64,000 nucleotides of DNA from Nocardioides conyzicola (GTDB lineage: Bacteria > Actinomycetota > Actinomycetes > Propionibacteriales > Nocardioidaceae), in assembly GCF_039543825.1 (NCBI RefSeq), contig NZ_BAABKM010000002.1, positions 1,768,133 through 1,832,132 on the forward strand. The letters are read 5' to 3'. Under the pieces are notes generated by a model, which worked only from the letters and a program-made list of their open reading frames with translations, was not told the DNA's origin and ran no database searches. The position numbers and the translations under genes are program-made. This document shows positions 1-64,000 of the stretch, one piece after another; position 1 is the stretch's first letter, and the number at the start of each line of letters is the position of its first letter.

Positions 1-520
1 GCAGGAACGAGTACGTCGTGAAGTCGATGCTCGCCCGCCACCGGTCCCAACCCGGCGGGATGTAGCGCGGGTTGTTCACGCCGTACCCGTTGAGGTACTT
101 GCCGGCGAACATCGTCTCGTAGCCGGCCTTCTTCAACCACGTCGGCAAGGTGCGTCGGTCGTTGAAGGACCTGAAGCCGCCGGCCTCGCCCTCGATCGTC
201 AGGACCCCGTGGTTGTGGGCGTACTGTCCGGTCAGCAGGGACGCTCGCGCCGGCGCGCAGATCGGGGTGGGCGCGATCCCCTGGGTCATCGTGGTGCCCT
301 GGTCGGCGATCAGCTCGCGGGTGCGGGGCATGACCGCGAGGTCCCCCTCGGCCAGGTCGTCGAGCGTGATCATCACGACGTTGGGGCGCTCGTCCGCGGC
401 CGGCGGCGGCGCCGGCTGTGCGTGCACGCTCGACGCGGCCGCCCATCCGGCGAGGGCCGCCGTGGCGGTGATGACGGCGGTCAGCCGCCTCCTGCGTGCC
501 TGTCTCCCGGGTCCACTCAC
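1..520 (-). CDS. Secreted sulfatase, N-terminal part (runs off the window)
   Basis: The first about 173 residues of a type I sulfatase are visible; the rest lies beyond position 1. A basic N-terminus (RQARRRR) and a hydrophobic stretch ending around ASSVHAQP look like a secretion signal. Metal-binding DD follows in VVMITLDDLA (residues 54-55). The sulfatase signature CAPARASLLTG places the Cys converted to formylglycine at about residue 88 (C-x-P-x-R), so a maturation enzyme must exist elsewhere. Family members hydrolyse sulfate esters outside the cytoplasm; the substrate cannot be told. The GTG start at 520 is chosen because it gives the full signal peptide; no strong Shine-Dalgarno is seen. 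A 16-bp palindrome lies 11 bp upstream of the start. Confidence 0.85.
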   Translation of the reverse strand, partial: MSGPGRQARRRRLTAVITATAALAGWAAASSVHAQPAPPPAADERPNVVMITLDDLAEGDLAVMPRTRELIADQGTTMTQGIAPTPICAPARASLLTGQYAHNHGVLTIEGEAGGFRSFNDRRTLPTWLKKAGYETMFAGKYLNGYGVNNPRYIPPGWDRWRASIDFTTYSFL

Positions 521-531
521 GGGAAGGACAT

Positions 532-547
532 TAACTCGATCGAGTTA
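532..547. promoter_or_regulatory. Perfect 16-bp palindrome upstream of the sulfatase
   Basis: TAACTCGATCGAGTTA is a perfect palindrome, 11 bp upstream of the sulfatase GTG. Its size and symmetry resemble operators of TetR-like dimers. The cognate regulator is not visible here. It lies where a promoter or short leader would be, so repression of the sulfatase is a reasonable inference. Confidence 0.5.
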
Positions 548-590
548 GTTGTCTTTCATGTGGTCTCGCACTTCAGACGCGCAGGCTCTG

Positions 591-1310
591 CTACCAGAGT
601 GGCTCGGTCCCGCTCAGGATGGCGCTCTGCTTGGCGACAGCGCGCTGGGCTGCGACTCGCCAGTCGAGGTCGATGTCGAGCTCGAAGGCCTTGATGGCGA
701 CCATGCCCCACAGACAGCCGAGCGCCCCCTTGCCCGCGCCGGCGGCGCCACCTCCGGCGAGCGCTCCGACCGCGGCCGTGCCGCCGCAGACGACCTCGAT
801 CTTCATGAGGCCTTCGGAGAACTCCTTGTTGTGACGGGCCGCGGCGTCGCAGTTGACCTTGTAGCCGGCGCCGGCGATCGGGGTGCACATCATGGCTTCC
901 AGCGGGAACTTCCACCAGTCGCCGCGCTTCTTTGCCAGCCGTTGCCGGGCCGCGCGGTGGTGGGCGAAGTAGGTGTTGAACGCCTTTCGCCAGACCGCTG
1001 GCAGGCGGTAGCCCTTGGCGTTGCCCAGCTTGCCGTCCTTGAAGGCCTCGGCGTGGTTGCTGGCCCACCGGTGTGCCCATTGGTCGCAGGTGAGGTCGGG
1101 ATTGCCGGGCGGGATGCAGCGCTTGCGCTGCACGCCGTCGGCCTTGGCGCCGGCCGGCGCCGAGGACGGTGCCGTGGCGCCCTCCGCGTGCTGGAGGTAG
1201 GTGAGGGTCAGGGCGAGGACGAGCCCGATCACGAGGGGCACGACGCCCCATTCGACGATCAGTCTCCGTGTGGTCTTGCGTCGGGCCGTTGACTGCACGC
1301 GATTCTCCAT
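591..1310 (-). CDS. Membrane-anchored protein of unknown function
   Basis: A 239-residue protein that I do not recognise. The N-terminus is basic (ARRKTTRR) and is followed by one strong membrane helix at about residues 20-41 (VVPLVIGLVLALTLTYL). The domain behind it is Trp- and Cys-containing (CIPPGNPDLTCDQWAHRW). Near the C-terminus is a Gly/Ala-rich hydrophobic segment (VGALAGGGAAGAGKGALG) before a charged tail (ELDIDLDWR). The orientation suggests most of it is outside the cytoplasm. It follows the small HTH gene at 1354-1602 on the same strand with a 43-bp gap, so the two may be co-transcribed. The glycine-rich segment recalls pore-forming or bacteriocin-like peptides, but that is only a resemblance. 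Confidence 0.6.
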   Translation of the reverse strand: MENRVQSTARRKTTRRLIVEWGVVPLVIGLVLALTLTYLQHAEGATAPSSAPAGAKADGVQRKRCIPPGNPDLTCDQWAHRWASNHAEAFKDGKLGNAKGYRLPAVWRKAFNTYFAHHRAARQRLAKKRGDWWKFPLEAMMCTPIAGAGYKVNCDAAARHNKEFSEGLMKIEVVCGGTAAVGALAGGGAAGAGKGALGCLWGMVAIKAFELDIDLDWRVAAQRAVAKQSAILSGTEPLW

Positions 1311-1353
1311 CTGTTGGGACCACCCCGAGACGGGGCCCGCACCGCGGTGGTCA

Positions 1354-1602
1354 TCACGAGACCTCGGCTCGATCCCTCAGGGCGAGCCGCTCGACGGGTA
1401 CGTCGAGCCAGGTGGCCACGAGCAGCAGCTCGACGACGTCGAAGACGACGGCGCCGGACATCCGGCTGCGCGCGGTCGTGGTCGAGACGCCCAGCACGAC
1501 TGCCAGCTCCTTGGCCGTCCTGCCCTGCCGGCCCATCTCTGCGCGCACCTCGGCGGCCACGGCCGCGCCGTACTCCGCAGGGGTCATGACAGGACGGTGC
1601 AT
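1354..1602 (-). CDS. Small helix-turn-helix regulator
   Basis: An 82-residue protein with a helix-turn-helix in the middle (AKELAVVLGVSTTTARSRMSG, about residues 29-49, quoted in full as the motif span) followed by a short helix (DVVELLLVATWLDV) typical of XRE-like repressors. It is clearly related to the divergent protein at 1672-2052: both carry an AxVxxEIxAEMGR-type first helix followed by an HTH. The start could be M1 (1602) or M6 (1587). It is divergent from the other HTH gene across a repeat-bearing 70-bp gap, the usual arrangement of a mutually regulated switch. It probably binds the CATGCA repeats there; this is inference. Confidence 0.65.
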   Translation of the reverse strand: MHRPVMTPAEYGAAVAAEVRAEMGRQGRTAKELAVVLGVSTTTARSRMSGAVVFDVVELLLVATWLDVPVERLALRDRAEVS

Positions 1603-1606
1603 GGTT

Positions 1607-1662
1607 TTTCATGCACTGTCAACCCTCTCATGCAGATTGACGCTATTTCATGCATCTGTCAG
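1607..1662. repeat. Three operator-like direct repeats between divergent HTH genes
   Basis: Three related units, TTTCATGCACTGTCAA (1607-1622), TCATGCAGATTGACG (1628-1642) and TTTCATGCATCTGTCAG (1646-1662), share TCATGCA followed by a TGTCA or TTGAC block. TCATGCA begins at 1609, 1628 and 1648, spacings of 19 and 20 bp (about two helical turns), so bound proteins would sit on one face. They fill the gap between two related HTH regulators, making them the likely operators. Confidence 0.6.
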
Positions 1663-1671
1663 CCTTTCGCC

Positions 1672-2052
1672 GTGACCATCCCTTCCGGCCCGGCGCCCAG
1701 CCCCGACTACCTCCAGCGCTTCTCGGACGCGCTGGTGTCCGAGATCAAGGCGGAGATGGGGCGTCGCGGGCTCTCGTCACGGGCCCTGGGCCGGCAGGTG
1801 CAGCGGTCCTCGCAGTACATGTCCGACCGTCTCGACGGCGGCAACTCGACGACCGGCCGACGGGTGACGCTCACGGTGAAGGACCTGGCCGCGATCGCGG
1901 CCGTGTTCGGACTCCACCCCGCCGAGCTCATCGAGAGGGCGAAGTCGGCGGTCGACGGCGAGGACGCCGCACGCCCGGTCGGGCTCGAGATCGCCGCGCA
2001 CGACTCGGCCGCCCCGATCACCCAGGAGCAGGAGGCGCCCGAGACCCCCTGA
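1672..2052 (+). CDS. Helix-turn-helix transcriptional regulator
   Basis: A 126-residue protein if translation starts at GTG 1672; an in-frame ATG at 1630 would add 14 residues but would make coding sequence of two operator-like repeats, so 1672 is preferred. Residues 10-60 read as an XRE-like helix-turn-helix (SEIKAEMGRRGLSSRALGRQ then SSQYMSDRLDGG). A second helical block follows (LTVKDLAAIAAVFGLHPAEL), as in phage-type repressors. The C-terminus is acidic and disordered. It is related to the divergent 82-residue regulator and is followed on the same strand by an ImmA/IrrE-like peptidase, so it is the likely substrate or partner of that enzyme. Confidence 0.7.
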   Translation: MTIPSGPAPSPDYLQRFSDALVSEIKAEMGRRGLSSRALGRQVQRSSQYMSDRLDGGNSTTGRRVTLTVKDLAAIAAVFGLHPAELIERAKSAVDGEDAARPVGLEIAAHDSAAPITQEQEAPETP

Positions 2053-2146
2053 CGCCGGACGTGCCCGGCACTGTCGGAGGCGGCCTGTACAAACGGAGGC
2101 GCGTCGACGTCGCAGCGCTCCGACCGGGCGGACGCAGGGAACGGGG

Positions 2147-2575
2147 GTGCCGGGCGGCCATGACCCAGTGGTGAACGAGCAGCGTCTCGCGGAGCTCATC
2201 GAGCTCTGCACCTCGCAGGGCGTGCGGGTCGAGTGGGTCGACCTGGGCGCCCACCGGCACGGCCAGTACCAGCGCCGACTCCGCCTGATCGAGCTCAACC
2301 CACGGCTCGTCCTGCGCCAGCTCGTCCCGGTGCTCGCACACGAGTACGCCCACTTCGTCTACGACGACGGGTGCTCGTCGGCCGCCCGCGAGAGGAGGGC
2401 CTGGGAGCACGCGGCCCTCATGTTGATCACGCCCGCGGACTACGCCCGGGCCGAACGCCTCGTCGGCTCGCACCCCAACGCCATCGCGACCGAGCTCGAC
2501 CTGACCCCCGTGGTCGTCCGCGCCTGGCGCCGTCAGCACCGTGCGGCCGCGCTCGCGCGCGACGACTGCGCCTAG
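2147..2575 (+). CDS. ImmA/IrrE-like zinc metallopeptidase
   Basis: Up to 142 residues (GTG 2147; GTG 2171 is an alternative). HEYAH at residues 65-69 is the HExxH zinc site, and WEHAALMLI (Glu about 87) matches the downstream third-ligand helix of the ImmA/IrrE family. In ICEBs1 of Bacillus, ImmA cleaves the HTH repressor ImmR encoded next to it; here too an HTH gene lies directly upstream on the same strand, 94 bp away. The protein lacks its own DNA-binding domain. The C-terminal part (VVVRAWRRQHRAA) is basic and helical. The protease fold is well supported; cleavage of the neighbouring regulator is inferred from gene order. Confidence 0.8.
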   Translation: MPGGHDPVVNEQRLAELIELCTSQGVRVEWVDLGAHRHGQYQRRLRLIELNPRLVLRQLVPVLAHEYAHFVYDDGCSSAARERRAWEHAALMLITPADYARAERLVGSHPNAIATELDLTPVVVRAWRRQHRAAALARDDCA

Positions 2576-2587
2576 GGAGACGAGAAG

Positions 2588-2677
2588 TCTCGAACGCCAG
2601 CGCGCGACCCACCTCGCTTGGCACCATACGAGGTGCGTCGCAGCTCGTGCGTCCGCGACTCGGAGCGAGAGGCCCGC
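2588..2677 (+). promoter_or_regulatory. Conserved 90-nt leader, copy A
   Basis: The 90 nt before the GTG of the secreted protein at 2678 match the 89 nt before its paralogue at 6032 with only about seven differences, including one indel. The indel shifts any shared reading frame, so the conservation is not coding. Possible pairings retained in both copies include GTCGC with GCGAC and CTCG with CGAG. It probably contains the promoter and a structured 5' leader. No known riboswitch class is recognised. Confidence 0.5.
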
Positions 2678-4249
2678 GTGAAGATCCCCACTGCCGTCAT
2701 GGCCCTGCTCCTGATGATCGCCGGACTGCTGGCCGCTGCGCCCGCGGCCACCGCCGACCCCGCGTCCGAGGTCACCGTCACGTGGCCGGAGTACACCCGC
2801 TTCAACCCGACGCTGACGACGTACGACATCAGCACCACCAGCCCCGGTGACCGGCACCTCTTCTACACCTGGGGCCGAGCCGGTGACAGCTATGCGCTCG
2901 GTCAGGCCCCGGTGCCCGACTCGGGGCAGCTCGATCTGGCGCAGGCGCCGGAGGGCGGCGTCCAGGTGCGGATCTGGTCGTGCGCCACCGCACAATGGAC
3001 GGTGGGAAGCTGTCCGCACGTCGCGGACTCGCCGGCCCTCGAGCTGCGGTCCAGGATGGCCGTGACCTCCCATGCCTGGGAGACCGAGGTCGTCGGTGTG
3101 GGTCAGAACCACTTCTTCTTCTCCTACGCGCCACAGCCGCCCGCCGTGGGCTACCCCCAGATCACCTGGGAGCTGCTCGACACCGACAGGACGTCGTTCG
3201 ACACCCCGATCCACGGAAGCCTCACGCCGCAGCAGCTGGAGGAGCGGGGCCAACTGACCGTCGGGATCTCCTACGTGGTCCCCGCCGACATTCCGACGGG
3301 CACGTACTACATGGACGTGCGGGCGAGCCTCGACACCGTCGACTACGGGCACCTTGAAGGTCACATCAACGGCGGCGACGCTGTCTCGGACGGCCTCGCC
3401 GAGATCAGGATCGACACCGATCCGCCGCACCTCACGGTGGACGAGTCGGAGATCCCCGCCACCATCTACCCCGCGGACGACAACTACCTCGACTACGCCG
3501 AGATCCCGGCTTCCACCGACGTCGAGACCGAGGGCACCCTCGAGGTCACCGACGCATCCGGCGCCGTCGTCCACCGCGAGGGCGAGCTCCTCGTCGACGG
3601 GGACGGGTACGGAGACGAGATCAGCTGGACCGGCCGCACCACGACCGGGAAGATCGCCCCCGTTGGCTCCTACACGATGACGCTGACCGTGGCCGACTAC
3701 GCCGGCAACACCGCGACCTGGTCGCGTTCCATCGCGGTCTCCGACAAGAAGCTGCAGTGGACCGTCTTCGAGCAGAACGTATCGGCAGCAGCGTCGCGCA
3801 CGGGCAAGCCGCTCGTGGGGAGGTGCTCGACGCTGGCATCGCCCGCCCGCGGCGGCCGTCGCGGTTCTCTCGGCTACTACTCCCAGAGCCGGTGCGTGGG
3901 CAACGACAAGGCCAACACCGTGGCGACCAACCACGGCATGTACCTCCCGAAGGCGTTCCGGCACCAGTACTCGTGGTCGCAGGTGACCCTGAACGGCGGG
4001 CCGGCGACGAGATCGCGGGACAACTACATCGTGCTGGGCTACGTGGAACCGCGGCGCGGCAGGCTCATCGGAACCAAGGTCCTGCTCCGCGGCAACGGCG
4101 CCCACGACGGCCGTCGCCTGGACAGCAGCGGCATCTGGGACCTCAAGACGGACAAGCCGTACATCATCTGGTCCAACGGGCTCACCGCCGGCAGCCGGTA
4201 CGACGTCCGCAGCTACACGGTCAGGGTCCGCTACCTGGCCCTGCGCTGA
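2678..4249 (+). CDS. Secreted protein with FlgD-like Ig domain, paralogue A
   Basis: A 523-residue secreted protein. The GTG start at 2678 gives a clean signal peptide (VKIPTAVMALLLMIAGLL, cleavage near ATADPAS). The N-terminal third has beta-rich repeats beginning EVTVTWPEYTRFNPT. Around residues 315-365 a FlgD-type Ig module is visible (ISWTGRTTTGKIAPVGSY then TMTLTVADYAGNT). The C-terminal about 150 residues, from TVFEQNV, hold conserved Cys (GRCSTLASPARGG, SQSRC) and end in SGIWDLKTDKPYIIWSNG. The whole length is shared with the protein at 6032-7597. Function is unknown; a cell-surface or extracellular binding role is inferred from the folds. Confidence 0.75.
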   Translation: MKIPTAVMALLLMIAGLLAAAPAATADPASEVTVTWPEYTRFNPTLTTYDISTTSPGDRHLFYTWGRAGDSYALGQAPVPDSGQLDLAQAPEGGVQVRIWSCATAQWTVGSCPHVADSPALELRSRMAVTSHAWETEVVGVGQNHFFFSYAPQPPAVGYPQITWELLDTDRTSFDTPIHGSLTPQQLEERGQLTVGISYVVPADIPTGTYYMDVRASLDTVDYGHLEGHINGGDAVSDGLAEIRIDTDPPHLTVDESEIPATIYPADDNYLDYAEIPASTDVETEGTLEVTDASGAVVHREGELLVDGDGYGDEISWTGRTTTGKIAPVGSYTMTLTVADYAGNTATWSRSIAVSDKKLQWTVFEQNVSAAASRTGKPLVGRCSTLASPARGGRRGSLGYYSQSRCVGNDKANTVATNHGMYLPKAFRHQYSWSQVTLNGGPATRSRDNYIVLGYVEPRRGRLIGTKVLLRGNGAHDGRRLDSSGIWDLKTDKPYIIWSNGLTAGSRYDVRSYTVRVRYLALR

Positions 4250-4289
4250 GGACAACAGCTGCTCGTGGTCTCTCAGGTGGTCTCGCAGC

Positions 4290-5420
4290 TCAGCGGTGCA
4301 GCCGGGCGGCCTGCCGGGTGAGGTGGTCGCGCTCGGCGGCCGACGTCGCGCGGCTCGCGGCCACGACGTAGAGGTCGTGCGCGAGCTCGCGGTTACCCGC
4401 CTGCTCGTGGAGGTAGGCGCGGACCGCAGCGTGCCGGGGTACGTCGTCCGGCACCTGCTCGACGGCGCGCAGCCCGGCGAGCGGGCCGTCGACGGCGCCC
4501 ACCGCGACCGCCCGGTTGAGGGCGACGACGGGGCTGTCGGTGAGGCGCGCCAGCTCGTCGTACCACTCCAGGATCTGGCTCCAGTCGGTCTCCTCCGCCG
4601 TCCGTGCGTCGGCGTGCAGCGCGGCGATCGCCGCCTGGGCCTGGTACTCCCCGAGCCGGTCGCGCGCCAGCGCCGCCTGGAGCACGACGACGCCCTCGGC
4701 GATCGCGTGCCCGTCCCAGCGGGACCGGTCCTGCTCCGCGAGCGGCACCAGGGAGCCGTCGGCCGTGAAGCGGGCCGCGCGCCGGGCGTGGTGGAGCAGC
4801 ATCAGTGCGAGCAGCCCCCCGACCTCGGGCTCGTCGCTGGACCCGGCGAGCTGGCGGGTCAGCCGGATCGCCTCCGCGGCCAGGTCGACCTCGCCGGAGT
4901 AGCCCTCGTTGAAGATCAGGTAGAGCACCTTCAGCACCGTGCCCAGGTCACCGGGCGCGCCGATCCCGACGTCGGCGACGGCCCGCTTGGCGCGGCTGAT
5001 CCGCTGCGCCATCGTCGCCTCCGGCACCAGGTACGCCTCGGCGATCTGCCGGGTCGTCAGCCCGCCGACCGCGCGCAGCGTGAGCGCGACCGACGACGCC
5101 GGGGTCAGCGACGGGTGGCAGCACAGGAAGAGCAGCAGCAGCGTGTCGTCGTGCTGCTCGGTGGGTCCGGGTGGTGGCGTCTCCACCTGGGCGAGCTCGC
5201 GGCGCTGCCGGGCGCTGTCCGAGCGCTGGGCGTCGAGGAACCGCCGCCAGGCCACGGTGACCAGCCAGCCCTTCGGCTCGGCGGGCGGGTCGTCCGGCCA
5301 GCGGCGTACCGCCTCGACCAGCGCCTCCTGGACGGCGTCCTCGGCCGCCGCGAAGTCGGCTCCGCGGCGGACGAGGACACCCAGGACCTGAGGACCCAGG
5401 TCCCGCAGCAACGTGTCCAT
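4290..5420 (-). CDS. ECF-type RNA polymerase sigma factor with C-terminal extension
   Basis: A 376-residue sigma factor of the COG4941 type. Region 2 is at the N-terminus (DFAAAEDAVQEALVEAVRRW, PKGWLVTVAWRRFLD) and region 4 follows (LTTRQIAEAYLVPEATMAQR, ISRAKR). A long helical C-terminal domain (DUF6596-like; VLYLIFNEGYSGEVDLAAEA) is typical of this subgroup and carries TPR-like helices (SPVVALNRAVAVG). It lies 5 bp downstream of a YCII-domain gene, the standard pairing for this family, so the two form one operon. The ATG at 5420 is chosen for its position just after the YCII stop and for starting directly before region 2. No classical anti-sigma gene is adjacent; YCII proteins are thought to take part in signalling with these sigma factors. 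Confidence 0.85.
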   Translation of the reverse strand: MDTLLRDLGPQVLGVLVRRGADFAAAEDAVQEALVEAVRRWPDDPPAEPKGWLVTVAWRRFLDAQRSDSARQRRELAQVETPPPGPTEQHDDTLLLLFLCCHPSLTPASSVALTLRAVGGLTTRQIAEAYLVPEATMAQRISRAKRAVADVGIGAPGDLGTVLKVLYLIFNEGYSGEVDLAAEAIRLTRQLAGSSDEPEVGGLLALMLLHHARRAARFTADGSLVPLAEQDRSRWDGHAIAEGVVVLQAALARDRLGEYQAQAAIAALHADARTAEETDWSQILEWYDELARLTDSPVVALNRAVAVGAVDGPLAGLRAVEQVPDDVPRHAAVRAYLHEQAGNRELAHDLYVVAASRATSAAERDHLTRQAARLHR

Positions 5421-5425
5421 CGGGG

Positions 5426-5836
5426 TCAGTCCGTGCAGGTCTTCGGCTCCTCGAGGAAGGGCCGGACCTCGATCCACTCCCGCAGCGGCTGGCTGTCCTT
5501 GCCCGGGGCGGAGGAGAGGTACGCCGCGGCCTCGTGCGCCCGCGCCTCGGACTCGACGTCGATGACCATCCAGCCGGCGATCAGGTCCTTGGTCTCCGCG
5601 AACGGCCCGTCGGTCACCGGCGGACGGCCGGGCCCGTCGTACCGCACGAACGTCCCCTCGGGCGACAGCGCCTGCCCGTCGACGTACTCGCCGCGCTCCC
5701 GCAGGTCGTCGGCGACCCTGCCCATGAAGGCGATGTGGTCCGACACCTCCTCGGGCGTCCAGTCGCTCATCGGGACGGTGCCGTAGTCGGTCCGCTCGGG
5801 TCCGCCGCGGTAGTGCTTCAGCAGCAGGTACTTCAT
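5426..5836 (-). CDS. YCII-domain protein, partner of the adjacent sigma factor
   Basis: A 136-residue YciI/YCII-fold protein (dimeric alpha-beta ferredoxin-like). The start MKYLLLKHYRGG and the block DGPFAETKDLIAGWMVIDV, followed by EIRPF-like EVRPFLEEP, are diagnostic for the subgroup found with COG4941 sigma factors. A Shine-Dalgarno (GAAGGAG) precedes the ATG. It is the first gene of a two-gene operon with the sigma factor at 4290-5420. Its exact job is not established in the family; substrate sensing or regulation of the sigma factor is usually suggested. Confidence 0.85.
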   Translation of the reverse strand: MKYLLLKHYRGGPERTDYGTVPMSDWTPEEVSDHIAFMGRVADDLRERGEYVDGQALSPEGTFVRYDGPGRPPVTDGPFAETKDLIAGWMVIDVESEARAHEAAAYLSSAPGKDSQPLREWIEVRPFLEEPKTCTD

Positions 5837-5942
5837 CGTGGTGCTCCTTCGGTGTCCGAGGCGGCCATTGTGGCCGCCGTCGAACCCAGGACGGAGCCGT
5901 CACACCGTTCTCGACATCACCCTCCGAGATCTCCGGAGGAAC

Positions 5943-6031
5943 TCTCGAACGCCAGCGCGCGACCGGTTCGCTTGGCACCATACGAGGCGTGTCGCAGCTC
6001 GTGCGTCCGCGACTCGGAGCGAGAGGCCCGC
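5943..6031 (+). promoter_or_regulatory. Conserved 89-nt leader, copy B
   Basis: Second copy of the leader at 2588-2677, ending at the GTG of the paralogous secreted protein at 6032. TCTCGAACGCCAGCGCGCGA and most of the following 70 nt are identical, with a one-base deletion around 5965. It starts about 106 bp upstream of the divergent YCII gene, so the gap holds promoters for both directions. Confidence 0.5.
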
Positions 6032-7597
6032 GTGAAGATCCCCACCACCGTCATGGCCCTGATGATGCTCGTGGCCGGCCTGCTCACCGCGGCGCCCGCG
6101 GTCGCCGACCCCGCCTCCGAGGTCACCGTCGTGTGGCCCGAGGTCACCCGCTTCAACCCGACGACGTACTCGTACGACGCCGTGGTCTCCAACAGCGGCG
6201 CCGGGCACCTGTTCTCCACGTGGGGGTACGACAGCCAGATGCCCTGGCTGACCGTCGCCACGCCCGTCCCCGAGTCCGGGCACGTCACCCTGGGCGAGGA
6301 CCAGGAGGGCATCGGGCGTCTGCTGGTCTGGTCGTGCACGACGGAGCAGTGGAACGCCTTCGACGGCACCTGCACACAAGCAGCGTCGTCCCCGGACCTC
6401 CAGGCCTGGTCACACATCGCCGTCGTGAACATGGACAACGCGGACGTCCGGGGGCCCGGCCTCAACCACGCGAGGATCTACTACGGGCCGCAGCCTCCGA
6501 CCGTCGACACGCCCGAGGCGACCTGGGAGCTGCTGGACGGCGACCGGCTCCCGTTCGCCGTACCGGTGACCGGGGAGCTGGGACCAGCGGACCTGGTCGT
6601 CAGCGACTTCGACGGGCTCACGACGATCCCGTTCACCGTCCCGGCCGGCCTACCCAACGGCCACTACTACCTCGACGTGCGGATGACGGTCGACAGCGCC
6701 GACTTCGGCCCGCTCCAGGGAAGCATGGGCGCCGCGGACGGACGGCTCGTCGACGTCATCGTCGACAGCGTGGCCCCCCAGCTGAAGGTGACGAAGCCCC
6801 CGACGCAGGTCTACCCGGTCCGTGACAGCTACCTCGACGCCGTCGTGCTCAGGGCCTCCACCGACGAGCAGGCCACCGGCACGCTCGATGTCACCGACAG
6901 CGCCGGCAAGCGGGTCTTCCACACCGGCAACCTGCGGCTCGCCAACGCGGACTGGTCGGGGGACTCCGTCTACTGGAACGGTCGCACCTCCGGCGGCGCC
7001 CTCGTCCCCGAGGGGACCTACACGATGGTGCTCACCGCGACCGACGCGGCCGGCAACACGGACACCTGGTCGGGGCGGATCGCCGTCTCGCACAAGAAGG
7101 TGCAGTGGACCGTCTTCAAGCGCACCGTCACGGCAGCCGCGTCCCGCTCGGGCAAGCCGTTCGTCGGCCGCTGCTCGACCCTGGCGTCCCCGGCCCGCGG
7201 CGGACCGCGCGGCTCCCTGGGCTTCTACTCGCAGACCAAGTGCGCGGGCGACAGCAGGAGCGGCACGGTCGCGACGAACCACGGCATGTACATCCCGAAG
7301 GCGTTCGACGACCGCTACGCCTGGGCGAGGGTCACCCTCAACGGAGGGCCCGCGACCGCCTCGGCGGACAACTACCTGGTGCTGGGTTACCTGAGCCCGC
7401 GCAACGGCCGGCTCGTCAACACCCGGATCCTGGGGAAGGGCCACCGAGCGCACCCCGGCCTCAAGGTCGACGTCGGGAGCATCTGGGACCGCAAGAAGGA
7501 CAAGCCCTACATCCTCTGGTCCAACGGCCTCACCGCGGGCAGCAGGTACGACGTCCGCAGCTACACCGTCGAGGTTCGCTACCGCATGCTGCGCTGA
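6032..7597 (+). CDS. Secreted protein with FlgD-like Ig domain, paralogue B
   Basis: A 521-residue secreted protein, full-length paralogue of the one at 2678-4249. Signal peptide: VKIPTTVMALMMLVAGLL, cleavage near AVADPAS. It has the same order: beta-rich N-terminal region (EVTVVWPEVTRFNPT), FlgD-like Ig module (VYWNGRTSGGALVPEGTY then TMVLTATDAAGNT), and the conserved C-terminal region with GRCSTLASPARGG, TKCAG and SIWDRKKDKPYILWSNG. The last about 230 residues are much more alike between the paralogues than the middle. A strong terminator follows the stop. Function unknown. The pair flanks the sigma/YCII operon, which suggests a tandem duplication around or into which the operon lies. Confidence 0.75.
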   Translation: MKIPTTVMALMMLVAGLLTAAPAVADPASEVTVVWPEVTRFNPTTYSYDAVVSNSGAGHLFSTWGYDSQMPWLTVATPVPESGHVTLGEDQEGIGRLLVWSCTTEQWNAFDGTCTQAASSPDLQAWSHIAVVNMDNADVRGPGLNHARIYYGPQPPTVDTPEATWELLDGDRLPFAVPVTGELGPADLVVSDFDGLTTIPFTVPAGLPNGHYYLDVRMTVDSADFGPLQGSMGAADGRLVDVIVDSVAPQLKVTKPPTQVYPVRDSYLDAVVLRASTDEQATGTLDVTDSAGKRVFHTGNLRLANADWSGDSVYWNGRTSGGALVPEGTYTMVLTATDAAGNTDTWSGRIAVSHKKVQWTVFKRTVTAAASRSGKPFVGRCSTLASPARGGPRGSLGFYSQTKCAGDSRSGTVATNHGMYIPKAFDDRYAWARVTLNGGPATASADNYLVLGYLSPRNGRLVNTRILGKGHRAHPGLKVDVGSIWDRKKDKPYILWSNGLTAGSRYDVRSYTVEVRYRMLR

Positions 7598-7601
7598 AAT
7601 G

Positions 7602-7635
7602 GCATCAGGCCCCGGATCTCTCCGGGGCCTGATGC
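7602..7635 (+). terminator. Strong hairpin terminator after paralogue B
   Basis: GCATCAGGCCCCGGA and TCCGGGGCCTGATGC form a perfect 15-bp stem with a TCTC loop, 4 bp after the stop codon. There is no long U-tract, as is common in high-GC Actinobacteria. Confidence 0.85.
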
Positions 7636-7636
7636 T

Positions 7637-7652
7637 CACGTGCGCGAGGGGG
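7637..7652. repeat. Distal copy of tRNA-Leu 3' end (putative att site)
   Basis: CACGTGCGCGAGGGGG is identical to 12454-12469, where it spans the 3' end of tRNA-Leu. The copy has the same orientation and lies on the side where an element integrated into the tRNA 3' end would leave it. It begins 1 bp after the terminator hairpin. No tRNA body accompanies it, so it is a partial duplicate. Confidence 0.65.
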
Positions 7653-7890
7653 AGTCAGCGCGCGCAAAAGCGGAGATCTCCCGTTTCAGGGGGTTAAGGG
7701 CGTGGCGCGGGCCCAGTTCTGCACGGTGCCGCGCCCAGGCGTCACACCCGTGCACTCCCGCGCCGGACGGCCCTGAGCGGTCGCCGGGCGACCACGTCCT
7801 CGAGGTGTCGCTGTCGGTCTGCGCCTCTACGCTTGGTGTCGTGTACACGGCCGGCTTCCACTACAACCGGATCTCCAGGAGTGCGACGCG

Positions 7891-9069
7891 ATGAAGGTGT
7901 TCATCTCATCCGTGACGCATCTGCTCAGCGACGAGCGGGCCGCGCTGCCTCCGTTCCTGCGGCTTCTCCATCACGAGGGTCTGCGCTTCGAGGACTTTGA
8001 GGCGCAGAACCGGTCGAGCAGGGAGGCGTGCCTCGCCGGCGTCGAGGAAGCTGACGTGTACGTGCTCCTGCTGGGCCCGAAGTACGGCACCCCGCTCCCT
8101 GACACCGGCCGGGCGCCGACGGCGGAGGAGTTCACCCGGGCAAGGCAGCGGGGCATCCCGATCCTGGTGTTCAACAAGGTCGTGGACGAGCCCGACGAAC
8201 CCGAGCAGCGTGCGTTCAAGGCCGAGGTCGGTCACTACGTCAACGGACGCCTGTGGCGGTCGTTCATGGACCCGCTCACCTGCAACCAGGCGGTCGGGGA
8301 GGCGTTGGAGCAGGTCAGCGTGTCCCAGGGTCCCCTCCGGAAGGAGAACCCCACGGGGGCGATATCGGTCCCGTGGATCTCCGAGGTGTCGGCCGACGAC
8401 GGGTCGGGCCAGACGCTCGCGAACTGGTCGCAACGCCGCGGCGGCGGTCTCGTGCCCTCCTCGGTGTACGCCCCGGTCCTCGAGCTGCACGTCGTCCCCG
8501 ACGGCACCGTGCCCTACCTCGGGGCGGCCGACATGGCACGACGAGCACAGTCGCTCGCGGCAGACGTGCGGACGTCGAACTTCGTGGGCAACGCAGACCC
8601 GCTCGACGTGAACTCCTCCGACGACCTGGCCTGGGCAGTGCGACCACCACACAGCAACCGAACCTTCGGCAACGAGGTCACCGTCGAGGAGTTCCGTGGC
8701 GCGCTCGCGACCCGTGCCGGTGCCGCCGGGGCCTTCCGGGCGCTAGACACCGACACGATGGGAGCGCTGGTCGACCAGGCGTCTCTGCAAGAGGCCCTGG
8801 CGCTTCTCTTCGGGCTGGCATCTCCGCACGTCGTCGAGACGGAGAACGTCGCGGTCGCGGTCGGCCTCGTCAATGCCGACCGCGTGTGGGAGGGCGACCC
8901 CCGACGCATGGGAGGGCGGAACTCCGGCCACATGAGGACCACCCTGGGGGCCGCCGTCCGGGTAGGCGGCGACTTCGTGGTCGCGAAGGACAGGCTGTCG
9001 GGTGGGTTCGGCGACCTGGGCGCCGACCTCGCTCACACGCTCCTGCAACGGCTCCGCGACCTGAGGTAG
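7891..9069 (+). CDS. DUF4062-domain protein
   Basis: A 392-residue protein. The first about 90 residues are a DUF4062 domain, recognised by MKVFISSVTHLLSDERAA at the start, then FEDFEAQNRSSREACLAGVE and DVYVLLLGPKYGTP. DUF4062 has a TIR/Rossmann-like nucleotide-binding look and is common in signalling and anti-phage proteins, where it is joined to variable effector domains. The remaining 250 residues have no recognised motif; they contain FRALDTDTMGALVDQ and a closing segment with GRNSGHMRTTLGAAVRVGGD. An AGGAG lies upstream of the ATG. It is the first gene of the putative island, transcribed alone. A defence role is only inferred from domain and context. Confidence 0.75.
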   Translation: MKVFISSVTHLLSDERAALPPFLRLLHHEGLRFEDFEAQNRSSREACLAGVEEADVYVLLLGPKYGTPLPDTGRAPTAEEFTRARQRGIPILVFNKVVDEPDEPEQRAFKAEVGHYVNGRLWRSFMDPLTCNQAVGEALEQVSVSQGPLRKENPTGAISVPWISEVSADDGSGQTLANWSQRRGGGLVPSSVYAPVLELHVVPDGTVPYLGAADMARRAQSLAADVRTSNFVGNADPLDVNSSDDLAWAVRPPHSNRTFGNEVTVEEFRGALATRAGAAGAFRALDTDTMGALVDQASLQEALALLFGLASPHVVETENVAVAVGLVNADRVWEGDPRRMGGRNSGHMRTTLGAAVRVGGDFVVAKDRLSGGFGDLGADLAHTLLQRLRDLR

Positions 9070-9124
9070 CGCATCAACAGCCTTGCCGCCGTCCCCTAAC
9101 CAGGGTCGAGGCGGCGCATGCCAG

Positions 9125-9628
9125 TCAAAGTCCCTCGCAGAGCACGTCGATGATCGCCGACAGGTCTTCCCTGCCGTGCCGGCCAAGTCGGCCCGGAACT
9201 AGCGGCAGGTCCAGAGTCGTTCCGTCGCGGAACACGATCTGCGCCCGCTCGGTGTCCCACTCGCGGGTTTCGATGTAGCGATGCTTGCGCGTCGCCAGGT
9301 TCGTGAGCTCCACAGCGACGATGTCGGTTCGCCTCCGTGCCCAGACGCTGGCACGGTCCGGTTCTTCGTCCGGGTCGTATGCGTCCCAGTCCGGCGCATC
9401 CTTCGAGGCGAACCCGACGACGGCCCGGGATGCTGTCAGCCACAGAGCACGCCAGTCGGTCACCCTGTTCTCCACGTGGACCTGCACGAGGTGGGCTTCG
9501 ACGGGCGCGCCGTTCGCGAGACGCAACATCGCATCCCAGATGACCGCAGGCGCGAGCAGGTTCTTGTCCAGGTCGGCCAGTCTCGCCTGGGCGGCCTGGA
9601 GGTCTTCCGCGGTGAAGCTCTTCGTCAT
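9125..9628 (-). CDS. Hypothetical protein
   Basis: A 167-residue protein that I do not recognise. It begins with a helical segment (MTKSFTAEDLQAAQARLADL), followed by beta-rich sequence (VEAHLVQVHVENRVTDWRAL, TDIVAVELTNLATRK, AQIVFRDGTTLDLPLVPG) that looks like a PH-like or short beta-barrel fold. There is no signal peptide or membrane helix. It converges with the DUF4062 gene, 55 bp apart, and sits within the putative island. Confidence 0.6.
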   Translation of the reverse strand: MTKSFTAEDLQAAQARLADLDKNLLAPAVIWDAMLRLANGAPVEAHLVQVHVENRVTDWRALWLTASRAVVGFASKDAPDWDAYDPDEEPDRASVWARRRTDIVAVELTNLATRKHRYIETREWDTERAQIVFRDGTTLDLPLVPGRLGRHGREDLSAIIDVLCEGL

Positions 9629-9782
9629 GCAGTCACGCTAGCGATGGAGCGCCCACCACGGTCGAGATCGTTGCCGTCATGACCGGCACCGAACACCCCC
9701 TCGCCGCCGGCGGTGGTGACCCGATACGCCCCCAAGTCACCGAACGGAGTCGACAACGACTATGACTACCGAGAACGAAGCA

Positions 9783-9810
9783 AGGCCCGCCGACAGATGT
9801 CGGCGGGCCT
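9783..9810 (-). terminator. Hairpin terminator after the YegP-like gene
   Basis: AGGCCCGCCGACA and TGTCGGCGGGCCT form a 12 to 13-bp stem with a tiny loop, 17 bp beyond the stop of the minus-strand gene at 9828. A T-containing run (TTGCTTCGTT) follows in that direction. Confidence 0.75.
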
Positions 9811-9827
9811 CGCCGCTGTCGGTCGAA

Positions 9828-10142
9828 CTACAAGGTGGCGCTGCCGGCGTTGTCCCGGACGTTGTCGGCCGCCGTCTGCGCAGCCGACTTGCTGGAGAAC
9901 GACTCGCCGGACGACGCGACCTTGTCCGACGACTTCCACGCTCGCCACCGGTACTTGTCGCCGTCGTCGAGGTACACCTCGTACCGGGCGGCCTTAGCGC
10001 CAGCCTTGAACGCGGCCGCCGCACGCTGAGCGTTCGACGTGGACGCGAACGACTCACCCGCCCACGCGACCTCTCGGTCGTTGTCGGCGTACAACTTCCA
10101 GGTGGAGCGCCCACCTGCGTCATTTTCTACAGAGAACCTCAC
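9828..10142 (-). CDS. YegP-like protein with two DUF1508 repeats
   Basis: A 104-residue protein made of two DUF1508 (UPF0339/YegP) repeats: residues about 2-48 (FSVENDAGGRSTWKLYADND then GESFASTSNAQRAAAAFK) and about 53-101 (YEVYLDDGDKYRWRAWKSSD then GESFSSKSAAQTAADNV). Each repeat has the family's YRWRLKAANGE-like strand and the SES/GESF turn. YegP-like proteins are small, and their biochemical role is not established. The GTG start at 10142 has a good Shine-Dalgarno (AAGGGAGAGAGCC just upstream). It lies within the putative island, apparently as a single gene with its own terminator. Confidence 0.85.
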   Translation of the reverse strand: MRFSVENDAGGRSTWKLYADNDREVAWAGESFASTSNAQRAAAAFKAGAKAARYEVYLDDGDKYRWRAWKSSDKVASSGESFSSKSAAQTAADNVRDNAGSATL

Positions 10143-10220
10143 GGCTCTCTCCCTTCTGTTCCGGATCTGATGGAGAGGTGGGTGTCGGCGACATCTCGGG
10201 ACGTGTAGCCGACACCCAGA

Positions 10221-10246
10221 GCCGGCGGACCAGGCGGCCCGCCGGC
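10221..10246 (-). terminator. Possible terminator after the 47-residue protein
   Basis: GCCGGCGG and CCGCCGGC can form an 8-bp stem with a 10-nt loop just beyond the stop of the small gene at 10249. The loop is GC-rich and there is no U-tract, so this is a weak call. Confidence 0.35.
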
Positions 10247-10248
10247 CC

Positions 10249-10392
10249 TTACTTCCCGCGACGCTTAGACGGCGTCTGGGACAGGGCAGAACCAGCTGCC
10301 GTCTTCGCAGCCTTCGGCGACTTCGAGCTGTTCAGCGTCTTGCTTGCCGCCTTCGCGGCCTGCGCGCTGGTCTGTCGCGTGTTCTTGCTCAT
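10249..10392 (-). CDS. Small basic protein (47 residues)
   Basis: An Ala/Lys/Ser-rich 47-residue protein: MSKNTRQTSAQAAKAASKTL at the start, AAKTAAGSALSQ in the middle and a basic tail SKRRGK. A strong Shine-Dalgarno (GGAGG) sits 8 nt upstream of the ATG at 10392, which decides this start over a longer frame. Similar small proteins with an AAGSALSQ ending occur in accessory regions of many bacteria; their function is unknown. The charge suggests nucleic acid binding, which is inference. Confidence 0.7.
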   Translation of the reverse strand: MSKNTRQTSAQAAKAASKTLNSSKSPKAAKTAAGSALSQTPSKRRGK

Positions 10393-10705
10393 CCACACCA
10401 CCTCCTTCCTCGTTCGCTTGCGCGGAGCACGAGGAGGTGGTGGTATCCGGAGTGCATCACCCCGCATAGAGACCTTCACCTGTCTCGTGCGCCTCAGCGC
10501 CCGGCCGGCCAGCCGGGCGTTTTGGCTTTTCCGCTCTTCTTTTCGCGGACCCACTGTTGCGGACCAATGTCAGTGAACACCTCTCGGACCCCGCTCCCGT
10601 GAAGCGCTACTGGCGTGTCTCGCCAATTTCCGCGTCAATTCGCGCTTAAACACGCCGATGTAGTTCGGCGTTTCTGCGCCTATCGACCGCACTCTTCCCG
10701 GAGAA
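10393..10705. other. Intergenic stretch without a recognised gene
   Basis: About 310 bp between two divergent island genes. The first 15 bp hold the Shine-Dalgarno of the 47-residue protein. The remainder has locally lower GC (for example around 10500-10545 and 10620-10700), as expected for two promoter regions. No RNA gene, hairpin of note or coding sequence was recognised. Confidence 0.5.
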
Positions 10706-11212
10706 TTGTCAGCACTTGAAGCGAAGTGGGCGAACGTCACTGACCTTCTTCGCGCGTACAACCGGACGGAAGCGGACATGGCTGAGATCGACGAAGACAC
10801 CGAGTTCGAGATCGCCGAGTACTGCGCACGGCTGTCGTGCAAGAAGCTCATCGTTCAGACACCAGGGCGGGGACGACGACGTGAGTACTGCTCCGAGACG
10901 TGCCGGCGAGGCGCGGATCGTGAGTACAAGCGTGCGAAGAACCTCGTCGAGCACTTCGAACGAGTGCTCCGCAAGACCCGCTACGAGGTCGCCGCGTACG
11001 GGCGCAACGGGGAGGACGAGATGCTCGAGACGGTGGACGCGGCTGCGCACCGACAAGCAACGGCGCGGTCAGCAGTCAGCCGGGCGCAGGGCGTGTTGCA
11101 GTACACCAGCGAGGTGGAGGACCGGTTCCGCGACGAGCTACGCATGCTGGTCGAGGCAGTAGAGCCACTCACGTCGGACCCGGGTGCCGACGGGGTTGCC
11201 CGGAGCGCCTGA
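10706..11212 (+). CDS. Cys-rich putative zinc-binding protein
   Basis: 168 residues from a TTG start at 10706 (GGAG lies just upstream); an ATG at 10778 would give 144 residues. A short treble-clef-like cluster is visible at about residues 39-67: YCARLSCKK, then RRREYCSETCRRGADREYKR. The arrangement C-x4-C...C-x3-C followed by basic residues resembles the CGNR-type zinc finger of some transcription factors, although the CGNR tetrad itself is absent. The remainder is a long charged helix (KNLVEHFERVLRKTRYEV, then RATARSAVSRAQGVLQYTSE-like sequence), probably coiled coil. DNA binding is a plausible inference; no neighbour clarifies its job. Confidence 0.6.
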   Translation: MSALEAKWANVTDLLRAYNRTEADMAEIDEDTEFEIAEYCARLSCKKLIVQTPGRGRRREYCSETCRRGADREYKRAKNLVEHFERVLRKTRYEVAAYGRNGEDEMLETVDAAAHRQATARSAVSRAQGVLQYTSEVEDRFRDELRMLVEAVEPLTSDPGADGVARSA

Positions 11213-11300
11213 CAGCCTGGACATGGGGCGCTTCCTGTGGCCCCACTCCCCCGAAGCAAGACACGTGGAGACCCACGACTCCGCGGTTGGTCCTGATCGG

Positions 11301-11319
11301 ACGGGTCCCAAAGACCCGT
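11301..11319. terminator. Small hairpin in the gap after the Cys-rich gene
   Basis: ACGGGTC and GACCCGT form a 7-bp stem with loop CCAAA, followed by TGCTGG. It is 90 bp past the stop at 11212. The rest of 11213-11435 shows no gene. Confidence 0.3.
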
Positions 11320-11435
11320 TGCTGGCCCGTTCACGTCGACCCAAACGCGTTCCGCAGCCGGAAGTGACGGGGCCGTTCTTGCAGCAGTCTCGTTGGTGGC
11401 AATGCGCTGACCATGCCAAGCCATCCCGACACACC

Positions 11436-11464
11436 AGGACAGGTTCGTCATACTGACCTACAAT
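11436..11464 (+). promoter_or_regulatory. Likely housekeeping promoter of the RHH-YfbU gene
   Basis: AGGACA (11436-11441) and TACAAT (11459-11464) are spaced by 17 bp, matching a sigma-70 type promoter at four and five of six positions. Direct repeats start 7 bp after the -10 box, over the expected transcription start. Confidence 0.5.
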
Positions 11465-11470
11465 GTGTGT

Positions 11471-11500
11471 ACTGTACGACACGCCGAACACTGTACGACA
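11471..11500. repeat. Two 11-bp direct repeats, probable autoregulatory operator
   Basis: ACTGTACGACA occurs at 11471-11481 and 11490-11500, 19 bp apart. They lie between the promoter and the Shine-Dalgarno of a gene whose product starts with a ribbon-helix-helix DNA-binding domain. RHH proteins typically bind such tandem sites, so autoregulation is likely. Confidence 0.6.
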
Positions 11501-11514
11501 GCACGGAGGTCAGA

Positions 11515-12240
11515 ATGCCCACGATCACGATCCGCGTCAGCGATGACGTTCGCGACGACATAGAGGACCTGGCGACCGCACGGGGCATGACGGTCAGCGA
11601 GCTGCTGCGCACGCAGATCGACGCGCTGCGCGGACGCGGCGAAGAAACGGACGGTCCCACCACCCCACTCGCGCTCGGGGACGTCCAGCGCCTCATCCTG
11701 AGCCAGCAGCACGAGATCCTCGCCGCGCTTCGCGCTGATGACCCGGGCGACGTCGAGTACCACCAGAAGCGGATGGCGGCACTCCAGGGGGGCTACACGC
11801 TCGAGTACTCCGACGAGTTCGCGTCGATCTCGCCGGAGTTGTCCCGCGAGGACTGTCGACTCGTGATGGACATCCTCGACATGTTCCGACTCACCAGCCA
11901 CGCCCTCACCCAGCTCAGCGACGACGAACGAGTCGCTCTGGGCGAGGACGTCCGCGAGACGCTCGAGTTCAACGGCTTCGACCTCAATGACACGCTCGAG
12001 GGACACATGCTCGAGTACGTCCGGTACTTGGTGAGCAACCGACGGTGGGCTGAGGTCGAGCCGCGGCTCAGCGACATGTACGACGGAGGGAACTCCCACT
12101 GCCCGATGCTCCCGATGTACAAGCGGATGCTGACAGTCCACCAGCAGATCCGCGCACAGCGGCGAGCCGACCGCGGCGCTTCTCGAAGCGTCTACGAGTA
12201 CGACGCCGACGACCTGCGCGCCATCGCCGCTGCCGGTTAG
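11515..12240 (+). CDS. RHH DNA-binding domain fused to a YfbU domain
   Basis: A 241-residue fusion. Residues 1-45 form a ribbon-helix-helix domain (MPTITIRVSDDVRDDIEDLA, then MTVSELLRTQIDAL). Residues about 60-215 match YfbU: LGDVQRLILSQQHEIL, GGYTLEYSDEF, DCRLVMDILDMFRLTSHAL, GFDLNDTLEGHMLEYVRYLV and MLPMYKRMLTVHQQI. E. coli YfbU alone is about 164 residues and its function is not settled. The ATG at 11515 has a perfect GGAGGT 4 bp upstream, which decides against a longer frame. The RHH addition and the paired repeats over its promoter point to an autoregulated DNA-binding protein. A terminator follows at 12392. Confidence 0.85.
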   Translation: MPTITIRVSDDVRDDIEDLATARGMTVSELLRTQIDALRGRGEETDGPTTPLALGDVQRLILSQQHEILAALRADDPGDVEYHQKRMAALQGGYTLEYSDEFASISPELSREDCRLVMDILDMFRLTSHALTQLSDDERVALGEDVRETLEFNGFDLNDTLEGHMLEYVRYLVSNRRWAEVEPRLSDMYDGGNSHCPMLPMYKRMLTVHQQIRAQRRADRGASRSVYEYDADDLRAIAAAG

Positions 12241-12391
12241 GCCATACAGCCTCAACGGCCTCCACGAGCTGTTGCAGACGAGGTGCGGTGTCGCTGTCTC
12301 GTCCCGATGGACGCCGGATCGGGTTGGTGACACGCACACGGCGAAACTGCCTGGTCCGAACTATCGCGTCGGGACTTCGGCCGGACACAGT

Positions 12392-12420
12392 AAGGGCCAG
12401 GTCTCATAGACCTGGCCCTT
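12392..12420 (+). terminator. Hairpin terminator near the island's right end
   Basis: AAGGGCCAGGTCT and AGACCTGGCCCTT form a perfect 13-bp stem with a CAT loop, followed by CTCTGT. It lies 150 bp past the RHH-YfbU stop; no gene is seen in between. Confidence 0.75.
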
Positions 12421-12453
12421 CTCTGTACAACCAAACGGGAGAAATCCCGCTTA

Positions 12454-12469
12454 CACGTGCGCGAGGGGG
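12454..12469. repeat. Proximal copy of the 16-bp repeat, within the tRNA-Leu 3' end
   Basis: CACGTGCGCGAGGGGG here covers the discriminator, acceptor strand and part of the T stem of tRNA-Leu plus 4 bp outside the gene. The identical copy is at 7637-7652. tRNA 3' ends are classic integration sites, so this is the probable attachment site of a 4.8-kb island. Confidence 0.65.
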
Positions 12470-12540
12470 GATTTGAACCCCCACGCCCTTTCGGACACTG
12501 GCACCTGAAGCCAGCGCGTCTGCCGTTCCGCCACTCGCGC
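12458..12540 (-). tRNA. tRNA-Leu (anticodon CAG)
   Basis: 83 nt without encoded CCA. The acceptor GCGCGAG pairs with CTCGCGC. The anticodon stem CTGGC/GCCAG encloses loop TTCAGGT, giving anticodon CAG for CUG codons. A long variable arm (TGTCC-GAAA-GGGCG), typical of class II tRNAs, and T loop TTCAAAT are visible. Its position next to fhaA matches the leuT position in mycobacterial origin regions. Confidence 0.95.
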
Positions 12541-12681
12541 GTGAAGCGGGCCAAGGTTATCCCAGCGCTCGGGTTTGCCCCAAACCGGGGCGAGGGCATA
12601 CCTCGTCGGGATCGTCGACCCCGATACGATCGTCGGAGCCCGGCCGGGCCGGACTGGTGACAGCGAAGGAAGGGGGGCGAC

Positions 12682-13389
12682 GTGGGTGGACTCCAGCGTC
12701 TGGAGAACAGGCTCGAGCAGATGATCTCGGGCGCGTTCGCCCGGGCCTTCCGCTCGGCGGTGCAGCCCGTCGAGATCGCCGCCGCGCTCCAGCGCGAGTG
12801 CGACAACAACGCCCAGATCCTCTCCCGGGACCGTCGGCTGGTCCCGAACGACTTCCACGTGGAGCTCTCGGGGACCGACCTGGACCGGCTGGCGCCGTAC
12901 GACAGCGCGCTCGCCGACGAGCTCGTCCGACAGCTGCGCGACCACGCCGACGAGCAGAGCTACGTCTTCCCGGGGCCGGTGAGCATCGCGTTCGACCCGG
13001 CCGAGGACCTCACCACCGGCCGGTTCCGGATCCGCAGCCGCGCGCAGGCGAAGGTCACCAGCGACGCCACCGCCACCCAGGTCGGCCGCGCGCGGGCGTT
13101 CCTCGAGGTCAACGGCACCCGGCACCCGCTGCAGCCCCCCGGGCTGGTCGTCGGCCGCGGCACCGAGGCGGACCTGCGCATCAACGACCCGGGCGTGAGC
13201 CGGCGGCACATCGAGTTCACCGTCACCGGTGGCGGCGAGCGCGGGATCGCGCTCGAGGTCCACGACCTCGGCTCGACCAACGGCATGCTCGTCGATGGCC
13301 ACCGGATCACCCACACCGGGCTGCGCGACGGCTCCGAGGTGCGCATCGGCACCACCACGCTCGTCGTCCGTGTCCTCGAGGAGCGGTGA
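12682..13389 (+). CDS. fhaA: FhaA, FHA-domain protein with N-terminal DUF3662
   Basis: 235 residues from GTG 12682. The N-terminal DUF3662 domain is recognised by GGLQRLENRLEQMISGAFAR and VEIAAALQREC. The C-terminal FHA domain (about residues 145-235) has VVGRGTEADLRI, SRRHIEF and LGSTNGMLVDG, including the Arg, Ser and Asn that contact phosphothreonine. FhaA recognises phosphorylated partners of the PknA/PknB kinases encoded downstream; in mycobacteria it binds the phosphorylated pseudokinase attached to MurJ, a homologue of which is at 57902-59773. It is the first gene of the seven-gene growth cluster. The linker is shorter than in mycobacterial FhaA (over 500 residues). Confidence 0.92.
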   Translation: MGGLQRLENRLEQMISGAFARAFRSAVQPVEIAAALQRECDNNAQILSRDRRLVPNDFHVELSGTDLDRLAPYDSALADELVRQLRDHADEQSYVFPGPVSIAFDPAEDLTTGRFRIRSRAQAKVTSDATATQVGRARAFLEVNGTRHPLQPPGLVVGRGTEADLRINDPGVSRRHIEFTVTGGGERGIALEVHDLGSTNGMLVDGHRITHTGLRDGSEVRIGTTTLVVRVLEER

Positions 13390-13402
13390 GGATGGTCGCC
13401 CC

Positions 13403-13879
13403 ATGTCTGAGCTGACGCTGTTCCTGATCCGGATCGCCTATCTCGCGATCCTCTGGATCTTCGTGCTGTCCGCCATCTCGGTGATCCGCTCGGACATGTT
13501 CGGCGCACGCGTGCCGGAGGCGGCGCGCGGCGGCGGCGGCAAGGCCCCGAAGCCGGCCAAGCAGCCCAAGCCCGGCAAGCGGCGCACCGTCCCCACCCAC
13601 GCGATCGTCACCGAGGGCTCCAACGTCGGCGAGCGCGCCGAGCTCTCGCAGGGCCCGGTGCTGATCGGGCGCGGGAGCGACGCCGCCATCCGCCTCGACG
13701 ACGACTACGTCTCGACGCGGCACGCCCGGATCGCCGCGTCCGGCGACCAGTGGTTCGTCGAGGACCTCGGCTCGACCAACGGCACCTTCGTCGGCACCGT
13801 CCGGATCACCCAGCCGACCACGATCACCATGGGCACCCAGGTACGGGTCGGCAAGACGATCATCGAGCTCAGGAAGTAG
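13403..13879 (+). CDS. fhaB: FhaB/FipA, membrane-anchored FHA protein
   Basis: 158 residues from ATG 13403. One N-terminal membrane helix (LFLIRIAYLAILWIFVLSAI) is followed by a short linker rich in Lys and Pro (KAPKPAKQPKPGKRR) and a C-terminal FHA domain (about 75-158: VLIGRGSDAAIRLDDDYVST, RHARI, LGSTNGTF). In mycobacteria FipA links the Ser/Thr kinases to the divisome. It lies 13 bp after fhaA and 6 bp before the phosphatase gene, in one operon. Confidence 0.92.
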   Translation: MSELTLFLIRIAYLAILWIFVLSAISVIRSDMFGARVPEAARGGGGKAPKPAKQPKPGKRRTVPTHAIVTEGSNVGERAELSQGPVLIGRGSDAAIRLDDDYVSTRHARIAASGDQWFVEDLGSTNGTFVGTVRITQPTTITMGTQVRVGKTIIELRK

Positions 13880-13885
13880 CCGGGG

Positions 13886-15190
13886 ATGTCCGACCAGCCG
13901 CCTGAGGCAGCGCTGCCACGGCTGCGCCTCGACTACGGCGCCGTGTCCGACGTCGGCCGGGTCCGTCGCGACAACCAGGACTCCGGGTACGCCGGGCCGT
14001 GGCTCCTCGCCGTCTGTGACGGCGTCGGCGGCGCCGCCCGCGGCGACATCGCCTCGGCCACCGCCATCACCCAGCTGCGGCGCCTCGACGAGCCCCCCGG
14101 CAGCGACTCCGCCGAGGAGCTGCTCGGACGCGTGGCAGGTGCCATCCACCGGGCCCACGACCGGCTCGTCGAGCTCGTCGACGAGGACCCCGCCCTCAGC
14201 GGCACCAGCACGACCGCCACCGTGCTCGCCTTCGACGGCACCCGCCTCGGCATCGGGCACGTGGGCGACAGCCGGGCCTACCTCTACCGCGACGGCGCGA
14301 TCCGCCAGCTGACCGTCGACCACACCTTCGTGCAGACCCTCATCGACGAGGGCCGGATCACGGAGGAGGAGGCGCGGGTCCACCCGCACCGCAACCTGAT
14401 CATGCGCGCGATCGACGCGGTCAGCGACAGCGAGCCCGACCTCTTCGTGCTCGACATCGGGCCCGGCGACCGGCTGCTGGTCTGCAGCGACGGCGCCTGC
14501 GGCGTCCTGACGGACGGTCGGATGGCCGACATCCTCTCCTCCGGCAGCCCGGAGTACGCCGCGGTCGAGCTGGTCCGCGCCAGCCTCGAGGCCGGCAGCA
14601 GCGACAACGTGACCTGCGTGGTGGCCGACGTCCTCGCGGCCGACGACGCGGCCCCCGTGGCCGAGGCGCTGGTCGTCGGCGCCGCTGCCGAGCGCCGCCT
14701 GCAGCGCGGCCGCACCGGCGGCCTCTTCCGCGGGCACCGCTCGGGCGACACCGGTGAGCTCGACCCGGTGCCGGCCGACCTGCCCGAGGGCGCGCCGTAC
14801 GACGCCATCGACTCCGACCCGGAGGCGGTGCGCTACGCGCCCCGGCCGCCGCGCCGCTACGCCTGGGCCAAGCGCCTCTTCGCCGCGGCCGTCGCCGTCG
14901 GCATCGCCTGGGTCGGGCTGGCCGCCCTGTGGTCGTGGTCCCAGCACCAGTACTACGTCGGGGAGCAGGACGGCGCGGTCGTCATCTTCCGCGGCGTCAA
15001 CGCCTCCGTCGGTGGCTTCGACCTCTCCGAGCCCTACCAGACCACCGACGTCGAGCTCGACCGCCTGTCCGACTTCGACGCGGGCAAGGTGCGCGACGGG
15101 ATCGACGCGACCGACCTCGCGGACGCCCAGAAGGCGGTCCAGCGCCTCGCCAGCAACCAGCAGCCCGCCACCACGGCGACGGACGGCTGA
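13886..15190 (+). CDS. pstP: PstP, PP2C-type Ser/Thr phosphatase
   Basis: 434 residues. The N-terminal PP2C domain (about 10-250) has the metal-binding and catalytic blocks VRRDNQDS, AVCDGVGGAARGD, TSTTATVLAF, GHVGDSRAYLYRDG, VCSDGACG and GSSDNVTCVV. One membrane helix follows at about residues 333-353 (LFAAAVAVGIAWVGLAALW), with an external C-terminal domain (YYVGEQDGAVVIFRGVNASV). PstP dephosphorylates PknA and PknB and their substrates, counterbalancing the kinases in the same operon. Length and layout agree with mycobacterial PstP (about 510 residues), with a shorter tail. Confidence 0.93.
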   Translation: MSDQPPEAALPRLRLDYGAVSDVGRVRRDNQDSGYAGPWLLAVCDGVGGAARGDIASATAITQLRRLDEPPGSDSAEELLGRVAGAIHRAHDRLVELVDEDPALSGTSTTATVLAFDGTRLGIGHVGDSRAYLYRDGAIRQLTVDHTFVQTLIDEGRITEEEARVHPHRNLIMRAIDAVSDSEPDLFVLDIGPGDRLLVCSDGACGVLTDGRMADILSSGSPEYAAVELVRASLEAGSSDNVTCVVADVLAADDAAPVAEALVVGAAAERRLQRGRTGGLFRGHRSGDTGELDPVPADLPEGAPYDAIDSDPEAVRYAPRPPRRYAWAKRLFAAAVAVGIAWVGLAALWSWSQHQYYVGEQDGAVVIFRGVNASVGGFDLSEPYQTTDVELDRLSDFDAGKVRDGIDATDLADAQKAVQRLASNQQPATTATDG

Positions 15191-15191
15191 G

Positions 15192-16619
15192 ATGGCTCAG
15201 ACCACGAGGAACCAGTCCTCGACCCTCATGGGGTTCGTGCACCGCCGACGCCGCGGTGCCGAGCTCTTCCTGCTGGTCCTGGCGCTCGCCGTCGGCATCG
15301 GTGCGTACGCCGCGGTCGGCATCGGCGTCCAGGGTGAGGTCCCGGCCGACCTCCTCGGGTACGGCGGCTGGCTGGCCGCCCTCGTCATCGGCGCGCACGT
15401 GGTGATCCGCCTGGTCGCGCCGTACGCCGACCCCGTGCTGCTGCCGGTGGTCGCGGCGCTCAACGGGCTCGGCCTCGCGGTCATCCACCGCATCGACCTC
15501 GCCAAGGAGGCCGCCGGCGACGCCGACGGGTTCGCCCGGCAGCAGCTCATCTGGATGACGCTCGGCGTCATCCTCTTCGTGGTCAGCCTCGTGGCGATCC
15601 GCGACCACCGCGTGCTCCAGCGCTTCACCTACACCAGCGGCCTCGCCGCCATCGCGCTCCTGCTGATGCCGCTGTTGCCGGGCATCGGCCGCACCATCAA
15701 CGGCGCCCGGATCTGGATCCACCTCGGCCCGTTCAGCTTCCAGCCCGGTGAGCTCGCCAAGGTGCTGCTGGTGATCGCGTTCGCCGGCTACCTGGTGCTG
15801 CACCGCGACGCCCTGGCCCTCGCCGGGCGCCGCGTGCTCTTCGTCGACCTGCCGCGCGGCCGCGACCTCGGACCGATCCTCGCGATGTGGCTGGTCAGCC
15901 TCGGCATCCTGGTCTTCCAGCACGACCTCGGCTCGAGCCTGCTCTTCTTCGGCCTCTTCCTGATCATGCTCTACGTCTCCACCGAACGGCCCGGTTGGCT
16001 GGTCGTCGGCGGGCTGATGTTCGTCGGCGGCGCGACGCTCGCCTACTTCCTCTTCGGGCACGTCCGGATCCGCTTCGACATCTGGCAGCACCCGTTCGAC
16101 TTCTACGGCCCGGGCACCAGCGACAAGGCCTTCCAGCCGGTCGAGGCCAGGTTCGGCATGGGCTGGGGTGGCCTGATCGGGCGCGGCTTCGGCGACGGTG
16201 ACCCCAACCGGGTGCCCTACGCCAACTCCGACTTCATCCTCTCCTCGATCGGTGAGGAGCTCGGCCTGACCGCCGTCATGGCGGTGCTGATGATTTACGG
16301 CCTGATCGTCGAGCGCGCGCTGCGCACCGCGCTGATCTGCCGCGACGCCTTCGGCAAGCTGGTCGCCACCGGTCTCGGCAGCGCGATCGCGCTGCAGGTC
16401 TTCGTCGTCGTCGGCGGCGTCACCGGGCTCATCCCGCTCACCGGTCTCACCACGCCGTTCCTCTCGTACGGCGGTTCCTCCCTCGTCGCCAACTGGGTGA
16501 TCATCGCGTTGCTGCTCCGCATCTCCGACCAGGCCAGGCGCCCGCTGCCGTCGATCTCCGACGACACCACCGCCATCAGCACCGACGACACCCAGGTGGT
16601 CAAGGTGGTGAACGCGTGA
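15192..16619 (+). CDS. rodA: RodA/FtsW-type SEDS peptidoglycan polymerase
   Basis: 475 residues with about 10 or more membrane helices. SEDS family landmarks are visible: ARIWIHLGPFSFQPGELAKV, WQHPFDFYGPG, FGMGWGGLIGRGFGDG, FILSSIGEELGLTA and PLTGLTTPFLSYGGSS. RodA polymerises lipid II glycan strands, working with a class B penicillin-binding protein; the partner gene pbpA overlaps its stop by 4 bp. The ATG at 15192 is 1 bp after the pstP stop, which decides the start over longer readings. The N-terminal extension (MAQTTRNQSSTLMGFVHRRR) is cytoplasmic. Confidence 0.93.
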   Translation: MAQTTRNQSSTLMGFVHRRRRGAELFLLVLALAVGIGAYAAVGIGVQGEVPADLLGYGGWLAALVIGAHVVIRLVAPYADPVLLPVVAALNGLGLAVIHRIDLAKEAAGDADGFARQQLIWMTLGVILFVVSLVAIRDHRVLQRFTYTSGLAAIALLLMPLLPGIGRTINGARIWIHLGPFSFQPGELAKVLLVIAFAGYLVLHRDALALAGRRVLFVDLPRGRDLGPILAMWLVSLGILVFQHDLGSSLLFFGLFLIMLYVSTERPGWLVVGGLMFVGGATLAYFLFGHVRIRFDIWQHPFDFYGPGTSDKAFQPVEARFGMGWGGLIGRGFGDGDPNRVPYANSDFILSSIGEELGLTAVMAVLMIYGLIVERALRTALICRDAFGKLVATGLGSAIALQVFVVVGGVTGLIPLTGLTTPFLSYGGSSLVANWVIIALLLRISDQARRPLPSISDDTTAISTDDTQVVKVVNA

Positions 16620-18091
16620 ACAAGCCGATCCGCACGGTCTCGATCTTCTGCCTGCTGCTCTTCGTGGCGCTGATGGTCAACGCCACCTACCTGCAGTACT
16701 GGAAGGCCGGGGCGCTCAACGACAACCCGCTCAACCGGCGCGTGCAGGTGGCGGCCTACTCCCAGGAGCGCGGCGCGATCCTGCTGCCCGGCCGCAACCC
16801 GGTGGCCGAGAGCGTGAAGTCCCACGACGAGTACAAGTTCCAGCGCACCTACCCCAAGCCGCTGCAGTACGCGCCGATCACCGGCTACTTCTCCTACTAC
16901 GGCGCCACCGGCATCGAGCGGTCCCGCAACTCGGTGCTCTCCGGCGACGACCCGCGGCTGTTCGTCAACAACTTCGTCGACCTGCTCAGCAGCGACCCGC
17001 CGAAGGGCGGCAACGTCACGCTGACGATCGACCCCAAGGCGCAGCAGGCGGCGTACGACGGGCTCGCGGCCCTCGGCGACGGCGTGCAGGGCTCCGTGGT
17101 GGCGCTCGAGCCGGCCACCGGCAAGGTGCTCGCGATGGTGTCTCTGCCGACCTTCGACCCCAACAAGCTGGCGTCGCACGACCTGTCGGCGGTCGCGAAG
17201 CGGGCCAAGCAGCTCAACGACGACCCGACCGAGCCGCTGCTCAACCGGGCGATCCAGACCCGACTGCCCCCCGGCTCGACGTTCAAGGTCGTCACCGCCG
17301 CGGCCGCGATCGACAAGGGCCTGTACGACGCCGACTCCGAGGTGCCCGGCGGCGTGACCTACCAGCTCCCGCTGACCAGCGGCGAGAGCGGCGTGATCGA
17401 CAACGAGGGCCGCAGCTGCGGCGCCAACGGCGCCAAGATCCCGTTCGCCCAGGCGATGGAGCAGTCCTGCAACACCACGTTCGCCCAGCTCGCGGGCGAG
17501 GTCGGCGCCGAGGACATGGCCAAGACCGCCGACGGGTTCGGGTTCAACCAGCACTACTTCGACGACCTGTCGCCGCAGGCCATCTCGGTCTTCCCGGAGG
17601 ACCTCAACAAGGCCCAGCTCGGCCAGACCGGCTTCGGCCAGTTCGAGGTGGCCGCGACCCCGCTGCAGATGGCCATGGTCGCCGCCGGCCTCGCCAACGA
17701 CGGCTCCGTGATGAAGCCCTACCTGGTCGACGAGGAGCAGTCGGCCGACCTCAACGTGCTCAGCAAGACGGACCCCGAGAAGTTCTCCCAGGCCGTCTCG
17801 GCCACCACCGCCAACGAGGTCACCAAGCTGATGGTCAGCACGGTCGACAACGGCACCGCGTCGCCGGGTGCGATCCCCGGCATCTCGGTCGCCGGCAAGA
17901 CCGGCACCGCCCAGAGCGGGATCGACGACGTGCCGCCGTACGCCTGGTACATCTCGTTCGCACCGGCCGACAACCCCGAGGTCGCCGTGGCCGTGATGAT
18001 CCAGAAGGCCGACATCCCCCGCGGTGAGATCGCGGGTGGCGTCTACGGCGGCCCCATTGCCAAGGCAGTCATGGAAGCGGTGATCAGGTGA
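16616..18091 (+). CDS. pbpA: PbpA, class B penicillin-binding transpeptidase
   Basis: 491 residues with one N-terminal membrane anchor (VSIFCLLLFVALMVNATYL). The transpeptidase domain carries all three active-site motifs: STFK (PPGSTFKVV, about residue 222), SCN (MEQSCNTTFAQL, about 285) and KTGTA (VAGKTGTAQSG, about 427). The start overlaps the rodA stop by 4 bp (ATGA-type coupling), consistent with a RodA-PbpA pair building side-wall peptidoglycan. Length matches mycobacterial PbpA (491). It is coupled by another 4-bp overlap to the following kinase gene. Confidence 0.95.
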   Translation: MNKPIRTVSIFCLLLFVALMVNATYLQYWKAGALNDNPLNRRVQVAAYSQERGAILLPGRNPVAESVKSHDEYKFQRTYPKPLQYAPITGYFSYYGATGIERSRNSVLSGDDPRLFVNNFVDLLSSDPPKGGNVTLTIDPKAQQAAYDGLAALGDGVQGSVVALEPATGKVLAMVSLPTFDPNKLASHDLSAVAKRAKQLNDDPTEPLLNRAIQTRLPPGSTFKVVTAAAAIDKGLYDADSEVPGGVTYQLPLTSGESGVIDNEGRSCGANGAKIPFAQAMEQSCNTTFAQLAGEVGAEDMAKTADGFGFNQHYFDDLSPQAISVFPEDLNKAQLGQTGFGQFEVAATPLQMAMVAAGLANDGSVMKPYLVDEEQSADLNVLSKTDPEKFSQAVSATTANEVTKLMVSTVDNGTASPGAIPGISVAGKTGTAQSGIDDVPPYAWYISFAPADNPEVAVAVMIQKADIPRGEIAGGVYGGPIAKAVMEAVIR

Positions 18092-19515
18092 GCCAGACAC
18101 CCCACGGGTTCGCGGACGACTCCCGGCGCTACCGGCTCGACTCCCGGATCGCGACCGGCGGCATGGGCGAGGTGTGGCGCGCGACCGACACCCTCCTCGA
18201 CCGGCAGGTCGCGGTGAAGCTGCTCAAGACCGAGTTCGCCGACAACCCGACCTTCCGGGTGCGCTTCGAGTCCGAGGCGCAGCACGCCGCCTCGCTGCAC
18301 CACCCCAACATCGCCACCGTGTACGACGTCGGCGAGGCGTCCATGACCGACGGCTCGCGCTCCCGCCGGCCCTACCTGGTGATGGAGCTCGTCGACGGTC
18401 AGCCACTGTCGGCCGTGATGCGCCCCGACGTACCTATGGACCCGCTGGCGGTCCGCGAGCTCCTCGCCCAGGCGGCCGACGGTCTCGGCGCCGCCCACGC
18501 CAACGGCATCGTGCACCGCGACGTGAAGCCGGCCAACCTGATCGTCACCCCCGACCGGCAGATCAAGGTGACCGACTTCGGCATCGCCCGCGCAGCCGAG
18601 GGGGTCGGGCTCACCAGCACCGGCGAGGTGATGGGCACCCCGCAGTACCTCTCCCCCGAGCAGGCCCAGGGGCTGACCGCGTCCCCGGCGTCCGACGTCT
18701 ACTCGTTGGGCGTCGTGGCGTTCGAGTGCCTGGTCGGCCGCCGGCCGTTCGTCGGCGAGACCGCGGTCGCGACCGCGCTCGCCCACCTGCGCGAGCCCGT
18801 GCCGGACCTGCCGCCGTCGGTCCCCGCCGACCTCGCCGCCGTCGTACGCCGGGCGCTGGCGAAGGACCCCGCCGAGCGCTTCGCCGACGGCAGCGCCTTC
18901 GCGGCCGCCCTGCGCAGCCCGGCGACCGCCGCCACCCAGGTCGTCGCGCCGCGGGCCCCCGAGCCCGCCACCCAGGTGATCGCACCGGTGCCGCCGCCGG
19001 TCGCCCCGCCGCCGCCGATGACGTACGAGGAGGAGCGCTCCGGCTGGGGGTGGGCGATCGCTGCCGTGATCGCGATCGTGGTGGTCGTCGCCGTCATCAT
19101 CCTGCTGCTGACGCAGAACGGCGACGACACGGGACCCGACGAGGAGCAGACCCCGACCCCGACGCCGTCGTCGTCGGCGCCCTCGTCGCCCAGCGAGCCC
19201 ACCTCGAGCGCGACCGAGGACACCACGGTGCGCATCGACGAGAGCCAGTACGTCGACCGGCCGCTCGCCGACGTCCAGCGCGAGCTCGCCGACCTGGGCC
19301 TGCGCGTGAACACCGAGCGGATCGACAACCCCGGCGACCAGATCGAGGGCGACGTCGAGAGCGTCAACCCGACCGGTGCGTTGCAGGTCGGCGACACCGT
19401 CAACGTGACGTTCTGGGGACCGGTGCCGCCGGAGTCGCCGAGCGAGTCGGCATCGGAGTCGCCGAGCGAGTCCCCGTCCGAGTCCCCGTCCGACAGCACC
19501 TCCCCGAGCAGCTAA
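18088..19515 (+). CDS. pknA: PknA-type Ser/Thr protein kinase with one PASTA domain
   Basis: 475 residues. The kinase domain (about 10-275) is intact: ATGGMGEVW glycine loop, VAVKLLK, HRDVKPANL, DFGIAR and the GTPQYLSPEQ activation segment end. A membrane helix lies at about 318-343 (WGWAIAAVIAIVVVVAVIIL). The external part is a Thr/Ser/Pro linker, one PASTA-like domain (QYVDRPLADVQRELADLGLR ... GDTVNVTFWG) and a Ser/Pro/Glu repeat tail (SPSESPSESPSDS). Mycobacterial PknA has no PASTA domain, so this is a variant. GTG start overlaps the pbpA stop by 4 bp. Confidence 0.92.
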   Translation: MSQTPHGFADDSRRYRLDSRIATGGMGEVWRATDTLLDRQVAVKLLKTEFADNPTFRVRFESEAQHAASLHHPNIATVYDVGEASMTDGSRSRRPYLVMELVDGQPLSAVMRPDVPMDPLAVRELLAQAADGLGAAHANGIVHRDVKPANLIVTPDRQIKVTDFGIARAAEGVGLTSTGEVMGTPQYLSPEQAQGLTASPASDVYSLGVVAFECLVGRRPFVGETAVATALAHLREPVPDLPPSVPADLAAVVRRALAKDPAERFADGSAFAAALRSPATAATQVVAPRAPEPATQVIAPVPPPVAPPPPMTYEEERSGWGWAIAAVIAIVVVVAVIILLLTQNGDDTGPDEEQTPTPTPSSSAPSSPSEPTSSATEDTTVRIDESQYVDRPLADVQRELADLGLRVNTERIDNPGDQIEGDVESVNPTGALQVGDTVNVTFWGPVPPESPSESASESPSESPSESPSDSTSPSS

Positions 19516-19527
19516 GGCAAGGTCACC

Positions 19528-21279
19528 GTGAACAACCAACAGCCGATCGTCGTCGGCGGGCGCTACGAGCTCGGCGAGCTCCTCGGCCGCGGCGGGATGG
19601 CCGAGGTCCGCAAGGGTGTCGACACGCGCCTCGGCCGGGTCGTGGCCGTCAAGCGGCTGCGCACCGACCTGGCCAGCGACGCGACCTTCCAGGCACGGTT
19701 CCGGCGCGAGGCGCAGTCGGCCGCGTCGCTCAACCACCCGGCGATCGTCGCCGTCTACGACACCGGTGAGGAGCCCGCGGCCGACGGCTCCGGGATCTCC
19801 CAGCCCTACATCGTCATGGAGTACGTCGCCGGCCGCACCCTGCGCGACATCCTCCGCGAGGGCCGCAAGATCCTGCCCGAGCGGGCCCTCGAGATCACCA
19901 GCGGCGTCCTCTCCGCCCTCGACTACAGCCACCGCGCGGGGATCATCCACCGCGACATCAAGCCCGGCAACGTGATGCTCACGCCGAGCGGCGACGTCAA
20001 GGTGATGGACTTCGGCATCGCCCGCGCGATCAGCGACGCGTCCTCGACGATGACCCAGACCGCGGCCGTGGTCGGCACCGCCCAGTACCTCTCCCCCGAG
20101 CAGGCCCGCGGCGAGACCGTCGACTCCCGCTCGGACGTCTACTCCGCCGGCTGCCTGGTCTACGAGCTCCTCACCGGTCGGCCGCCGTTCGTCGGCGACA
20201 GCCCGGTCGCGGTCGCCTACCAGCACGTCCGCGAGCCCGCCGTACCCCCGTCGGACCACGACACCTCCCTCCCGCCCGAGGTCGACGCGATCGTGCTCAA
20301 GGCACTCGCCAAGCGCCTCGAGGACCGCTACCAGTCGGCCGCGGCGATGCGCAGCGACATCGAGCGCTACCTGGGTGGCCGTCCGGTGCAGGCGCCGATC
20401 CCGCCGCCGGTCGTCGCCGCGCCCCCGATCCCGCCGCCCACCGCGACGACCGCGGTCGTGACGTCGTACGACGAGGAGGAGCCGCGCAGCCGCACCGGCC
20501 TGATCATCGCGCTCGGCCTGCTGCTGGTGGTGCTGATCGCCGGTGCCGCCTACCTGCTCCCGCGGCTCTTCGAGCGCGCGCCGGACCAGGTGCCGACCCC
20601 CAACGTGATCAACAAGACCGAGAAGCAGGCGCGCGCGCTGATCGGCGACGCCGGCCTCGCGGTCGGGTCCATCGACCGGGAGAACAGCAGCGAGGTCGCC
20701 GCCGGCCGGGTGATCCGGCAGGACCCGGACCCCGACACGTACGTCGACCCGGACGCCAAGGTCGACCTGGTGGTCTCGCTCGGCAAGCCGCAGATCGAGG
20801 TGCCGTTCCTGATCGGGCAGGACAAGAAGGACGCCGAGGCCACGCTCGTCTCCCAGGGCTTCGACGTGGAGCTCAAGAAGGAGGAGTCGGACGAGGACAA
20901 GGACACGGTGACCCGCACCGAGCCCGCGCAGGGCACCACGGTGGCCGAGGGCACCCGGATCGTCGTCTACTTCTCCGACGGGCGCGAGAAGGTGCCCGAC
21001 GTGGTGGGCAAGCAGCAGGCCGCGGCCGAGACCGCGATCCGCAACGCCGGCTTCGAGCCTCGGGTGATCGAGCAGTCCGACACCACCGAGCCGGCCGGCA
21101 CCGTGATCGACCAGAGCCCGCGCGCCGGCGAGACGCCGTCCGAGGGCTCGACGGTCACGATCGTCGTGTCCAGCTTCGTGGAGCCCACCGAGACGCCGAC
21201 CCCGAGCGACACCCCGACGGTGGACCCGACCGAGACGCCGGTGATCCCACCGGTGCAGCGGTCGGCGCGACCTCGTTAG
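19528..21279 (+). CDS. pknB: PknB-type Ser/Thr protein kinase with three PASTA domains
   Basis: 583 residues. Intact kinase domain (about 10-280): GRGGMAEVRKG, VAVKRLR, HRDIKPGNV, DFGIARAIS, SPEQARGE. Membrane helix at about 330-350 (GLIIALGLLLVVLIAGAAYL). Three PASTA units follow, starting near PTPNVINKTEKQARALIGDA, VPFLIGQDKKDAEATLVSQG and VPDVVGKQQAAAETAIRNAG, then a Thr/Pro tail. PASTA domains sense muropeptides or lipid II; PknB phosphorylates MurJ-associated and growth proteins. Last gene of the cluster, 12 bp after pknA; its stop overlaps the convergent DUF881 gene by 4 bp. Mycobacterial PknB has four PASTA domains. Confidence 0.95.
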   Translation: MNNQQPIVVGGRYELGELLGRGGMAEVRKGVDTRLGRVVAVKRLRTDLASDATFQARFRREAQSAASLNHPAIVAVYDTGEEPAADGSGISQPYIVMEYVAGRTLRDILREGRKILPERALEITSGVLSALDYSHRAGIIHRDIKPGNVMLTPSGDVKVMDFGIARAISDASSTMTQTAAVVGTAQYLSPEQARGETVDSRSDVYSAGCLVYELLTGRPPFVGDSPVAVAYQHVREPAVPPSDHDTSLPPEVDAIVLKALAKRLEDRYQSAAAMRSDIERYLGGRPVQAPIPPPVVAAPPIPPPTATTAVVTSYDEEEPRSRTGLIIALGLLLVVLIAGAAYLLPRLFERAPDQVPTPNVINKTEKQARALIGDAGLAVGSIDRENSSEVAAGRVIRQDPDPDTYVDPDAKVDLVVSLGKPQIEVPFLIGQDKKDAEATLVSQGFDVELKKEESDEDKDTVTRTEPAQGTTVAEGTRIVVYFSDGREKVPDVVGKQQAAAETAIRNAGFEPRVIEQSDTTEPAGTVIDQSPRAGETPSEGSTVTIVVSSFVEPTETPTPSDTPTVDPTETPVIPPVQRSARPR

Positions 21280-22061
21280 CTCGTGGACCCCTTCAGCGGG
21301 GTCGCGTAGTTGAGGTCGGTCAGGCCGTCGTACGCCGGCGCTGTCAGGAGCGCCTCGACCGTGAGGTTCCAGCCGACGGCGATGTCGGGGTCGTCCGCGT
21401 CGTCGCGGTAGGCCTGGACGTAGGAGTCGTCGTCGACGGCGGCGAGCAGGGCGGTCTGGTCGCCGACGGCCTGGATGACGTAGGGCTGGGGGTAGGGCAC
21501 GCCCTGCAGCTGCACGGAGTTGCCCTCGCACTTGATGCCGGTCGTCGAGACCACGCGCTGGCCCTGGATGGTCACCGCGGTGGCGCCGCCCTTCCAGAGC
21601 GCGTTGACGACGGCCTGGATGTCCTGCTGGTGCACCAGCAGCGGGTTGACGTTGCCGGTCGTCGAGTTGATGACGTCCTCGGGCGCGTCGGACAGCACGA
21701 TCGTCACGCCCGGACCGCGCCGCGCGACGAGTCCGGCCGGGTCGCTGAGCGACGAGATCTCACGCTGGTAGCGGGAGAGCTCGCGGTCGCTGACCTTGGT
21801 GCTGAGCATGGTCACCTGGGCGTTGAGCGCCGCGACGCGGTCGCGCAGGTCGGCGTAGCTGTCCGCCTCGTCCTGGACCAGCGAGGCCAGGTCGGTGTAG
21901 CGGCCCGGCCGGAGGTCCGTGCCCTCGCTGTTGTTGGCGGAGACCACGAAGAGACCTCCGCACGCCAGCACCACCAGCGGCGTACCGAGGCGCCAGAGAC
22001 GGTGGCGACGGCGCACCGGGTCGCCCGACCCGGAGGACCTCGCGTGGGATCCGGTGCTCAC
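21276..22061 (-). CDS. DUF881 membrane-anchored protein
   Basis: 261 residues from GTG 22061 (VSTGSHARSS), chosen because upstream in-frame sequence has no start with a ribosome site. A cytoplasmic basic segment (DPVRRRHRLWR) is followed by a membrane helix (LGTPLVVLACGGLFVVSA). A heptad-like region (LRDRVAALNAQVTMLSTKVS) precedes the DUF881 domain (GPGVTIVLSDAP, NPLLVHQQDIQAVVNALWKG, AVTIQGQRVV, NSVQLQGVPYPQPYVIQAVG). The family is common next to pknB/crgA in Actinobacteria (Rv0012 position) and in sporulators near division genes; its activity is unknown. Confidence 0.88.
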   Translation of the reverse strand: MSTGSHARSSGSGDPVRRRHRLWRLGTPLVVLACGGLFVVSANNSEGTDLRPGRYTDLASLVQDEADSYADLRDRVAALNAQVTMLSTKVSDRELSRYQREISSLSDPAGLVARRGPGVTIVLSDAPEDVINSTTGNVNPLLVHQQDIQAVVNALWKGGATAVTIQGQRVVSTTGIKCEGNSVQLQGVPYPQPYVIQAVGDQTALLAAVDDDSYVQAYRDDADDPDIAVGWNLTVEALLTAPAYDGLTDLNYATPLKGSTS

Positions 22062-22165
22062 GTTGACTAAGGTATCCCGGAGTCCGTCCCAGCCCGGTAC
22101 GGACGAGAGCATGGCCTCCACCACGCGAGGCCCCGCACGACCTCACGAACCATCCAGGAGCACCC

Positions 22166-22621
22166 GTGTCCAAGCTCAAGGCCAAGGACCCCCTCGCCCC
22201 CGACCGGGGCCCGATGGCGGCGCCGCGCTTCATCGTCGCGCTGGTCCTGATGGTGCTCGGCATCGCCTGGATCGCGTACTACTACATCGTCTTCGACCCG
22301 ACGGCGTTCCCGGCGAAGGACGGCGGCTCGCCGACGTTCATGGGCGACCTCGGTGACTGGAACTACCTGATCGGCTTCGGGCTGCTCTTCGTCGGCCTGA
22401 TCGTGTCGGCGCACCCGTCGACCCCGCTGGGCCGCGGCCGCGGCGTCGTGGTCGGCATGCTCGGCTGCTTCATCGTGGGGCTGCTCTGGATCTGCACCTA
22501 CTACGTCTTCAGCAACGACCTCAGCAGCATCCCGGTCTTCGACGACCTCGGCCAGAAGAACCTGGTCGTCGGCATCGCCTTCATGGCGGTCGGCTTCACC
22601 TTCGCCACGCGCTGGGAGTGA
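22166..22621 (+). CDS. crgA: CrgA-like cell division protein, duplicated four-helix form
   Basis: 151 residues from GTG 22166 (AGGAG upstream). CrgA is normally under 100 residues with two membrane helices and recruits FtsI and other divisome proteins. This protein has two such hairpins: helix pair one (RFIVALVLMVLGIAWIAYYY; DWNYLIGFGLLFVGLIVSA) and helix pair two (VVVGMLGCFIVGLLWICTYY; KNLVVGIAFMAVGFTFATRW). Both second helices follow a similar lead (MGDLGDWNYLIGFG and FDDLGQKNLVVGIA). The ending FATRWE matches CrgA. Position beside DUF881/pknB matches mycobacterial crgA. Confidence 0.85.
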   Translation: MSKLKAKDPLAPDRGPMAAPRFIVALVLMVLGIAWIAYYYIVFDPTAFPAKDGGSPTFMGDLGDWNYLIGFGLLFVGLIVSAHPSTPLGRGRGVVVGMLGCFIVGLLWICTYYVFSNDLSSIPVFDDLGQKNLVVGIAFMAVGFTFATRWE

Positions 22622-22641
22622 GGGCGCGCCGTACCTGTCTC

Positions 22642-22677
22642 CGACGCCGGTCGGTCCGCGAGGACCGGCCGGCGTCG
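22642..22677 (+). terminator. Hairpin terminator after crgA
   Basis: CGACGCCGGTCGGTCC and GGACCGGCCGGCGTCG form a 16-bp stem with one G-U pair and loop GCGA, 20 bp after the crgA stop. CTCATTTCT follows. Confidence 0.8.
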
Positions 22678-22682
22678 CTCAT

Positions 22683-22764
22683 TTCTCCACAGCTGTGTGC
22701 ACAGCTGTGGAGGAACTACAGGCGTGTAGTTCTCCACAGGTGAGTGCACAGCTGTGGACAACTG
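22683..22764. repeat. 82-bp inverted repeat carrying four DnaA-box-like sites
   Basis: Two arms of about 38 bp are arranged head to head around GAACTACA-GGCG-TGTAGTTC. Each arm also contains its own palindromic CCACAG...CTGTGG element. Nonamers TTCTCCACA (22683-22691), TCCTCCACA (minus, 22706-22714), TTCTCCACA (22730-22738) and TTGTCCACA (minus, 22753-22761) match DnaA boxes; the last is the exact actinobacterial consensus. It fills the gap between crgA and the rhomboid gene. Confidence 0.65.
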
Positions 22765-22803
22765 TCCCGGCTGCGCCGGGGTCGTCGAGTGGGGCGGCGG
22801 CCC

Positions 22804-23718
22804 TCAGGCCAGCGCAGCCGTCCGGGCCACGATCGCCAGGAGCGTCACGACGGTGAGGGCGACCAGGCCCGCGGACTGGTACGCCGTCCGGTGCCGGCGC
22901 GGGGCGTAGACCAGGACCCCCGCCACCAGGACGCCGCCGACGAAGCCGCCGACGTGGCCCTGCCACGAGATGTTGCTGATCGTCGCGGTCATCAGGAAGT
23001 TGATGGCGAGCAGGACCACGATGCCCTGGACGTTGACCCGGATCTTCAGCGAGACGACGAGCATCGCGCCGAGCAGTCCGAAGATCGCGCCGGACGCACC
23101 GACGGTCGGGGTGTACTCGGGGGCGGCCCAGTAGACGAGGGCCGAGCCGGTGAGGGCGCTGATGAAGTAGAGCGCGAGGTAGCGGACCCGGCCGAAGTAG
23201 ATCTCGAGCTGCGGGCCGAAGAGGTAGAGCGCGAACATGTTGAACGCGATGTGCAGCAGCTGCACGTGGGTGAAGGCGCCGGTGATCAGCTGCCAGTAGG
23301 CGCCGTCCGAGACGCCGGGCATCCAGGTCCCGTTGCACGCCGCCTGGCTGACGTGCAGCTGGACGAAGCCGTTCTGCAGGTCGCAGAACCCGCTCGGCCG
23401 GAGCGCGAGGAGGTCGACCAGCCGGCTCGACGCGGCCCCGGTGGCCAGGATCGCGATCCACACGGCGACGTTGAGCCCGATCAGGACGAGGGTCGTCGTC
23501 GAGGCGTTGGTGGGCCGGAGCCCGCCGTACGCCGTCCGCCCGCTGCGGGTGGACTTCTTGCCCTCGGCCACGCACTCGGGGCACTGGAACCCGACGGCCG
23601 CGTCGCGCATGCAGTCGGGGCAGATCGGCCGCTCGCAGCGCTGGCAGCGGATGTGCGACTCCCGACCGGGGTGCCGGTAGCAGGTGGGCACCCCGGCGGG
23701 AGCCGGTTGATCGGTCAT
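22804..23718 (-). CDS. Rhomboid family intramembrane serine protease with zinc-binding N-terminus
   Basis: 304 residues. The N-terminus is a B-box-like zinc cluster (CYRHPGRESHIRCQRCERPI, CPDC, FQCPECV). The rhomboid core (about 85-290) has HVQLLHIAFNMFALYLFGPQ, the catalytic Ser motif GASGAIFGLLGA and the catalytic His in ISWQGHVGGFVGG. At least six membrane helices are visible. Such proteins cleave membrane-anchored substrates; the substrate here is unknown. It follows ppiA on the same strand with a 19-bp gap, so they may be co-transcribed; the same pair is found in mycobacteria (Rv0009-Rv0010c neighbourhood is similar but not identical). Confidence 0.9.
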   Translation of the reverse strand: MTDQPAPAGVPTCYRHPGRESHIRCQRCERPICPDCMRDAAVGFQCPECVAEGKKSTRSGRTAYGGLRPTNASTTTLVLIGLNVAVWIAILATGAASSRLVDLLALRPSGFCDLQNGFVQLHVSQAACNGTWMPGVSDGAYWQLITGAFTHVQLLHIAFNMFALYLFGPQLEIYFGRVRYLALYFISALTGSALVYWAAPEYTPTVGASGAIFGLLGAMLVVSLKIRVNVQGIVVLLAINFLMTATISNISWQGHVGGFVGGVLVAGVLVYAPRRHRTAYQSAGLVALTVVTLLAIVARTAALA

Positions 23719-23737
23719 CGGGAGGTGGTTCGGTCGA

Positions 23738-24250
23738 TCAGGCGCCGACGATCTCGACGGTCTCGATGACGACCGGGTCCTTGGGCTTGTCGCCGGGACC
23801 GGTCGGGGTCGTGCCGATGGCGTCGACGACGTCGCGCGACGCCTGGTCGGCGACCTCGCCGAAGATCGTGTGCTTGAAGTTCAGCCACGTCGTCGGTGCG
23901 ACGGTGATGAAGAACTGCGAGCCGTTGGTGCCCGGCCCGGCGTTGGCCATCGCCAGCAGGTAGGGCTTGTCGAAGGTGAGCTCGGGGTGCGGCTCGTCCT
24001 TGAACGTGTAGCCCGGGCCGCCGGTGCCGGTGCCGGTCGGGCAGCCGCCCTGGAGCATGAAGCCCTCGATGACGCGGTGGAAGATCAGGCCGTCGTAGAA
24101 CGGGCCCGTCTTGCCGTTGCCGGCGTCGTACTCCTTGGTGCCCTGGGCGAGCCCGACGAAGTTGTCGACCGTCAGGGGGGCGTGGTTCGGGAACAGGTTG
24201 ATCGTGATGTCGCCCCGGTTGGTCTTCAAGATGGCCTGCTGGTCCGCCAT
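23738..24250 (-). CDS. ppiA: Cyclophilin-type peptidyl-prolyl isomerase
   Basis: 170 residues, cytoplasmic. Cyclophilin landmarks are present: FPNHAPLTVDNFVGLAQG, YDGLIFHRVIEGFMLQGGCP, GGPGYTFKDE, LAMANAGPGTNGSQFFITV and WLNFKHTIFGEV. The catalytic Arg is in FHRVI. It isomerises X-Pro bonds during folding. The length and its place near crgA and pknB agree with mycobacterial PpiA. No signal peptide is present. Confidence 0.95.
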   Translation of the reverse strand: MADQQAILKTNRGDITINLFPNHAPLTVDNFVGLAQGTKEYDAGNGKTGPFYDGLIFHRVIEGFMLQGGCPTGTGTGGPGYTFKDEPHPELTFDKPYLLAMANAGPGTNGSQFFITVAPTTWLNFKHTIFGEVADQASRDVVDAIGTTPTGPGDKPKDPVVIETVEIVGA

Positions 24251-24410
24251 GACTGCCTCTCACGTTTGGTGGGTACACCACGGACGTACGCGGTGCTGTT
24301 GCCGTCCGATCCTCGCACGGTCGACAAGCAGCCCCGCCGCTGGCCGGGCCTCTGGTTCGGTCACCAGTGACATGATCGAACCAGCCAGAGACACGACGAG
24401 AGGAAGCCTC

Positions 24411-25085
24411 ATGGGTCTGCGGAAGAACAAGTCGATCCTCGACCAGGCCGGTGACACGGTCAGCGAGTACGTCGAGCAGGTCAAGCCCCAGCTCGAGGCC
24501 GCGTTCGCGACGGCCCGGGACAAGGCCGGGCCGGTCCTCGCGGACGCACGTGACAAGGCCGGGCCGGTGATCGCCGACGCACGAGCGAAGGCGGCGCCGT
24601 ACGTCGCGGACGCGCGTGACAAGTCCGGTGCCTACATCTCCGACGCGCGCGACAAGGCGGGTCCGGCCATCGCCGCCGGCGCCGCCGTGGCCGCCGAGAA
24701 GATCGCGGCCGGTGCGGCCGCCGCTGCCGAGTTCGCGGCGGACGCCGCGGAGTCCGCGGCCGACAAGGTGGCCGAGGTCGCCGAGCCGAAGAAGAAGGGC
24801 AGCAAGCTCAAGAAGCTGGTGCTGATCACCGGCCTCGCGGCTGCTGCGGCCTTCGTGGTCTCGCGGCTCAAGGGTGGCAAGCAGAGCGAGAACTGGCAGT
24901 CGTCGTACACGCCGACGCCGGCTCCCGCACCGACCCCGGCCCCCACGCACGCAGCCGTGGTGACCGAGGACGACGAGGCCGGCGCCGCGCCCGGCGAGGC
25001 GCTCGCCGACAAGGCGGAGTCGCCCCACCCGGTGACCACCCCCGACGACCCGGCCGACGTGGTCGAGGTCGACGACAAGGCGTAG
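24411..25085 (+). CDS. Ala/Lys-rich protein with 11-residue tandem repeats
   Basis: 224 residues. Residues about 35-90 hold five 11-residue repeats of the type ARDKAGPVLAD (ARDKAGPVLAD, ARDKAGPVIAD, ARAKAAPYVAD, ARDKSGAYISD, ARDKAGPAIAA). An Ala-rich helix follows, then a basic patch (EPKKKGSKLKKL), one membrane helix (VLITGLAAAAAFVVSRL) and a Pro/Thr tail (TPTPAPAPTPAPTHA). Eleven-residue amphipathic repeats are typical of lipid-surface-binding or LEA-like proteins. ATG at 24411 has GAGGAAG upstream. I do not know its function; membrane-surface association is inferred. Confidence 0.7.
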   Translation: MGLRKNKSILDQAGDTVSEYVEQVKPQLEAAFATARDKAGPVLADARDKAGPVIADARAKAAPYVADARDKSGAYISDARDKAGPAIAAGAAVAAEKIAAGAAAAAEFAADAAESAADKVAEVAEPKKKGSKLKKLVLITGLAAAAAFVVSRLKGGKQSENWQSSYTPTPAPAPTPAPTHAAVVTEDDEAGAAPGEALADKAESPHPVTTPDDPADVVEVDDKA

Positions 25086-25088
25086 CCG

Positions 25089-26117
25089 CTAACGCGGACG
25101 GGACCGGCCGGTGGCGATGTCCACCGGCCGGTTCTCGTCTATCCAGGCATCGATCCGCTCCCACCACCCGAAGAGCCACTCGATCCGCTCCTCGCGGCCG
25201 ACCGGGATGTCCGAGCGCGGGATTTGCCACCAGCGCATGATGATCCGCTTGTCCATCGGCAGCTCGCGCCACACCTCACCGACGGTGACCATGTGGTCCA
25301 GCCCGGTGTGCGCCACGAGCACGACGTCCGCGTCGGGCGCGGCGTCCAGCGCCGCGAGGAAGCCACCGGGACGCGGCGCCAGCACGTGGATCATCCGCTC
25401 GGCGCGCTGCGCCATCCGCTCCATCCCCAGCTTGCGGAGTCGGTCGATCGCCTTCTCCCGGCGGTGCGGGGTGAAGTTGCCGCCCTCCGGGAAGATCACG
25501 AACGCGTCGTTGGCGTCGAGCCCGGTCGCCAGGTCGGCGATCTGGGACTCGAGGTCCTGCTCCGGCCCCGGGTTGGGGGTGATGAAGCGGGCGGGGATCC
25601 GGCTGAGCACCACCGAGATCATCGGGTCCCACGCCAGGGTGTCCTTGAGGACCACCCGCGGCTCGCGGTCGTACCACGCCATCAGCGTGTGGATCAGCAC
25701 GAACGAGTCGCCCGGGCCGGCGTGCCGGCAGCAGACCAGGATCGGCCGGCCGGCGTGCTCGAGGGGACCGGGACCCTCGGACTCGATGGTCAGGCGCAGC
25801 ACCCGCCGGGCCTCGCGGAAGAACACCCACATCGTGCCCTGCACCAGGTCGTAGTGGATGCCCTCGAAGTACGGCGTCCGCAGCCGCCACCCGAAGCCGG
25901 ACGCGATCCACAGCCCGAGCATCACCACGAGCAGCAGCGCCTCGCAGGTGAGGTAGACGATCACGATCCACAGGAAGCGCAGCGGGCGCAGCCGTCCGGC
26001 CACGACGGGCGAGAGCGCGGCCGCGCCGATGAGCCAGAACGGCAGCGTGACCCAGACCAGGACGGCCAGGGCGACCACGGCCGGCGCGACCACGCAGCGC
26101 CGCAGCACCCAGATCAC
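25089..26117 (-). CDS. PlsC-like acyltransferase with N-terminal membrane helices
   Basis: 342 residues. Two or three N-terminal membrane helices (VVALAVLVWVTLPFWLIGA, IVIVYLTCEALLLVVMLGLW) precede a glycerolipid acyltransferase domain with the HX4D box in CRHAGPGDS (about residues 131-139), a RF motif (RIPARFITP) and FPEGGNFTPHRREKA. It probably acylates lysophosphatidate or another lipid at the membrane. The start overlaps the stop of the upstream patatin gene by 4 bp, so synthesis and hydrolysis genes are coupled. Its last codons overlap a bidirectional hairpin at 25103-25132. Confidence 0.85.
   Translation of the reverse strand: MIWVLRRCVVAPAVVALAVLVWVTLPFWLIGAAALSPVVAGRLRPLRFLWIVIVYLTCEALLLVVMLGLWIASGFGWRLRTPYFEGIHYDLVQGTMWVFFREARRVLRLTIESEGPGPLEHAGRPILVCCRHAGPGDSFVLIHTLMAWYDREPRVVLKDTLAWDPMISVVLSRIPARFITPNPGPEQDLESQIADLATGLDANDAFVIFPEGGNFTPHRREKAIDRLRKLGMERMAQRAERMIHVLAPRPGGFLAALDAAPDADVVLVAHTGLDHMVTVGEVWRELPMDKRIIMRWWQIPRSDIPVGREERIEWLFGWWERIDAWIDENRPVDIATGRSRPR
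25103..25132. terminator. Bidirectional terminator inside the acyltransferase 3' end
   Basis: ACCGGCCGGTGG and CCACCGGCCGGT form a perfect 12-bp stem with loop CGATGT. It lies 18 bp past the stop of the plus-strand repeat gene, with TCTCGTCT following. The same bases encode the last codons (RPVDIATG) of the convergent acyltransferase. Confidence 0.7.
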
Positions 26118-26944
26118 GGGCTGAGGTGCTCGTCGAGGTAGGCCACGGTCGCCTCGTAGGTCAGGTCGATCCGCTCCTGCATGCCGGAGAAGTCACGGGT
26201 CCCGAGCACGCTGTCGTCCTTGCCGGACGTGCCCCGGGCCGGCAGCACGTGCGCCTCGACGCTGGCCGGGAGCTCCTCGAGCTCGCGGTTGAACCGGTGC
26301 CGCCGGGCGATCTCGAAGGAGACCTTGGCGACCTCCCACGGACGCTTGGGCACCGTCAGCGGACGGTCGATCCGGCCGACCTGGAGCACGAAGACCCGCG
26401 AGGCACCGAGCTGGACGGCGCGACCGAGCGGGATCGAGTTCACGATGCCGCCGTCGAGGTAGTGCTCGTCACCGACCTTCGCCGGCGGCAGCAGCCCCGG
26501 TACGGCGGCGCTCGCGACGACCGCGTCGACGACCGGACCGGAGTCGAACCAGTGCTCGGCGGCCCGCTCGATGCTGGCCGCACACACCTGGAACCGGATG
26601 GGCAGCTCCTCGAAGGTGAGGTCGCCGAACTCGTCGACCAGCGCCTGCTTCAGGGGAGCGGACGACCAGAGGTGGGTGCCGGTCGACACGGCCCGGCGCA
26701 CGGTCCGCAGCGGGCTGTCGCCGTACACGTCGGCGCCACCGGCGGCCGCGCCCTCCCAGAGGGCGGTGAGCTTGGGGATGACCGAGGGGTCGGGGTCCCG
26801 CGCGACCATCGCGCCGTTCAGGGCGCCGATGCTGGTGCCGAGGACCAGGTCGGGGGCGATGTCGCGCTCGAAGAGCGCCCGCAGCATGCCGACCTCGACG
26901 GCGCCGAGGACGCCACCGCCGCCGAGGACGAAGGCGGTGGTCAT
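26114..26944 (-). CDS. Patatin-like phospholipase
   Basis: 276 residues. Patatin motifs: oxyanion GGGGVLGAVEVGML (residues 8-21), nucleophile GTSIG (Ser about 40) and catalytic Asp in YLDGGIVNS. Family members hydrolyse phospholipid or other acyl esters using a Ser-Asp dyad. The protein has no signal peptide, so it acts on the inner side of the membrane or in the cytosol. It overlaps the acyltransferase start by 4 bp and follows the DUF3817 gene by 7 bp, forming an operon on the minus strand. Confidence 0.9.
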   Translation of the reverse strand: MTTAFVLGGGGVLGAVEVGMLRALFERDIAPDLVLGTSIGALNGAMVARDPDPSVIPKLTALWEGAAAGGADVYGDSPLRTVRRAVSTGTHLWSSAPLKQALVDEFGDLTFEELPIRFQVCAASIERAAEHWFDSGPVVDAVVASAAVPGLLPPAKVGDEHYLDGGIVNSIPLGRAVQLGASRVFVLQVGRIDRPLTVPKRPWEVAKVSFEIARRHRFNRELEELPASVEAHVLPARGTSGKDDSVLGTRDFSGMQERIDLTYEATVAYLDEHLSP

Positions 26945-26951
26945 GGGCGGG

Positions 26952-27296
26952 TCACGCTGGAGAGGATGCCACGAGCTCCGGGTTCTCGGCTCGCACCTTC
27001 TGGGTGACCTTGTGCTCGACCCAGAAGATCAGCAGCGGGACCAGGCCGGCGATCAGCATCAGCAGCGTGAACGCGACCGACCAGCGCGCCCGGCGGGCCA
27101 GGAAGAAGGCCACCACGACGTACACCATGAAGAGCCAGCCGTGGAAGAGCCACATGATGCTGGCGCTCTCGCCGAACTGCTGCAGGCTGCTGCCCTCGGT
27201 GGCGAGGTACTTCAGCGGCAGGGCGACGAGCGCGCAGAAGGCGAGCAGCACGCCGACGACCAGGGCCAGCACGCGGTAGGCGTTGAACAGCTTCAC
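26952..27296 (-). CDS. DUF3817 membrane protein
   Basis: 114 residues with three membrane helices. The order is FNAYRVLALVVGVLLAFCAL, then FHGWLFMVYVVVAFFLA with the family's HGW, then FTLLMLIAGLVPLLIFWVEH. DUF3817 proteins are small actinobacterial membrane proteins of unknown function, and several are neighbours of SURF1 or lipid genes. It is 9 bp downstream of the SURF1 gene and 7 bp upstream of the patatin gene, so it is mid-operon. Confidence 0.88.
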   Translation of the reverse strand: MKLFNAYRVLALVVGVLLAFCALVALPLKYLATEGSSLQQFGESASIMWLFHGWLFMVYVVVAFFLARRARWSVAFTLLMLIAGLVPLLIFWVEHKVTQKVRAENPELVASSPA

Positions 27297-27305
27297 GGGG
27301 CCAGC

Positions 27306-28055
27306 CTACGGATCGGTCGAGGCGGCCTCGGCGGACTCCGTCGCGAGCGCCCCTTCCGCTGTCGTGTCCGTCACCCACCGCCACCAGATGAAGGCGGCGA
27401 AGAGGCCGAAGAACCACCACTCGATGGCGTAGAGCAGGTTGCGGATCCCGGTGAACGCGCCGACGTCGGGGAGCTGGGAGACGCTCGCCGCGTCCATGCC
27501 GGTCTCCGGCTCGGAGGCGACGCCGTACGCACCGTAGAGGTCCTGGTCGACGTGCTGGATGAGGTCGGCGATGCGCAGCTGCGGGAGGACGTCGTCGCTG
27601 GGGTCCTGGTCGGTCTCGCCGGTGCCCTCGGGCGGCTGGAGCAGGGCGACCAGGCTGGTCTCGCCGCTCGGCGGCGCCGGGGCGTCGTCCGGGTCCGCGA
27701 CCCACCCGCGGACGACGGGCAGGGCCGAGTCGCTGCCGTCGACGGTGAGCGGCGTGACCACCCAGTAGCCGTCGTGCCCGTCGTGCTCGCGGCCGGAGAC
27801 GTAGACCGTGCCGTCCGGCACCCAGGTGCCCGACACCGACACCGGCTGCCCGACCCGGTTGCCGGGGAAGGGGTCGTCGGGTCCCATCACGTCCTCGAGC
27901 GGCATCGGGTCGGCGTGGGTGAGGTCGGCGGCCTCGGCGGCGCGATGGGCCTGCCACGCGTCGTACTGCCAGACGCCGAGGCCGCCTGCGATGGCGACGA
28001 GGACGACCGCCAACAGGTGCGCGCCCCAGTAGCGCGGGGCGAGCGGACTGGGCAC
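27306..28055 (-). CDS. SURF1 family cytochrome oxidase assembly protein
   Basis: 249 residues with the SURF1 layout: N-terminal helix (YWGAHLLAVVLVAIAGGLGV, then WQYDAWQ), an outside domain (PVSVSGTWVPDGTVYVSG, YWVVTPLTV, VVRGWV) and a C-terminal helix (YAIEWWFFGLFAAFIWW). SURF1 assists heme a insertion into aa3-type cytochrome c oxidase, indicating aerobic respiration. It is the first gene of a minus-strand operon SURF1-DUF3817-patatin-acyltransferase; co-function beyond the membrane location is not evident. Confidence 0.88.
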   Translation of the reverse strand: MPSPLAPRYWGAHLLAVVLVAIAGGLGVWQYDAWQAHRAAEAADLTHADPMPLEDVMGPDDPFPGNRVGQPVSVSGTWVPDGTVYVSGREHDGHDGYWVVTPLTVDGSDSALPVVRGWVADPDDAPAPPSGETSLVALLQPPEGTGETDQDPSDDVLPQLRIADLIQHVDQDLYGAYGVASEPETGMDAASVSQLPDVGAFTGIRNLLYAIEWWFFGLFAAFIWWRWVTDTTAEGALATESAEAASTDP

Positions 28056-28106
28056 GCCATCAGCGTACGCAGCCCACCCGCCCCGCTCCCGCGGTGGGTT
28101 CCGCGC

Positions 28107-29150
28107 CTACTTCTTGTGCTTCTTGGCCTTCACCACGACGGTCTTGGTCGCCTTGGCGGCGTTGTAGGCCCCCGCCGCCGCGAACGACACCGTCACCTTG
28201 TGCTTGCCGGGCTTGAGCTTCGGCAGCGTGAACGTGGCCAGGCCCGAGCGCAGCACGCCCTGCTGCGCGCGCAGCTTGTCCACCGCGAACGTCACCACGC
28301 CGCCGACCAGGGCGGTGCCGGACGTGACGTTGACGTACGCCTTCGGGCGCTGGCCCTGCAGGACCTTGCCGGGCAGCGACAGCTTGATGCGCGGGGTGAG
28401 CCTGTTGATCTTGACGGCCGCGGTCGTGAAGGGGGGCGGCGTGGCGCCGGCTCCCATGGTGGAGAACAACAGCGACAGGAGCACCGGGTAGGTGACCGTG
28501 GCGCTGATCGTGGAGCCCGCGTCGCCACCGGTCGGGGTGTACGACGGCCCGGTCACGCCGATCGGGCCGCCGTTGCGGTTCCACGTCACGACGGGGTCGG
28601 ACGACAGGCCCAGGCCGAGGCCGCCCATGCCGCTCAGCGCCGCGCCCAGCTCGGTGAGCGAGCTGGGGACCGAGACCGTCAGCGCCCGGCCGACGCCCGG
28701 CGTGCCGTTCAGCTTCGGGGTCGCGATGGTGACGGTCAGCGGCGCCGTGGCACCGTCGCCGATGGTCAGGGCACCGGCGCCGACGGCGAGACCCGCCCCG
28801 CCCAACAGCGTCGTGATCGAGCAGGTGGCCAGGCCGACGCAGGTCAGTCCGGCCCAACCGCCCATGACCAGGACGCCGTACGTGCCGGCCGGGACCTCCT
28901 CCGCGAACGAGGAGGCCGCCACGGGAGTGCCGCCGCCGTCGGGGACGCCGAGAGAGACGGGTCCGGACCCGTCGGAGGGGACCAGCTCGACCGCGCCCGT
29001 CACGGGGTGACCCAGGTCGTCGACGAGGGTGAGGGCGATGATCCCGTTGCCCGGGTCGACCGCGTTCGCCGGCGTGGCGACCGCGACGGTACCCAGGATG
29101 AGCGCAGCGGCGGCGAACACAGCCGTCAGCCGCGGGAGACGTGAGCGCAC
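28107..29150 (-). CDS. Secreted Ig-like protein, paralogue 1
   Basis: 347 residues with signal peptide (RLTAVFAAAALILGTVAVAT, cleavage after PANA). Near the N-terminus the sequence IIALTLVDDLGHPVTGAVEL resembles a carboxypeptidase-regulatory or collagen-binding Cna-B-like fold; AGTYGVLVMGGWAGLTCVGL contains paired Cys. Two bacterial Ig-like domains follow (LNGTPGVGRALTVSVPSSLT ... PVVTWNRNGGPIG; and QGQRPKAYVNVTSGTALVGG) and a Lys-rich C-terminus. Its architecture matches the protein at 33647-34678, so the two are paralogues 4.5 kb apart. Function unknown; cell-surface adhesion or matrix role is a guess. Confidence 0.75.
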   Translation of the reverse strand: MRSRLPRLTAVFAAAALILGTVAVATPANAVDPGNGIIALTLVDDLGHPVTGAVELVPSDGSGPVSLGVPDGGGTPVAASSFAEEVPAGTYGVLVMGGWAGLTCVGLATCSITTLLGGAGLAVGAGALTIGDGATAPLTVTIATPKLNGTPGVGRALTVSVPSSLTELGAALSGMGGLGLGLSSDPVVTWNRNGGPIGVTGPSYTPTGGDAGSTISATVTYPVLLSLLFSTMGAGATPPPFTTAAVKINRLTPRIKLSLPGKVLQGQRPKAYVNVTSGTALVGGVVTFAVDKLRAQQGVLRSGLATFTLPKLKPGKHKVTVSFAAAGAYNAAKATKTVVVKAKKHKK

Positions 29151-29287
29151 AGTGGCTCCTTGGAACTAGGGATTCCCGAGAGGACAGAGTCCGTCCGATT
29201 CAATCGGAACCCCAAGGCGTTCCGGGTCAGAACGCCCTGATCCGTCCAGATGGTCCAGACCCGGGTCCGTGACGACGACTCTCATAC

Positions 29288-29329
29288 TGGTCAGACCACT
29301 TGACCACCGCCGGTCGGCGTGCCTACGGT
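29288..29329 (+). promoter_or_regulatory. FadR-type operator and promoter of a leaderless gene
   Basis: TGGTCAGACCA (29288-29298) has the TGGTC-n-GACCA symmetry of FadR-family operators. TTGACC (29300-29305) and TACGGT (29324-29329) follow with an 18-bp spacer. Initiation about 7 bp past the -10 box would fall on the ATG at 29337, so the mRNA is probably leaderless. The operator touches the -35 box, which suits repression by the gene's own product. Confidence 0.55.
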
Positions 29330-29336
29330 GCCTCCC

Positions 29337-30056
29337 ATGCCTCTGCAGCCGGTCCACCGCCGCTCCGTGCCCGACGAGGTCTTCGACCAGGTGCTCGCCG
29401 AGGTCGTCGACGGCGGCATCGGCGCCGGCGAGACGCTGCCCAGCGAGCGGCGACTGGCCGAGGTGCTCGGCGTGTCCCGACCCGCCGTGCGCGAGGCCCT
29501 GCAGCGGATGACGCAGACTCGGCTGCTCGATGTCCGGCACGGCGGCGCCACCACGGTCCGCGACTTCCGGCGGTACGGCGGCCTCGACCTGCTCCCGCTC
29601 CTCCTGGTGCGCGGTGGGGTCATCGACCCGGCGGTCGCCCGCAGCATCCTCGAGGCCCGCCTCGTCGTCGGTCCGGGGGCCGCCGCCCTGGCGGCCGAGC
29701 GCGGCGGCCCGGCGCTCGAGGCCCTGCTCGCGGAGACCGTGGACGCGCTGGCCGCGACCGACGACGCCGTCGAGCAACAGCAGCACGCCCTGGCGTACTG
29801 GGACCAGGTGGTCGACGCCGCGGACTCGATCGTCTTCCGGCTGATGTTCAACAGCCTGCGCGCGGCCTACGAGCCGGCGCTCGAGGCGCTGGCGCCGCTG
29901 ATGGCCGCAGAGGTGGGCCAGCCCGGCGCCTACCGGCTGCTCGCCACCGCGATCGGCGCCGGCGACCCGGAGACCGCACGGGCCGCCGCCGACCGGGTGC
30001 TGCGGCCCGCGACGACCACCATCCTGTCCGCCCTCGAGGCCCTGGAGGAGTCATGA
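29337..30056 (+). CDS. FadR/GntR family transcriptional regulator
   Basis: 239 residues from ATG 29337 (an upstream GTG at 29319 would lie inside the promoter). The winged HTH is at residues 12-75: VFDQVLAEVVDGGIGAGETL, PSERRLAEVLGVSRPAVREA, LQRMTQTRLLDVRHGGAT. A FadR-type (FCD-like) all-helical effector domain follows. The operator at 29288 fits autoregulation. The hydroxylase gene overlaps its stop by 4 bp, so the ligand may be an acyl compound. This is inference from operator type and context. Confidence 0.85.
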   Translation: MPLQPVHRRSVPDEVFDQVLAEVVDGGIGAGETLPSERRLAEVLGVSRPAVREALQRMTQTRLLDVRHGGATTVRDFRRYGGLDLLPLLLVRGGVIDPAVARSILEARLVVGPGAAALAAERGGPALEALLAETVDALAATDDAVEQQQHALAYWDQVVDAADSIVFRLMFNSLRAAYEPALEALAPLMAAEVGQPGAYRLLATAIGAGDPETARAAADRVLRPATTTILSALEALEES

Positions 30057-30778
30057 GCGACGCATCCCCCGACATCGAGCGGCTGGCGGCGCAACGGCTG
30101 GCCGCCGACGAGCAGCGCATCACCGGCTCCCGCCGTACCCTCGTCTCCCTCGGTGGCGCCTGGCGGGCCTTCTGGCGGGCGCCGAGCCCCTGGATGATCT
30201 CGGCGTTCCTGGTGGCCGCCGTGATCGGGCGCGTCGCAGCGGGCTCCGGGGCGTGGTGGGAGCTGCTGGTCCCCGTCGGTCTGGTCGCGCTCTTCCCGCT
30301 GATCGAGTGGGTCATCCACGTCTGCATCCTGCACTGGCGCCCGCGCCGCCTCGGCCCGGTCGAGGTCGACTCGCTGCTCGCCCGCAAGCACCGCGCACAC
30401 CACGCCGACCCGCGCGACCTGCCGCTGGTGTTCATCCCGTGGCCCGCGCTCGCCTGGCTGCTCCCGTCGTACGTCGTGGTCGCGTGGCTCGCGACACCGA
30501 CCACGACGAGCATGCTCACCCTGCTGGTCTCCGTCTACGGGATCAAGCTCGGCTACGAATGGACCCACTACCTCGTGCACAGCGACTACCGGCCGCGCAG
30601 CCGGTGGTTCCGATCGGTGTGGCGCAACCACCGGCTGCACCACTACAAGAACGAGCACTACTGGTTCACGGTCACCACGGCCGGGACCGCGGACCGGCTG
30701 CTCGGCACCTACCCCGATCCCGCGTCGGTCCAGACCTCTCCCACCGTCCGGTCGCTGCACGCGCGCGAAGGGCTCTGA
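30053..30778 (+). CDS. Fatty acid hydroxylase / sterol desaturase family protein
   Basis: 241 residues with several membrane helices (PWMISAFLVAAVIGRVAAGS, WWELLVPVGLVALFPLIEWV). The diiron His clusters of the superfamily are visible: EWVIHVCILH, KHRAHHADP, EWTHYLVHSDY and NHRLHHYKNEHYW. Such enzymes hydroxylate or desaturate lipid chains using O2 and electrons from a reductase. It is translationally coupled to the FadR-like regulator (4-bp overlap), so its expression is probably controlled by it. The exact lipid substrate is not deducible. Confidence 0.88.
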   Translation: MSDASPDIERLAAQRLAADEQRITGSRRTLVSLGGAWRAFWRAPSPWMISAFLVAAVIGRVAAGSGAWWELLVPVGLVALFPLIEWVIHVCILHWRPRRLGPVEVDSLLARKHRAHHADPRDLPLVFIPWPALAWLLPSYVVVAWLATPTTTSMLTLLVSVYGIKLGYEWTHYLVHSDYRPRSRWFRSVWRNHRLHHYKNEHYWFTVTTAGTADRLLGTYPDPASVQTSPTVRSLHAREGL

Positions 30779-30797
30779 GGGCGGCAGGATCGCGGGC

Positions 30798-31598
30798 ATG
30801 ACCATCCGTCACCTCAACTGCGCGACCATGCACCCTGTCGGGTCGTTCGGTGGCCGGGTCGCGCCGACCTCGATGGTCGCCCACTGCCTGCTGGTCGAGC
30901 GGCCCGCCGGCCTGCTGCTCGTCGACACCGGGTTCGGCACCGCCGACGTCGCCGACCCGCGCCGGCTCGGCCAGCCCTTCCGCGCGATCGTGCGCCCCGA
31001 GCTGCTCGCCGCGGAGACGGCGCTCGCGCAGGTCACCGCCCTCGGGTACGCCGCCGCGGACGTCACCGACATCGCGCTGACCCACCTCGACCTCGACCAC
31101 GTGGGCGGCATCTCGGACTTCCCCGGCGCCCGAGTCCACGTGTTCGCCGACGAGCACGACGCCGCGCTGCACCCGACCTTCCAGGAGAAGGCCCGCTACC
31201 TGCCGGTGCAGTGGGCGCACGGTCCCGACTGGGTGCGCCACGACGTGCCCGGCGACGCGTGGTTCGGCTTCGGGTCCGTCACCGCGCTCGACGACGACGT
31301 GCTGCTGATCCCTCTCCAGGGCCACACCCGCGGGCACTGCGGCGTCGCCGTACGCCGTCCCGACGGCGGCTGGCTGCTGCACGCCGGCGACTCGTACTTC
31401 CACGCGTCGGAGAAGCTCACGCCGCCGGCCCCGCCGTTCGGGCTCAAGGTCTTCCAGCGGCTGATGGGCGTCGACGACAAGCGGCGGCTGGCCAACCAGG
31501 CCCGGCTCCAGGAGCTGCAGCGGGCCCACTCCGACGAGGTGACGATCTTCTGCGCCCACGACGCCGACGAGCTCGCGGCGTTCGGCGGTGGCGCCTAG
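30798..31598 (+). CDS. Metallo-beta-lactamase fold hydrolase
   Basis: 266 residues. The motif THLDLDHVGG is the HxHxDH-type metal site (here H-L-D-L-D-H), and further ligands are in GHTRGHCGVAV and LLHAGDSYFH. The N-terminus (MTIRHLNCATMHPVGSFGG) and the substrate loop resemble lactonase-like members of the family, but quorum-quenching activity cannot be claimed. It starts 19 bp after the hydroxylase gene and may belong to the same transcript. Its stop overlaps the convergent MarR gene by 4 bp. Confidence 0.85.
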   Translation: MTIRHLNCATMHPVGSFGGRVAPTSMVAHCLLVERPAGLLLVDTGFGTADVADPRRLGQPFRAIVRPELLAAETALAQVTALGYAAADVTDIALTHLDLDHVGGISDFPGARVHVFADEHDAALHPTFQEKARYLPVQWAHGPDWVRHDVPGDAWFGFGSVTALDDDVLLIPLQGHTRGHCGVAVRRPDGGWLLHAGDSYFHASEKLTPPAPPFGLKVFQRLMGVDDKRRLANQARLQELQRAHSDEVTIFCAHDADELAAFGGGA

Positions 31599-31999
31599 CT
31601 GCCCCAGGTCCGGCTCAGCACGAGCCGGTGAGTGGGCAGCGCCTGCTGGTAGACCTGCGTCCCCTTCTTCGTGAGGCAGACGAAGACGGCGCGCCGGTCG
31701 TCGGCGCACATGCTGCGCTCGACGAGTCCGTCGCGCTCGAGCCGCGCGACCGCCCGCGAGAGAGCACTCTGGCTGAGGTGGATGTCGCCGGCGAGGTCGC
31801 TCATGCGGTACTGCCCACAGTTCGCGTCGACCACCCGCTCGAGCACCTCGAACTCACTCAGCCCGATCTCGTGGTCGTCCTGGAGAGCCTTCTCCAGGGC
31901 GCAGCTCACGGCCGCGTGTCGCTCGAGCAGCTCGCGCCACTCGTCGACCAGCCCCGCCGACGGGTCGTCGGAGGTCGACGTTGTGGTGGGACGAGCCAT
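31595..31999 (-). CDS. MarR family transcriptional regulator
   Basis: 134 residues. Winged HTH with MSDLAGDIHLSQSALSRAVA and LERDGLVERS, then MCADDRRAVFVCLTKKG, matching the MarR wing (DxRRxxVxLT). It is divergent from the MFS transporter gene, with a long inverted repeat between them at 32027-32063. It therefore most likely represses the transporter and itself until an aromatic or toxic ligand is bound. A short Thr/Ser-rich N-terminus precedes the domain. Confidence 0.9.
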   Translation of the reverse strand: MARPTTTSTSDDPSAGLVDEWRELLERHAAVSCALEKALQDDHEIGLSEFEVLERVVDANCGQYRMSDLAGDIHLSQSALSRAVARLERDGLVERSMCADDRRAVFVCLTKKGTQVYQQALPTHRLVLSRTWGS

Positions 32000-32026
32000 G
32001 ACCGGATGGTAACGCGCGCGCTACAT

Positions 32027-32063
32027 CAATGCAAACACATTAATTGTGCTTGCATTGAATGCA
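32027..32063. promoter_or_regulatory. MarR operator with overlapping palindromes
   Basis: CAATGCAAACACAT (32027-32040) mirrors ATTGTGCTTGCATTG (32043-32057) with two mismatches. TGCATT and AATGCA at 32051-32063 add a further half-site. The AT-rich repeat is unlike the surrounding GC-rich DNA and fills the gap between divergent marR and MFS genes. Confidence 0.7.
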
Positions 32064-32085
32064 CACGCATGGAAGTGTTCTACGG

Positions 32086-33564
32086 GTGACTTCATCCACC
32101 ACCTCATCTCCTCCCCCTGCTACCGCGGGCTCCCTCACCTGGGCTCCCCGCGTCTGGGCGATGCTGATCACCCTCTGCATCGTCCTGTTCCTCGACGGTC
32201 TCGACGTGTCGATGATCGGGGTGGCACTGCCGTCCATCGGCGAGGAGCTCGACCTGTCGACGTCCTCGCTGCAGTGGCTCGTCAGCGGCTACATCCTCGG
32301 CTACGGCGGTCTGCTCCTGCTGGGCGGGCGCACCGCCGACCTGCTCGGTCGCCGCAAGGTCTTCCTCGTCGCCCTCGCGGTCTTCGCGCTCGCCTCGCTC
32401 GCGGGCGGCCTGGTCAGCACCGGGCCGCTGCTGATCCTGACGAGGTTCGTCAAGGGTCTGGCCGCGGCCTTCACCGCACCGACCGGGCTCTCGATCATCA
32501 CGACGAACTTCGCCGAGGGCCCGGCGCGCAACAAGGCGCTGTCGATCTACACGGTCTTCGGCGCCGGTGGCTACTCCTCCGGCCTGCTCTTCGGCGGCCT
32601 GATGGCGGGCGTCGGCTGGCGGTGGACCTTCCTGCTGCCCGTGCCGATCGCGCTGGCCGCGCTGGCCGCTGCCTTCCTGCTGCTGCCGAAGGACGAGCCG
32701 GTGGAGGGCGGTGGCCACGACCTGCTGGGTGCCGCACTCTCCACGGGAGCCATGTTGCTGCTCGTCTACACCGTCGTCACCGCACCCGAAGTCGGGTGGG
32801 CGTCGGCGCGGACCGTCGTCTCCTTCGTCCTGGTCGCGATCCTGATGGCGCTCTTCGTGCTGGCCGAGAGCCGGGTCCGGCACCCGCTGGTCCGGCTGGG
32901 CATCCTCCGCAAGGCGTCGCTGGTCCGCGCGAGCCTGGCCATCATCGCCGTCGCGGGCTCCTACTTCAGCTGGCAGTTCATCGTGACCCTGTACCTCCAG
33001 GACACCCTGGGCTGGTCGCCGTTGAAGCTGGCGCTCGCGCTGCTGCCCGTCGGCGTGATGGTCGCGGCCTCGGCGGTGTTCTCCGACAAGCTCGTCAACC
33101 GGTTCGGCACCGCACGGATCATCGCGGTCACCATGGCGGTGATGGCCGTCGGCTACCTGCTGTTCCTCCGGCTCGACACCACGCCGTCGTACCTCACGAT
33201 GATCCTTCCGGCAGTCCTGCTCATCGGCGTCGGCTGGATCGGCTTCCCCGCGATCAACATCCAGGCGACCTCCGGCGTCGACGACGACGAGCAGGGCCTG
33301 GCGGCGGGCGTCCTGCAGACCTCCATGCAGGTCGGCGCGGCCATCGTCCTCGCGGTCACGACGGCCCTGATCGCGTCGAGCGCAGACGGCTCGGCGTCGC
33401 AGGAGAGCGTCCTCGACGCCTTCCACCCCGGTCTCGTCTTCGCCGCGGCGGTGTCGATTGCCGGTGCCGCGGTGGCAGCGCTCGCGCTGCTGCCCCGTCG
33501 TCGCGCCGCGTCCCCCGTCGAGCCGGAGCTGCCCCAGCCCGTGCTCGCGGCCACCGGCGACTGA
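32086..33564 (+). CDS. MFS drug/solute exporter (DHA2-like, 14 helices)
   Basis: 492 residues from GTG 32086 (VTSSTTSSPPP); an ATG at 32059 would start inside the operator. Motif A is present between helices 2 and 3 (GGRTADLLGRRKVFLVALAV), motif C-like GAGGYSSGLLFGGLM follows, and the initial helix has LITLCIVLFLDGLDVSMIGV as in proton-coupled multidrug exporters. About 14 helices are expected. The divergent MarR gene and operator suggest inducible efflux of a toxic compound. A strong terminator follows at 33580. Confidence 0.9.
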   Translation: MTSSTTSSPPPATAGSLTWAPRVWAMLITLCIVLFLDGLDVSMIGVALPSIGEELDLSTSSLQWLVSGYILGYGGLLLLGGRTADLLGRRKVFLVALAVFALASLAGGLVSTGPLLILTRFVKGLAAAFTAPTGLSIITTNFAEGPARNKALSIYTVFGAGGYSSGLLFGGLMAGVGWRWTFLLPVPIALAALAAAFLLLPKDEPVEGGGHDLLGAALSTGAMLLLVYTVVTAPEVGWASARTVVSFVLVAILMALFVLAESRVRHPLVRLGILRKASLVRASLAIIAVAGSYFSWQFIVTLYLQDTLGWSPLKLALALLPVGVMVAASAVFSDKLVNRFGTARIIAVTMAVMAVGYLLFLRLDTTPSYLTMILPAVLLIGVGWIGFPAINIQATSGVDDDEQGLAAGVLQTSMQVGAAIVLAVTTALIASSADGSASQESVLDAFHPGLVFAAAVSIAGAAVAALALLPRRRAASPVEPELPQPVLAATGD

Positions 33565-33579
33565 CCGCTCCGACAGCAC

Positions 33580-33611
33580 AACGGCCGGGCCCCTGTCGGG
33601 GCCCGGCCGTT
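33580..33611. terminator. Strong hairpin terminator after the MFS gene
   Basis: AACGGCCGGGCCCC and GGGGCCCGGCCGTT form a perfect 14-bp stem with loop TGTC, 15 bp after the MFS stop and 36 bp from the convergent secreted-protein stop. It can serve both. Confidence 0.85.
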
Positions 33612-33646
33612 CTCGCGTGTGGAGCCCAGGGGCGGCGAGTCAGGTG

Positions 33647-34678
33647 TCACCTGCCGCGGGCGGCCCCGATCTTCAGCTTCTTCGCCATGACACGGGACGC
33701 CACCGTGGCACTTCCGGCGTACTCGACCCGCAAGCGGTAGGTCCCTGGGCGGAAGTCCCCCACGGGGATCCGCACCGACCCACCGCGGAGCACGGCGTGC
33801 CGGCGCCAGCTGCCGAGGGCCAGCTCGACGGCACCGGTCGGCTTCGCGCCCCGGGCGGTGACGCGGACCAGGATCGCGGGACGGGCGCCTCGCTTGAGCC
33901 GGGCGGTGATCGACGCCCGTGCCAACGGGGTGGTGGGACCGGGCGGCGTGGTCGTGGCGGGCGCGGTGACGGCCACGGATCGCATGTCGTAGGAGGTGGG
34001 TGCGTCCACGACGACGTGGTTCATCATCGAGGTCCCGGTGTAGTCGCGACTGATCCGGGCGCTGATCGACCGGTCGGCGTCCGCAGCCGACGGGACATAA
34101 GTGGTGCCGGTCGCGCCCGTCGGGACGCCGTCGCGCAGCCACAGGACCTGCAAGATGCCGGTGTACGGCGTCCCGGTCGACTGGCTCGCTGCGACGAGGC
34201 TCTGCTCGACCGCGGTGAGCTGCGGCGGCACGCTCACGGTGAGCGGAGCACCGACCACACCGGTGCCCGCGATCGACGGCAGGGTCACGGTCAGGTGCAC
34301 GGCCTTGGTGTCGGTGCCCACATCGACTGCCGTCGCCGGGTCGAGCTCGAAGGTCGCGACGTTCGGGTCACAGACCGCGATCCCGTGGCACGCCAGTCCG
34401 CCGAACGACGTCATCGCCGCGACGCCGTACGTCCCCGGCGGCAGGGGAACGGCGCGCAGCGCGGTGGCGGGATCTCCGGCGTCGACGAACGAGTCGCCCG
34501 ACGCGTCCCAGATCCGCAAGGCCGCGGGGACCGGGTCGCCGTACTGGTCGCTGATGGAGACGACCAGGAAACCGTCGCCCGGGTCCGCCTGAGCCGACAC
34601 GGTGAGACCACACACAGCGGCGACGACCGTGGCCAGGACGAGCGCGATCGAGCGGCCGAGACGAGTGAGCACGAGCAT
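33647..34678 (-). CDS. Secreted Ig-like protein, paralogue 2
   Basis: 343 residues with signal peptide (LGRSIALVLATVVAAVCGLT, cleavage near AQADPGDG). After it: FLVVSISDQYGDPVPAALRI resembles paralogue 1's IIALTLVDDLGHPVTGAVEL, and YGVAAMTSFGGLACHGIAVC holds paired Cys at the same place. Ig-like region: GVVGAPLTVSVPPQLTAVEQ, VLWLRDGVPTGATGTTYVPS. C-terminal beta module: VRVTARGAKPTGAVELALGS ... GTYRLRVEYAGSATVASRVM. The paralogue is at 28107-29150. Function unknown; surface exposure is inferred. Confidence 0.75.
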   Translation of the reverse strand: MLVLTRLGRSIALVLATVVAAVCGLTVSAQADPGDGFLVVSISDQYGDPVPAALRIWDASGDSFVDAGDPATALRAVPLPPGTYGVAAMTSFGGLACHGIAVCDPNVATFELDPATAVDVGTDTKAVHLTVTLPSIAGTGVVGAPLTVSVPPQLTAVEQSLVAASQSTGTPYTGILQVLWLRDGVPTGATGTTYVPSAADADRSISARISRDYTGTSMMNHVVVDAPTSYDMRSVAVTAPATTTPPGPTTPLARASITARLKRGARPAILVRVTARGAKPTGAVELALGSWRRHAVLRGGSVRIPVGDFRPGTYRLRVEYAGSATVASRVMAKKLKIGAARGR

Positions 34679-34754
34679 CCTCCTGAGAATGGAGCCGGTG
34701 CCCCCATTCTGACGGAGGTGCCTGGCTCGCGCCGGAGAATGGTCGAGGATCGGG

Positions 34755-34827
34755 TGGAGCCTAGGGGACTCGAACCCCTAACCCCCTGCTTGCAAAGCAG
34801 GTGCGCTACCAATTGCGCCAAGGCCCC
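34755..34827 (-). tRNA. tRNA-Ala (anticodon TGC)
   Basis: 73 nt without encoded CCA. Acceptor GGGGCCT pairs with AGGCTCC, including the G3-U70 wobble that marks tRNA-Ala. The anticodon stem CCTGC/GCAGG encloses TTTGCAA, giving TGC. T loop TTCGAGT. Confidence 0.96.
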
Positions 34828-34852
34828 GATGCGGTCAGCGACCGCCGGTGGA

Positions 34853-34978
34853 TCAGGACCGGGTGACGCTGTCCGTCGCCTCGGCCCAGAGAGCCTGCTC
34901 GTGCTTGCCCTCGTCGAGCTTCTTCTTGACCACGACGGCCGTGGCGGCCGCGAGCACGAGGAGCAGGATCTTCTTCAT
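34853..34978 (-). CDS. DLW-39 family small membrane protein
   Basis: 41 residues: [20 protein letters not shown] then [21 protein letters not shown]. It matches the conserved actinobacterial DLW-39 family in length, in the N-terminal helix followed by Lys, and in the ending xLWxEATDSV; here Ala replaces the usual Asp of DLW. ATG at 34978. The family is typically encoded beside tRNA-Ile/Ala and gyrA, as here. Function is unknown. It is too short for default gene callers. Confidence 0.85.
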
Positions 34979-35012
34979 GGTGACTCCCATGGAGCTGGGT
35001 TGCGTACCGGGT

Positions 35013-35089
35013 TGGTGGGCCTAAGAGGACTTGAACCTCTGACCTCTTCCTTATCAGGGAAGCGCTCTAACCGTCTGAGCTATAGGCCC
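35013..35089 (-). tRNA. tRNA-Ile (anticodon GAT) with encoded CCA
   Basis: 74-nt body plus encoded CCA (35013-35015). Acceptor GGGCCTA pairs with TAGGCCC. Anticodon stem CTTCC/GGAAG encloses CTGATAA, giving GAT. T loop TTCAAGT. Unlike the neighbouring tRNA-Ala and the tRNA-Leu, the CCA end is encoded. Confidence 0.95.
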
Positions 35090-35171
35090 CGGACCGAGAG
35101 GGAACGTTACCCCACCCTCGGAGTGCCCGACAAAACGGCGTCGGGCGTTGTGGGTTGCGGTGCGTACGGCG

Positions 35172-35756
35172 TCAGCGCTCGTCCTCGGCGAGGGTGAGCT
35201 CCACCCCGCCGAGCAGCGCCGCTGCCATGTTGTAGAGGAAGGCTCCGAGCGTCGCGATCGCGGTGATCAGGATGACGTCGACGACCGAGACCAGGATCGT
35301 GAAGCCCATGACGCGGGACATCCCGACGTACTTCTCGACGTCCCAGGTGCCGGCGTCCTCGCCGCCCACGACGTCCTGCACCGTCTGGTTGATCGAGTCC
35401 CAGACGCCGGCCGCGGACAGCACGGACCAGATGATGAAGACCGACACCACGGTCACGACGCCGAAGGCGATCGCGAGCAGGAAGGACGTCTTCATGACCG
35501 ACCACGGGTCGATCCGGGTGAGTCGCAGCCGCGCCCGGCGCGGCGGCTTCCGGTTGGGGGAGGCCTTCTTGGCGGCCGCCTTCGAGCGCGGGTCCGCGTT
35601 GGCCCGGTGCTCGTCGGTGGCCTTGCCGACCGCTGAGGAGATGCGCTCGCCGAGCCCGCGCGTCGCCGGCTTCGAGCCTGGTGCCGGCGTCGTGCCGGTG
35701 CTCGAGCGGTCTGCGGCGGTGCGAGTGGCGGTGCTCTCGGTGGACCGGTCGGTCAT
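35172..35756 (-). CDS. DUF3566 membrane protein
   Basis: 194 residues. A disordered, charged N-terminus (RTAADRSSTGTTPAPG) is followed by the DUF3566 domain: RARLRLTRIDPWSVMKTSF, then two membrane helices (LLAIAFGVVTVVSVFIIWSV and GFTILVSVVDVILITAIATL) separated by an outside loop. The family always follows gyrA in Actinobacteria (mycobacterial Rv0007). Start and the gyrA stop share one base (35756), so translation is coupled. Function unknown. Confidence 0.9.
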   Translation of the reverse strand: MTDRSTESTATRTAADRSSTGTTPAPGSKPATRGLGERISSAVGKATDEHRANADPRSKAAAKKASPNRKPPRRARLRLTRIDPWSVMKTSFLLAIAFGVVTVVSVFIIWSVLSAAGVWDSINQTVQDVVGGEDAGTWDVEKYVGMSRVMGFTILVSVVDVILITAIATLGAFLYNMAAALLGGVELTLAEDER

Positions 35757-38455
35757 CAGGCCTCACTCTCCCCGTCGGTGTCGGGGCCGGGTGCGTCGAC
35801 GGCGTCAGACGCCGCCTCCTCGTTGACTGTTCCCTCGATTGTTGCACCCGGGACCTGATCGGACGATTCGACCGCTCCGGACTCGTCGTCGACCTCGGCC
35901 TCCTCGTCCTCACGCGACTCGACGGAGCGGGCCACGACGGCGACCGAGTCCCCGGCCTTCGGGCCGACGAACTTCACGCCCATCGTGGAGCGCCCGGTCG
36001 GCCGGAAGTCGGCGTTGATCGGGCTGCGCACGACCTGGCCGTTCTGGGTGATCGACAAGACCTCGTCACCCTCCTCGACGATGAACGCACCGACCAGCTG
36101 GCCGCGGTCCTCGTTGGCGAGGGCCATGGCCTTGATGCCGAGACCGCCGCGGTTGGTGATGCGGTACTCCGAGATCCGGGACCGCTTCGCGAAGCCGCCG
36201 TCGGTGATCGTGAAGACGTACTGCTCCTTGACGTCGGCGGCCTCGCCGGCGGCGGCAGCCTCCTCGGCAGCGACCTGCTCGGCGCGGATCACGGACATCG
36301 AGAGCACGGAGTCCGCGTCGCTGCGGAACTTCATGCCGGTGACGCCGGACGTCGCGCGACCCATCGGCCGCAGCTGCGAGTCGGCCGCCTGGAAGCGGAT
36401 GGCCTGGCCCTTGCGGGAGACCAGCAGGATGTCGTCCTCGGCGTTGACCAGCTCGGCGCCGATCAGCTCGTCGTCGTCCTCACGGAAGTTGATCGCGATG
36501 ACGCCGGCCTGGCGCGGGCTGTTGTAGTCGCCGAGGCGGGTCTTCTTGACCAGGCCGTTGCGGGTCGCGAGCACGAGGTACGGCGCCTGCTCGTAGTCGC
36601 GGATCGCCAGCACCTGGGCGATGTTCTCGTCGGGCTGGAAGCTGAGCAGCCCGGCCACGTGACCGCCCTTCGCGTCGCGCGACGCCTCGGGCAGGTTGTA
36701 GGCCTTCGTGCGGTAGACGCGACCGGCTGTCGTGAAGAACAGCAGCCAGTGGTGGTTGGTGGTCGCGATGAAGTGCTCGACGACGTCGTCGCCGCGCAGC
36801 GTCGCCCCGCGCACGCCCTTGCCGCCGCGCTTCTGGATCCGGTACTGCTGGCGCTGGGTGCGCTTCGCGTAGCCGCCGCGGGTGATCGAGACGACCAGCT
36901 CCTCGTCGGGGATCAGGTCCTCCATCGAGAGGTCGCCGTCGGCCGCGATGATCTGGGTACGCCGCTCGTTGCCGTACTTCTCGACGATCTCGGCGAGCTC
37001 GTCGATCACGATCTGCCGCTGGCGGGCGACGTTGGCAAGGATGTCGCGGAACTCCGCGATCTCGAGCTCGATCTCGGCCAGGTCGTTGATGATCTTCTGC
37101 CGCTGGAGGGCCGCCAGCTGGCGCAGCTGCATGTCGAGGATCGCGGTCGCCTGGATCTCGTCGATGTCGAGCAGCTCGATCAGGCCCTCGCGCGCCTCGG
37201 CCACGTCGGGCGAGCGGCGGATGAGGGCGATGACCTCGTCGAGCTGGTCGAGCGCCTTGACCAGACCGCGCAGGATGTGGGCCCGCTCCTCGGCCTTGCG
37301 CAGCCGGAACTCGGTGCGCCGGCGGATGACCTCGATCTGGTGCTCGACCCAGTTGCTGATGAACTGGTCGATCGACAGCGTGCGCGGCACCCCGTCGACC
37401 AGGGCGAGCATGTTGGCGCTGAAGTTGGTCTGGAGCTCGGTGTGCTTGAGCAGGTTGTTGAGCACGACCCGGGCGACGGCGTCGCGCTTGAGCACGACGA
37501 CCAGGCGCTGGCCGGTGCGGTCGGACGTGTCGTCGCGGACGTCGGCGATGCCCTGCACCCGGCCGCCGTCGGCGAGCTCGGCGATCTTCAGGGCGAGGTT
37601 GTCCGGGTTGACCATGTAGGGCAGCTCAGTGATCACCAGACAGGTGCGCCCGCGGGCGTCCTCGTCGACCTCGATCACCGCGCGCTGGGTGACCGAGCCG
37701 CGACCGGTGCGGTAGGCCTGCTCGATGCCCTGGTGGCCGACGATGAGCGCGCCGTTGGGGAAGTCGGGGCCCTTGATCCGCTCGAGCAGCGCGTCCTGGA
37801 GCTCCTCGCGGGTGGCGTCCGGGTGCTCGAGCGCCCAGGTGGCGCCGGCGGCGACCTCGATCAGGTTGTGCGGCGGGATGCTGGTCGCCATGCCGACCGC
37901 GATGCCCGCGGAGCCGTTGACCAGCAGGTTGGGGTAGCGCGCCGGCAGGACGACGGGCTCCTCGGAGCGGCCGTCGTAGTTGGGCTGGAAGTCGACGGTC
38001 TCCTCGTTGATGTCGCGGACCATCTCGAGGGCCAGCGGCGCCATCCGGCACTCGGTGTACCGCATGGCGGCGGCCGAGTCGTTGCCCGGCGAGCCGAAGT
38101 TGCCCTGCCCGTTGATCAGCGGCGCGCGCATCACCCACGGCTGCGCGAGCCGGACGAGGGTGTCGTAGATCGCGGTGTCGCCGTGCGGGTGGTACTGACC
38201 CATCACGTCGCCGACCACGCGCGAGCACTTCGAGAAGCCGCGGTCGGGGCGGTAGCCGCCGTCGTACATCGCGTAGAGCACCCGGCGGTGCACCGGCTTC
38301 AGTCCATCGCGTACGTCGGGCAGCGCGCGCCCGACGATGACGGCCATCGCGTAGTCGATGTAGGCGCGCTGCATGGAGGTCTGCAGCTCGACGGGCTCGA
38401 TCCGGCCGCCCGGGCCCAGGGGAGGAGTGCCGCCGTCGGTGGGGGTCTCAGTCAC
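35756..38455 (-). CDS. gyrA: DNA gyrase subunit A
   Basis: 899 residues. The subunit cuts and reseals DNA through the catalytic Tyr at about residue 133 ([11 protein letters not shown]). The quinolone-resistance-determining region reads [11 protein letters not shown] with Thr at the position of E. coli Ser83. Six C-terminal blades carry the GyrA-box-like KRGGKGVRG, which wraps DNA for negative supercoiling. N-terminal landmarks: [20 protein letters not shown]. An acidic C-terminal tail ([17 protein letters not shown]) is present. It lies 54 bp after gyrB. Confidence 0.97.
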
Positions 38456-38509
38456 AGGTCTTCGTCTCTCTCGTCGGTTCTACTGGAATCTAGTGATCTC
38501 GCTAGAGAT

Positions 38510-40627
<2,118 letters not shown>

Positions 40628-40695
40628 GCGTACCTCTTCTGACGGCAGTCATGACATGGAGACGGCCGCGTGCGAATGCTCTGCGGCCGGACTCC

Positions 40696-40724
40696 ATGAT
40701 AGCCCTCAGAAGGCCGCATTCCAC
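40696..40724 (-). promoter_or_regulatory. Possible gyrB promoter
   Basis: On the minus strand TATCAT (40696-40701) is five of six to TATAAT; a weak GTGGAA (40719-40724) sits 17 bp upstream as -35. It would start about 60 bp before the gyrB GTG. The rest of the 244-bp gap shows no gene. Confidence 0.3.
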
Positions 40725-40871
40725 GTGTGCCCCACAGAGAAGGGGGGATCTGTGGAGGAAAATGGGCCCGTAGCGCCCCGTGGGCGGCGATCGGGGGGCC
40801 TCGCAGGGGTGCGGACAGGTCCCCGTACGCCGACGGGCCCGCCAGATCGTCTCTGGACGAGCCTGGGCGGG

Positions 40872-41411
40872 TCAGCCGTAGGTGTCGCGCGGCCCGCGGC
40901 CGTCGCGCGCCGACCGCGGGCCCTTCTTCCAGGTCGGGCCGTGAGGGCCGAGGACCTCGATCACCGTCACCGTCCCGTGCCCGAGCTCCTCGTTGAGGCG
41001 GCGGACCAGGGTCGGCGCCAGCAGCCGGAGCTGGATCGCCCAGGCCGTCGAGTCGGTGCGCGCCACGAGGCGCCCGTCGTCGAAGGTCTCCGGCGTGCAG
41101 TGCTGGGCGACCTCGGCCCCGACGAGCTCGGCCCAGCGACCGAACACACCTTGCACCCGCAGGTCGAGGTCCCAGCCGTGGTCGGCGACCAGCCGCGAGA
41201 CGGTGTCGTCGAGCAGCTGGGGGTCGCGGTCGTCGGGGTGCGCGCCGGTGACCCGGTTGCGGCTCCACTTCGAGTCCGCGCGCTTCGGCTTGCGGGCCTT
41301 CGGCGTCGACTTCGCGGTCGCGCGGGTCAGCGACCGCGCCAGGTCGAGACCGTCCGGGTCGTGGCCGGGCTGCTCGCCGGGTGCCTGCCCGGGGGGCGGG
41401 TCACTGCTCAC
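40872..41411 (-). CDS. dciA: DciA, DUF721 helicase-loading protein
   Basis: 179 residues. The C-terminal DUF721 domain is recognised by [40 protein letters not shown] and [19 protein letters not shown]. DciA loads or operates the replicative helicase DnaB in bacteria lacking DnaC/DnaI. The N-terminal 70 residues are disordered and basic ([19 protein letters not shown]). Overlaps the recF stop by 11 bp. The position recF-dciA-gyrB equals mycobacterial Rv0004. Confidence 0.9.
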
Positions 41412-42555
41412 GGACGACCTCGCCGCCGCCCACGGCGTACCGGACCCCGGCCAGCGCCGCGGGCACGTCGGCGCCGACCGCGGCCGTGACGAGCACCTGC
41501 TCGGCGCCGGCGACGAGCTCGGCGAGCTGGGCGCGACGCTCGGTGTCGAGCTCGGCGAAGACGTCGTCGAGGATCAGGATCGGGTCGTCGCCATCGGCAC
41601 GGAGCAGGTCGTACGACGCGAGCCGGAGCGCGAGCGCGAACGACCAGGACTCCCCGTGCGAGGCGTAGCCCTTGACCGGCAGGCGGTGGTCGTCCGGTCC
41701 GTGGCCCAGGCTGAGCAGGAGCTCGTCGCGGTGGGGGCCGACGAGCGAGATGCCGCGGTCGAGCTCGTCGTTGCGGCGCCGCTCGACCTCGGCGAGCAGC
41801 GCGTCGGCGAGCTCCTCACGCGTCGTGCGCCCGCCGAGGTCGAACGACGACCGGTACTCGACGTCCGCATCGTCGCGGGTGGCGCCCCGGGCGACGGTCT
41901 CGTAGGCCTTGCCGACGTACGGCCGCAGCGCGTCGACCAGCGCGAGCCGTTCGGAGAGCAGCTCGGCACCGGTCCGGGCGAGGTGGTCGTCCCAGACGCC
42001 GAGGGTCGACAGCGCTCCCTCCTGGCTGGACGACCCGCGCCGCGCGGCGCCGGCGGTCTTGAGCAGCGAGTTGCGCTGCTTGAGGATCCGGTCGTAGTCC
42101 GACCGGACGCCGGCCAGCCGCGGCGTGCGCAGCACCAGCAGGTCGTCGAGGAACCGGCGGCGGTCCGACGGGTCGCCCTTCACGAGGGTGAGGTCCTCGG
42201 GCGAGAAGACGACCGTGCGCACCAGGCCGATCAGCTCCCGCGCCCGGGGGAGGGGCGACTTGTTGACCCGGGCGCGGTTGGACCGTCCGGGGTTGATCTC
42301 GATCTCGAGCACGGCGGTCCGTCCGTCGCGCACGACCGCGGCGCGGACCACGGCCTGCTCGGCACCGGACCGGACGAGCGGCGCGTCGCCGGCGACCCGG
42401 TGGGAGGCCAGCCGCGAGAGGTAGTCGATCGCCTCGACCAGGTTGGTCTTGCCCTGACCGTTGCGGCCAATGAACGCCGTCACCCCAGGTCCCAGCTCGA
42501 CGTCCGCGGTCGCGTAGGACCGGAAGTCGTGCAGCGACAGGTGGGCGACGTACAC
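41401..42555 (-). CDS. recF: RecF recombination mediator
   Basis: 384 residues. Walker [10 protein letters not shown] (residues 30-38), RecF signature [24 protein letters not shown] block, and signature plus Walker B ([18 protein letters not shown]). RecF loads RecA at gaps. The downstream dciA overlaps its stop. ATG at 42555 gives [14 protein letters not shown], as usual for RecF starts. It is separated from gnd by 13 bp on the same strand. Confidence 0.96.
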
Positions 42556-42568
42556 GGTCGGCGGACGG

Positions 42569-43477
42569 TCAGGCGGGACCGGCGGCGTCGCCGCCGGGCG
42601 GCGGCTCCGTGTGCACGGCGTGTCCGCCGAACTGGTTGCGCATCGCCGCGATCGCCTTCATCGCCGGGCTGTCCTCCTGGCGCGAGGTGAAGCGCGCGAA
42701 GAGCGAGGCGGCGATGACGTTCATCGGTACGGCGTGCTCGATCGCGGCCTCGACGGTCCAGCGGCCCTCGCCGGAGTCCTCGGCGTAGCCGGCGATCTTG
42801 TCGAGGTGCGGGTCCTCCTCGACGGCCGCGACCAGCAGGTCGAGCAGCCACGAGCGGATCACGGTGCCCGAGCGCCACGAGTCGAAGACCTCGGTGACGT
42901 TGTCGACGAGGTCGACCTTCTCGAGCAGCTCCCAGCCCTCGGCGTAGCTCTGCATCATGGCGTACTCGATGCCGTTGTGGACCATCTTGGCGAAGTGGCC
43001 GGCGCCGGGCTTCTTGCCCGCGTGCACAAAGCCACCGTCCTCCGGCTTGAGCGCGTCCAGGGCGGGCTGGACCTTCGCCACATCGGCGTCGGTGCCGCCG
43101 ACCATGAGCGCGTAGCCGTTCTGCAGACCCCAGACGCCACCGGAGACGCCGCAGTCCACGAAGCCGATGCCCTTCTCGGCGAGCTTCTCGGCGTTGAGCT
43201 GGTCGTCGGTCCACTTCGAGTTGCCGCCGTCGACGACGAGGTCGCCCTCGCCGAGCAGTCCACCGAGCTCCTCGACGGTGCTGCGGGTCGGGTCGCCGGC
43301 GGGCACCATCACCCACACGACCTTGGGCGACGGGAGCTGCTCGACCATGGCAGCGAGGCTGTCGGCGTCGGCGAGGTCGGGGTTGCGGTCGTAACCGATG
43401 ACGGTGTGGCCGGCGTTGCGCAGACGGGTGCGCATGTTGCCGCCCATCTTGCCCAGCCCGACGAGTCCGATGTCCAT
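42569..43477 (-). CDS. gnd: 6-phosphogluconate dehydrogenase, short (YqeC/GndA) type
   Basis: 302 residues; the decarboxylating enzyme of the pentose phosphate pathway in its shorter form. Rossmann start [18 protein letters not shown], then [28 protein letters not shown] and the catalytic-Lys block [20 protein letters not shown]. It lies between dnaN and recF, a placement found in several Actinobacteria. ATG at 43477. It makes NADPH or NADH and ribulose 5-phosphate; cofactor choice cannot be read with confidence. Confidence 0.93.
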
Positions 43478-43500
43478 GCTGACAGCCTAGGACCTGTGGG

Positions 43501-44637
43501 TCACGACAGCAGTCGGCGCGGCATCAACAGGTAGCGGAACGCCGTCTCGGCCTCACCCTCGGTCGACCCGCTGAGGACGACCGGCTTGGACGCCTGGGTG
43601 AAGGCCAGCTCGATCACCTGCTGGTCGATCACGGTCAGGCCGTCGAGGAGGAACTGCGGGTTGAAGCCCGTGGTGATGTCCTCGCCGTTGACGCTCGCCT
43701 CGATCGACTCGGACGCCTGGGCCTCGTCGCCGGAGCCCGCGTCCAGGGTCAGCATCCCGTCGCTGAATGCCAGCTGCACCGCGGTGTTGCGCTCCGCGAC
43801 CAGGGAGACGCGACGGACCGACTCGATCAGCGCGGTCTTGTCGACGAGCGCGGTCGTGAGGTGCTCACTGGGGAACAGGCTGCGGACCTTGGGGAACTCG
43901 CCGTCGAGCAACCGGGTCGTCGTACGACGCCGTCCGCCGGGCGCGTCGCCCTCGAAGCCGATGATGCCCTCACCGGTGCCGGTCGTGGCCAGCGCGATGG
44001 TGACCTCGCCGCCGGCGGTCAGCGCCTTCGCCGTGTCACCGAGCACGCGGGCCGGGACCAGGGCGGCTGCGGAGATGTCCGGGGTGTGCGGGCTCCAGCT
44101 CAGCTCGCGGTGGGACAGCCGGAACCGGTCGGTGGCGAGGAGCGAGATGGTCGAGCCGTCGATCTCGATCCGGACGCCGGTGAGCACCGGCAGCATGTCG
44201 TCGCGGCCCGCGGCGGTGACCGCCTGGGCGACGGCGTGGGCGAAGCCCTCGCTGTCGACGGTCCCCGTGGCGGCCGGCATGTCCGGCAGCGCGGGGTAGT
44301 CCTCGACCGGCATCGTCTGGAGGCTGAAGCGGGCCGAGCCGCAGGTCAGCGAGACCCGCGCGCCGTCGATCACCATGTCCACCGGCTTGGCCGGCAGGCT
44401 GCGGCAGATGTCGGCGAGCAGCCGGCCGCTGACCAGGGCGCGGCCCTCGTCGCTGACCTGCGCGTTGAGCGTCGCTCGCGCCGAGGTCTCGTAGTCGAAG
44501 GTGGAGAGCACCAGTCCCTCGTCGGTCGCCTCGATGAGGAGGCCGGCCAGGACCGGGACGCTCGGGCGGACCGGGAGGCTGCGAGCTGCCCAGGCGACAG
44601 CATCGGCGAGCACGTCGCGCTCGACGCGGAACTTCAC
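43501..44637 (-). CDS. dnaN: DNA polymerase III beta clamp
   Basis: 378 residues from GTG 44637 (VKFRVERDVLADAVAWAARS); a longer reading would add 27 residues with no clamp homology. Landmarks: LPVRPSVPVLAGLLIEATDE, LATDRFRLSHRELSW and the closing YLLMPRRL. The ring holds polymerase on DNA. It follows the candidate origin and dnaA, same strand. 23 bp separate it from gnd. Confidence 0.96.
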   Translation of the reverse strand: MKFRVERDVLADAVAWAARSLPVRPSVPVLAGLLIEATDEGLVLSTFDYETSARATLNAQVSDEGRALVSGRLLADICRSLPAKPVDMVIDGARVSLTCGSARFSLQTMPVEDYPALPDMPAATGTVDSEGFAHAVAQAVTAAGRDDMLPVLTGVRIEIDGSTISLLATDRFRLSHRELSWSPHTPDISAAALVPARVLGDTAKALTAGGEVTIALATTGTGEGIIGFEGDAPGGRRRTTTRLLDGEFPKVRSLFPSEHLTTALVDKTALIESVRRVSLVAERNTAVQLAFSDGMLTLDAGSGDEAQASESIEASVNGEDITTGFNPQFLLDGLTVIDQQVIELAFTQASKPVVLSGSTEGEAETAFRYLLMPRRLLS

Positions 44638-45055
44638 GATGGGTCCTTCGGGGTCGGACGGGTAGGCCAGGGATCGAGGGTGGATCGAGGTGGGAGGTGA
44701 ATCCTGCCACGCAGGCACCGCGAGCGGGAGGTTCGGTGTGGTTTCCGGTCCGGGGTCCGGGGGTTTGTCCCCAGGTTGGAGCTCGGATGGGTGTTGCGGG
44801 GGAGTCGATAGGTCTAGAGGTACGGAGGAGTCATAGCAACGGTGGAAACTGTGGAGAACTTCGATCGGTGCAGGTCAGGGCGGCGATTCGACGTGCACAG
44901 GGGCTGTGGAACCACACGGCTCTGCTCGCCGTCGGGTGTGCACGGTCGTGCGGAGCGCACCCGGTCGGAGCCGCGCGTCCACAGGCGACGGGTGCGGATG
45001 TCACGTGAGCCCACATGTCGTCCACAGGCTGAGGACGACAGGAAAGTGTCGGGCG
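44638..45055. other. dnaA-dnaN gap, candidate oriC
   Basis: A 418-bp gap with at least five DnaA-box-like nonamers: TTGTCCCCA (44765-44773), TTCTCCACA (minus, 44850-44858), GGTTCCACA (minus, 44905-44913), GCGTCCACA (44975-44983) and TCGTCCACA (45018-45026). None is the exact consensus TTGTCCACA. A somewhat AT-richer segment is at 44805-44865. In Streptomyces and Mycobacterium oriC lies in this gap, so it is the first candidate. The dnaN promoter must also lie here. Confidence 0.7.
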
Positions 45056-46489
45056 TCAGGACTGCCGGGCCTGCAGCTTGACCCGGTTGGTGAGCTCGCT
45101 GACCTGGTTGAAGACGGCGCGGCGCTCGGCGAGCAGCTGGTTGATCTTGCGGTCGGCGTACATGACCGTCGTGTGGTCCCGGTTGCCGAACTGGGCACCG
45201 ATCTTGGGCAGCGACAGGTCGGTGAGCTCCCGGCACAGGTACATCGCGATCTGGCGGGCCATGACCAGGTGACGGCCGCGGCTCGGCCCGGTCAGCTCCT
45301 CGATGGAGAGCCCGAAGTACGCCGCGGTCTGCGCGATGATCAGCGCGGCGGTGATCTCGGGCTCGCCGCCCTCGGGGATCAGGTCCTTGAGCACGATCTC
45401 GGCCAGGGTCATGTCGACCTCCTGCCGGTTGAGGTTCGCGAACGCGGTCACCCGGATCAGCGCGCCCTCGAGCTCGCGGATGTTCGTCTGGATCTTGGAG
45501 GCGATGAACTCGAGCACGTCCGGGGGAGCGGTGAGCCGGTCCATCGCGGCCTTCTTGCGCAGGATCGCGATCCGGGTCTCGAGGTCGGGGGGCTGGACGT
45601 CGGTGATCAGGCCCCACTCGAAGCGGTTGCGGAGCCGGTCCTCCAACGCCTCGAGCCGCTTCGGCGCCCGGTCGGACGTCAGCACGATCTGCTTGTTGGC
45701 GTTGTGCAGCGTGTTGAACGTGTGGAAGAACTCCTCCTGGGTCTGGGTCTTGCCCTCCAGGAACTGGATGTCGTCGATCAGCAGCACGTCGACGTCGCGG
45801 TAGCGGCGCTTGAACCGGTCCTGCCGGTCGTCGCGGATCGCGTTGATGAACTCGTTGGTGAACTCCTCGCTCGACACGTACCGCACCCGAGCGGAGGTGT
45901 AGAGGGAGCGCACGTAGTGACCGATCGCGTGCAGCAGGTGGGTCTTGCCGAGTCCGGAGTCGCCGTAGACCAGGAGCGGGTTGTACGCCTTGCCCGGCGC
46001 CTCGGCGACGGCGACGGCCGCCGCGTGCGGGAATCGGTTGGACGAGCCGATGACGAACGTCTCGAACGTGTACTTGGGGTTGAGGCGGGTCTCGAGCGAT
46101 GTCGGGCGAGGGCCGACGTCGGCCGGCTCGGGCGCCGGCGGGGGCGTCGCGACCACGGGCTGCGAGTCGATCTGTACATTTGTCGACAAGTCGCTTTGTG
46201 GCTGAAAGGGTTCCTCGGAGGTCGGTACCGGCTCGGTCTCCAGCGCGGGGTTGACGGTCACCGCGATCCGGATCTCCCGACCGAAGCGCAGGCTCAGGGC
46301 GTCCTCGAGCTGCGCGCGCAGCCGGCCCTCGAGCTGGTTGCGCGTGAAGTCGTTGGGCACCGCGACGATGGCGGTGCTCTCGTGCAGGGTGACCGGCTCG
46401 CTGGCGCTGAGCCAGGCCCGCTGGTTGGGCTGGAGGTCGTCGACCACGCCCCTCCAGGCGACGCCGAGGTCCGAGGTCTGCTGCTCCAC
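45056..46489 (-). CDS. dnaA: Chromosomal replication initiator DnaA
   Basis: 477 residues from GTG 46489 ([14 protein letters not shown]), with GGGAG just upstream; a longer in-frame reading would cover DnaA-box DNA. Domain I (1-75), a linker, AAA+ domain III with Walker [10 protein letters not shown] (176-184) and Walker [10 protein letters not shown], and domain IV DNA-binding signature [14 protein letters not shown]. It unwinds oriC and also binds boxes on both sides of its gene. The linker is shorter than in Streptomyces. Confidence 0.97.
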
Positions 46490-46536
46490 CGCTCCCGCTT
46501 TCTTACTGCTGCTCTGTCGATCTCTGGTGTCGAGTT

Positions 46537-46816
46537 GCGTCCACAACTTTGTCCACAGGTTGTGAACCCGACTCCACCGCTGTGGAGAGAGCCGGTCCGA
46601 GACACGTCCCAGACCCGGACTTTGCACCGTTTATGCAGGTCAGAGGCCTGTTAGTCCCAGTGTGTCGGGCGTCACACGACTCGCTGATACGGTCCGGATC
46701 GAGGCCGGCGGGGAACCTCGGTCCACTGGAACGTAACAAGGTTGGGAGGGCAGCGGCAACCCGTCATCCACAGGCAACGGCCCGGGGGGCCTGCGCGGGT
46801 TTGACCCTGTGGATTG
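46537..46816. promoter_or_regulatory. DnaA-box cluster in the dnaA-rpmH gap
   Basis: Nonamers: GCGTCCACA (46537-46545), TTGTCCACA (46549-46557, exact consensus), CTCTCCACA (minus, 46581-46589), TCATCCACA (46764-46772) and CAATCCACA (minus, 46808-46816). The first three are directly upstream of the dnaA start; the last lies within the rpmH promoter. They likely mediate dnaA autoregulation and may contribute to an origin. The remainder of 46490-47000 shows no gene. Confidence 0.65.
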
Positions 46817-46830
46817 CCAGCGCGTACCGT
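46801..46830 (+). promoter_or_regulatory. rpmH promoter
   Basis: TTGACC (46801-46806) and TACCGT (46825-46830) are 18 bp apart, a good actinobacterial housekeeping promoter, about 165 bp upstream of the rpmH GTG. A DnaA-box-like nonamer (46808-46816) lies between the two boxes. Confidence 0.6.
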
Positions 46831-47000
46831 TGCTCGGTCACCCGGTGTCGACCGGTGCCGCATGTCCACGAAGAGCAGCCGACCCGTCGGGTCATCTCGT
46901 GGGTGGGCGGTGCCAGCCGAAAGGCGATTCAGCCCCAGGAAGAACAGGCACTGCCGTCCCGGCCCGTGTGGCTGCCCTGAACCAGTATGGAGAGAACCTC

Positions 47001-47138
47001 GTGAGCAAGCGTACGTACCAGCCGAACAACCGCCGCCGGCACAAGGTGCACGGCTTCCGCCTCCGGATGCGCACCCGCGCGGGACGTTCGATCCTGTCCT
47101 CGCGCCGCCGCAAGGGCCGCAAGAGCCTCGCGGTCTGA
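47001..47138 (+). CDS. rpmH: Ribosomal protein bL34
   Basis: 45 residues: [40 protein letters not shown]. The classic bL34 sequence, essential part of the large subunit. GTG at 47001 with GGAGAGAA upstream. It starts the rightward operon rpmH-rnpA-yidD-yidC-jag-rsmG-parA-parB. Confidence 0.97.
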
Positions 47139-47167
47139 CGGCGGGACCCGCCGCGCCAGGCCGGCAC

Positions 47168-47527
47168 GTGCTGCCGCCGGACAACCGTCTCACCGACGGC
47201 GCTTCCTTCCAGCAGACCGTGCGCGTCGGCCGGCGGGCCGGGAGTCGCACCGTGGTCGTCCACCTCGCTGACGAGGTGGCCGGTGCGGTGGGCGGCTCCG
47301 GTCCCCGGATCGGCTTCGTGGTCAGCAAGGCGGTGGGCAACGCCGTGGTTCGCAACCGCGTGAAGCGTCGACTCCGACACCTCGCCCGGGAGCACGTTTC
47401 GTCGCTCCCGGGCTCTGCTGTGCTCGTGGTCAGGGCCCTGCCCGCGGCCGCGGCCGCGTCCTACGCGGAACTCTCGATCGACCTCACCCGTTGCCTTGCT
47501 CGGGTGCGATCGGAGGCGAGGGCATGA
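47168..47527 (+). CDS. rnpA: Ribonuclease P protein component
   Basis: 119 residues from GTG 47168 (VLPPDNRLTDGASFQQTVRV). The RNR motif block is GNAVVRNRVKRRLRHLAREH, preceded by RIGFVVSKAVG. It assists the catalytic RNA in trimming tRNA 5' ends. Its stop overlaps the yidD start by 4 bp. Confidence 0.95.
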   Translation: MLPPDNRLTDGASFQQTVRVGRRAGSRTVVVHLADEVAGAVGGSGPRIGFVVSKAVGNAVVRNRVKRRLRHLAREHVSSLPGSAVLVVRALPAAAAASYAELSIDLTRCLARVRSEARA

Positions 47528-47817
47528 GGTACGACCCGATCCGGTGGTTGTTGATCGGGCTGCTGCGGGCCTATCGCCTGCTGATCAGCCCGTTGTACGG
47601 CCAGGTCTGTCGTTATCACCCGTCCTGCTCGGCGTACGCGCTCGGAGCCGTCACCACGCACGGCAGCGTGCGTGGCAGCTGGCTGACCGTGCGCCGCCTC
47701 GGGCGGTGCCACCCGTGGGCCGCCGGTGGCTATGACCCGGTGCCGCCCCGTCGCGCACCGGCTGAGTCTTCCCGCGGTCACGCGGGCCCCTGTCCCTCAC
47801 CCCAGCAAGGAGCCTGA
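47524..47817 (+). CDS. yidD: YidD, membrane protein insertion efficiency factor
   Basis: 97 residues from ATG 47524. Family blocks: LLIGLLRAYRLLISPLYG, CRYHPSCSAYA with two Cys, GSWLTVRRLGRCHPW and GGYDPVPP. YidD aids YidC-dependent insertion. The C-terminal 20 residues (APAESSRGHAGPCPSPQQ) are an extension. It lies between rnpA and yidC as usual, and 3 bp separate it from yidC. Confidence 0.94.
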   Translation: MRYDPIRWLLIGLLRAYRLLISPLYGQVCRYHPSCSAYALGAVTTHGSVRGSWLTVRRLGRCHPWAAGGYDPVPPRRAPAESSRGHAGPCPSPQQGA

Positions 47818-47820
47818 TCC

Positions 47821-48811
47821 GTGGGAGCCCTCGGCGATATCGGCGGTCTGATCATGACGCCGCTCTACTACGTGATCTCGGCGGTGCTGGTCGCGTGGCA
47901 CTGGCTGTTCACCGAGATCGGGATGGACCCGGACAGCGGGCTCGTCTGGGTGCTGTCGATCATCGGGCTCACGCTCACGGTGCGAGCGGCCCTGATCCCG
48001 CTCTTCGTCAAGCAGATCAAGTCCAGCCGCAACATGCAGTTGATCCAGCCCAAGGTCAAGGAGCTGCAGAAGAAGTACGGCCACGACCGTGAGCGTCTCG
48101 CCCAGGAGACGATGAAGCTCTACAAGGAGAGCGGCACCAACCCGTTCGCCTCGTGCCTCCCGCTCCTGATCCAGATGCCGATCTTCCTGGCGCTGTTCCG
48201 GCTCTTGGACAAGCACGCCGCTCGGGGTGACGGCAAGGCGTTCATCACCAAGGACCTCGCGGACAGCTTCCAGCACGCCGAGCTCTTCGGCATCCCGTTG
48301 AAGTCCACCTTCCTGCGGGCCGACGGCGACGTCGCGGTGATGATCGTCGCGGCGATCCTCGTGGTCGCGATGACGGCGACGACGTTCACGACGCAGCGGC
48401 AGCTGATGAGCAAGAACATGCCCGCGGATGCGCTCAGTGGCCCGTACGCCCAGCAGCAGAAGCTGCTCCTGTACGTGCTGCCCGTCGTCTTCGCGGTCGG
48501 CGGCATCGCGTTCCCGATCGCCGTCCTCTTCTACTGGACCACGTCCAACCTCTGGACCATGGGCCAGCAGTTCTACGTGATCCGCAACAACCCGGCTCCG
48601 GGCACCGCTGCCGAGAAGGCGAAGGCGGAGCGGGACCGCGCCAAGGCCGAGAAGCACGGCAAGCCGGTCGAGCCCGAGCTCGCCGCTCCGGTGGTCGAGG
48701 AGAAGCCCGAGGCGCCGAAGCGCCAGCAGCCCAAGAAGCAGTCGCGTGAGCAGCGCAAGAAGTCGCAGGGTCCGCGACCCACCCCCAAGCCGAAGCCCGA
48801 GGGAGGCACGA

Positions 48812-48819
<8 letters not shown>
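47821..48819 (+). CDS. yidC: YidC/Oxa1 membrane insertase
   Basis: 332 residues, five membrane helices in the family order. Landmarks: TVRAALIPLFVKQIKSSRNM with the conserved Arg in the cytoplasm-facing groove, NPFASCLPLLIQMPIFLALF, LLYVLPVVFAVGGIAFPIAV, LFYWTTSNLWTMGQQFYVIR. A long basic tail (KQSREQRKKSQGPRP) probably meets the ribosome. GTG start at 47821. Its end overlaps the jag start by 8 bp. Confidence 0.96.
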
Positions 48820-51223
<2,404 letters not shown>

Positions 51224-51227
<4 letters not shown>

Positions 51228-52201
51228 ATGCCAGCCGTCCCGCGCCACGTCGAGGCCTCGGCCGGGGTCTCGGCTCGCTGATCCCGACCGGTCCGCCGAC
51301 CACCGAGGGCCCGGACGAGACCCACGGCGACTCGCCGTCGGGCGCCGGGACCTCCGGACAGCTGGACGTCTCCGGTCTGGCGCCGGTCGCCGGCGCCTAC
51401 TTCGCCGAGATCCCGGTGGGGCTGATCCAGCCCAACCGGGTGCAGCCGCGCCAGGTCTTCGACGAGGACGCGATGGCGGAGCTCGTGCACTCGATCAAGG
51501 AGATCGGGGTGCTGCAGCCCATCGTCGTGCGCCGGCATGGGCCGGACGACTACGAGCTGGTCATGGGCGAGCGTCGCTGGCGCGCCTCCCAGGAGGCCGG
51601 CCTGAAGCTGGTCCCGGCCATCGTGCGCGAGACCGACGACATCGACATGCTGCGGGACGCGCTCCTGGAGAACCTGCACCGGTCCCAGCTCAACCCGCTC
51701 GAGGAGGCCGCGGCGTACGCGCAGATGCTCGACGACTTCGGCTGCACCCACGAGGAGCTGGCCAGCCGGATCGGCCGCTCGAGGCCCCAGATCAGCAACA
51801 CACTGCGCCTGCTGAAGCTGACGCCGGCAGTCCAGCGACGGGTCGCCGCCGGTGTCCTGTCCGCCGGCCACGCGCGGTCCCTGCTCGCCATCTCCGACCC
51901 GGAGGTCCAGGACCGGCTGGCGGCCCGGGTGGTCGCCGAGGGCATCAGCGTGCGGGCGCTGGAGGAGATCGTCGCGATGCGCGACGTCGACGGCCCCGGT
52001 CCCCGAGTGGGGCGCAAGAAGCCCGTCGCGCCGGGCCTGGTCGACCTGGCCGAGCGGCTCTCCGACCGGTTCGAGACCCGGGTGAAGATCGACCTCGGCC
52101 GCAGCAAGGGCAAGGTCACCGTCGAGTTCGGCTCGATCGACGACCTGCAGCGGATCGTCGACATCATGGACCCGCGTCGGCCGAACGACCGCCCGATCTG
52201 A
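51224..52201 (+). CDS. parB: ParB, centromere-binding CTP-dependent clamp
   Basis: 325 residues from ATG 51224. The ParB/Spo0J N-domain has [26 protein letters not shown] and the CTP-binding [13 protein letters not shown], then [23 protein letters not shown] for par[22 protein letters not shown]-terminal dimerisation segment [20 protein letters not shown]. The N-terminal 60 residues are Gly/Thr rich. It binds the two parS sites in this operon. Start overlaps the parA stop by 4 bp. Confidence 0.96.
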
Positions 52202-52242
52202 TCGACTCGGCTACACCGCGACAAAGCGGTAAAGCAGTAAGT

Positions 52243-52268
52243 CAATAAGTCACTTTGTCGACTTGTTG
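52243..52268. terminator. Probable terminator between convergent parB and acyltransferase
   Basis: CAATAAGTC pairs with GACTTGTTG (one U-G pair), loop ACTTTGTC, 42 bp after parB. GCTTTG follows. AT-rich compared with the surroundings. It overlaps the first bases of the acyltransferase 3' end. Confidence 0.4.
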
Positions 52269-53014
52269 GCTTTGCGCTCCGCCCGGCGCTGCCGCTCCGC
52301 GGCGTCCAGCCGCAGCGCCTCCTCGGGAGTCGGCGCGCTCCCGCCGTACGACGCCGGCAGCCACCACGAGCCGGGCGGCTGCTCGGCCGCCGGGTAGTCC
52401 CGGATGGTCCGGTCGAGGAGCGCGGTCATCGCGGCGCGGAGCTCGGCCGTCTCCGCGACCGGGTCAGCTCCGGTCGGGTGCAGCGGCTCGCCGACGGTGA
52501 TCGCGATCGTCTTGCCGCGGGAGAAGTCCTTGGGGTGGTCCTTGGTCATCATCCGCTGGGTGCCCCACATGGTGACCGGGACGAGGGGTACGCCGGCCTC
52601 CGCCGCGATCCGGACGGCGCCGGTCTTGAACTCCTTGAGCTCCATGGACCGGGAGATCGTGGCCTCGGGGAAGATGCCGACGGCCTCGCCCTGGCGCAGG
52701 TAGTCGACGGCGGTGCGGAACGACGCCTCGCCGGCGCCGCGGTCGACCTCGATGTGGTGCAGCGAGCGCATCAGCGGGCCCACCAGCTTGTGGTCGAACA
52801 GCTCGCGCTTGGCCATGAACCTGACCAGGCGGCCCGACGGGTTGGCGGCGAGGCCGCCGTACACGAAGTCGACGTACCCGATGTGGTTGCACGCGAGCAG
52901 CACGCCGCCGGTCCGCGGCACGTGCTCGGTCCCGGTCATCGTGAAGCGCTGCCCCAGCAGCCGGAAGCCGGTCTTGGCGGCGGCGATGACGGGCGGATAG
53001 GTGATGTCACGCAT
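52250..53014 (-). CDS. 1-acylglycerol-3-phosphate acyltransferase (PlsC-like)
   Basis: 254 residues from ATG 53014. Family motifs: CNHIGYVDF (HX4D box, His about 52), FPEATISRSMELKEFKTGAV and a VPLVPVTMWGTQRM motif. It makes phosphatidic acid from lysophosphatidate. The C-terminal 50 residues are charged (RQRRAERKANKSTK). It follows the aminotransferase gene on the minus strand, 13 bp away. Distinct from the acyltransferase at 25089, which has extra N-terminal helices. Confidence 0.9.
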   Translation of the reverse strand: MRDITYPPVIAAAKTGFRLLGQRFTMTGTEHVPRTGGVLLACNHIGYVDFVYGGLAANPSGRLVRFMAKRELFDHKLVGPLMRSLHHIEVDRGAGEASFRTAVDYLRQGEAVGIFPEATISRSMELKEFKTGAVRIAAEAGVPLVPVTMWGTQRMMTKDHPKDFSRGKTIAITVGEPLHPTGADPVAETAELRAAMTALLDRTIRDYPAAEQPPGSWWLPASYGGSAPTPEEALRLDAAERQRRAERKANKSTK

Positions 53015-53027
53015 GGCGCTCCTCGGT

Positions 53028-54245
53028 TCAGCGGCGGGTCTCGAGGAACTCGGCGATCCGGCCGATCGCCTCCTCGAGCACATGAGCGTCGGGCAGCGTG
53101 ACCAACCGGAAGTGGTCGGGGCGCGGCCAGTTGAAGCCGGTCCCGTGCGTCACCAGGATCTTCTTGGCGCGCAGCAGCTCGATCACGAACGCCTCGTCGT
53201 CGTCGATCGGGTAGACCTCGGGGTCGAGCCGCGGGAAGCAGTAGAGCGCCCCCATCGGCTCGACGTTGCTGACGCCCGGGATCTCGTTGAGGAGGCGGCT
53301 GGCGAGCTTGCTCTGCTCGTAGAAGCGGCCACCGGGCACGACCAGCTCCTCGACGGACTGGTAGCCGCCCAGTGCCGTCTGGATGGCGTGCTGGGCCGGG
53401 ACGTTGGCGCACATCCGCATGTTGGCGACCAGGGTGAGGCCCTCGAGGAAGTCCTCGGCGACCTCCTTGGGCCCGGAGATCATCAGCCAGCCCGCGCGGT
53501 AGCCGCAGACGCGGTAGGCCTTGGACAGCCCGGAGAAGGTGAGGCACAGGACGTCGCTGCCGGCGTACGTCGCGGCGTGGTGGTGCACCGCGTCGTCGAA
53601 GATGATCTTCTCGTAGATCTCGTCGGCGAAGACCACCAGCTCGTGCCGGCGGGCGATGTCGATCAGGCCCTTGACGACGTCCTCGCTGTAGACCGCGCCG
53701 GTCGGGTTGTTGGGGTTGATGATCACCAGGCCCTGCGTGTGCTCGGTGATCTTGGCCTCGATGTCGACGAGGTCGGGGTTCCACCCGTTCGACTCGTCGC
53801 ACTCGTAGTGCACCGCGGTGCCGCCGGACAGCGTCACCGCCCCTGTCCACAGCGGGTAGTCGGGTGCCGGGACGAGGATCTCGTTGCCGTCGTCGAGGAA
53901 GGCCTGCAGCACCATCCCGATCAGCTCGGACACGCCGTTGCCGATGAAGACGTCGTCGACGCCGACGTCGCGCAGCCCGTGGCTCTGGTAGTACTGCGCG
54001 ACCGCCGTGCGAGCCGGGTAGATGCCCTGGCTGTCGCTGTAGCCCTGCGCGTCCGGCAGGTGGTGCACGATGTCGGCCACGATGGCCTCGGGTGCGTCGA
54101 ACCCGAACGGCGCGGTGTTGCCGATGTTCAGCTTGAGGATGTGGTGCCCCTCGGCCTCCAGCCGCTGGGCCTCGAGCAGGATCGGGCCCCGCACGTCGTA
54201 ACGGACGTTCTGCAGCTTGCGGCTCTGTCGGATCTTGCGCACCAC
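53028..54245 (-). CDS. PLP-dependent aminotransferase (AlaA/AspC-like)
   Basis: 405 residues of fold-type I. Landmarks: NIGNTAPFGFDAPEAI, NPNNPTGAVYS, VFADEIYEKIIFDD and the PLP Lys in FSGLSKAYRVCGYRAGW (Lys about 243). Closest in pattern to the glutamate-pyruvate (AlaA) type and mycobacterial AspC. It interconverts amino acids and keto acids; the substrate pair is not certain. A Shine-Dalgarno is not obvious at the start. It lies in a two-gene minus-strand unit with the acyltransferase. Confidence 0.88.
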   Translation of the reverse strand: MVRKIRQSRKLQNVRYDVRGPILLEAQRLEAEGHHILKLNIGNTAPFGFDAPEAIVADIVHHLPDAQGYSDSQGIYPARTAVAQYYQSHGLRDVGVDDVFIGNGVSELIGMVLQAFLDDGNEILVPAPDYPLWTGAVTLSGGTAVHYECDESNGWNPDLVDIEAKITEHTQGLVIINPNNPTGAVYSEDVVKGLIDIARRHELVVFADEIYEKIIFDDAVHHHAATYAGSDVLCLTFSGLSKAYRVCGYRAGWLMISGPKEVAEDFLEGLTLVANMRMCANVPAQHAIQTALGGYQSVEELVVPGGRFYEQSKLASRLLNEIPGVSNVEPMGALYCFPRLDPEVYPIDDDEAFVIELLRAKKILVTHGTGFNWPRPDHFRLVTLPDAHVLEEAIGRIAEFLETRR

Positions 54246-54300
54246 GCCATCCTGACAGGCCGGTGCCTACGATGGCGTAGGGGTTTCACCGGACGGAGGT

Positions 54301-54951
54301 GTGATGTCGCGCAAGGTGGTCCGCCTGACGCTCGATCATCTCGAGGAGTTCACGGCTCCCTGCCGCTCGTGCCTCCTGTGGGAGCTGGACCCGGTACGCC
54401 GCGAGCGGGCCGCGGACGCCTGTGCGGAGAAGGACGCCTGGGTCTCGGAGGTGCTCCGCGAGTGGGGCTCGTGCGGCCGGGTCGTGCTCGTCGACGACGT
54501 GCCCGTCGGCTACGCGATGTACGCGCCCGAGGCGTTCGTCCCCGGAGCGGCCGGCTTCCCGACGGCGCCGGTCTCGTCGGACGCGGTGCTGCTCACCACC
54601 GTGCACGTGGAGCCGGCGTACCGCGGTGGAGGGCTGGCCCGGATGCTGGTGCAGGGGATGGCCCGCGACCTGGTGCAACGGGGCGGGATCGGGGCGGTCG
54701 AGGCCTTCGGCGACCCGTCCGGCCGCGGGGGCCGCTGCCTGCTGCCGGTGGAGTTCCTCGGCAGCGTGGGCTTCAAGACGCACCGGCCGCACCCGACGGC
54801 ACCGAGGCTGCGGATGGACCTGCGCGCCGCCATCACCTGGAAGGGCGAGGTCGAGTCCGCGTTCGAGCGGCTGGTCGGCGCGATGCGCCCGAAATCGGCA
54901 CGAGGCCCGGCGCCGAAGGCGACCCGGGCCTCGCGAGCGAAGCTGACCTAG
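54301..54951 (+). CDS. GNAT family N-acetyltransferase
   Basis: 216 residues from GTG 54301 or ATG 54304. The GNAT core has VLLTTVHVEPAYRGGGLARM (motif A, R-x-x-G-x-A-like) followed by LVQGMARDLVQRGGIGAVEA. N-terminal Cys pair CRSCLLWELD. Similar proteins occur beside trxA in several Actinobacteria. Substrate unknown. Its 3' end carries a hairpin that may terminate the convergent trxA transcript, and its stop is 1 bp from the trxA stop. Confidence 0.82.
   Translation: MMSRKVVRLTLDHLEEFTAPCRSCLLWELDPVRRERAADACAEKDAWVSEVLREWGSCGRVVLVDDVPVGYAMYAPEAFVPGAAGFPTAPVSSDAVLLTTVHVEPAYRGGGLARMLVQGMARDLVQRGGIGAVEAFGDPSGRGGRCLLPVEFLGSVGFKTHRPHPTAPRLRMDLRAAITWKGEVESAFERLVGAMRPKSARGPAPKATRASRAKLT
54901..54933 (-). 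terminator. trxA terminator embedded in the GNAT gene
   Basis: CGAGGCCCGG and CCGGGCCTCG form a 10-bp stem 19 bp beyond the trxA stop (minus strand), with GATTTCG following. The loop is 13 nt. It is within the 3' end of the convergent GNAT coding region. Confidence 0.5.
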
Positions 54952-54952
54952 A

Positions 54953-55279
54953 TCAGGCGATGAACTCGGAGAGCTCGTCGAGGAGCTTCGCCTTCGGGCG
55001 GGCGCCGACGATGCTCTTGACGACCTCGCCGCCCTGGTAGACGTTGATCGTCGGGATGCCGGTCACCCGGTACGACGAGGGCGTCACCGGGTTCTCGTCC
55101 ACGTTCATCTTGAAGAAGGTGACCTTGTCACCGTGAGCGGTCGCGATCTCGTCGAGGATCGGGGCGACCTGGCGGCACGGGCCGCACCACTCCGCCCAGA
55201 AGTCCACGAGGACCGGCTTGTCGGACTTGAGGACCTGCGCCTCGAACTCGGCGTCGGTCACTGCACTGATGTTGCCCAC
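54953..55279 (-). CDS. trxA: Thioredoxin
   Basis: 108 residues, cytoplasmic. Active site WAEWCGPCRQVAP (Cys about 33 and 36), cis-Pro in VTGIPTINVYQGG. Reduces disulfides and receives electrons from TrxB, encoded 81 bp upstream. ATG at 55279 with AAAGGATCC before it. Confidence 0.96.
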   Translation of the reverse strand: MGNISAVTDAEFEAQVLKSDKPVLVDFWAEWCGPCRQVAPILDEIATAHGDKVTFFKMNVDENPVTPSSYRVTGIPTINVYQGGEVVKSIVGARPKAKLLDELSEFIA

Positions 55280-55360
55280 GGATGGATCCTTTCTTCGGTG
55301 AACTCGGAGGTCTGATCACTCAACACCAGGCGTGGGGTCGATGTTCCCCACGACGCGGCG

Positions 55361-56377
55361 TCAGAGCCCGGCGGTCGTGACGCGCTCGTCGAGCGCCCCG
55401 GCCGCGACCGCGTGCTGGGCGTCCGCGGGGGTCGCCGCACTGAAGTCGAGGTCGGCCAGGTAGCGCTCGGCGTCGAGCGCCGCCGCGCAGCCGGTGCCGG
55501 CGGCGGTGATGGCCTGCCGGTAGTGGTGGTCGACCAGGTCGCCGGCCGCGAACACGCCCGGCAGGTTGGTGGCCGTGGACGGGTGCTGCACCAGGACGTA
55601 GCCGTTGTCGTCGAGGTCGACCTGCCCGGGCAGCAGCTCCGAGCGCGGGTCGTGGCCGATCGCGATGAAGAGGCCGGTCGCCGGCAGGTTGGTGGTCGCA
55701 CCGGTGACGGTGTCCTCGAGCGTGAGCGACTCCAGGCGGTCGGCGCCGTTGATCTCGGCGACCTTGGAGTTCCAGATGATCTCGAGCTTGGGGTCCGCGA
55801 ACGCACGGTCCTGCATGATCTTGGAGGCGCGGAGCTCGTCGCGGCGCACGATCAGCGACACCTTGGAGCCGAAGCGGGTCAGGAAGGTGGCCTCCTCGAT
55901 CGCTGAGTCGCCACCGCCGACCACGGCGATGTGCTGGTCGCGGAAGAAGAAGCCGTCGCAGGTCGCGCACCAGGACACGCCGCGACCGGACAGCTCGTCC
56001 TCGCGGGGCAGCTCGAGCTTGCGGTAGCCCGAGCCCATGGCCAGGACCACGGAGCGCGCCCGGTAGGTGTCGGTCGCGGTCTTCACCGTCTTGATGTCAC
56101 CGGCCAGCTCGACCTCGATGACGTCGTCGGCGATCATCTCGGCGCCGAAGCGCTCGGCCTGGGCGCGCATCTCGTCCATGAGGGCCGGGCCCATGATGCC
56201 GTCGCGGAAGCCGGGGAAGTTCTCGACCTCGGTCGTGTTCATCAGCGCACCACCGGCGGTGACGGAGCCCTCGAAGACCAGCGGCTGGAGGCTGGCGCGG
56301 GCGGCGTACACGGCAGCGGTGTAGCCGGACGGGCCGGAGCCGATGATGATGACGTTGCGGACGTCGGTGTCGGACAT
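55361..56377 (-). CDS. trxB: Thioredoxin reductase
   Basis: 338 residues from ATG 56377. FAD motif [24 protein letters not shown] motif [15 protein letters not shown], redox-active CATC in [12 protein letters not shown] and the second FAD block [20 protein letters not shown]. It uses NADPH to reduce thioredoxin. Placement next to sigM and its anti-sigma gene matches the mycobacterial order, where SigM can respond to oxidation. Confidence 0.96.
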
Positions 56378-56467
56378 GGAGGGCGACTCTCCTCGAGGCA
56401 GGGATTGCGTGGCCGCGGTCGGGTCGAGCGGCACCAGTAGAACCGATCGTAGGTGAGGAAACTTCCC

Positions 56468-57178
56468 TCAGCCCGCCGGGACGGTCGCGGACCGCGTCGG
56501 CGCCGACTCCCCGCACAGGAACAGGTCGACCTGGCGGGTGTCGTCGACGGGTGTGCGCAGCACCAGCACCCCGCGCTCGCCGTCGTACCGGACCGCCACG
56601 CGCTGGCCCCGGCCCCAGGCCGGGTCGTTGCACCAGGTCCGGCCGGTCCGCTCGGTCCCGTCGGTGGTCGGGGCGTCGCCCGACTGGAGGTTGGCCGCGC
56701 TGGGAGCGGGGGCGGCCGGTGCGTTGGCCGAGTACTGGTCGCCGTTCAGCCGACGCACCTGCCGGTCGAAGTCCTCGGAGCCCAGGACGACGGGCGGTCC
56801 GACGAGGGAGAGGAGGTAGCGGTCCGCTCGGCCGCCGCCGGCGTCGTCCTGGTCCTTCGGCGCGGACTCGAGGGCCGATCCCGCGGAGCCGGAGTCGTCA
56901 GCGCTCTGCCCGCCCAGGACGGTGGGGTCGACGGTGCGGATGCCCACCCCGACGACCACCACCGCAGCGGCGGCGAGGATCAGGTTGCGAGCGGCGCGAC
57001 GCCGCCGACGGGCGGCGAGGTCGGCCGGAGGAGGCGTACGGCGGTCCTCGCCCTGGAGCTCGGCGAGCACCCGGTCGAGCCGGTCGGCGACCTCGCCGGG
57101 CAGCGGCTCGTCGTGGCGGGCGTCGGCCAGGAGCCGGCGTACCTGCTCCTCGGCGGGGGTCAGCTCGGGGTCGGACAC
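56468..57178 (-). CDS. Probable anti-sigma-M factor, membrane protein
   Basis: 236 residues. A cytoplasmic N-terminus (EEQVRRLLADARHDEPLPGE, VADRLDRVLAEL) is followed by one membrane helix (RNLILAAAAVVVVGVGIRTV) and an outside domain with two Cys (TWCNDPAWGRGQRVAVRYDG and DLFLCGESA). It directly follows sigM on the same strand, 37 bp apart, the position of mycobacterial RsmA. No zinc-binding HxxxCxxC motif is seen, so it is not a classical ZAS anti-sigma. Confidence 0.75.
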   Translation of the reverse strand: MSDPELTPAEEQVRRLLADARHDEPLPGEVADRLDRVLAELQGEDRRTPPPADLAARRRRRAARNLILAAAAVVVVGVGIRTVDPTVLGGQSADDSGSAGSALESAPKDQDDAGGGRADRYLLSLVGPPVVLGSEDFDRQVRRLNGDQYSANAPAAPAPSAANLQSGDAPTTDGTERTGRTWCNDPAWGRGQRVAVRYDGERGVLVLRTPVDDTRQVDLFLCGESAPTRSATVPAG

Positions 57179-57215
57179 GGGTGGTCACCTCCTCGGAGGT
57201 CTCGGCGGGCGGTGG

Positions 57216-57905
57216 TCAGCGCTCGGCGCCCGGTGGGCCGCGCGGGGCGTCAGTGGGTTCGACGGGCGCCGGGACCACGGGGTTCCGGGCCGGCGTGTCG
57301 TGCCGGTCACGGTCGCCGTCCTCGAGCAGGGGCGCGAGCAGCTCGACGAGCCGCGCCCGACCGCGCGAGCAGCGGGACTTCACGGTCCCGACCGCGCAGT
57401 CGAGCATCGCGGCCGCCTCCGCGACGGGGTAGCCCTCCATGTCGACGAGCACCAGCGCGGCACGCTGCTCCTCGGGGAGGGTGCGCAGGGCGTCCAGCAC
57501 CAGGGTCCGCTGCTCGACCCGTCCGGCATGGTCGGCCGGGTCGGCGGTCTCGTCGGTCGCGGACCGCAGCGAGCCGCGGTCGCCGCGCTCCTCGAGGTCG
57601 TCGGGGAGCACCTCGGTACGGCGTACCTTCGCGGCCCGCAGCCGGTCGAGGCAGGCGTTGACGACGACCCGGTGCAGCCAGGTCGTCACCGCCGCGTCGC
57701 CGCGGAACGTGCCGGCCCGGCGGTACGCCGCGACGAGGCCGTCCTGCAGGCCGTCGGCGGCGTCCTCACGGTTGCCCATCGTCCGCAGCGCGACCGCCCA
57801 GAGCCGGTCCCGGTGCCGGGTGAAGAGGATGCCGAACGCCTCGGGGTCACCGGCGACGTGGGCCGCGAGCAGGTCGGCGTCGGCGGCCTCGCTCAGGTCG
57901 GTCAT
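57216..57905 (-). CDS. sigM: ECF sigma factor SigM
   Basis: 229 residues from ATG 57905. Region 2: AFGILFTRHRDRLWAVALRT, REDAADGLQDGLVAAYRRAG, TWLHRVVVNACLDRLR. Region 4: LRTLPEEQRAALVLVDMEGY, PVAEAAAMLDCAVGTVKSRC, SRGRARL. Its start overlaps the stop of the pseudokinase gene by 4 bp (ATGA). The C-terminal tail (AGPVVPAPVEPT-like) is disordered. Mycobacterial SigM directs surface and secretion genes. Confidence 0.9.
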   Translation of the reverse strand: MTDLSEAADADLLAAHVAGDPEAFGILFTRHRDRLWAVALRTMGNREDAADGLQDGLVAAYRRAGTFRGDAAVTTWLHRVVVNACLDRLRAAKVRRTEVLPDDLEERGDRGSLRSATDETADPADHAGRVEQRTLVLDALRTLPEEQRAALVLVDMEGYPVAEAAAMLDCAVGTVKSRCSRGRARLVELLAPLLEDGDRDRHDTPARNPVVPAPVEPTDAPRGPPGAER

Positions 57906-59773
57906 CCGCGGACGACGACCTCGGCGACCTGGCCCTGGAACCCGCCGGGGACCTGGGGCAGCGAGGTCAGCCAGACCGTGAGGTAGCGTCCGGAGGCCGG
58001 GGCGGTGAGCTCGACCCGGTCGCGCTCGCCGGTCATCGAGGTGGTCGCCACCGGGGTCAGGCCGGCGACCTTGGTCGGCGCGGTGTCGGTGAGGTAGAGG
58101 GAGACGTCGGTCGGGGAGCCGAGGAGGCTGAGGTCGACGGCGCTGACCGCGTGCGAGGCGCCGAGGTCGAGGACCAGGCCGACGCCGGTCTTGATGCCAC
58201 CGGGGCCGAGGTTCTGCTCGTAGGTCAGGGTGCGCCACGCCGTGGTGCGGTCGCCGTCGACGGCGAGCGGGGCGAGGTCCGGGTTCTCCTCCGGCGGGTC
58301 GCCCTGCGGGTCGAAGTCGGTGGCCGTGACGCCGGTGATGGGGCTGCCCAGCGGCGAGCTCGACGGCGAGCTGGACGGCGTACGACTGGGCGTGGTGTCG
58401 TCGTCGGGCAGCGCGCCGAGCGGGGTCCGGCCGCGGCCGAGGTTGTAGGCGACGACGACGGCCACCAGGAGCAGGACCGCCGCGGCGATGACGCCGGCGA
58501 GGCGCAGCCAGCTGCGACCCGGGACGTCGTCGGCGGGGTCCTCGGTGGCGGGAAGGGCCCCCGTGCCGGTGTCCCAGGGCCAGAAGCCGCCTCGTGCGCT
58601 GGGCGCCGGAGGAGGGGTGGGGGCGAGGTGGATCGGCTCCGCGGCCGGTCGCGAACCCGGCCGCGGGGTGCGCACCGGCTCACCGCCCGACGGTGAGGGG
58701 GCGAAGAGCGGGCGCTCGGGCGGCTCCTCGAACGGCGGCGGCGGGGGCGCCGGCTCGCCCGGCCGGTCCAGCCAGGAGACGTCGTCCGACTCGTCGTCGA
58801 AGATCGGCAGCCCGGCCTGGGTCGGCAGCTCGGTCGACGGCTCCACGGGCTGCGGCTCGGGCTCTGGCTCTGGCTCGGGTGGCGCCTCGGGAGCCGGGTC
58901 CTCGTCGCGCGCCGGAGGGTCGGGCAGCGGGGGCAGGGCGATGACCTCGGTGCGGTCGCGGTGGCCGGCAGCGGCCTCCGCCTCGACCAGCCCCGCGGGG
59001 TCCCCGACGAACGCGCCCAGGTAGTCGGCGATGCCCTGTGCCGACGCGACGTCGTGGAGCTCGCGGAGCCGTGCTCCGGCGGGCCCCGAGTAGGGGTTGA
59101 CCACCTCGTCGCACAACGTGTCGAGCGGCCGGGGGATGCCCGCGCGGACCTGTCGGGGGCGCAGCACGCGCCCCTGCTCGAGCGGGGCGTCGGGCAGGGC
59201 CGAGGACGACACACCGGGCCACCTGCCGGTGAGCGCGCAGTAGAGGAGGCCCCCGAGGTCGGCGACGTCCGTCGACACGCGCCCGGCGGGGAGCCCGTGC
59301 ATGGCGGCGTCGACCGCGAAGCCGATGAGCCGGACCCCCCCGGTGTTGTCGACGATCACGTTCTCGGGGATCAGCCGGCCGTGGGAGACACCGACCTCGT
59401 GCCCGGCCGCGACCGCGCCGGCCACCTCGGACACCAGCCAGGCTGCGCGCCGGGGTCCCAGGGGACCGGACGCCAGCATGATGTCGAGCGAGTCACCCGA
59501 GCCCCACTCGTTGACGACGTAGCAGAGCCCGTCGGCCTGGTCGGCATCGAGCACCCGCAGCAGCCGACGGTCGTGGACGGTCGCCGAGCGGCGGGCGGCG
59601 TCCAGGAGGGCACCCGCTCGCTCGTCGTCCTCGGGGATCACGTGCAGGGCGACGTGGCGCTCGAGCACCCGGTCGTGGGCGCGCCAGAACCGGCCGCCCC
59701 CGCTCTCGGTGAGCAGGTCGACCAGGCGGTACCGGTCGGCGAGCACGTCGCCGGGCCGGATCGAGCTCGGCAC
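57902..59773 (-). CDS. MurJ-associated pseudokinase with membrane helix and discoidin-like domain
   Basis: 623 residues. The N-terminal 260 residues have the protein-kinase fold but catalytic residues are lost: the ATP-binding Lys position reads HVALHVI, the HRD site reads VSHGRLIPENV, and DFG reads LIGFAVD. A long Pro/Glu-rich linker follows (PEPEPEPEPQPVEPS), one membrane helix (LAGVIAAAVLLLVAVVVAYN) and an outer beta-sandwich (GVGLVLDLGASHAVSAVDLS). In mycobacteria this pseudokinase is fused to MurJ and binds FhaA when phosphorylated by PknB; here it is a separate gene between sigM and murJ. Confidence 0.88.
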   Translation of the reverse strand: MPSSIRPGDVLADRYRLVDLLTESGGGRFWRAHDRVLERHVALHVIPEDDERAGALLDAARRSATVHDRRLLRVLDADQADGLCYVVNEWGSGDSLDIMLASGPLGPRRAAWLVSEVAGAVAAGHEVGVSHGRLIPENVIVDNTGGVRLIGFAVDAAMHGLPAGRVSTDVADLGGLLYCALTGRWPGVSSSALPDAPLEQGRVLRPRQVRAGIPRPLDTLCDEVVNPYSGPAGARLRELHDVASAQGIADYLGAFVGDPAGLVEAEAAAGHRDRTEVIALPPLPDPPARDEDPAPEAPPEPEPEPEPQPVEPSTELPTQAGLPIFDDESDDVSWLDRPGEPAPPPPPFEEPPERPLFAPSPSGGEPVRTPRPGSRPAAEPIHLAPTPPPAPSARGGFWPWDTGTGALPATEDPADDVPGRSWLRLAGVIAAAVLLLVAVVVAYNLGRGRTPLGALPDDDTTPSRTPSSSPSSSPLGSPITGVTATDFDPQGDPPEENPDLAPLAVDGDRTTAWRTLTYEQNLGPGGIKTGVGLVLDLGASHAVSAVDLSLLGSPTDVSLYLTDTAPTKVAGLTPVATTSMTGERDRVELTAPASGRYLTVWLTSLPQVPGGFQGQVAEVVVRG

Positions 59774-59840
59774 TCAGCTCCCCTCGTCGGTTGCCCGGAA
59801 CACGGGCCCTCGCTGGCCCTGGGGCCATCGTAGGGCGACG

Positions 59841-61529
59841 TCAGTGTCGACGTGGGAGGGGAAGCCGACGCGTGATCGTGTCGACCACGGCGGTCACCTC
59901 CTGCAGCCGGAGGATCCGCGCGACGCCGATGAAGAAGAGCAGGTCGACGGTGCCGACGAGGACCAGCGCCACGACTGCCATCAGCCGGCTCGGCTCGCCG
60001 TCGAGCTGGTCGAGCAGGTACGCGACCCCCCCGGCCGCGGCCGTCGCGATGCCGGCTGCGACCAGCAGCCGCGCGAGGAAGCGGAGCAGGGTCGGCGTGC
60101 GCAGGCCGCCGAGCAGCCGGCGGAGCACGGCGTACGAGACGGCGGCACCGACGGCGTACGCCGCGGTGTAGGCGAGGACGAGGGCGGGCGAGGTGTGCTC
60201 GGCGTCGGTGGCGCGGACCAGCAGCACGGCCGCGACGACGTTGGTGACCCCGACCGCGCACTGGATCCAGAAGACCGTCCGGTTGCGCTCCAGGGCGTAG
60301 AAGCCACGCAGCATCAGGTAGTGGACGGTGAAGAACACCAGCCCGACGCCGAAGAGCGAGAGCGACGGGGCGTACGCCGCGAACGCGTCGGCGGCCGCGC
60401 CGTACCCCCAGATCACGTGGGCGACGTCCACGGAGACCAGCGGGACCAGCAGGGCGAACGGGACGACCACGGCCAGGGCGCTGCGCAGGGTCTCCGACAG
60501 CGTCCGGGCCATGCCCGTCCGGTCGCCCGACGCGGCGCGGCCGGCGAGGCGCGGGAGGATCGCGGTCGCCAGCGACACGGTGACGATCGAGTGCGGCACC
60601 ATCATGATCAGGAACGTCTGCGAGTAGACCGTGTAGCCGGTGCCGTCGGTGCTGTGGCCCGTGCAGGACGCCGTACCGCTCGACGCCAGTCGGACGACGA
60701 CGGTGTAGGCGATCTGGTTGACGATGACGAACAGGACGGTCCACACCCCGAGCCGCAGCGTGTGCCCGAGCCCGGTGCCGCGGAAGTCGAACCGCGGCCG
60801 GTAGCGGAAGCCGGCCGATCGCAGGTAGGGCACCAGGATCAGGAACTGGGCGGCGATCCCGAGGGTCGAGCCGAGGCCGAGGAGCAGCTCCTGCTGCGAG
60901 CTGAACGCGCCGAAGAGCTCGGACCCCTTGGCCGGGCCGAAGGCGAACAGGTAGATCACCAGGACGGCGACCGAGATGACGTTGTTGGCGATCGGCGCCC
61001 ACATCATCGGACCGAACCGGCCGCGGGAGTTCAGGATCTGCCCGACGAGCACGAACATGCCGTAGAAGAAGACCTGCGGCAGGCAGAAGCGGGCGAACAT
61101 GACGACGGAGTCGCGCTGGGCCGCCATGCTCGCGTTGTCGTAGCACGGCGCGAGGAAGACCTTCATCACCCACGGCGCCGCCACGACGAGGAGCACGGTG
61201 ACGATGCCCAGGAACAGGCCGGCCAGCGTGACGATCCGGTTGGTGTACGCCTCGCCGCCGTCCGGGTCGTGGCGCATCGCCCGCACCAGCTGGGGCACGA
61301 GGACGGCGTTCACGACCCCGCCGGCCAGCAGGATGTAGAGCATGTTGGGGATCGTGTTGGCGATGTTGAAGAGGTCGGCGTGCAGGTAGGCGCCGAGGGC
61401 CGCCGCCAGCAGCGCCGAGCGCACGAACCCACTCATCCGCGACACGACGGTGCCCGCGGCCATCACCGCGCTGTTGGCGAGGACGCGCTCGCGCTCCTCC
61501 TCGGGACGCTCGTCGTCGAAGGTCGTCAT
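59841..61529 (-). CDS. murJ: MurJ, lipid II flippase
   Basis: 562 residues with about 14 membrane helices, MVF superfamily. Landmarks: MAAGTVVSRMSGFVRSALLA, NTIPNMLYILLAGGVVNAVL, FARFCLPQVFFYGMFVLVGQ, LNSRGRFGPMMWAPIANNVI. It flips lipid II across the membrane. ATG at 61529 overlaps the DUF6049 stop by 4 bp. The mycobacterial C-terminal pseudokinase is absent here and encoded downstream as a separate protein. Confidence 0.94.
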   Translation of the reverse strand: MTTFDDERPEEERERVLANSAVMAAGTVVSRMSGFVRSALLAAALGAYLHADLFNIANTIPNMLYILLAGGVVNAVLVPQLVRAMRHDPDGGEAYTNRIVTLAGLFLGIVTVLLVVAAPWVMKVFLAPCYDNASMAAQRDSVVMFARFCLPQVFFYGMFVLVGQILNSRGRFGPMMWAPIANNVISVAVLVIYLFAFGPAKGSELFGAFSSQQELLLGLGSTLGIAAQFLILVPYLRSAGFRYRPRFDFRGTGLGHTLRLGVWTVLFVIVNQIAYTVVVRLASSGTASCTGHSTDGTGYTVYSQTFLIMMVPHSIVTVSLATAILPRLAGRAASGDRTGMARTLSETLRSALAVVVPFALLVPLVSVDVAHVIWGYGAAADAFAAYAPSLSLFGVGLVFFTVHYLMLRGFYALERNRTVFWIQCAVGVTNVVAAVLLVRATDAEHTSPALVLAYTAAYAVGAAVSYAVLRRLLGGLRTPTLLRFLARLLVAAGIATAAAGGVAYLLDQLDGEPSRLMAVVALVLVGTVDLLFFIGVARILRLQEVTAVVDTITRRLPLPRRH

Positions 61530-63691
61530 GCCGACCTGGCCGCCGCGCGGATCCGGCGGAACAACCGCAGCGCGATCGTCGCGAAGAGCAGCGCGATCCC
61601 GGTGCCGAGGATCAGCCAGATCACGTTGCTGACCTGGTTGGACCGGATCGGCAGCGAGTCCGACGAGCCGATCGACGTGCCCTCGGTGTCGGTGAGCAGG
61701 AGGGTGATGTTGCGGACGCCGACCGCGTCGGAGGACGCCTTGAGCAGGACCGTGTTCCGGGCGCCCGGTCCGATCTGCACGTCGGAGTCGGGCACCGACA
61801 CCCGGACCTGCGGGTCGGAGAGCACCTCGAGCCGGACCGTCACCGGCTGGTCCAGCGTGTTGGTGATGGTGGCGGAGAAGCGGCCGCTGCCGCTGGACAG
61901 GATGACCGCCTCGGGCGCCGTCACCGTCACCGCGCCCAGCCGGTCGTCGATCCAGGCGCGCGAGCGGGAGGCCGACGCCCGGCTGGAGAGCGGTCGGCGG
62001 CGGTCGGTGTACGAGATGTCGGTCATCGCCTCGTCGCGGACGGTGCCGCCGACCTCGTTGTTGAGCGTGAGCAGGTTCTGCAGGATGTCGCCGGACCGGG
62101 TGAGGCCGGCGGCCGCCGCGAAGTCGACGGCGCCGAGCTCGGCGCTGCTCTGCTCGTCGGGGTAGTCGAGCCGGTCGCTCTCGACCGCGCGCGCCGGCTG
62201 CTCGGAGATCTCCTTGACGGTGGTGAGGTGCAGCCAGTCCAGGTCGAGCCCGTCGAAGAAGCCGGCGCTCGACGCCGGTGCCCACGTCGACGGCAGCAGG
62301 ACGACCAGGGGCGGCCGCCCCGGGGTCAGCAGGCGCAGGGCGGCCTCGCTGACGATGCGCTGCCGTACGGCGAGCGGCGACATCGCGTCGGTCGGGCCCG
62401 GGCCGCCGGAGGCCGCGCCGGACGAGGTCACCACCAGCGCGTGGCCGTCGGTCTGCGCGACCGAGGGAGCCCGGCCGCGGAACATCTGGTCGGTGACGAG
62501 GACGTCGGTGCCCGGGTCGATCATCGACAGCGCCGCGGGAGAGAGGTAGCCGCCGTACCCCGACACGGCCGGCGTGACCGGCAGCCCCCAGGGAGCCAGC
62601 TCGGTGCCGGTCCGCTTGCGGGCCCGGGTGTAGGCCTCGGGCTCCTGGGACGCGGCGCCGGCGACGTCGAGGTCGCCGTACGGCAGGCCGAGGACCTCGC
62701 TGCCCTCGAGCCCGGTGTGCAGGCGGTCCAGCCAGTCGGACGCCGCGACCGCCGCGGCCGCGACCTCGGGGTCCTCCGGCTCCGCGTCGTCGGACGCCCC
62801 GTCCGACGGCTCCTCGGTCGGATCGTCGGACGGGCTGGCCGACGCCTCGCCGTCCGGGTCCTCGGTGTCGTCGTCGGTCGGTGCGATCGACCGCGCCGGG
62901 TTGCCGTCCGCCAGGCGGGTGGCCGCGTCGGTGACCGCCGGGTCCACGAGCCAGGTCAGCGGGCGATCGCCGGCGGCGGCGCCGAAGTCGGCCAGCTTGC
63001 GCAGCTGACCCTGGGGCGCGAGCGTGCGGGTCCAGCCGGCCAGGTCGGCGAGGGTGCCGTCGGCGTCGTGGGTGATGCCCCGGCGGATGGGGACCACCAG
63101 GGCGGTGTCGACGGTGCGCGTCGTCTTGTCGGGGACCAGCGGCACGAACGTGCGGGCCCGGCCGTCGGCCCCCGGGACCCGGCCGCTCGAGCTCGAGCCG
63201 AGGGCGTGCACGCCGAACCAGTAGACCCCCGGGTCACCGGAGATCCTGGTGTTGATGCGACCACGCGGGACCGAGAAGGAGTACTGCATGGTCTGGCCGG
63301 GGGCGAGCTCGTCGATGGTCTTGTACGGCCCCGGGTCCGTGATCCGCTCGCCGACCGGGTCCTCGGCGTCGGTGTCGGCCTGCTCGGCCAGCTCCGCGGT
63401 GCTGGTGATCGGGACGCTCGAGACCATCGGGTAGAGGTTGATCGCGGTCCAGGTCTCGTCGTCGACGTTGGTCACCGAGCCGCTGACCCGGATCGGTCCC
63501 TTGCGCGGCAGCGCGGACGGGGTGAGCCGGTCGATGGTGACCGTGAGCGGCGCCTCGTCCGCGGCCCGGTGTGCGGCGGCCGGGCGGGATGCGGCCTCCG
63601 CGGCTCCTGCGGCCGGCACTCCTGACGTGGCGATGAGGGTGCCTGCGAACGCCGTCGCCACGAGGGCAGGCAACAGCGACGGTCGATGCAC
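61526..63691 (-). CDS. DUF6049 secreted, membrane-anchored protein
   Basis: 721 residues. Signal peptide (LPALVATAFAGTLIATSGVP) and a C-terminal membrane helix (VIWLILGTGIALLFATIALR) followed by RLFRRIR. The external part contains Ser/Asp/Glu-rich linkers (DDPTEEPSDGASDDAEPEDP) and an Ig-like C-terminal section (RFSATITNTLDQPVTVRLEV). It is always placed before murJ in Actinobacteria (Rv3909) and is thought to work with lipid II transport; biochemical role is unknown. Confidence 0.88.
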   Translation of the reverse strand: MHRPSLLPALVATAFAGTLIATSGVPAAGAAEAASRPAAAHRAADEAPLTVTIDRLTPSALPRKGPIRVSGSVTNVDDETWTAINLYPMVSSVPITSTAELAEQADTDAEDPVGERITDPGPYKTIDELAPGQTMQYSFSVPRGRINTRISGDPGVYWFGVHALGSSSSGRVPGADGRARTFVPLVPDKTTRTVDTALVVPIRRGITHDADGTLADLAGWTRTLAPQGQLRKLADFGAAAGDRPLTWLVDPAVTDAATRLADGNPARSIAPTDDDTEDPDGEASASPSDDPTEEPSDGASDDAEPEDPEVAAAAVAASDWLDRLHTGLEGSEVLGLPYGDLDVAGAASQEPEAYTRARKRTGTELAPWGLPVTPAVSGYGGYLSPAALSMIDPGTDVLVTDQMFRGRAPSVAQTDGHALVVTSSGAASGGPGPTDAMSPLAVRQRIVSEAALRLLTPGRPPLVVLLPSTWAPASSAGFFDGLDLDWLHLTTVKEISEQPARAVESDRLDYPDEQSSAELGAVDFAAAAGLTRSGDILQNLLTLNNEVGGTVRDEAMTDISYTDRRRPLSSRASASRSRAWIDDRLGAVTVTAPEAVILSSGSGRFSATITNTLDQPVTVRLEVLSDPQVRVSVPDSDVQIGPGARNTVLLKASSDAVGVRNITLLLTDTEGTSIGSSDSLPIRSNQVSNVIWLILGTGIALLFATIALRLFRRIRAAARSA

Positions 63692-63746
63692 GCGCCGACT
63701 CTACTGGCCGTCCCTGTGCGAATCGGGCCCCCGGGCCCGCGACCTC

Positions 63747-63752
63747 TAGACT
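63747..63752 (+). promoter_or_regulatory. -10 box of a probably leaderless cca transcript
   Basis: TAGACT ends 8 nt before the GTG start at 63761, the spacing expected for leaderless mRNA in Actinobacteria. No good -35 box is visible. Confidence 0.35.
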
Positions 63753-63760
63753 CGTCTCCC

Positions 63761-64000
63761 GTGTCCGACGCCCCGCTCCCGCCTCTCCAGATCGCCGAGG
63801 TCCAGCGCTCCGTCACCGCCGAGCTGGACCGGATCGCGCCGGTCATCGACGACCTCGGCCGCCGGTTCACCGAGGCCGGGCACGAGCTGGCGCTGGTCGG
63901 CGGACCGGTCCGCGACGCCATGCTCGGGCGGCACCACAACGACCTCGACTTCACGACGTCCGCACGACCCGAGCAGACCGAGCGGCTGCTCAAGGGCTGG
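63761..64000 (+). CDS. cca: CCA-adding tRNA nucleotidyltransferase, N-terminal part (runs off the window)
   Basis: First 80 residues of the nucleotidyltransferase domain: ELALVGGPVRDAMLGR and NDLDFTTSA contain the GG-x-x-R-D and the D-x-D metal site. It adds or repairs the 3' CCA of tRNAs, needed because most tRNAs here lack encoded CCA (tRNA-Ala, tRNA-Leu). Divergent from the DUF6049 gene, as in mycobacterial Rv3907c order. Confidence 0.9.
   Translation, partial: MSDAPLPPLQIAEVQRSVTAELDRIAPVIDDLGRRFTEAGHELALVGGPVRDAMLGRHHNDLDFTTSARPEQTERLLKGW

Follow-up and report, generated by a model that had tools for sequence, protein, structure and literature searches.

How does a 4.8-kb segment without a recognisable integrase come to lie beside a tRNA-Leu gene, and can it still leave? 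The window analysed here (the whole 64,000-nt stretch of Nocardioides conyzicola DNA) had been read by the first-pass annotation as carrying an island at 7637-12469, bounded by a duplicated tRNA-Leu 3' end and either decayed or mobilised in trans. We compared this locus with the corresponding region of other Nocardioides genomes.

Repeat, empty site and borders of the island

ARAGORN placed an intact tRNA-Leu(CAG) gene at 12457-12540 on the minus strand. The sequence CACGTGCGCGAGGGGG forms an exact 16-bp repeat on the plus strand, with a distal att copy at 7637-7652 and a tRNA-side att copy at 12454-12469; the latter covers the tRNA 3' end and 3 bp beyond it. Given the position and strand of the tRNA gene, the left copy repeats the right one directly and is oriented as integration at a tRNA 3' end would leave it, as had been proposed. 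In the 4.96-Mb genome the 16-mer occurred twice in forward and not at all in reverse orientation (control: 0), so there is no third copy on either strand and the match does not recur. When up to two mismatches were allowed, 0.48 matches were expected per shuffled window and two were reached in 7 of 100 shuffles. As two such matches per window are not rare, the weight rests on the exact match and on the empty site.

The empty site was found in Nocardioides sp. URHA0020, where both window flanks align to adjoining DNA. Window positions 7596-7652 align to 9720-9776 with 94.7% identity and 12454-16000 to 9761-13322, and the overlap of the two flanks (9761-9776) comprises precisely those 16 bp. A single copy of the repeat thus lies beside tRNA-Leu with the flanks joined, which is the arrangement that the first-pass annotation had predicted for a relative lacking the segment. 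Over 7596-7652 the window corresponds to the URHA0020 flank that abuts tRNA-Leu, which identifies 7597-7636 as the native 3' flank of the tRNA-Leu gene, a terminator hairpin now parted from its tRNA by the island. Near the tRNA-proximal end of the island, a terminator-like hairpin can be read from the sequence at 12392-12425; it is 84% identical over 45 bp to the flank in Root1257, and is a common terminator type there.

The borders proposed earlier include the repeats, and the inserted part itself is corrected to 7653-12453 (4801 bp, 66.2% GC). The island is the GC minimum of the window: of 296 equally large sliding windows, the single one with a lower value, 7801-12601, nearly coincides with it. 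No island gene was detected at tRNA-Leu in the four closest named relatives (L123-L126, including URHA0020; L125 offers only ~4 kb left of the tRNA). The DNA left of 7637, too, belongs only in part to the syntenic core: URHA0020 lacks the stretches from about −975 to 4298 and from 6.0 to 7.6 kb at the corresponding place. The two marks of a tRNA-integrated island, border direct repeats in integration orientation and a one-copy empty site, were both found at this locus.

Genes of the island

The gene content named at first pass was confirmed by Pfam for the DUF4062, DUF1508/YegP and YfbU proteins, the ribbon-helix-helix (RHH) part of the last scoring below cut-off; the hypothetical, basic and Cys-rich proteins matched no Pfam family above cut-off. 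The DUF4062 gene (7891-9069, plus strand) encodes 392 aa (PF13271, E=1.8e-17). DUF4062 has been described as a TIR-like NADase for Swarozyc (PMC13174449), which shares with the island protein an N-terminal DUF4062 domain; further marks of Swarozyc are a catalytic Glu and a portal-sensing auxiliary domain. From its family, the island protein may be a TIR-like NADase, and the cargo is probably in part defensive. Glu79 and Glu80 of the island protein are also present in L272. Its AlphaFold model (mean pLDDT 31) was too poor for use. A scan of viral contigs gave one relative of the DUF4062 protein; in scans with the Cys-rich, YfbU and YegP proteins no relative was confirmed.

The hypothetical protein (9125-9628, minus strand, 167 aa) could be placed in no family and had homologues in 4 others of the 196 genus genomes searched, none of them found in elements at tRNA-Leu(CAG). 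It is followed by a YegP-like (DUF1508) protein of 104 aa (9828-10142, minus strand; PF07411, E=1.3e-6), whose homologues with 64-68% identity adjoin a Cys-rich gene in eight other genomes. For the small basic protein (10249-10395, minus strand, ~48 aa), residues 53-99 of the longer open reading frame match phrog_5079 (E=2e-12), and sequence and alignment together place its start probably at 10395.

On the same grounds the Cys-rich gene (10706-11212, plus strand) probably starts at 10778. Homologues of its product occurred in 15 others of the 196 genus genomes searched and, at ~30% identity, in two Gordonia plasmid records; none was found in phages. Sub-threshold matches of this protein were to Cas11a in PADLOC (E=0.005) and to an HNH family in PHROGs (E=0.02). 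The RHH-YfbU protein of 241 aa (11515-12240, plus strand; start probably at 11515, likewise from alignment) matched PF03887 (E=2.6e-36) and the NCBIfam YfbU model with 90.9 bits (cut-off 90). The matches of its N-terminal RHH to NikA-like and MobA families were all below cut-off.

Integration and transfer genes

The absence of an integrase noted earlier was borne out. None was recognised among the six island proteins by Pfam, PHROGs or NCBIfam, and a home-made integrase HMM, run with positive controls over all 64 kb of the window, gave no match at E≤1. Neither an excisionase nor a relaxase was recognised among the island genes; for relaxases and type IV secretion systems (T4SS), nothing in the island exceeded the Pfam and NCBIfam cut-offs or was so named by PHROGs. 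The genome contains three PF00589 proteins, which either resemble XerC/XerD or have no relation to the integrases adjoining this tRNA in other Nocardioides. That none of these PF00589 proteins proved to be related to the known tRNA-Leu integrases favours a stranded island over a currently mobile one.

Other elements at tRNA-Leu(CAG) in Nocardioides

Islands and elements with the same kind of termini were found in other species, as the first-pass annotation had suggested looking for. Genome G003 carries, at the same tRNA and bounded by the same repeat, a 14.9-kb element with an integrase (PF00589, E=1e-25), an HTH_17 xis-like gene and a relaxase with 72% identity to another that is named MobF by NCBIfam. 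A 45.5-kb element with the same tRNA and repeat and its own integrase (PF00589, E=6.4e-21) was present in G119, where the flank (SigJ-YCII-terminator) is that of the window. Tandem att-bounded units lie at this tRNA in G032, G209, G115 and G300. Of 215 genus genomes, 8 had at least two copies of the 15-bp core on one strand and no more than 50 kb apart. For four of the six island genes, homologues occur in elements of relatives at this tRNA: YegP and Cys-rich genes in G003, G022 and G085, YfbU in G119, and DUF4062 and Cys-rich genes in G032.

The island shares with the G003 element the tRNA, the start of the core, the YegP and Cys-rich genes and a noncoding segment; it differs in the orientation of the YegP/noncoding/Cys module, which runs the opposite way in G003, G022 and G085, and in lacking the integrase, xis-like and relaxase genes. 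The likeness to the G119 element lies in the tRNA, the native left flank, YfbU (50% aa identity) and XRE/ImmA-like genes, whereas that element is about ten times larger. The distal arms also differ. Counted from the last tRNA base, tRNA and distal copy match over 13 bp in the window (16 with the three outside bases), but over 22-23 bp in six compared G003-type arms (23 bp in G003) and over 26 bp in G119, and past GAGGGGG the window resembles neither arm. The length of the exact repeat was weakened as a family mark by G061, in which a G003-type arm also breaks at 13 bp through a G run one base shorter.

Tandem, empty, integrase-bearing and integrase-less states thus coexist at this tRNA across the genus, and the tRNA-Leu(CAG) gene upstream of fhaA is a much-used integration site of Nocardioides. 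With these states side by side, the decay-and-accretion route of mobile islands becomes testable in a genus of environmental actinobacteria. Among the literature matches listed we found no description of this site, which leaves its unpublished status unproven.

Origin of the island

CIMEs are cis-mobilizable elements, derived from an ICE or IME by deletion, that have kept both att copies but no integration and transfer genes and are mobilised in cis once accretion has taken place. The island retains attL and attR (16 of 16 bp identical) and has no recognisable gene for integration or transfer, which is the basis for assigning it to this already known class, rather than to IMEs, which have an integrase of their own and either a relaxase or an oriT. 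We consider it probable that 7653-12453 is a site-specific insertion at the 3' end of tRNA-Leu(CAG) that is now stranded cargo of the CIME type. The 16-bp core on the element would have recombined with the identical 16 bp at the tRNA 3' end, the tRNA being restored by the element's own copy. The native terminator and core were displaced and still lie at 7597-7652, as the empty site in URHA0020 shows. Exit would presumably require that an element whose integrase is compatible arrive at or beside the island. As with CIMEs, integrase-bearing elements and tandem units occur at the same site in relatives. Unlike them, the island has a left arm matching neither integrase-bearing family, and no accretion partner was seen in this genome. 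For descent from the G003 or G119 family by deletion, the shared genes would speak in favour and the different left arm against.

Alternatively, a larger G119-type ICE could have been mostly deleted, leaving the repeat and, as its inner part, the island genes. The 45.5-kb element does carry a YfbU homologue (67.9% DNA identity) and homologues of the XRE and ImmA-like genes at 1390-2548 of the window (71-74%). Against this, the G119 distal arm is missing at 7653, the deletion would have had to stop exactly at the core, and a tblastn search (E≤1e-3) detected no DUF4062, YegP or Cys-rich homologue in the G119 element; we regard this origin as unlikely. Slightly less likely still is a non-autonomous island that belongs to a third family, has arms of its own, and is still mobile, being moved in trans by an integrase absent from this genome. 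Its other member would be in N. marmorisolisilvae (L202/G285), where a 4.1-kb island with a 15-bp exact repeat lies at the same tRNA without an integrase match (HMM over the region, Pfam on five open reading frames), and in both islands a palindrome begins 17 nt inside the distal GAGGGGG. However, the L202 distal copy can be read by eye as the longer core with small changes, and the two members, the only ones, differ in gene content. We gave this reading less weight because G061 breaks after 13 bp despite its G003-type arm. A palindrome on the tRNA side was rejected as a mark of such a family, as it is also present in relatives in which no mobile genes were seen there (L131, L133, L155, G018 and G028); of 916 control 32-mers, 221 held such a palindrome.

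Chance similarity, or a tRNA 3' end that was duplicated locally with no site-specific integration, could be argued from the core length of just 16 bp and from the shuffled windows with two inexact matches. This reading is refuted in substance by the empty site in URHA0020 and is contradicted by the occupied sites in other species and by the presence of the native terminator at the left copy; hardly any probability remains for it.

A conserved noncoding segment

The segment at 10399-10555 (plus strand) is conserved and noncoding, with a predicted branched structure. It adjoins the Cys-rich gene, and in three related loci lies just past a MobF relaxase gene. Kept in a probably stranded island, it is a concrete candidate for an oriT or an sRNA. 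The covariance model matched it with 94 bits, and none of the Rfam families attained its gathering score here. The RNAalifold covariation term was slightly unfavourable (+0.39) and both sides had changed in 5 of 39 pairs, which 68 of 500 shuffles equalled; the covariation score was reached by 1 of 500 shuffles and by no slid version. These alignments lend modest support to an RNA.

The comparison shows the Cys-rich/noncoding/YegP module to be common to integrase- and relaxase-bearing elements of the genus; its function we infer more tentatively. The segment and the Cys-rich protein might together be a mobilization handle (an oriT with its accessory protein, or else a control RNA) belonging to a MobF element family of Nocardioides. 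The integrase-less islands at this tRNA would keep it so that they could be carried by the machinery of a visiting element. We rate this idea as a long shot; if true, the island would be a tRNA-anchored satellite for which integrase and relaxase are both supplied by others.

The covariance model had matches in 11 of 196 genus genomes, nine of them its own seeds. The new ones were in G032, where a Cys match follows ~270 bp downstream, and in G166, with no Cys or YegP homologue within the 20 kb examined. Across the order, 5 of 245 genomes matched, all of them seeds. Weak matches of the model over tRNA-Leu were also seen in L172 (E=0.003) and L138 (E=0.06).

Insertion of the island at tRNA-Leu(CAG)

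The first-pass annotation had described an exact repeat at the borders of the island, and CACGTGCGCGAGGGGG is indeed present on the + strand at both 7637-7652 and 12454-12469. The right copy consists of the 3' end of a tRNA-Leu(CAG) gene (12457-12540, - strand; ARAGORN) plus three bases, and the tRNA is intact according to ARAGORN and Rfam. The 16-mer does not recur: the 4.96-Mb genome holds these two copies only.

Loci of relatives came from a single search of named genomes in which the query was FhaA, encoded beside the tRNA. We used the best 80 of 97 relatives, whose titles name Nocardioides except for one Nocardioidaceae and one Actinomycetota bin. In Nocardioides sp. URHA0020 (locus L124), the SigJ-YCII genes of the window (4298-5916) align to 8076-9700, window 7596-7652 to 9720-9776 and window 12454-16000 to 9761-13322. 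The postulated empty site was thereby found, with flanks joined and overlapping by exactly 16 bp, as is characteristic of DNA that has inserted between two copies of a 16-bp core. It follows from the same alignment that the native tRNA terminator now lies at the left junction of the window. The inserted DNA is 7653-12453. Its GC content (66.2%) is the minimum of the window, only the overlapping segment 7801-12601 being lower among 296 sliding windows of the same size. In N. sp. Root1257, which has the closest FhaA among the best 80 of 97 relatives (97%), the 20.7-kb locus lacked island genes at the tRNA, and a further copy of the repeat was not found in it with up to two mismatches. No island gene was seen in the stretches covered for N. 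soli and YIM 152315 either, the N. soli locus spanning only ~4 kb left of the tRNA.

Left of SigJ-YCII, the window carries an XRE/ImmA-like block (584-2549; with upstream DNA, -975 to 4298). In Root1257 this block lies between YCII and tRNA-Leu, on the same strand as in the window; block order has changed between close relatives. Two genes for secreted paralogues (2618-4249 and 6053-7597; 52-55% identical, weak Ig-like matches) flank SigJ-YCII in the window and are absent at the corresponding place in URHA0020 and Root1257.

Search for integrases in the window and the genome

An integrase profile (tRNA-Leu HMM) derived from integrases adjoining tRNA-Leu(CAG) in relatives detected those of genomes G003, G119, G209 and G115 as well as integrase pieces in G061. 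It gave no match at E≤1 in G032, G300 or G285, nor anywhere in the 64-kb window, in agreement with the earlier description of the island as integrase-less. The N. conyzicola genome has three PF00589 matches. The first protein is above the NCBIfam XerD cut-off, and the second has XerC as its best match, slightly below cut-off. These two Xer proteins scored 48-55 bits with the tRNA-Leu HMM, against ~170-800 for its source sequences, which are high-scoring by construction and the lowest of which is a 189-aa fragment. The third protein (443 aa, ~790 kb away) gave no match with this HMM. The results for the three proteins indicate that no relative of the tRNA-Leu integrases is available in trans.

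Elements at the same site in relatives

Other elements with the same tRNA 3'-end termini, which the first-pass annotation had suggested searching for, were found, among them those of G003 and G119. In G003, 14.9 kb separate the two repeat copies, an integrase gene (PF00589, E 1e-25) adjoins the tRNA, and the element also has an HTH_17 xis-like gene, the gene of an 891-aa relaxase and the YegP and Cys-rich genes. The G119 element (45.5 kb) has its own integrase (PF00589, E 6.4e-21), adjoins with its left end the same SigJ-YCII-terminator as in the window and encodes homologues of YfbU (50% aa identity) and of the XRE and ImmA-like genes of the window. An unbroken integrase frame lay at most 150 bp from the tRNA in four (L128, L139, L147 and L162) of the 80 named loci, all of which extend at most 10 kb on the integrase side of the tRNA and some less; in L129 the frame was broken, and in L161 and L173 the integrase was 2.5-3 kb from the tRNA.

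In 8/215 genus genomes (G000, G003, G032, G061, G114, G115, G209 and G216), the 15-bp core occurred at least twice on one strand within 50 kb. The 15-mer was present at all in 107 of the 215, because the bases outside the tRNA vary. With the pattern reversed as a control, there were five isolated matches and never a pair. Another genus in the family sample contributed three further repeat cases (G285, G291 and G300). In G291, no tRNA-Leu was found within the 15 kb examined; there, a 1.3-kb unit with a HEPN gene (PF05168) lies between two core copies (L285, 9791-11107). The HEPN gene is preceded by a gene that, as judged by eye, is nucleotidyltransferase-like, and the two may be a toxin-antitoxin pair.

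Tandem att-bounded units were found at tRNA-Leu(CAG) in G032, G209, G115 and G300 (L033/L034/L113/L269, L260-L263 and L283-L284), most of which have a common distal arm with a CTGAGCGTGAAACC-like sequence. The three G032 units, none with a tRNA-Leu HMM match, hold two Cys-rich genes, DUF4062, a DUF2188 gene (PF09954) and, by eye, IS-like and sugar-use-like genes.

Affiliation of the island

Counted from the last tRNA base, the match between tRNA and distal copy extends over 13 bp in the window, 22-23 bp in six copies with the G003-type arm (G003, G216, G114, G032, G209 and G115) and 26 bp in G119. In G061, whose arm is of the G003 type, a G run one base shorter ends the match at 13 as well, and the match length is thus a weak family mark. 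The window sequence after the distal core is unlike either the G003-type or the G119 arm. Judged by its sequence, the left arm would speak against simple decay from either of these integrase-bearing families. In N. marmorisolisilvae (L202 in G285), a 4.1-kb island is bounded by a 15-bp exact repeat and gave no integrase match, and this island and that of the window could constitute a third family. Each has a palindrome 17 nt inside its left core, but such palindromes are not diagnostic.

Cis-mobilizable elements (CIMEs), in the definition given in PMC5704250, have att repeats at both ends and are without integration or transfer genes. The island is alike in its att repeats at both ends and its want of recognised genes of these kinds. 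It is a genuine tRNA island, inserted with precision and lacking a recognisable integrase of its own, and both the insertion and the missing genes are demonstrated. In a CIME-like history, genes would have been lost from an ancestor element, and mobilization in cis would have come later.

Island genes and the YegP-Cys module

Pfam matches were obtained for the DUF4062 (7891-9069), DUF1508/YegP (9828-10142) and YfbU (11515-12240) proteins, the last preceded by a ribbon-helix-helix below cut-off. The hypothetical (9125-9628), basic (10249-10395) and Cys-rich (10706-11212) proteins had no Pfam family above cut-off. Homologues (E≤0.001, own genome included) occurred in 10 of 196 genus genomes searched for YfbU, 16 for the Cys-rich protein, five for the hypothetical protein and five, two of them weak, for DUF4062. 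These four genes show a patchy spread, like mobile cargo. A recent preprint (PMC13174449) describes DUF4062 as a TIR-like NADase active against phages, a function that the island protein may have by family membership. On a virus-classed contig (L272), a DUF4062 copy 59% identical to that of the island directly follows genes for an AAA ATPase (PF00004) and a subtilase (PF00082); the three (4352-9176) are possibly a defence operon.

Between the divergent YegP and Cys-rich genes, ~50-60 bp from 10481 are 81-90% identical in eight other genomes, in which coding DNA identity is 71-77% for YegP and mostly 69-75% for the Cys-rich gene, with short stretches to 81%. An alignment of nine such noncoding segments (10399-10555 in the window) yielded a branched structure in which 92.9% of cells are paired but covariation is modest, and the resulting model matched 11/196 genus genomes, nine of them seeds. 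It also matched weakly over tRNA-Leu in L172 (9644-9800, E 0.003) and L138 (9618-9741, E 0.06), which could reflect chance or a common cloverleaf-like shape.

In G003, G180 and G099, a MobF-type relaxase gene ends 0.56-0.74 kb before the module of both genes and the segment. The G180 and G099 relaxases are 71-72% identical to that of G003 (891 aa; 72% to G099, which is itself above the NCBIfam MobF cut-off). In G022 and G085, the module adjoins tRNA-Leu, and the DNA examined gave no match to an integrase or a relaxase. The integrase near the module in G198 adjoins tRNA-Ala instead of tRNA-Leu, and the module is thus not bound to tRNA-Leu. We regard the noncoding segment as a candidate oriT, served by an accessory protein, or as a candidate control RNA. 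In G032, a gene for a DUF2188 small protein (L113, 10400-10666) adjoins a Cys-rich gene at the place taken by YegP elsewhere, and a DUF2188 gene also lies within the L202 island (9346-9588).
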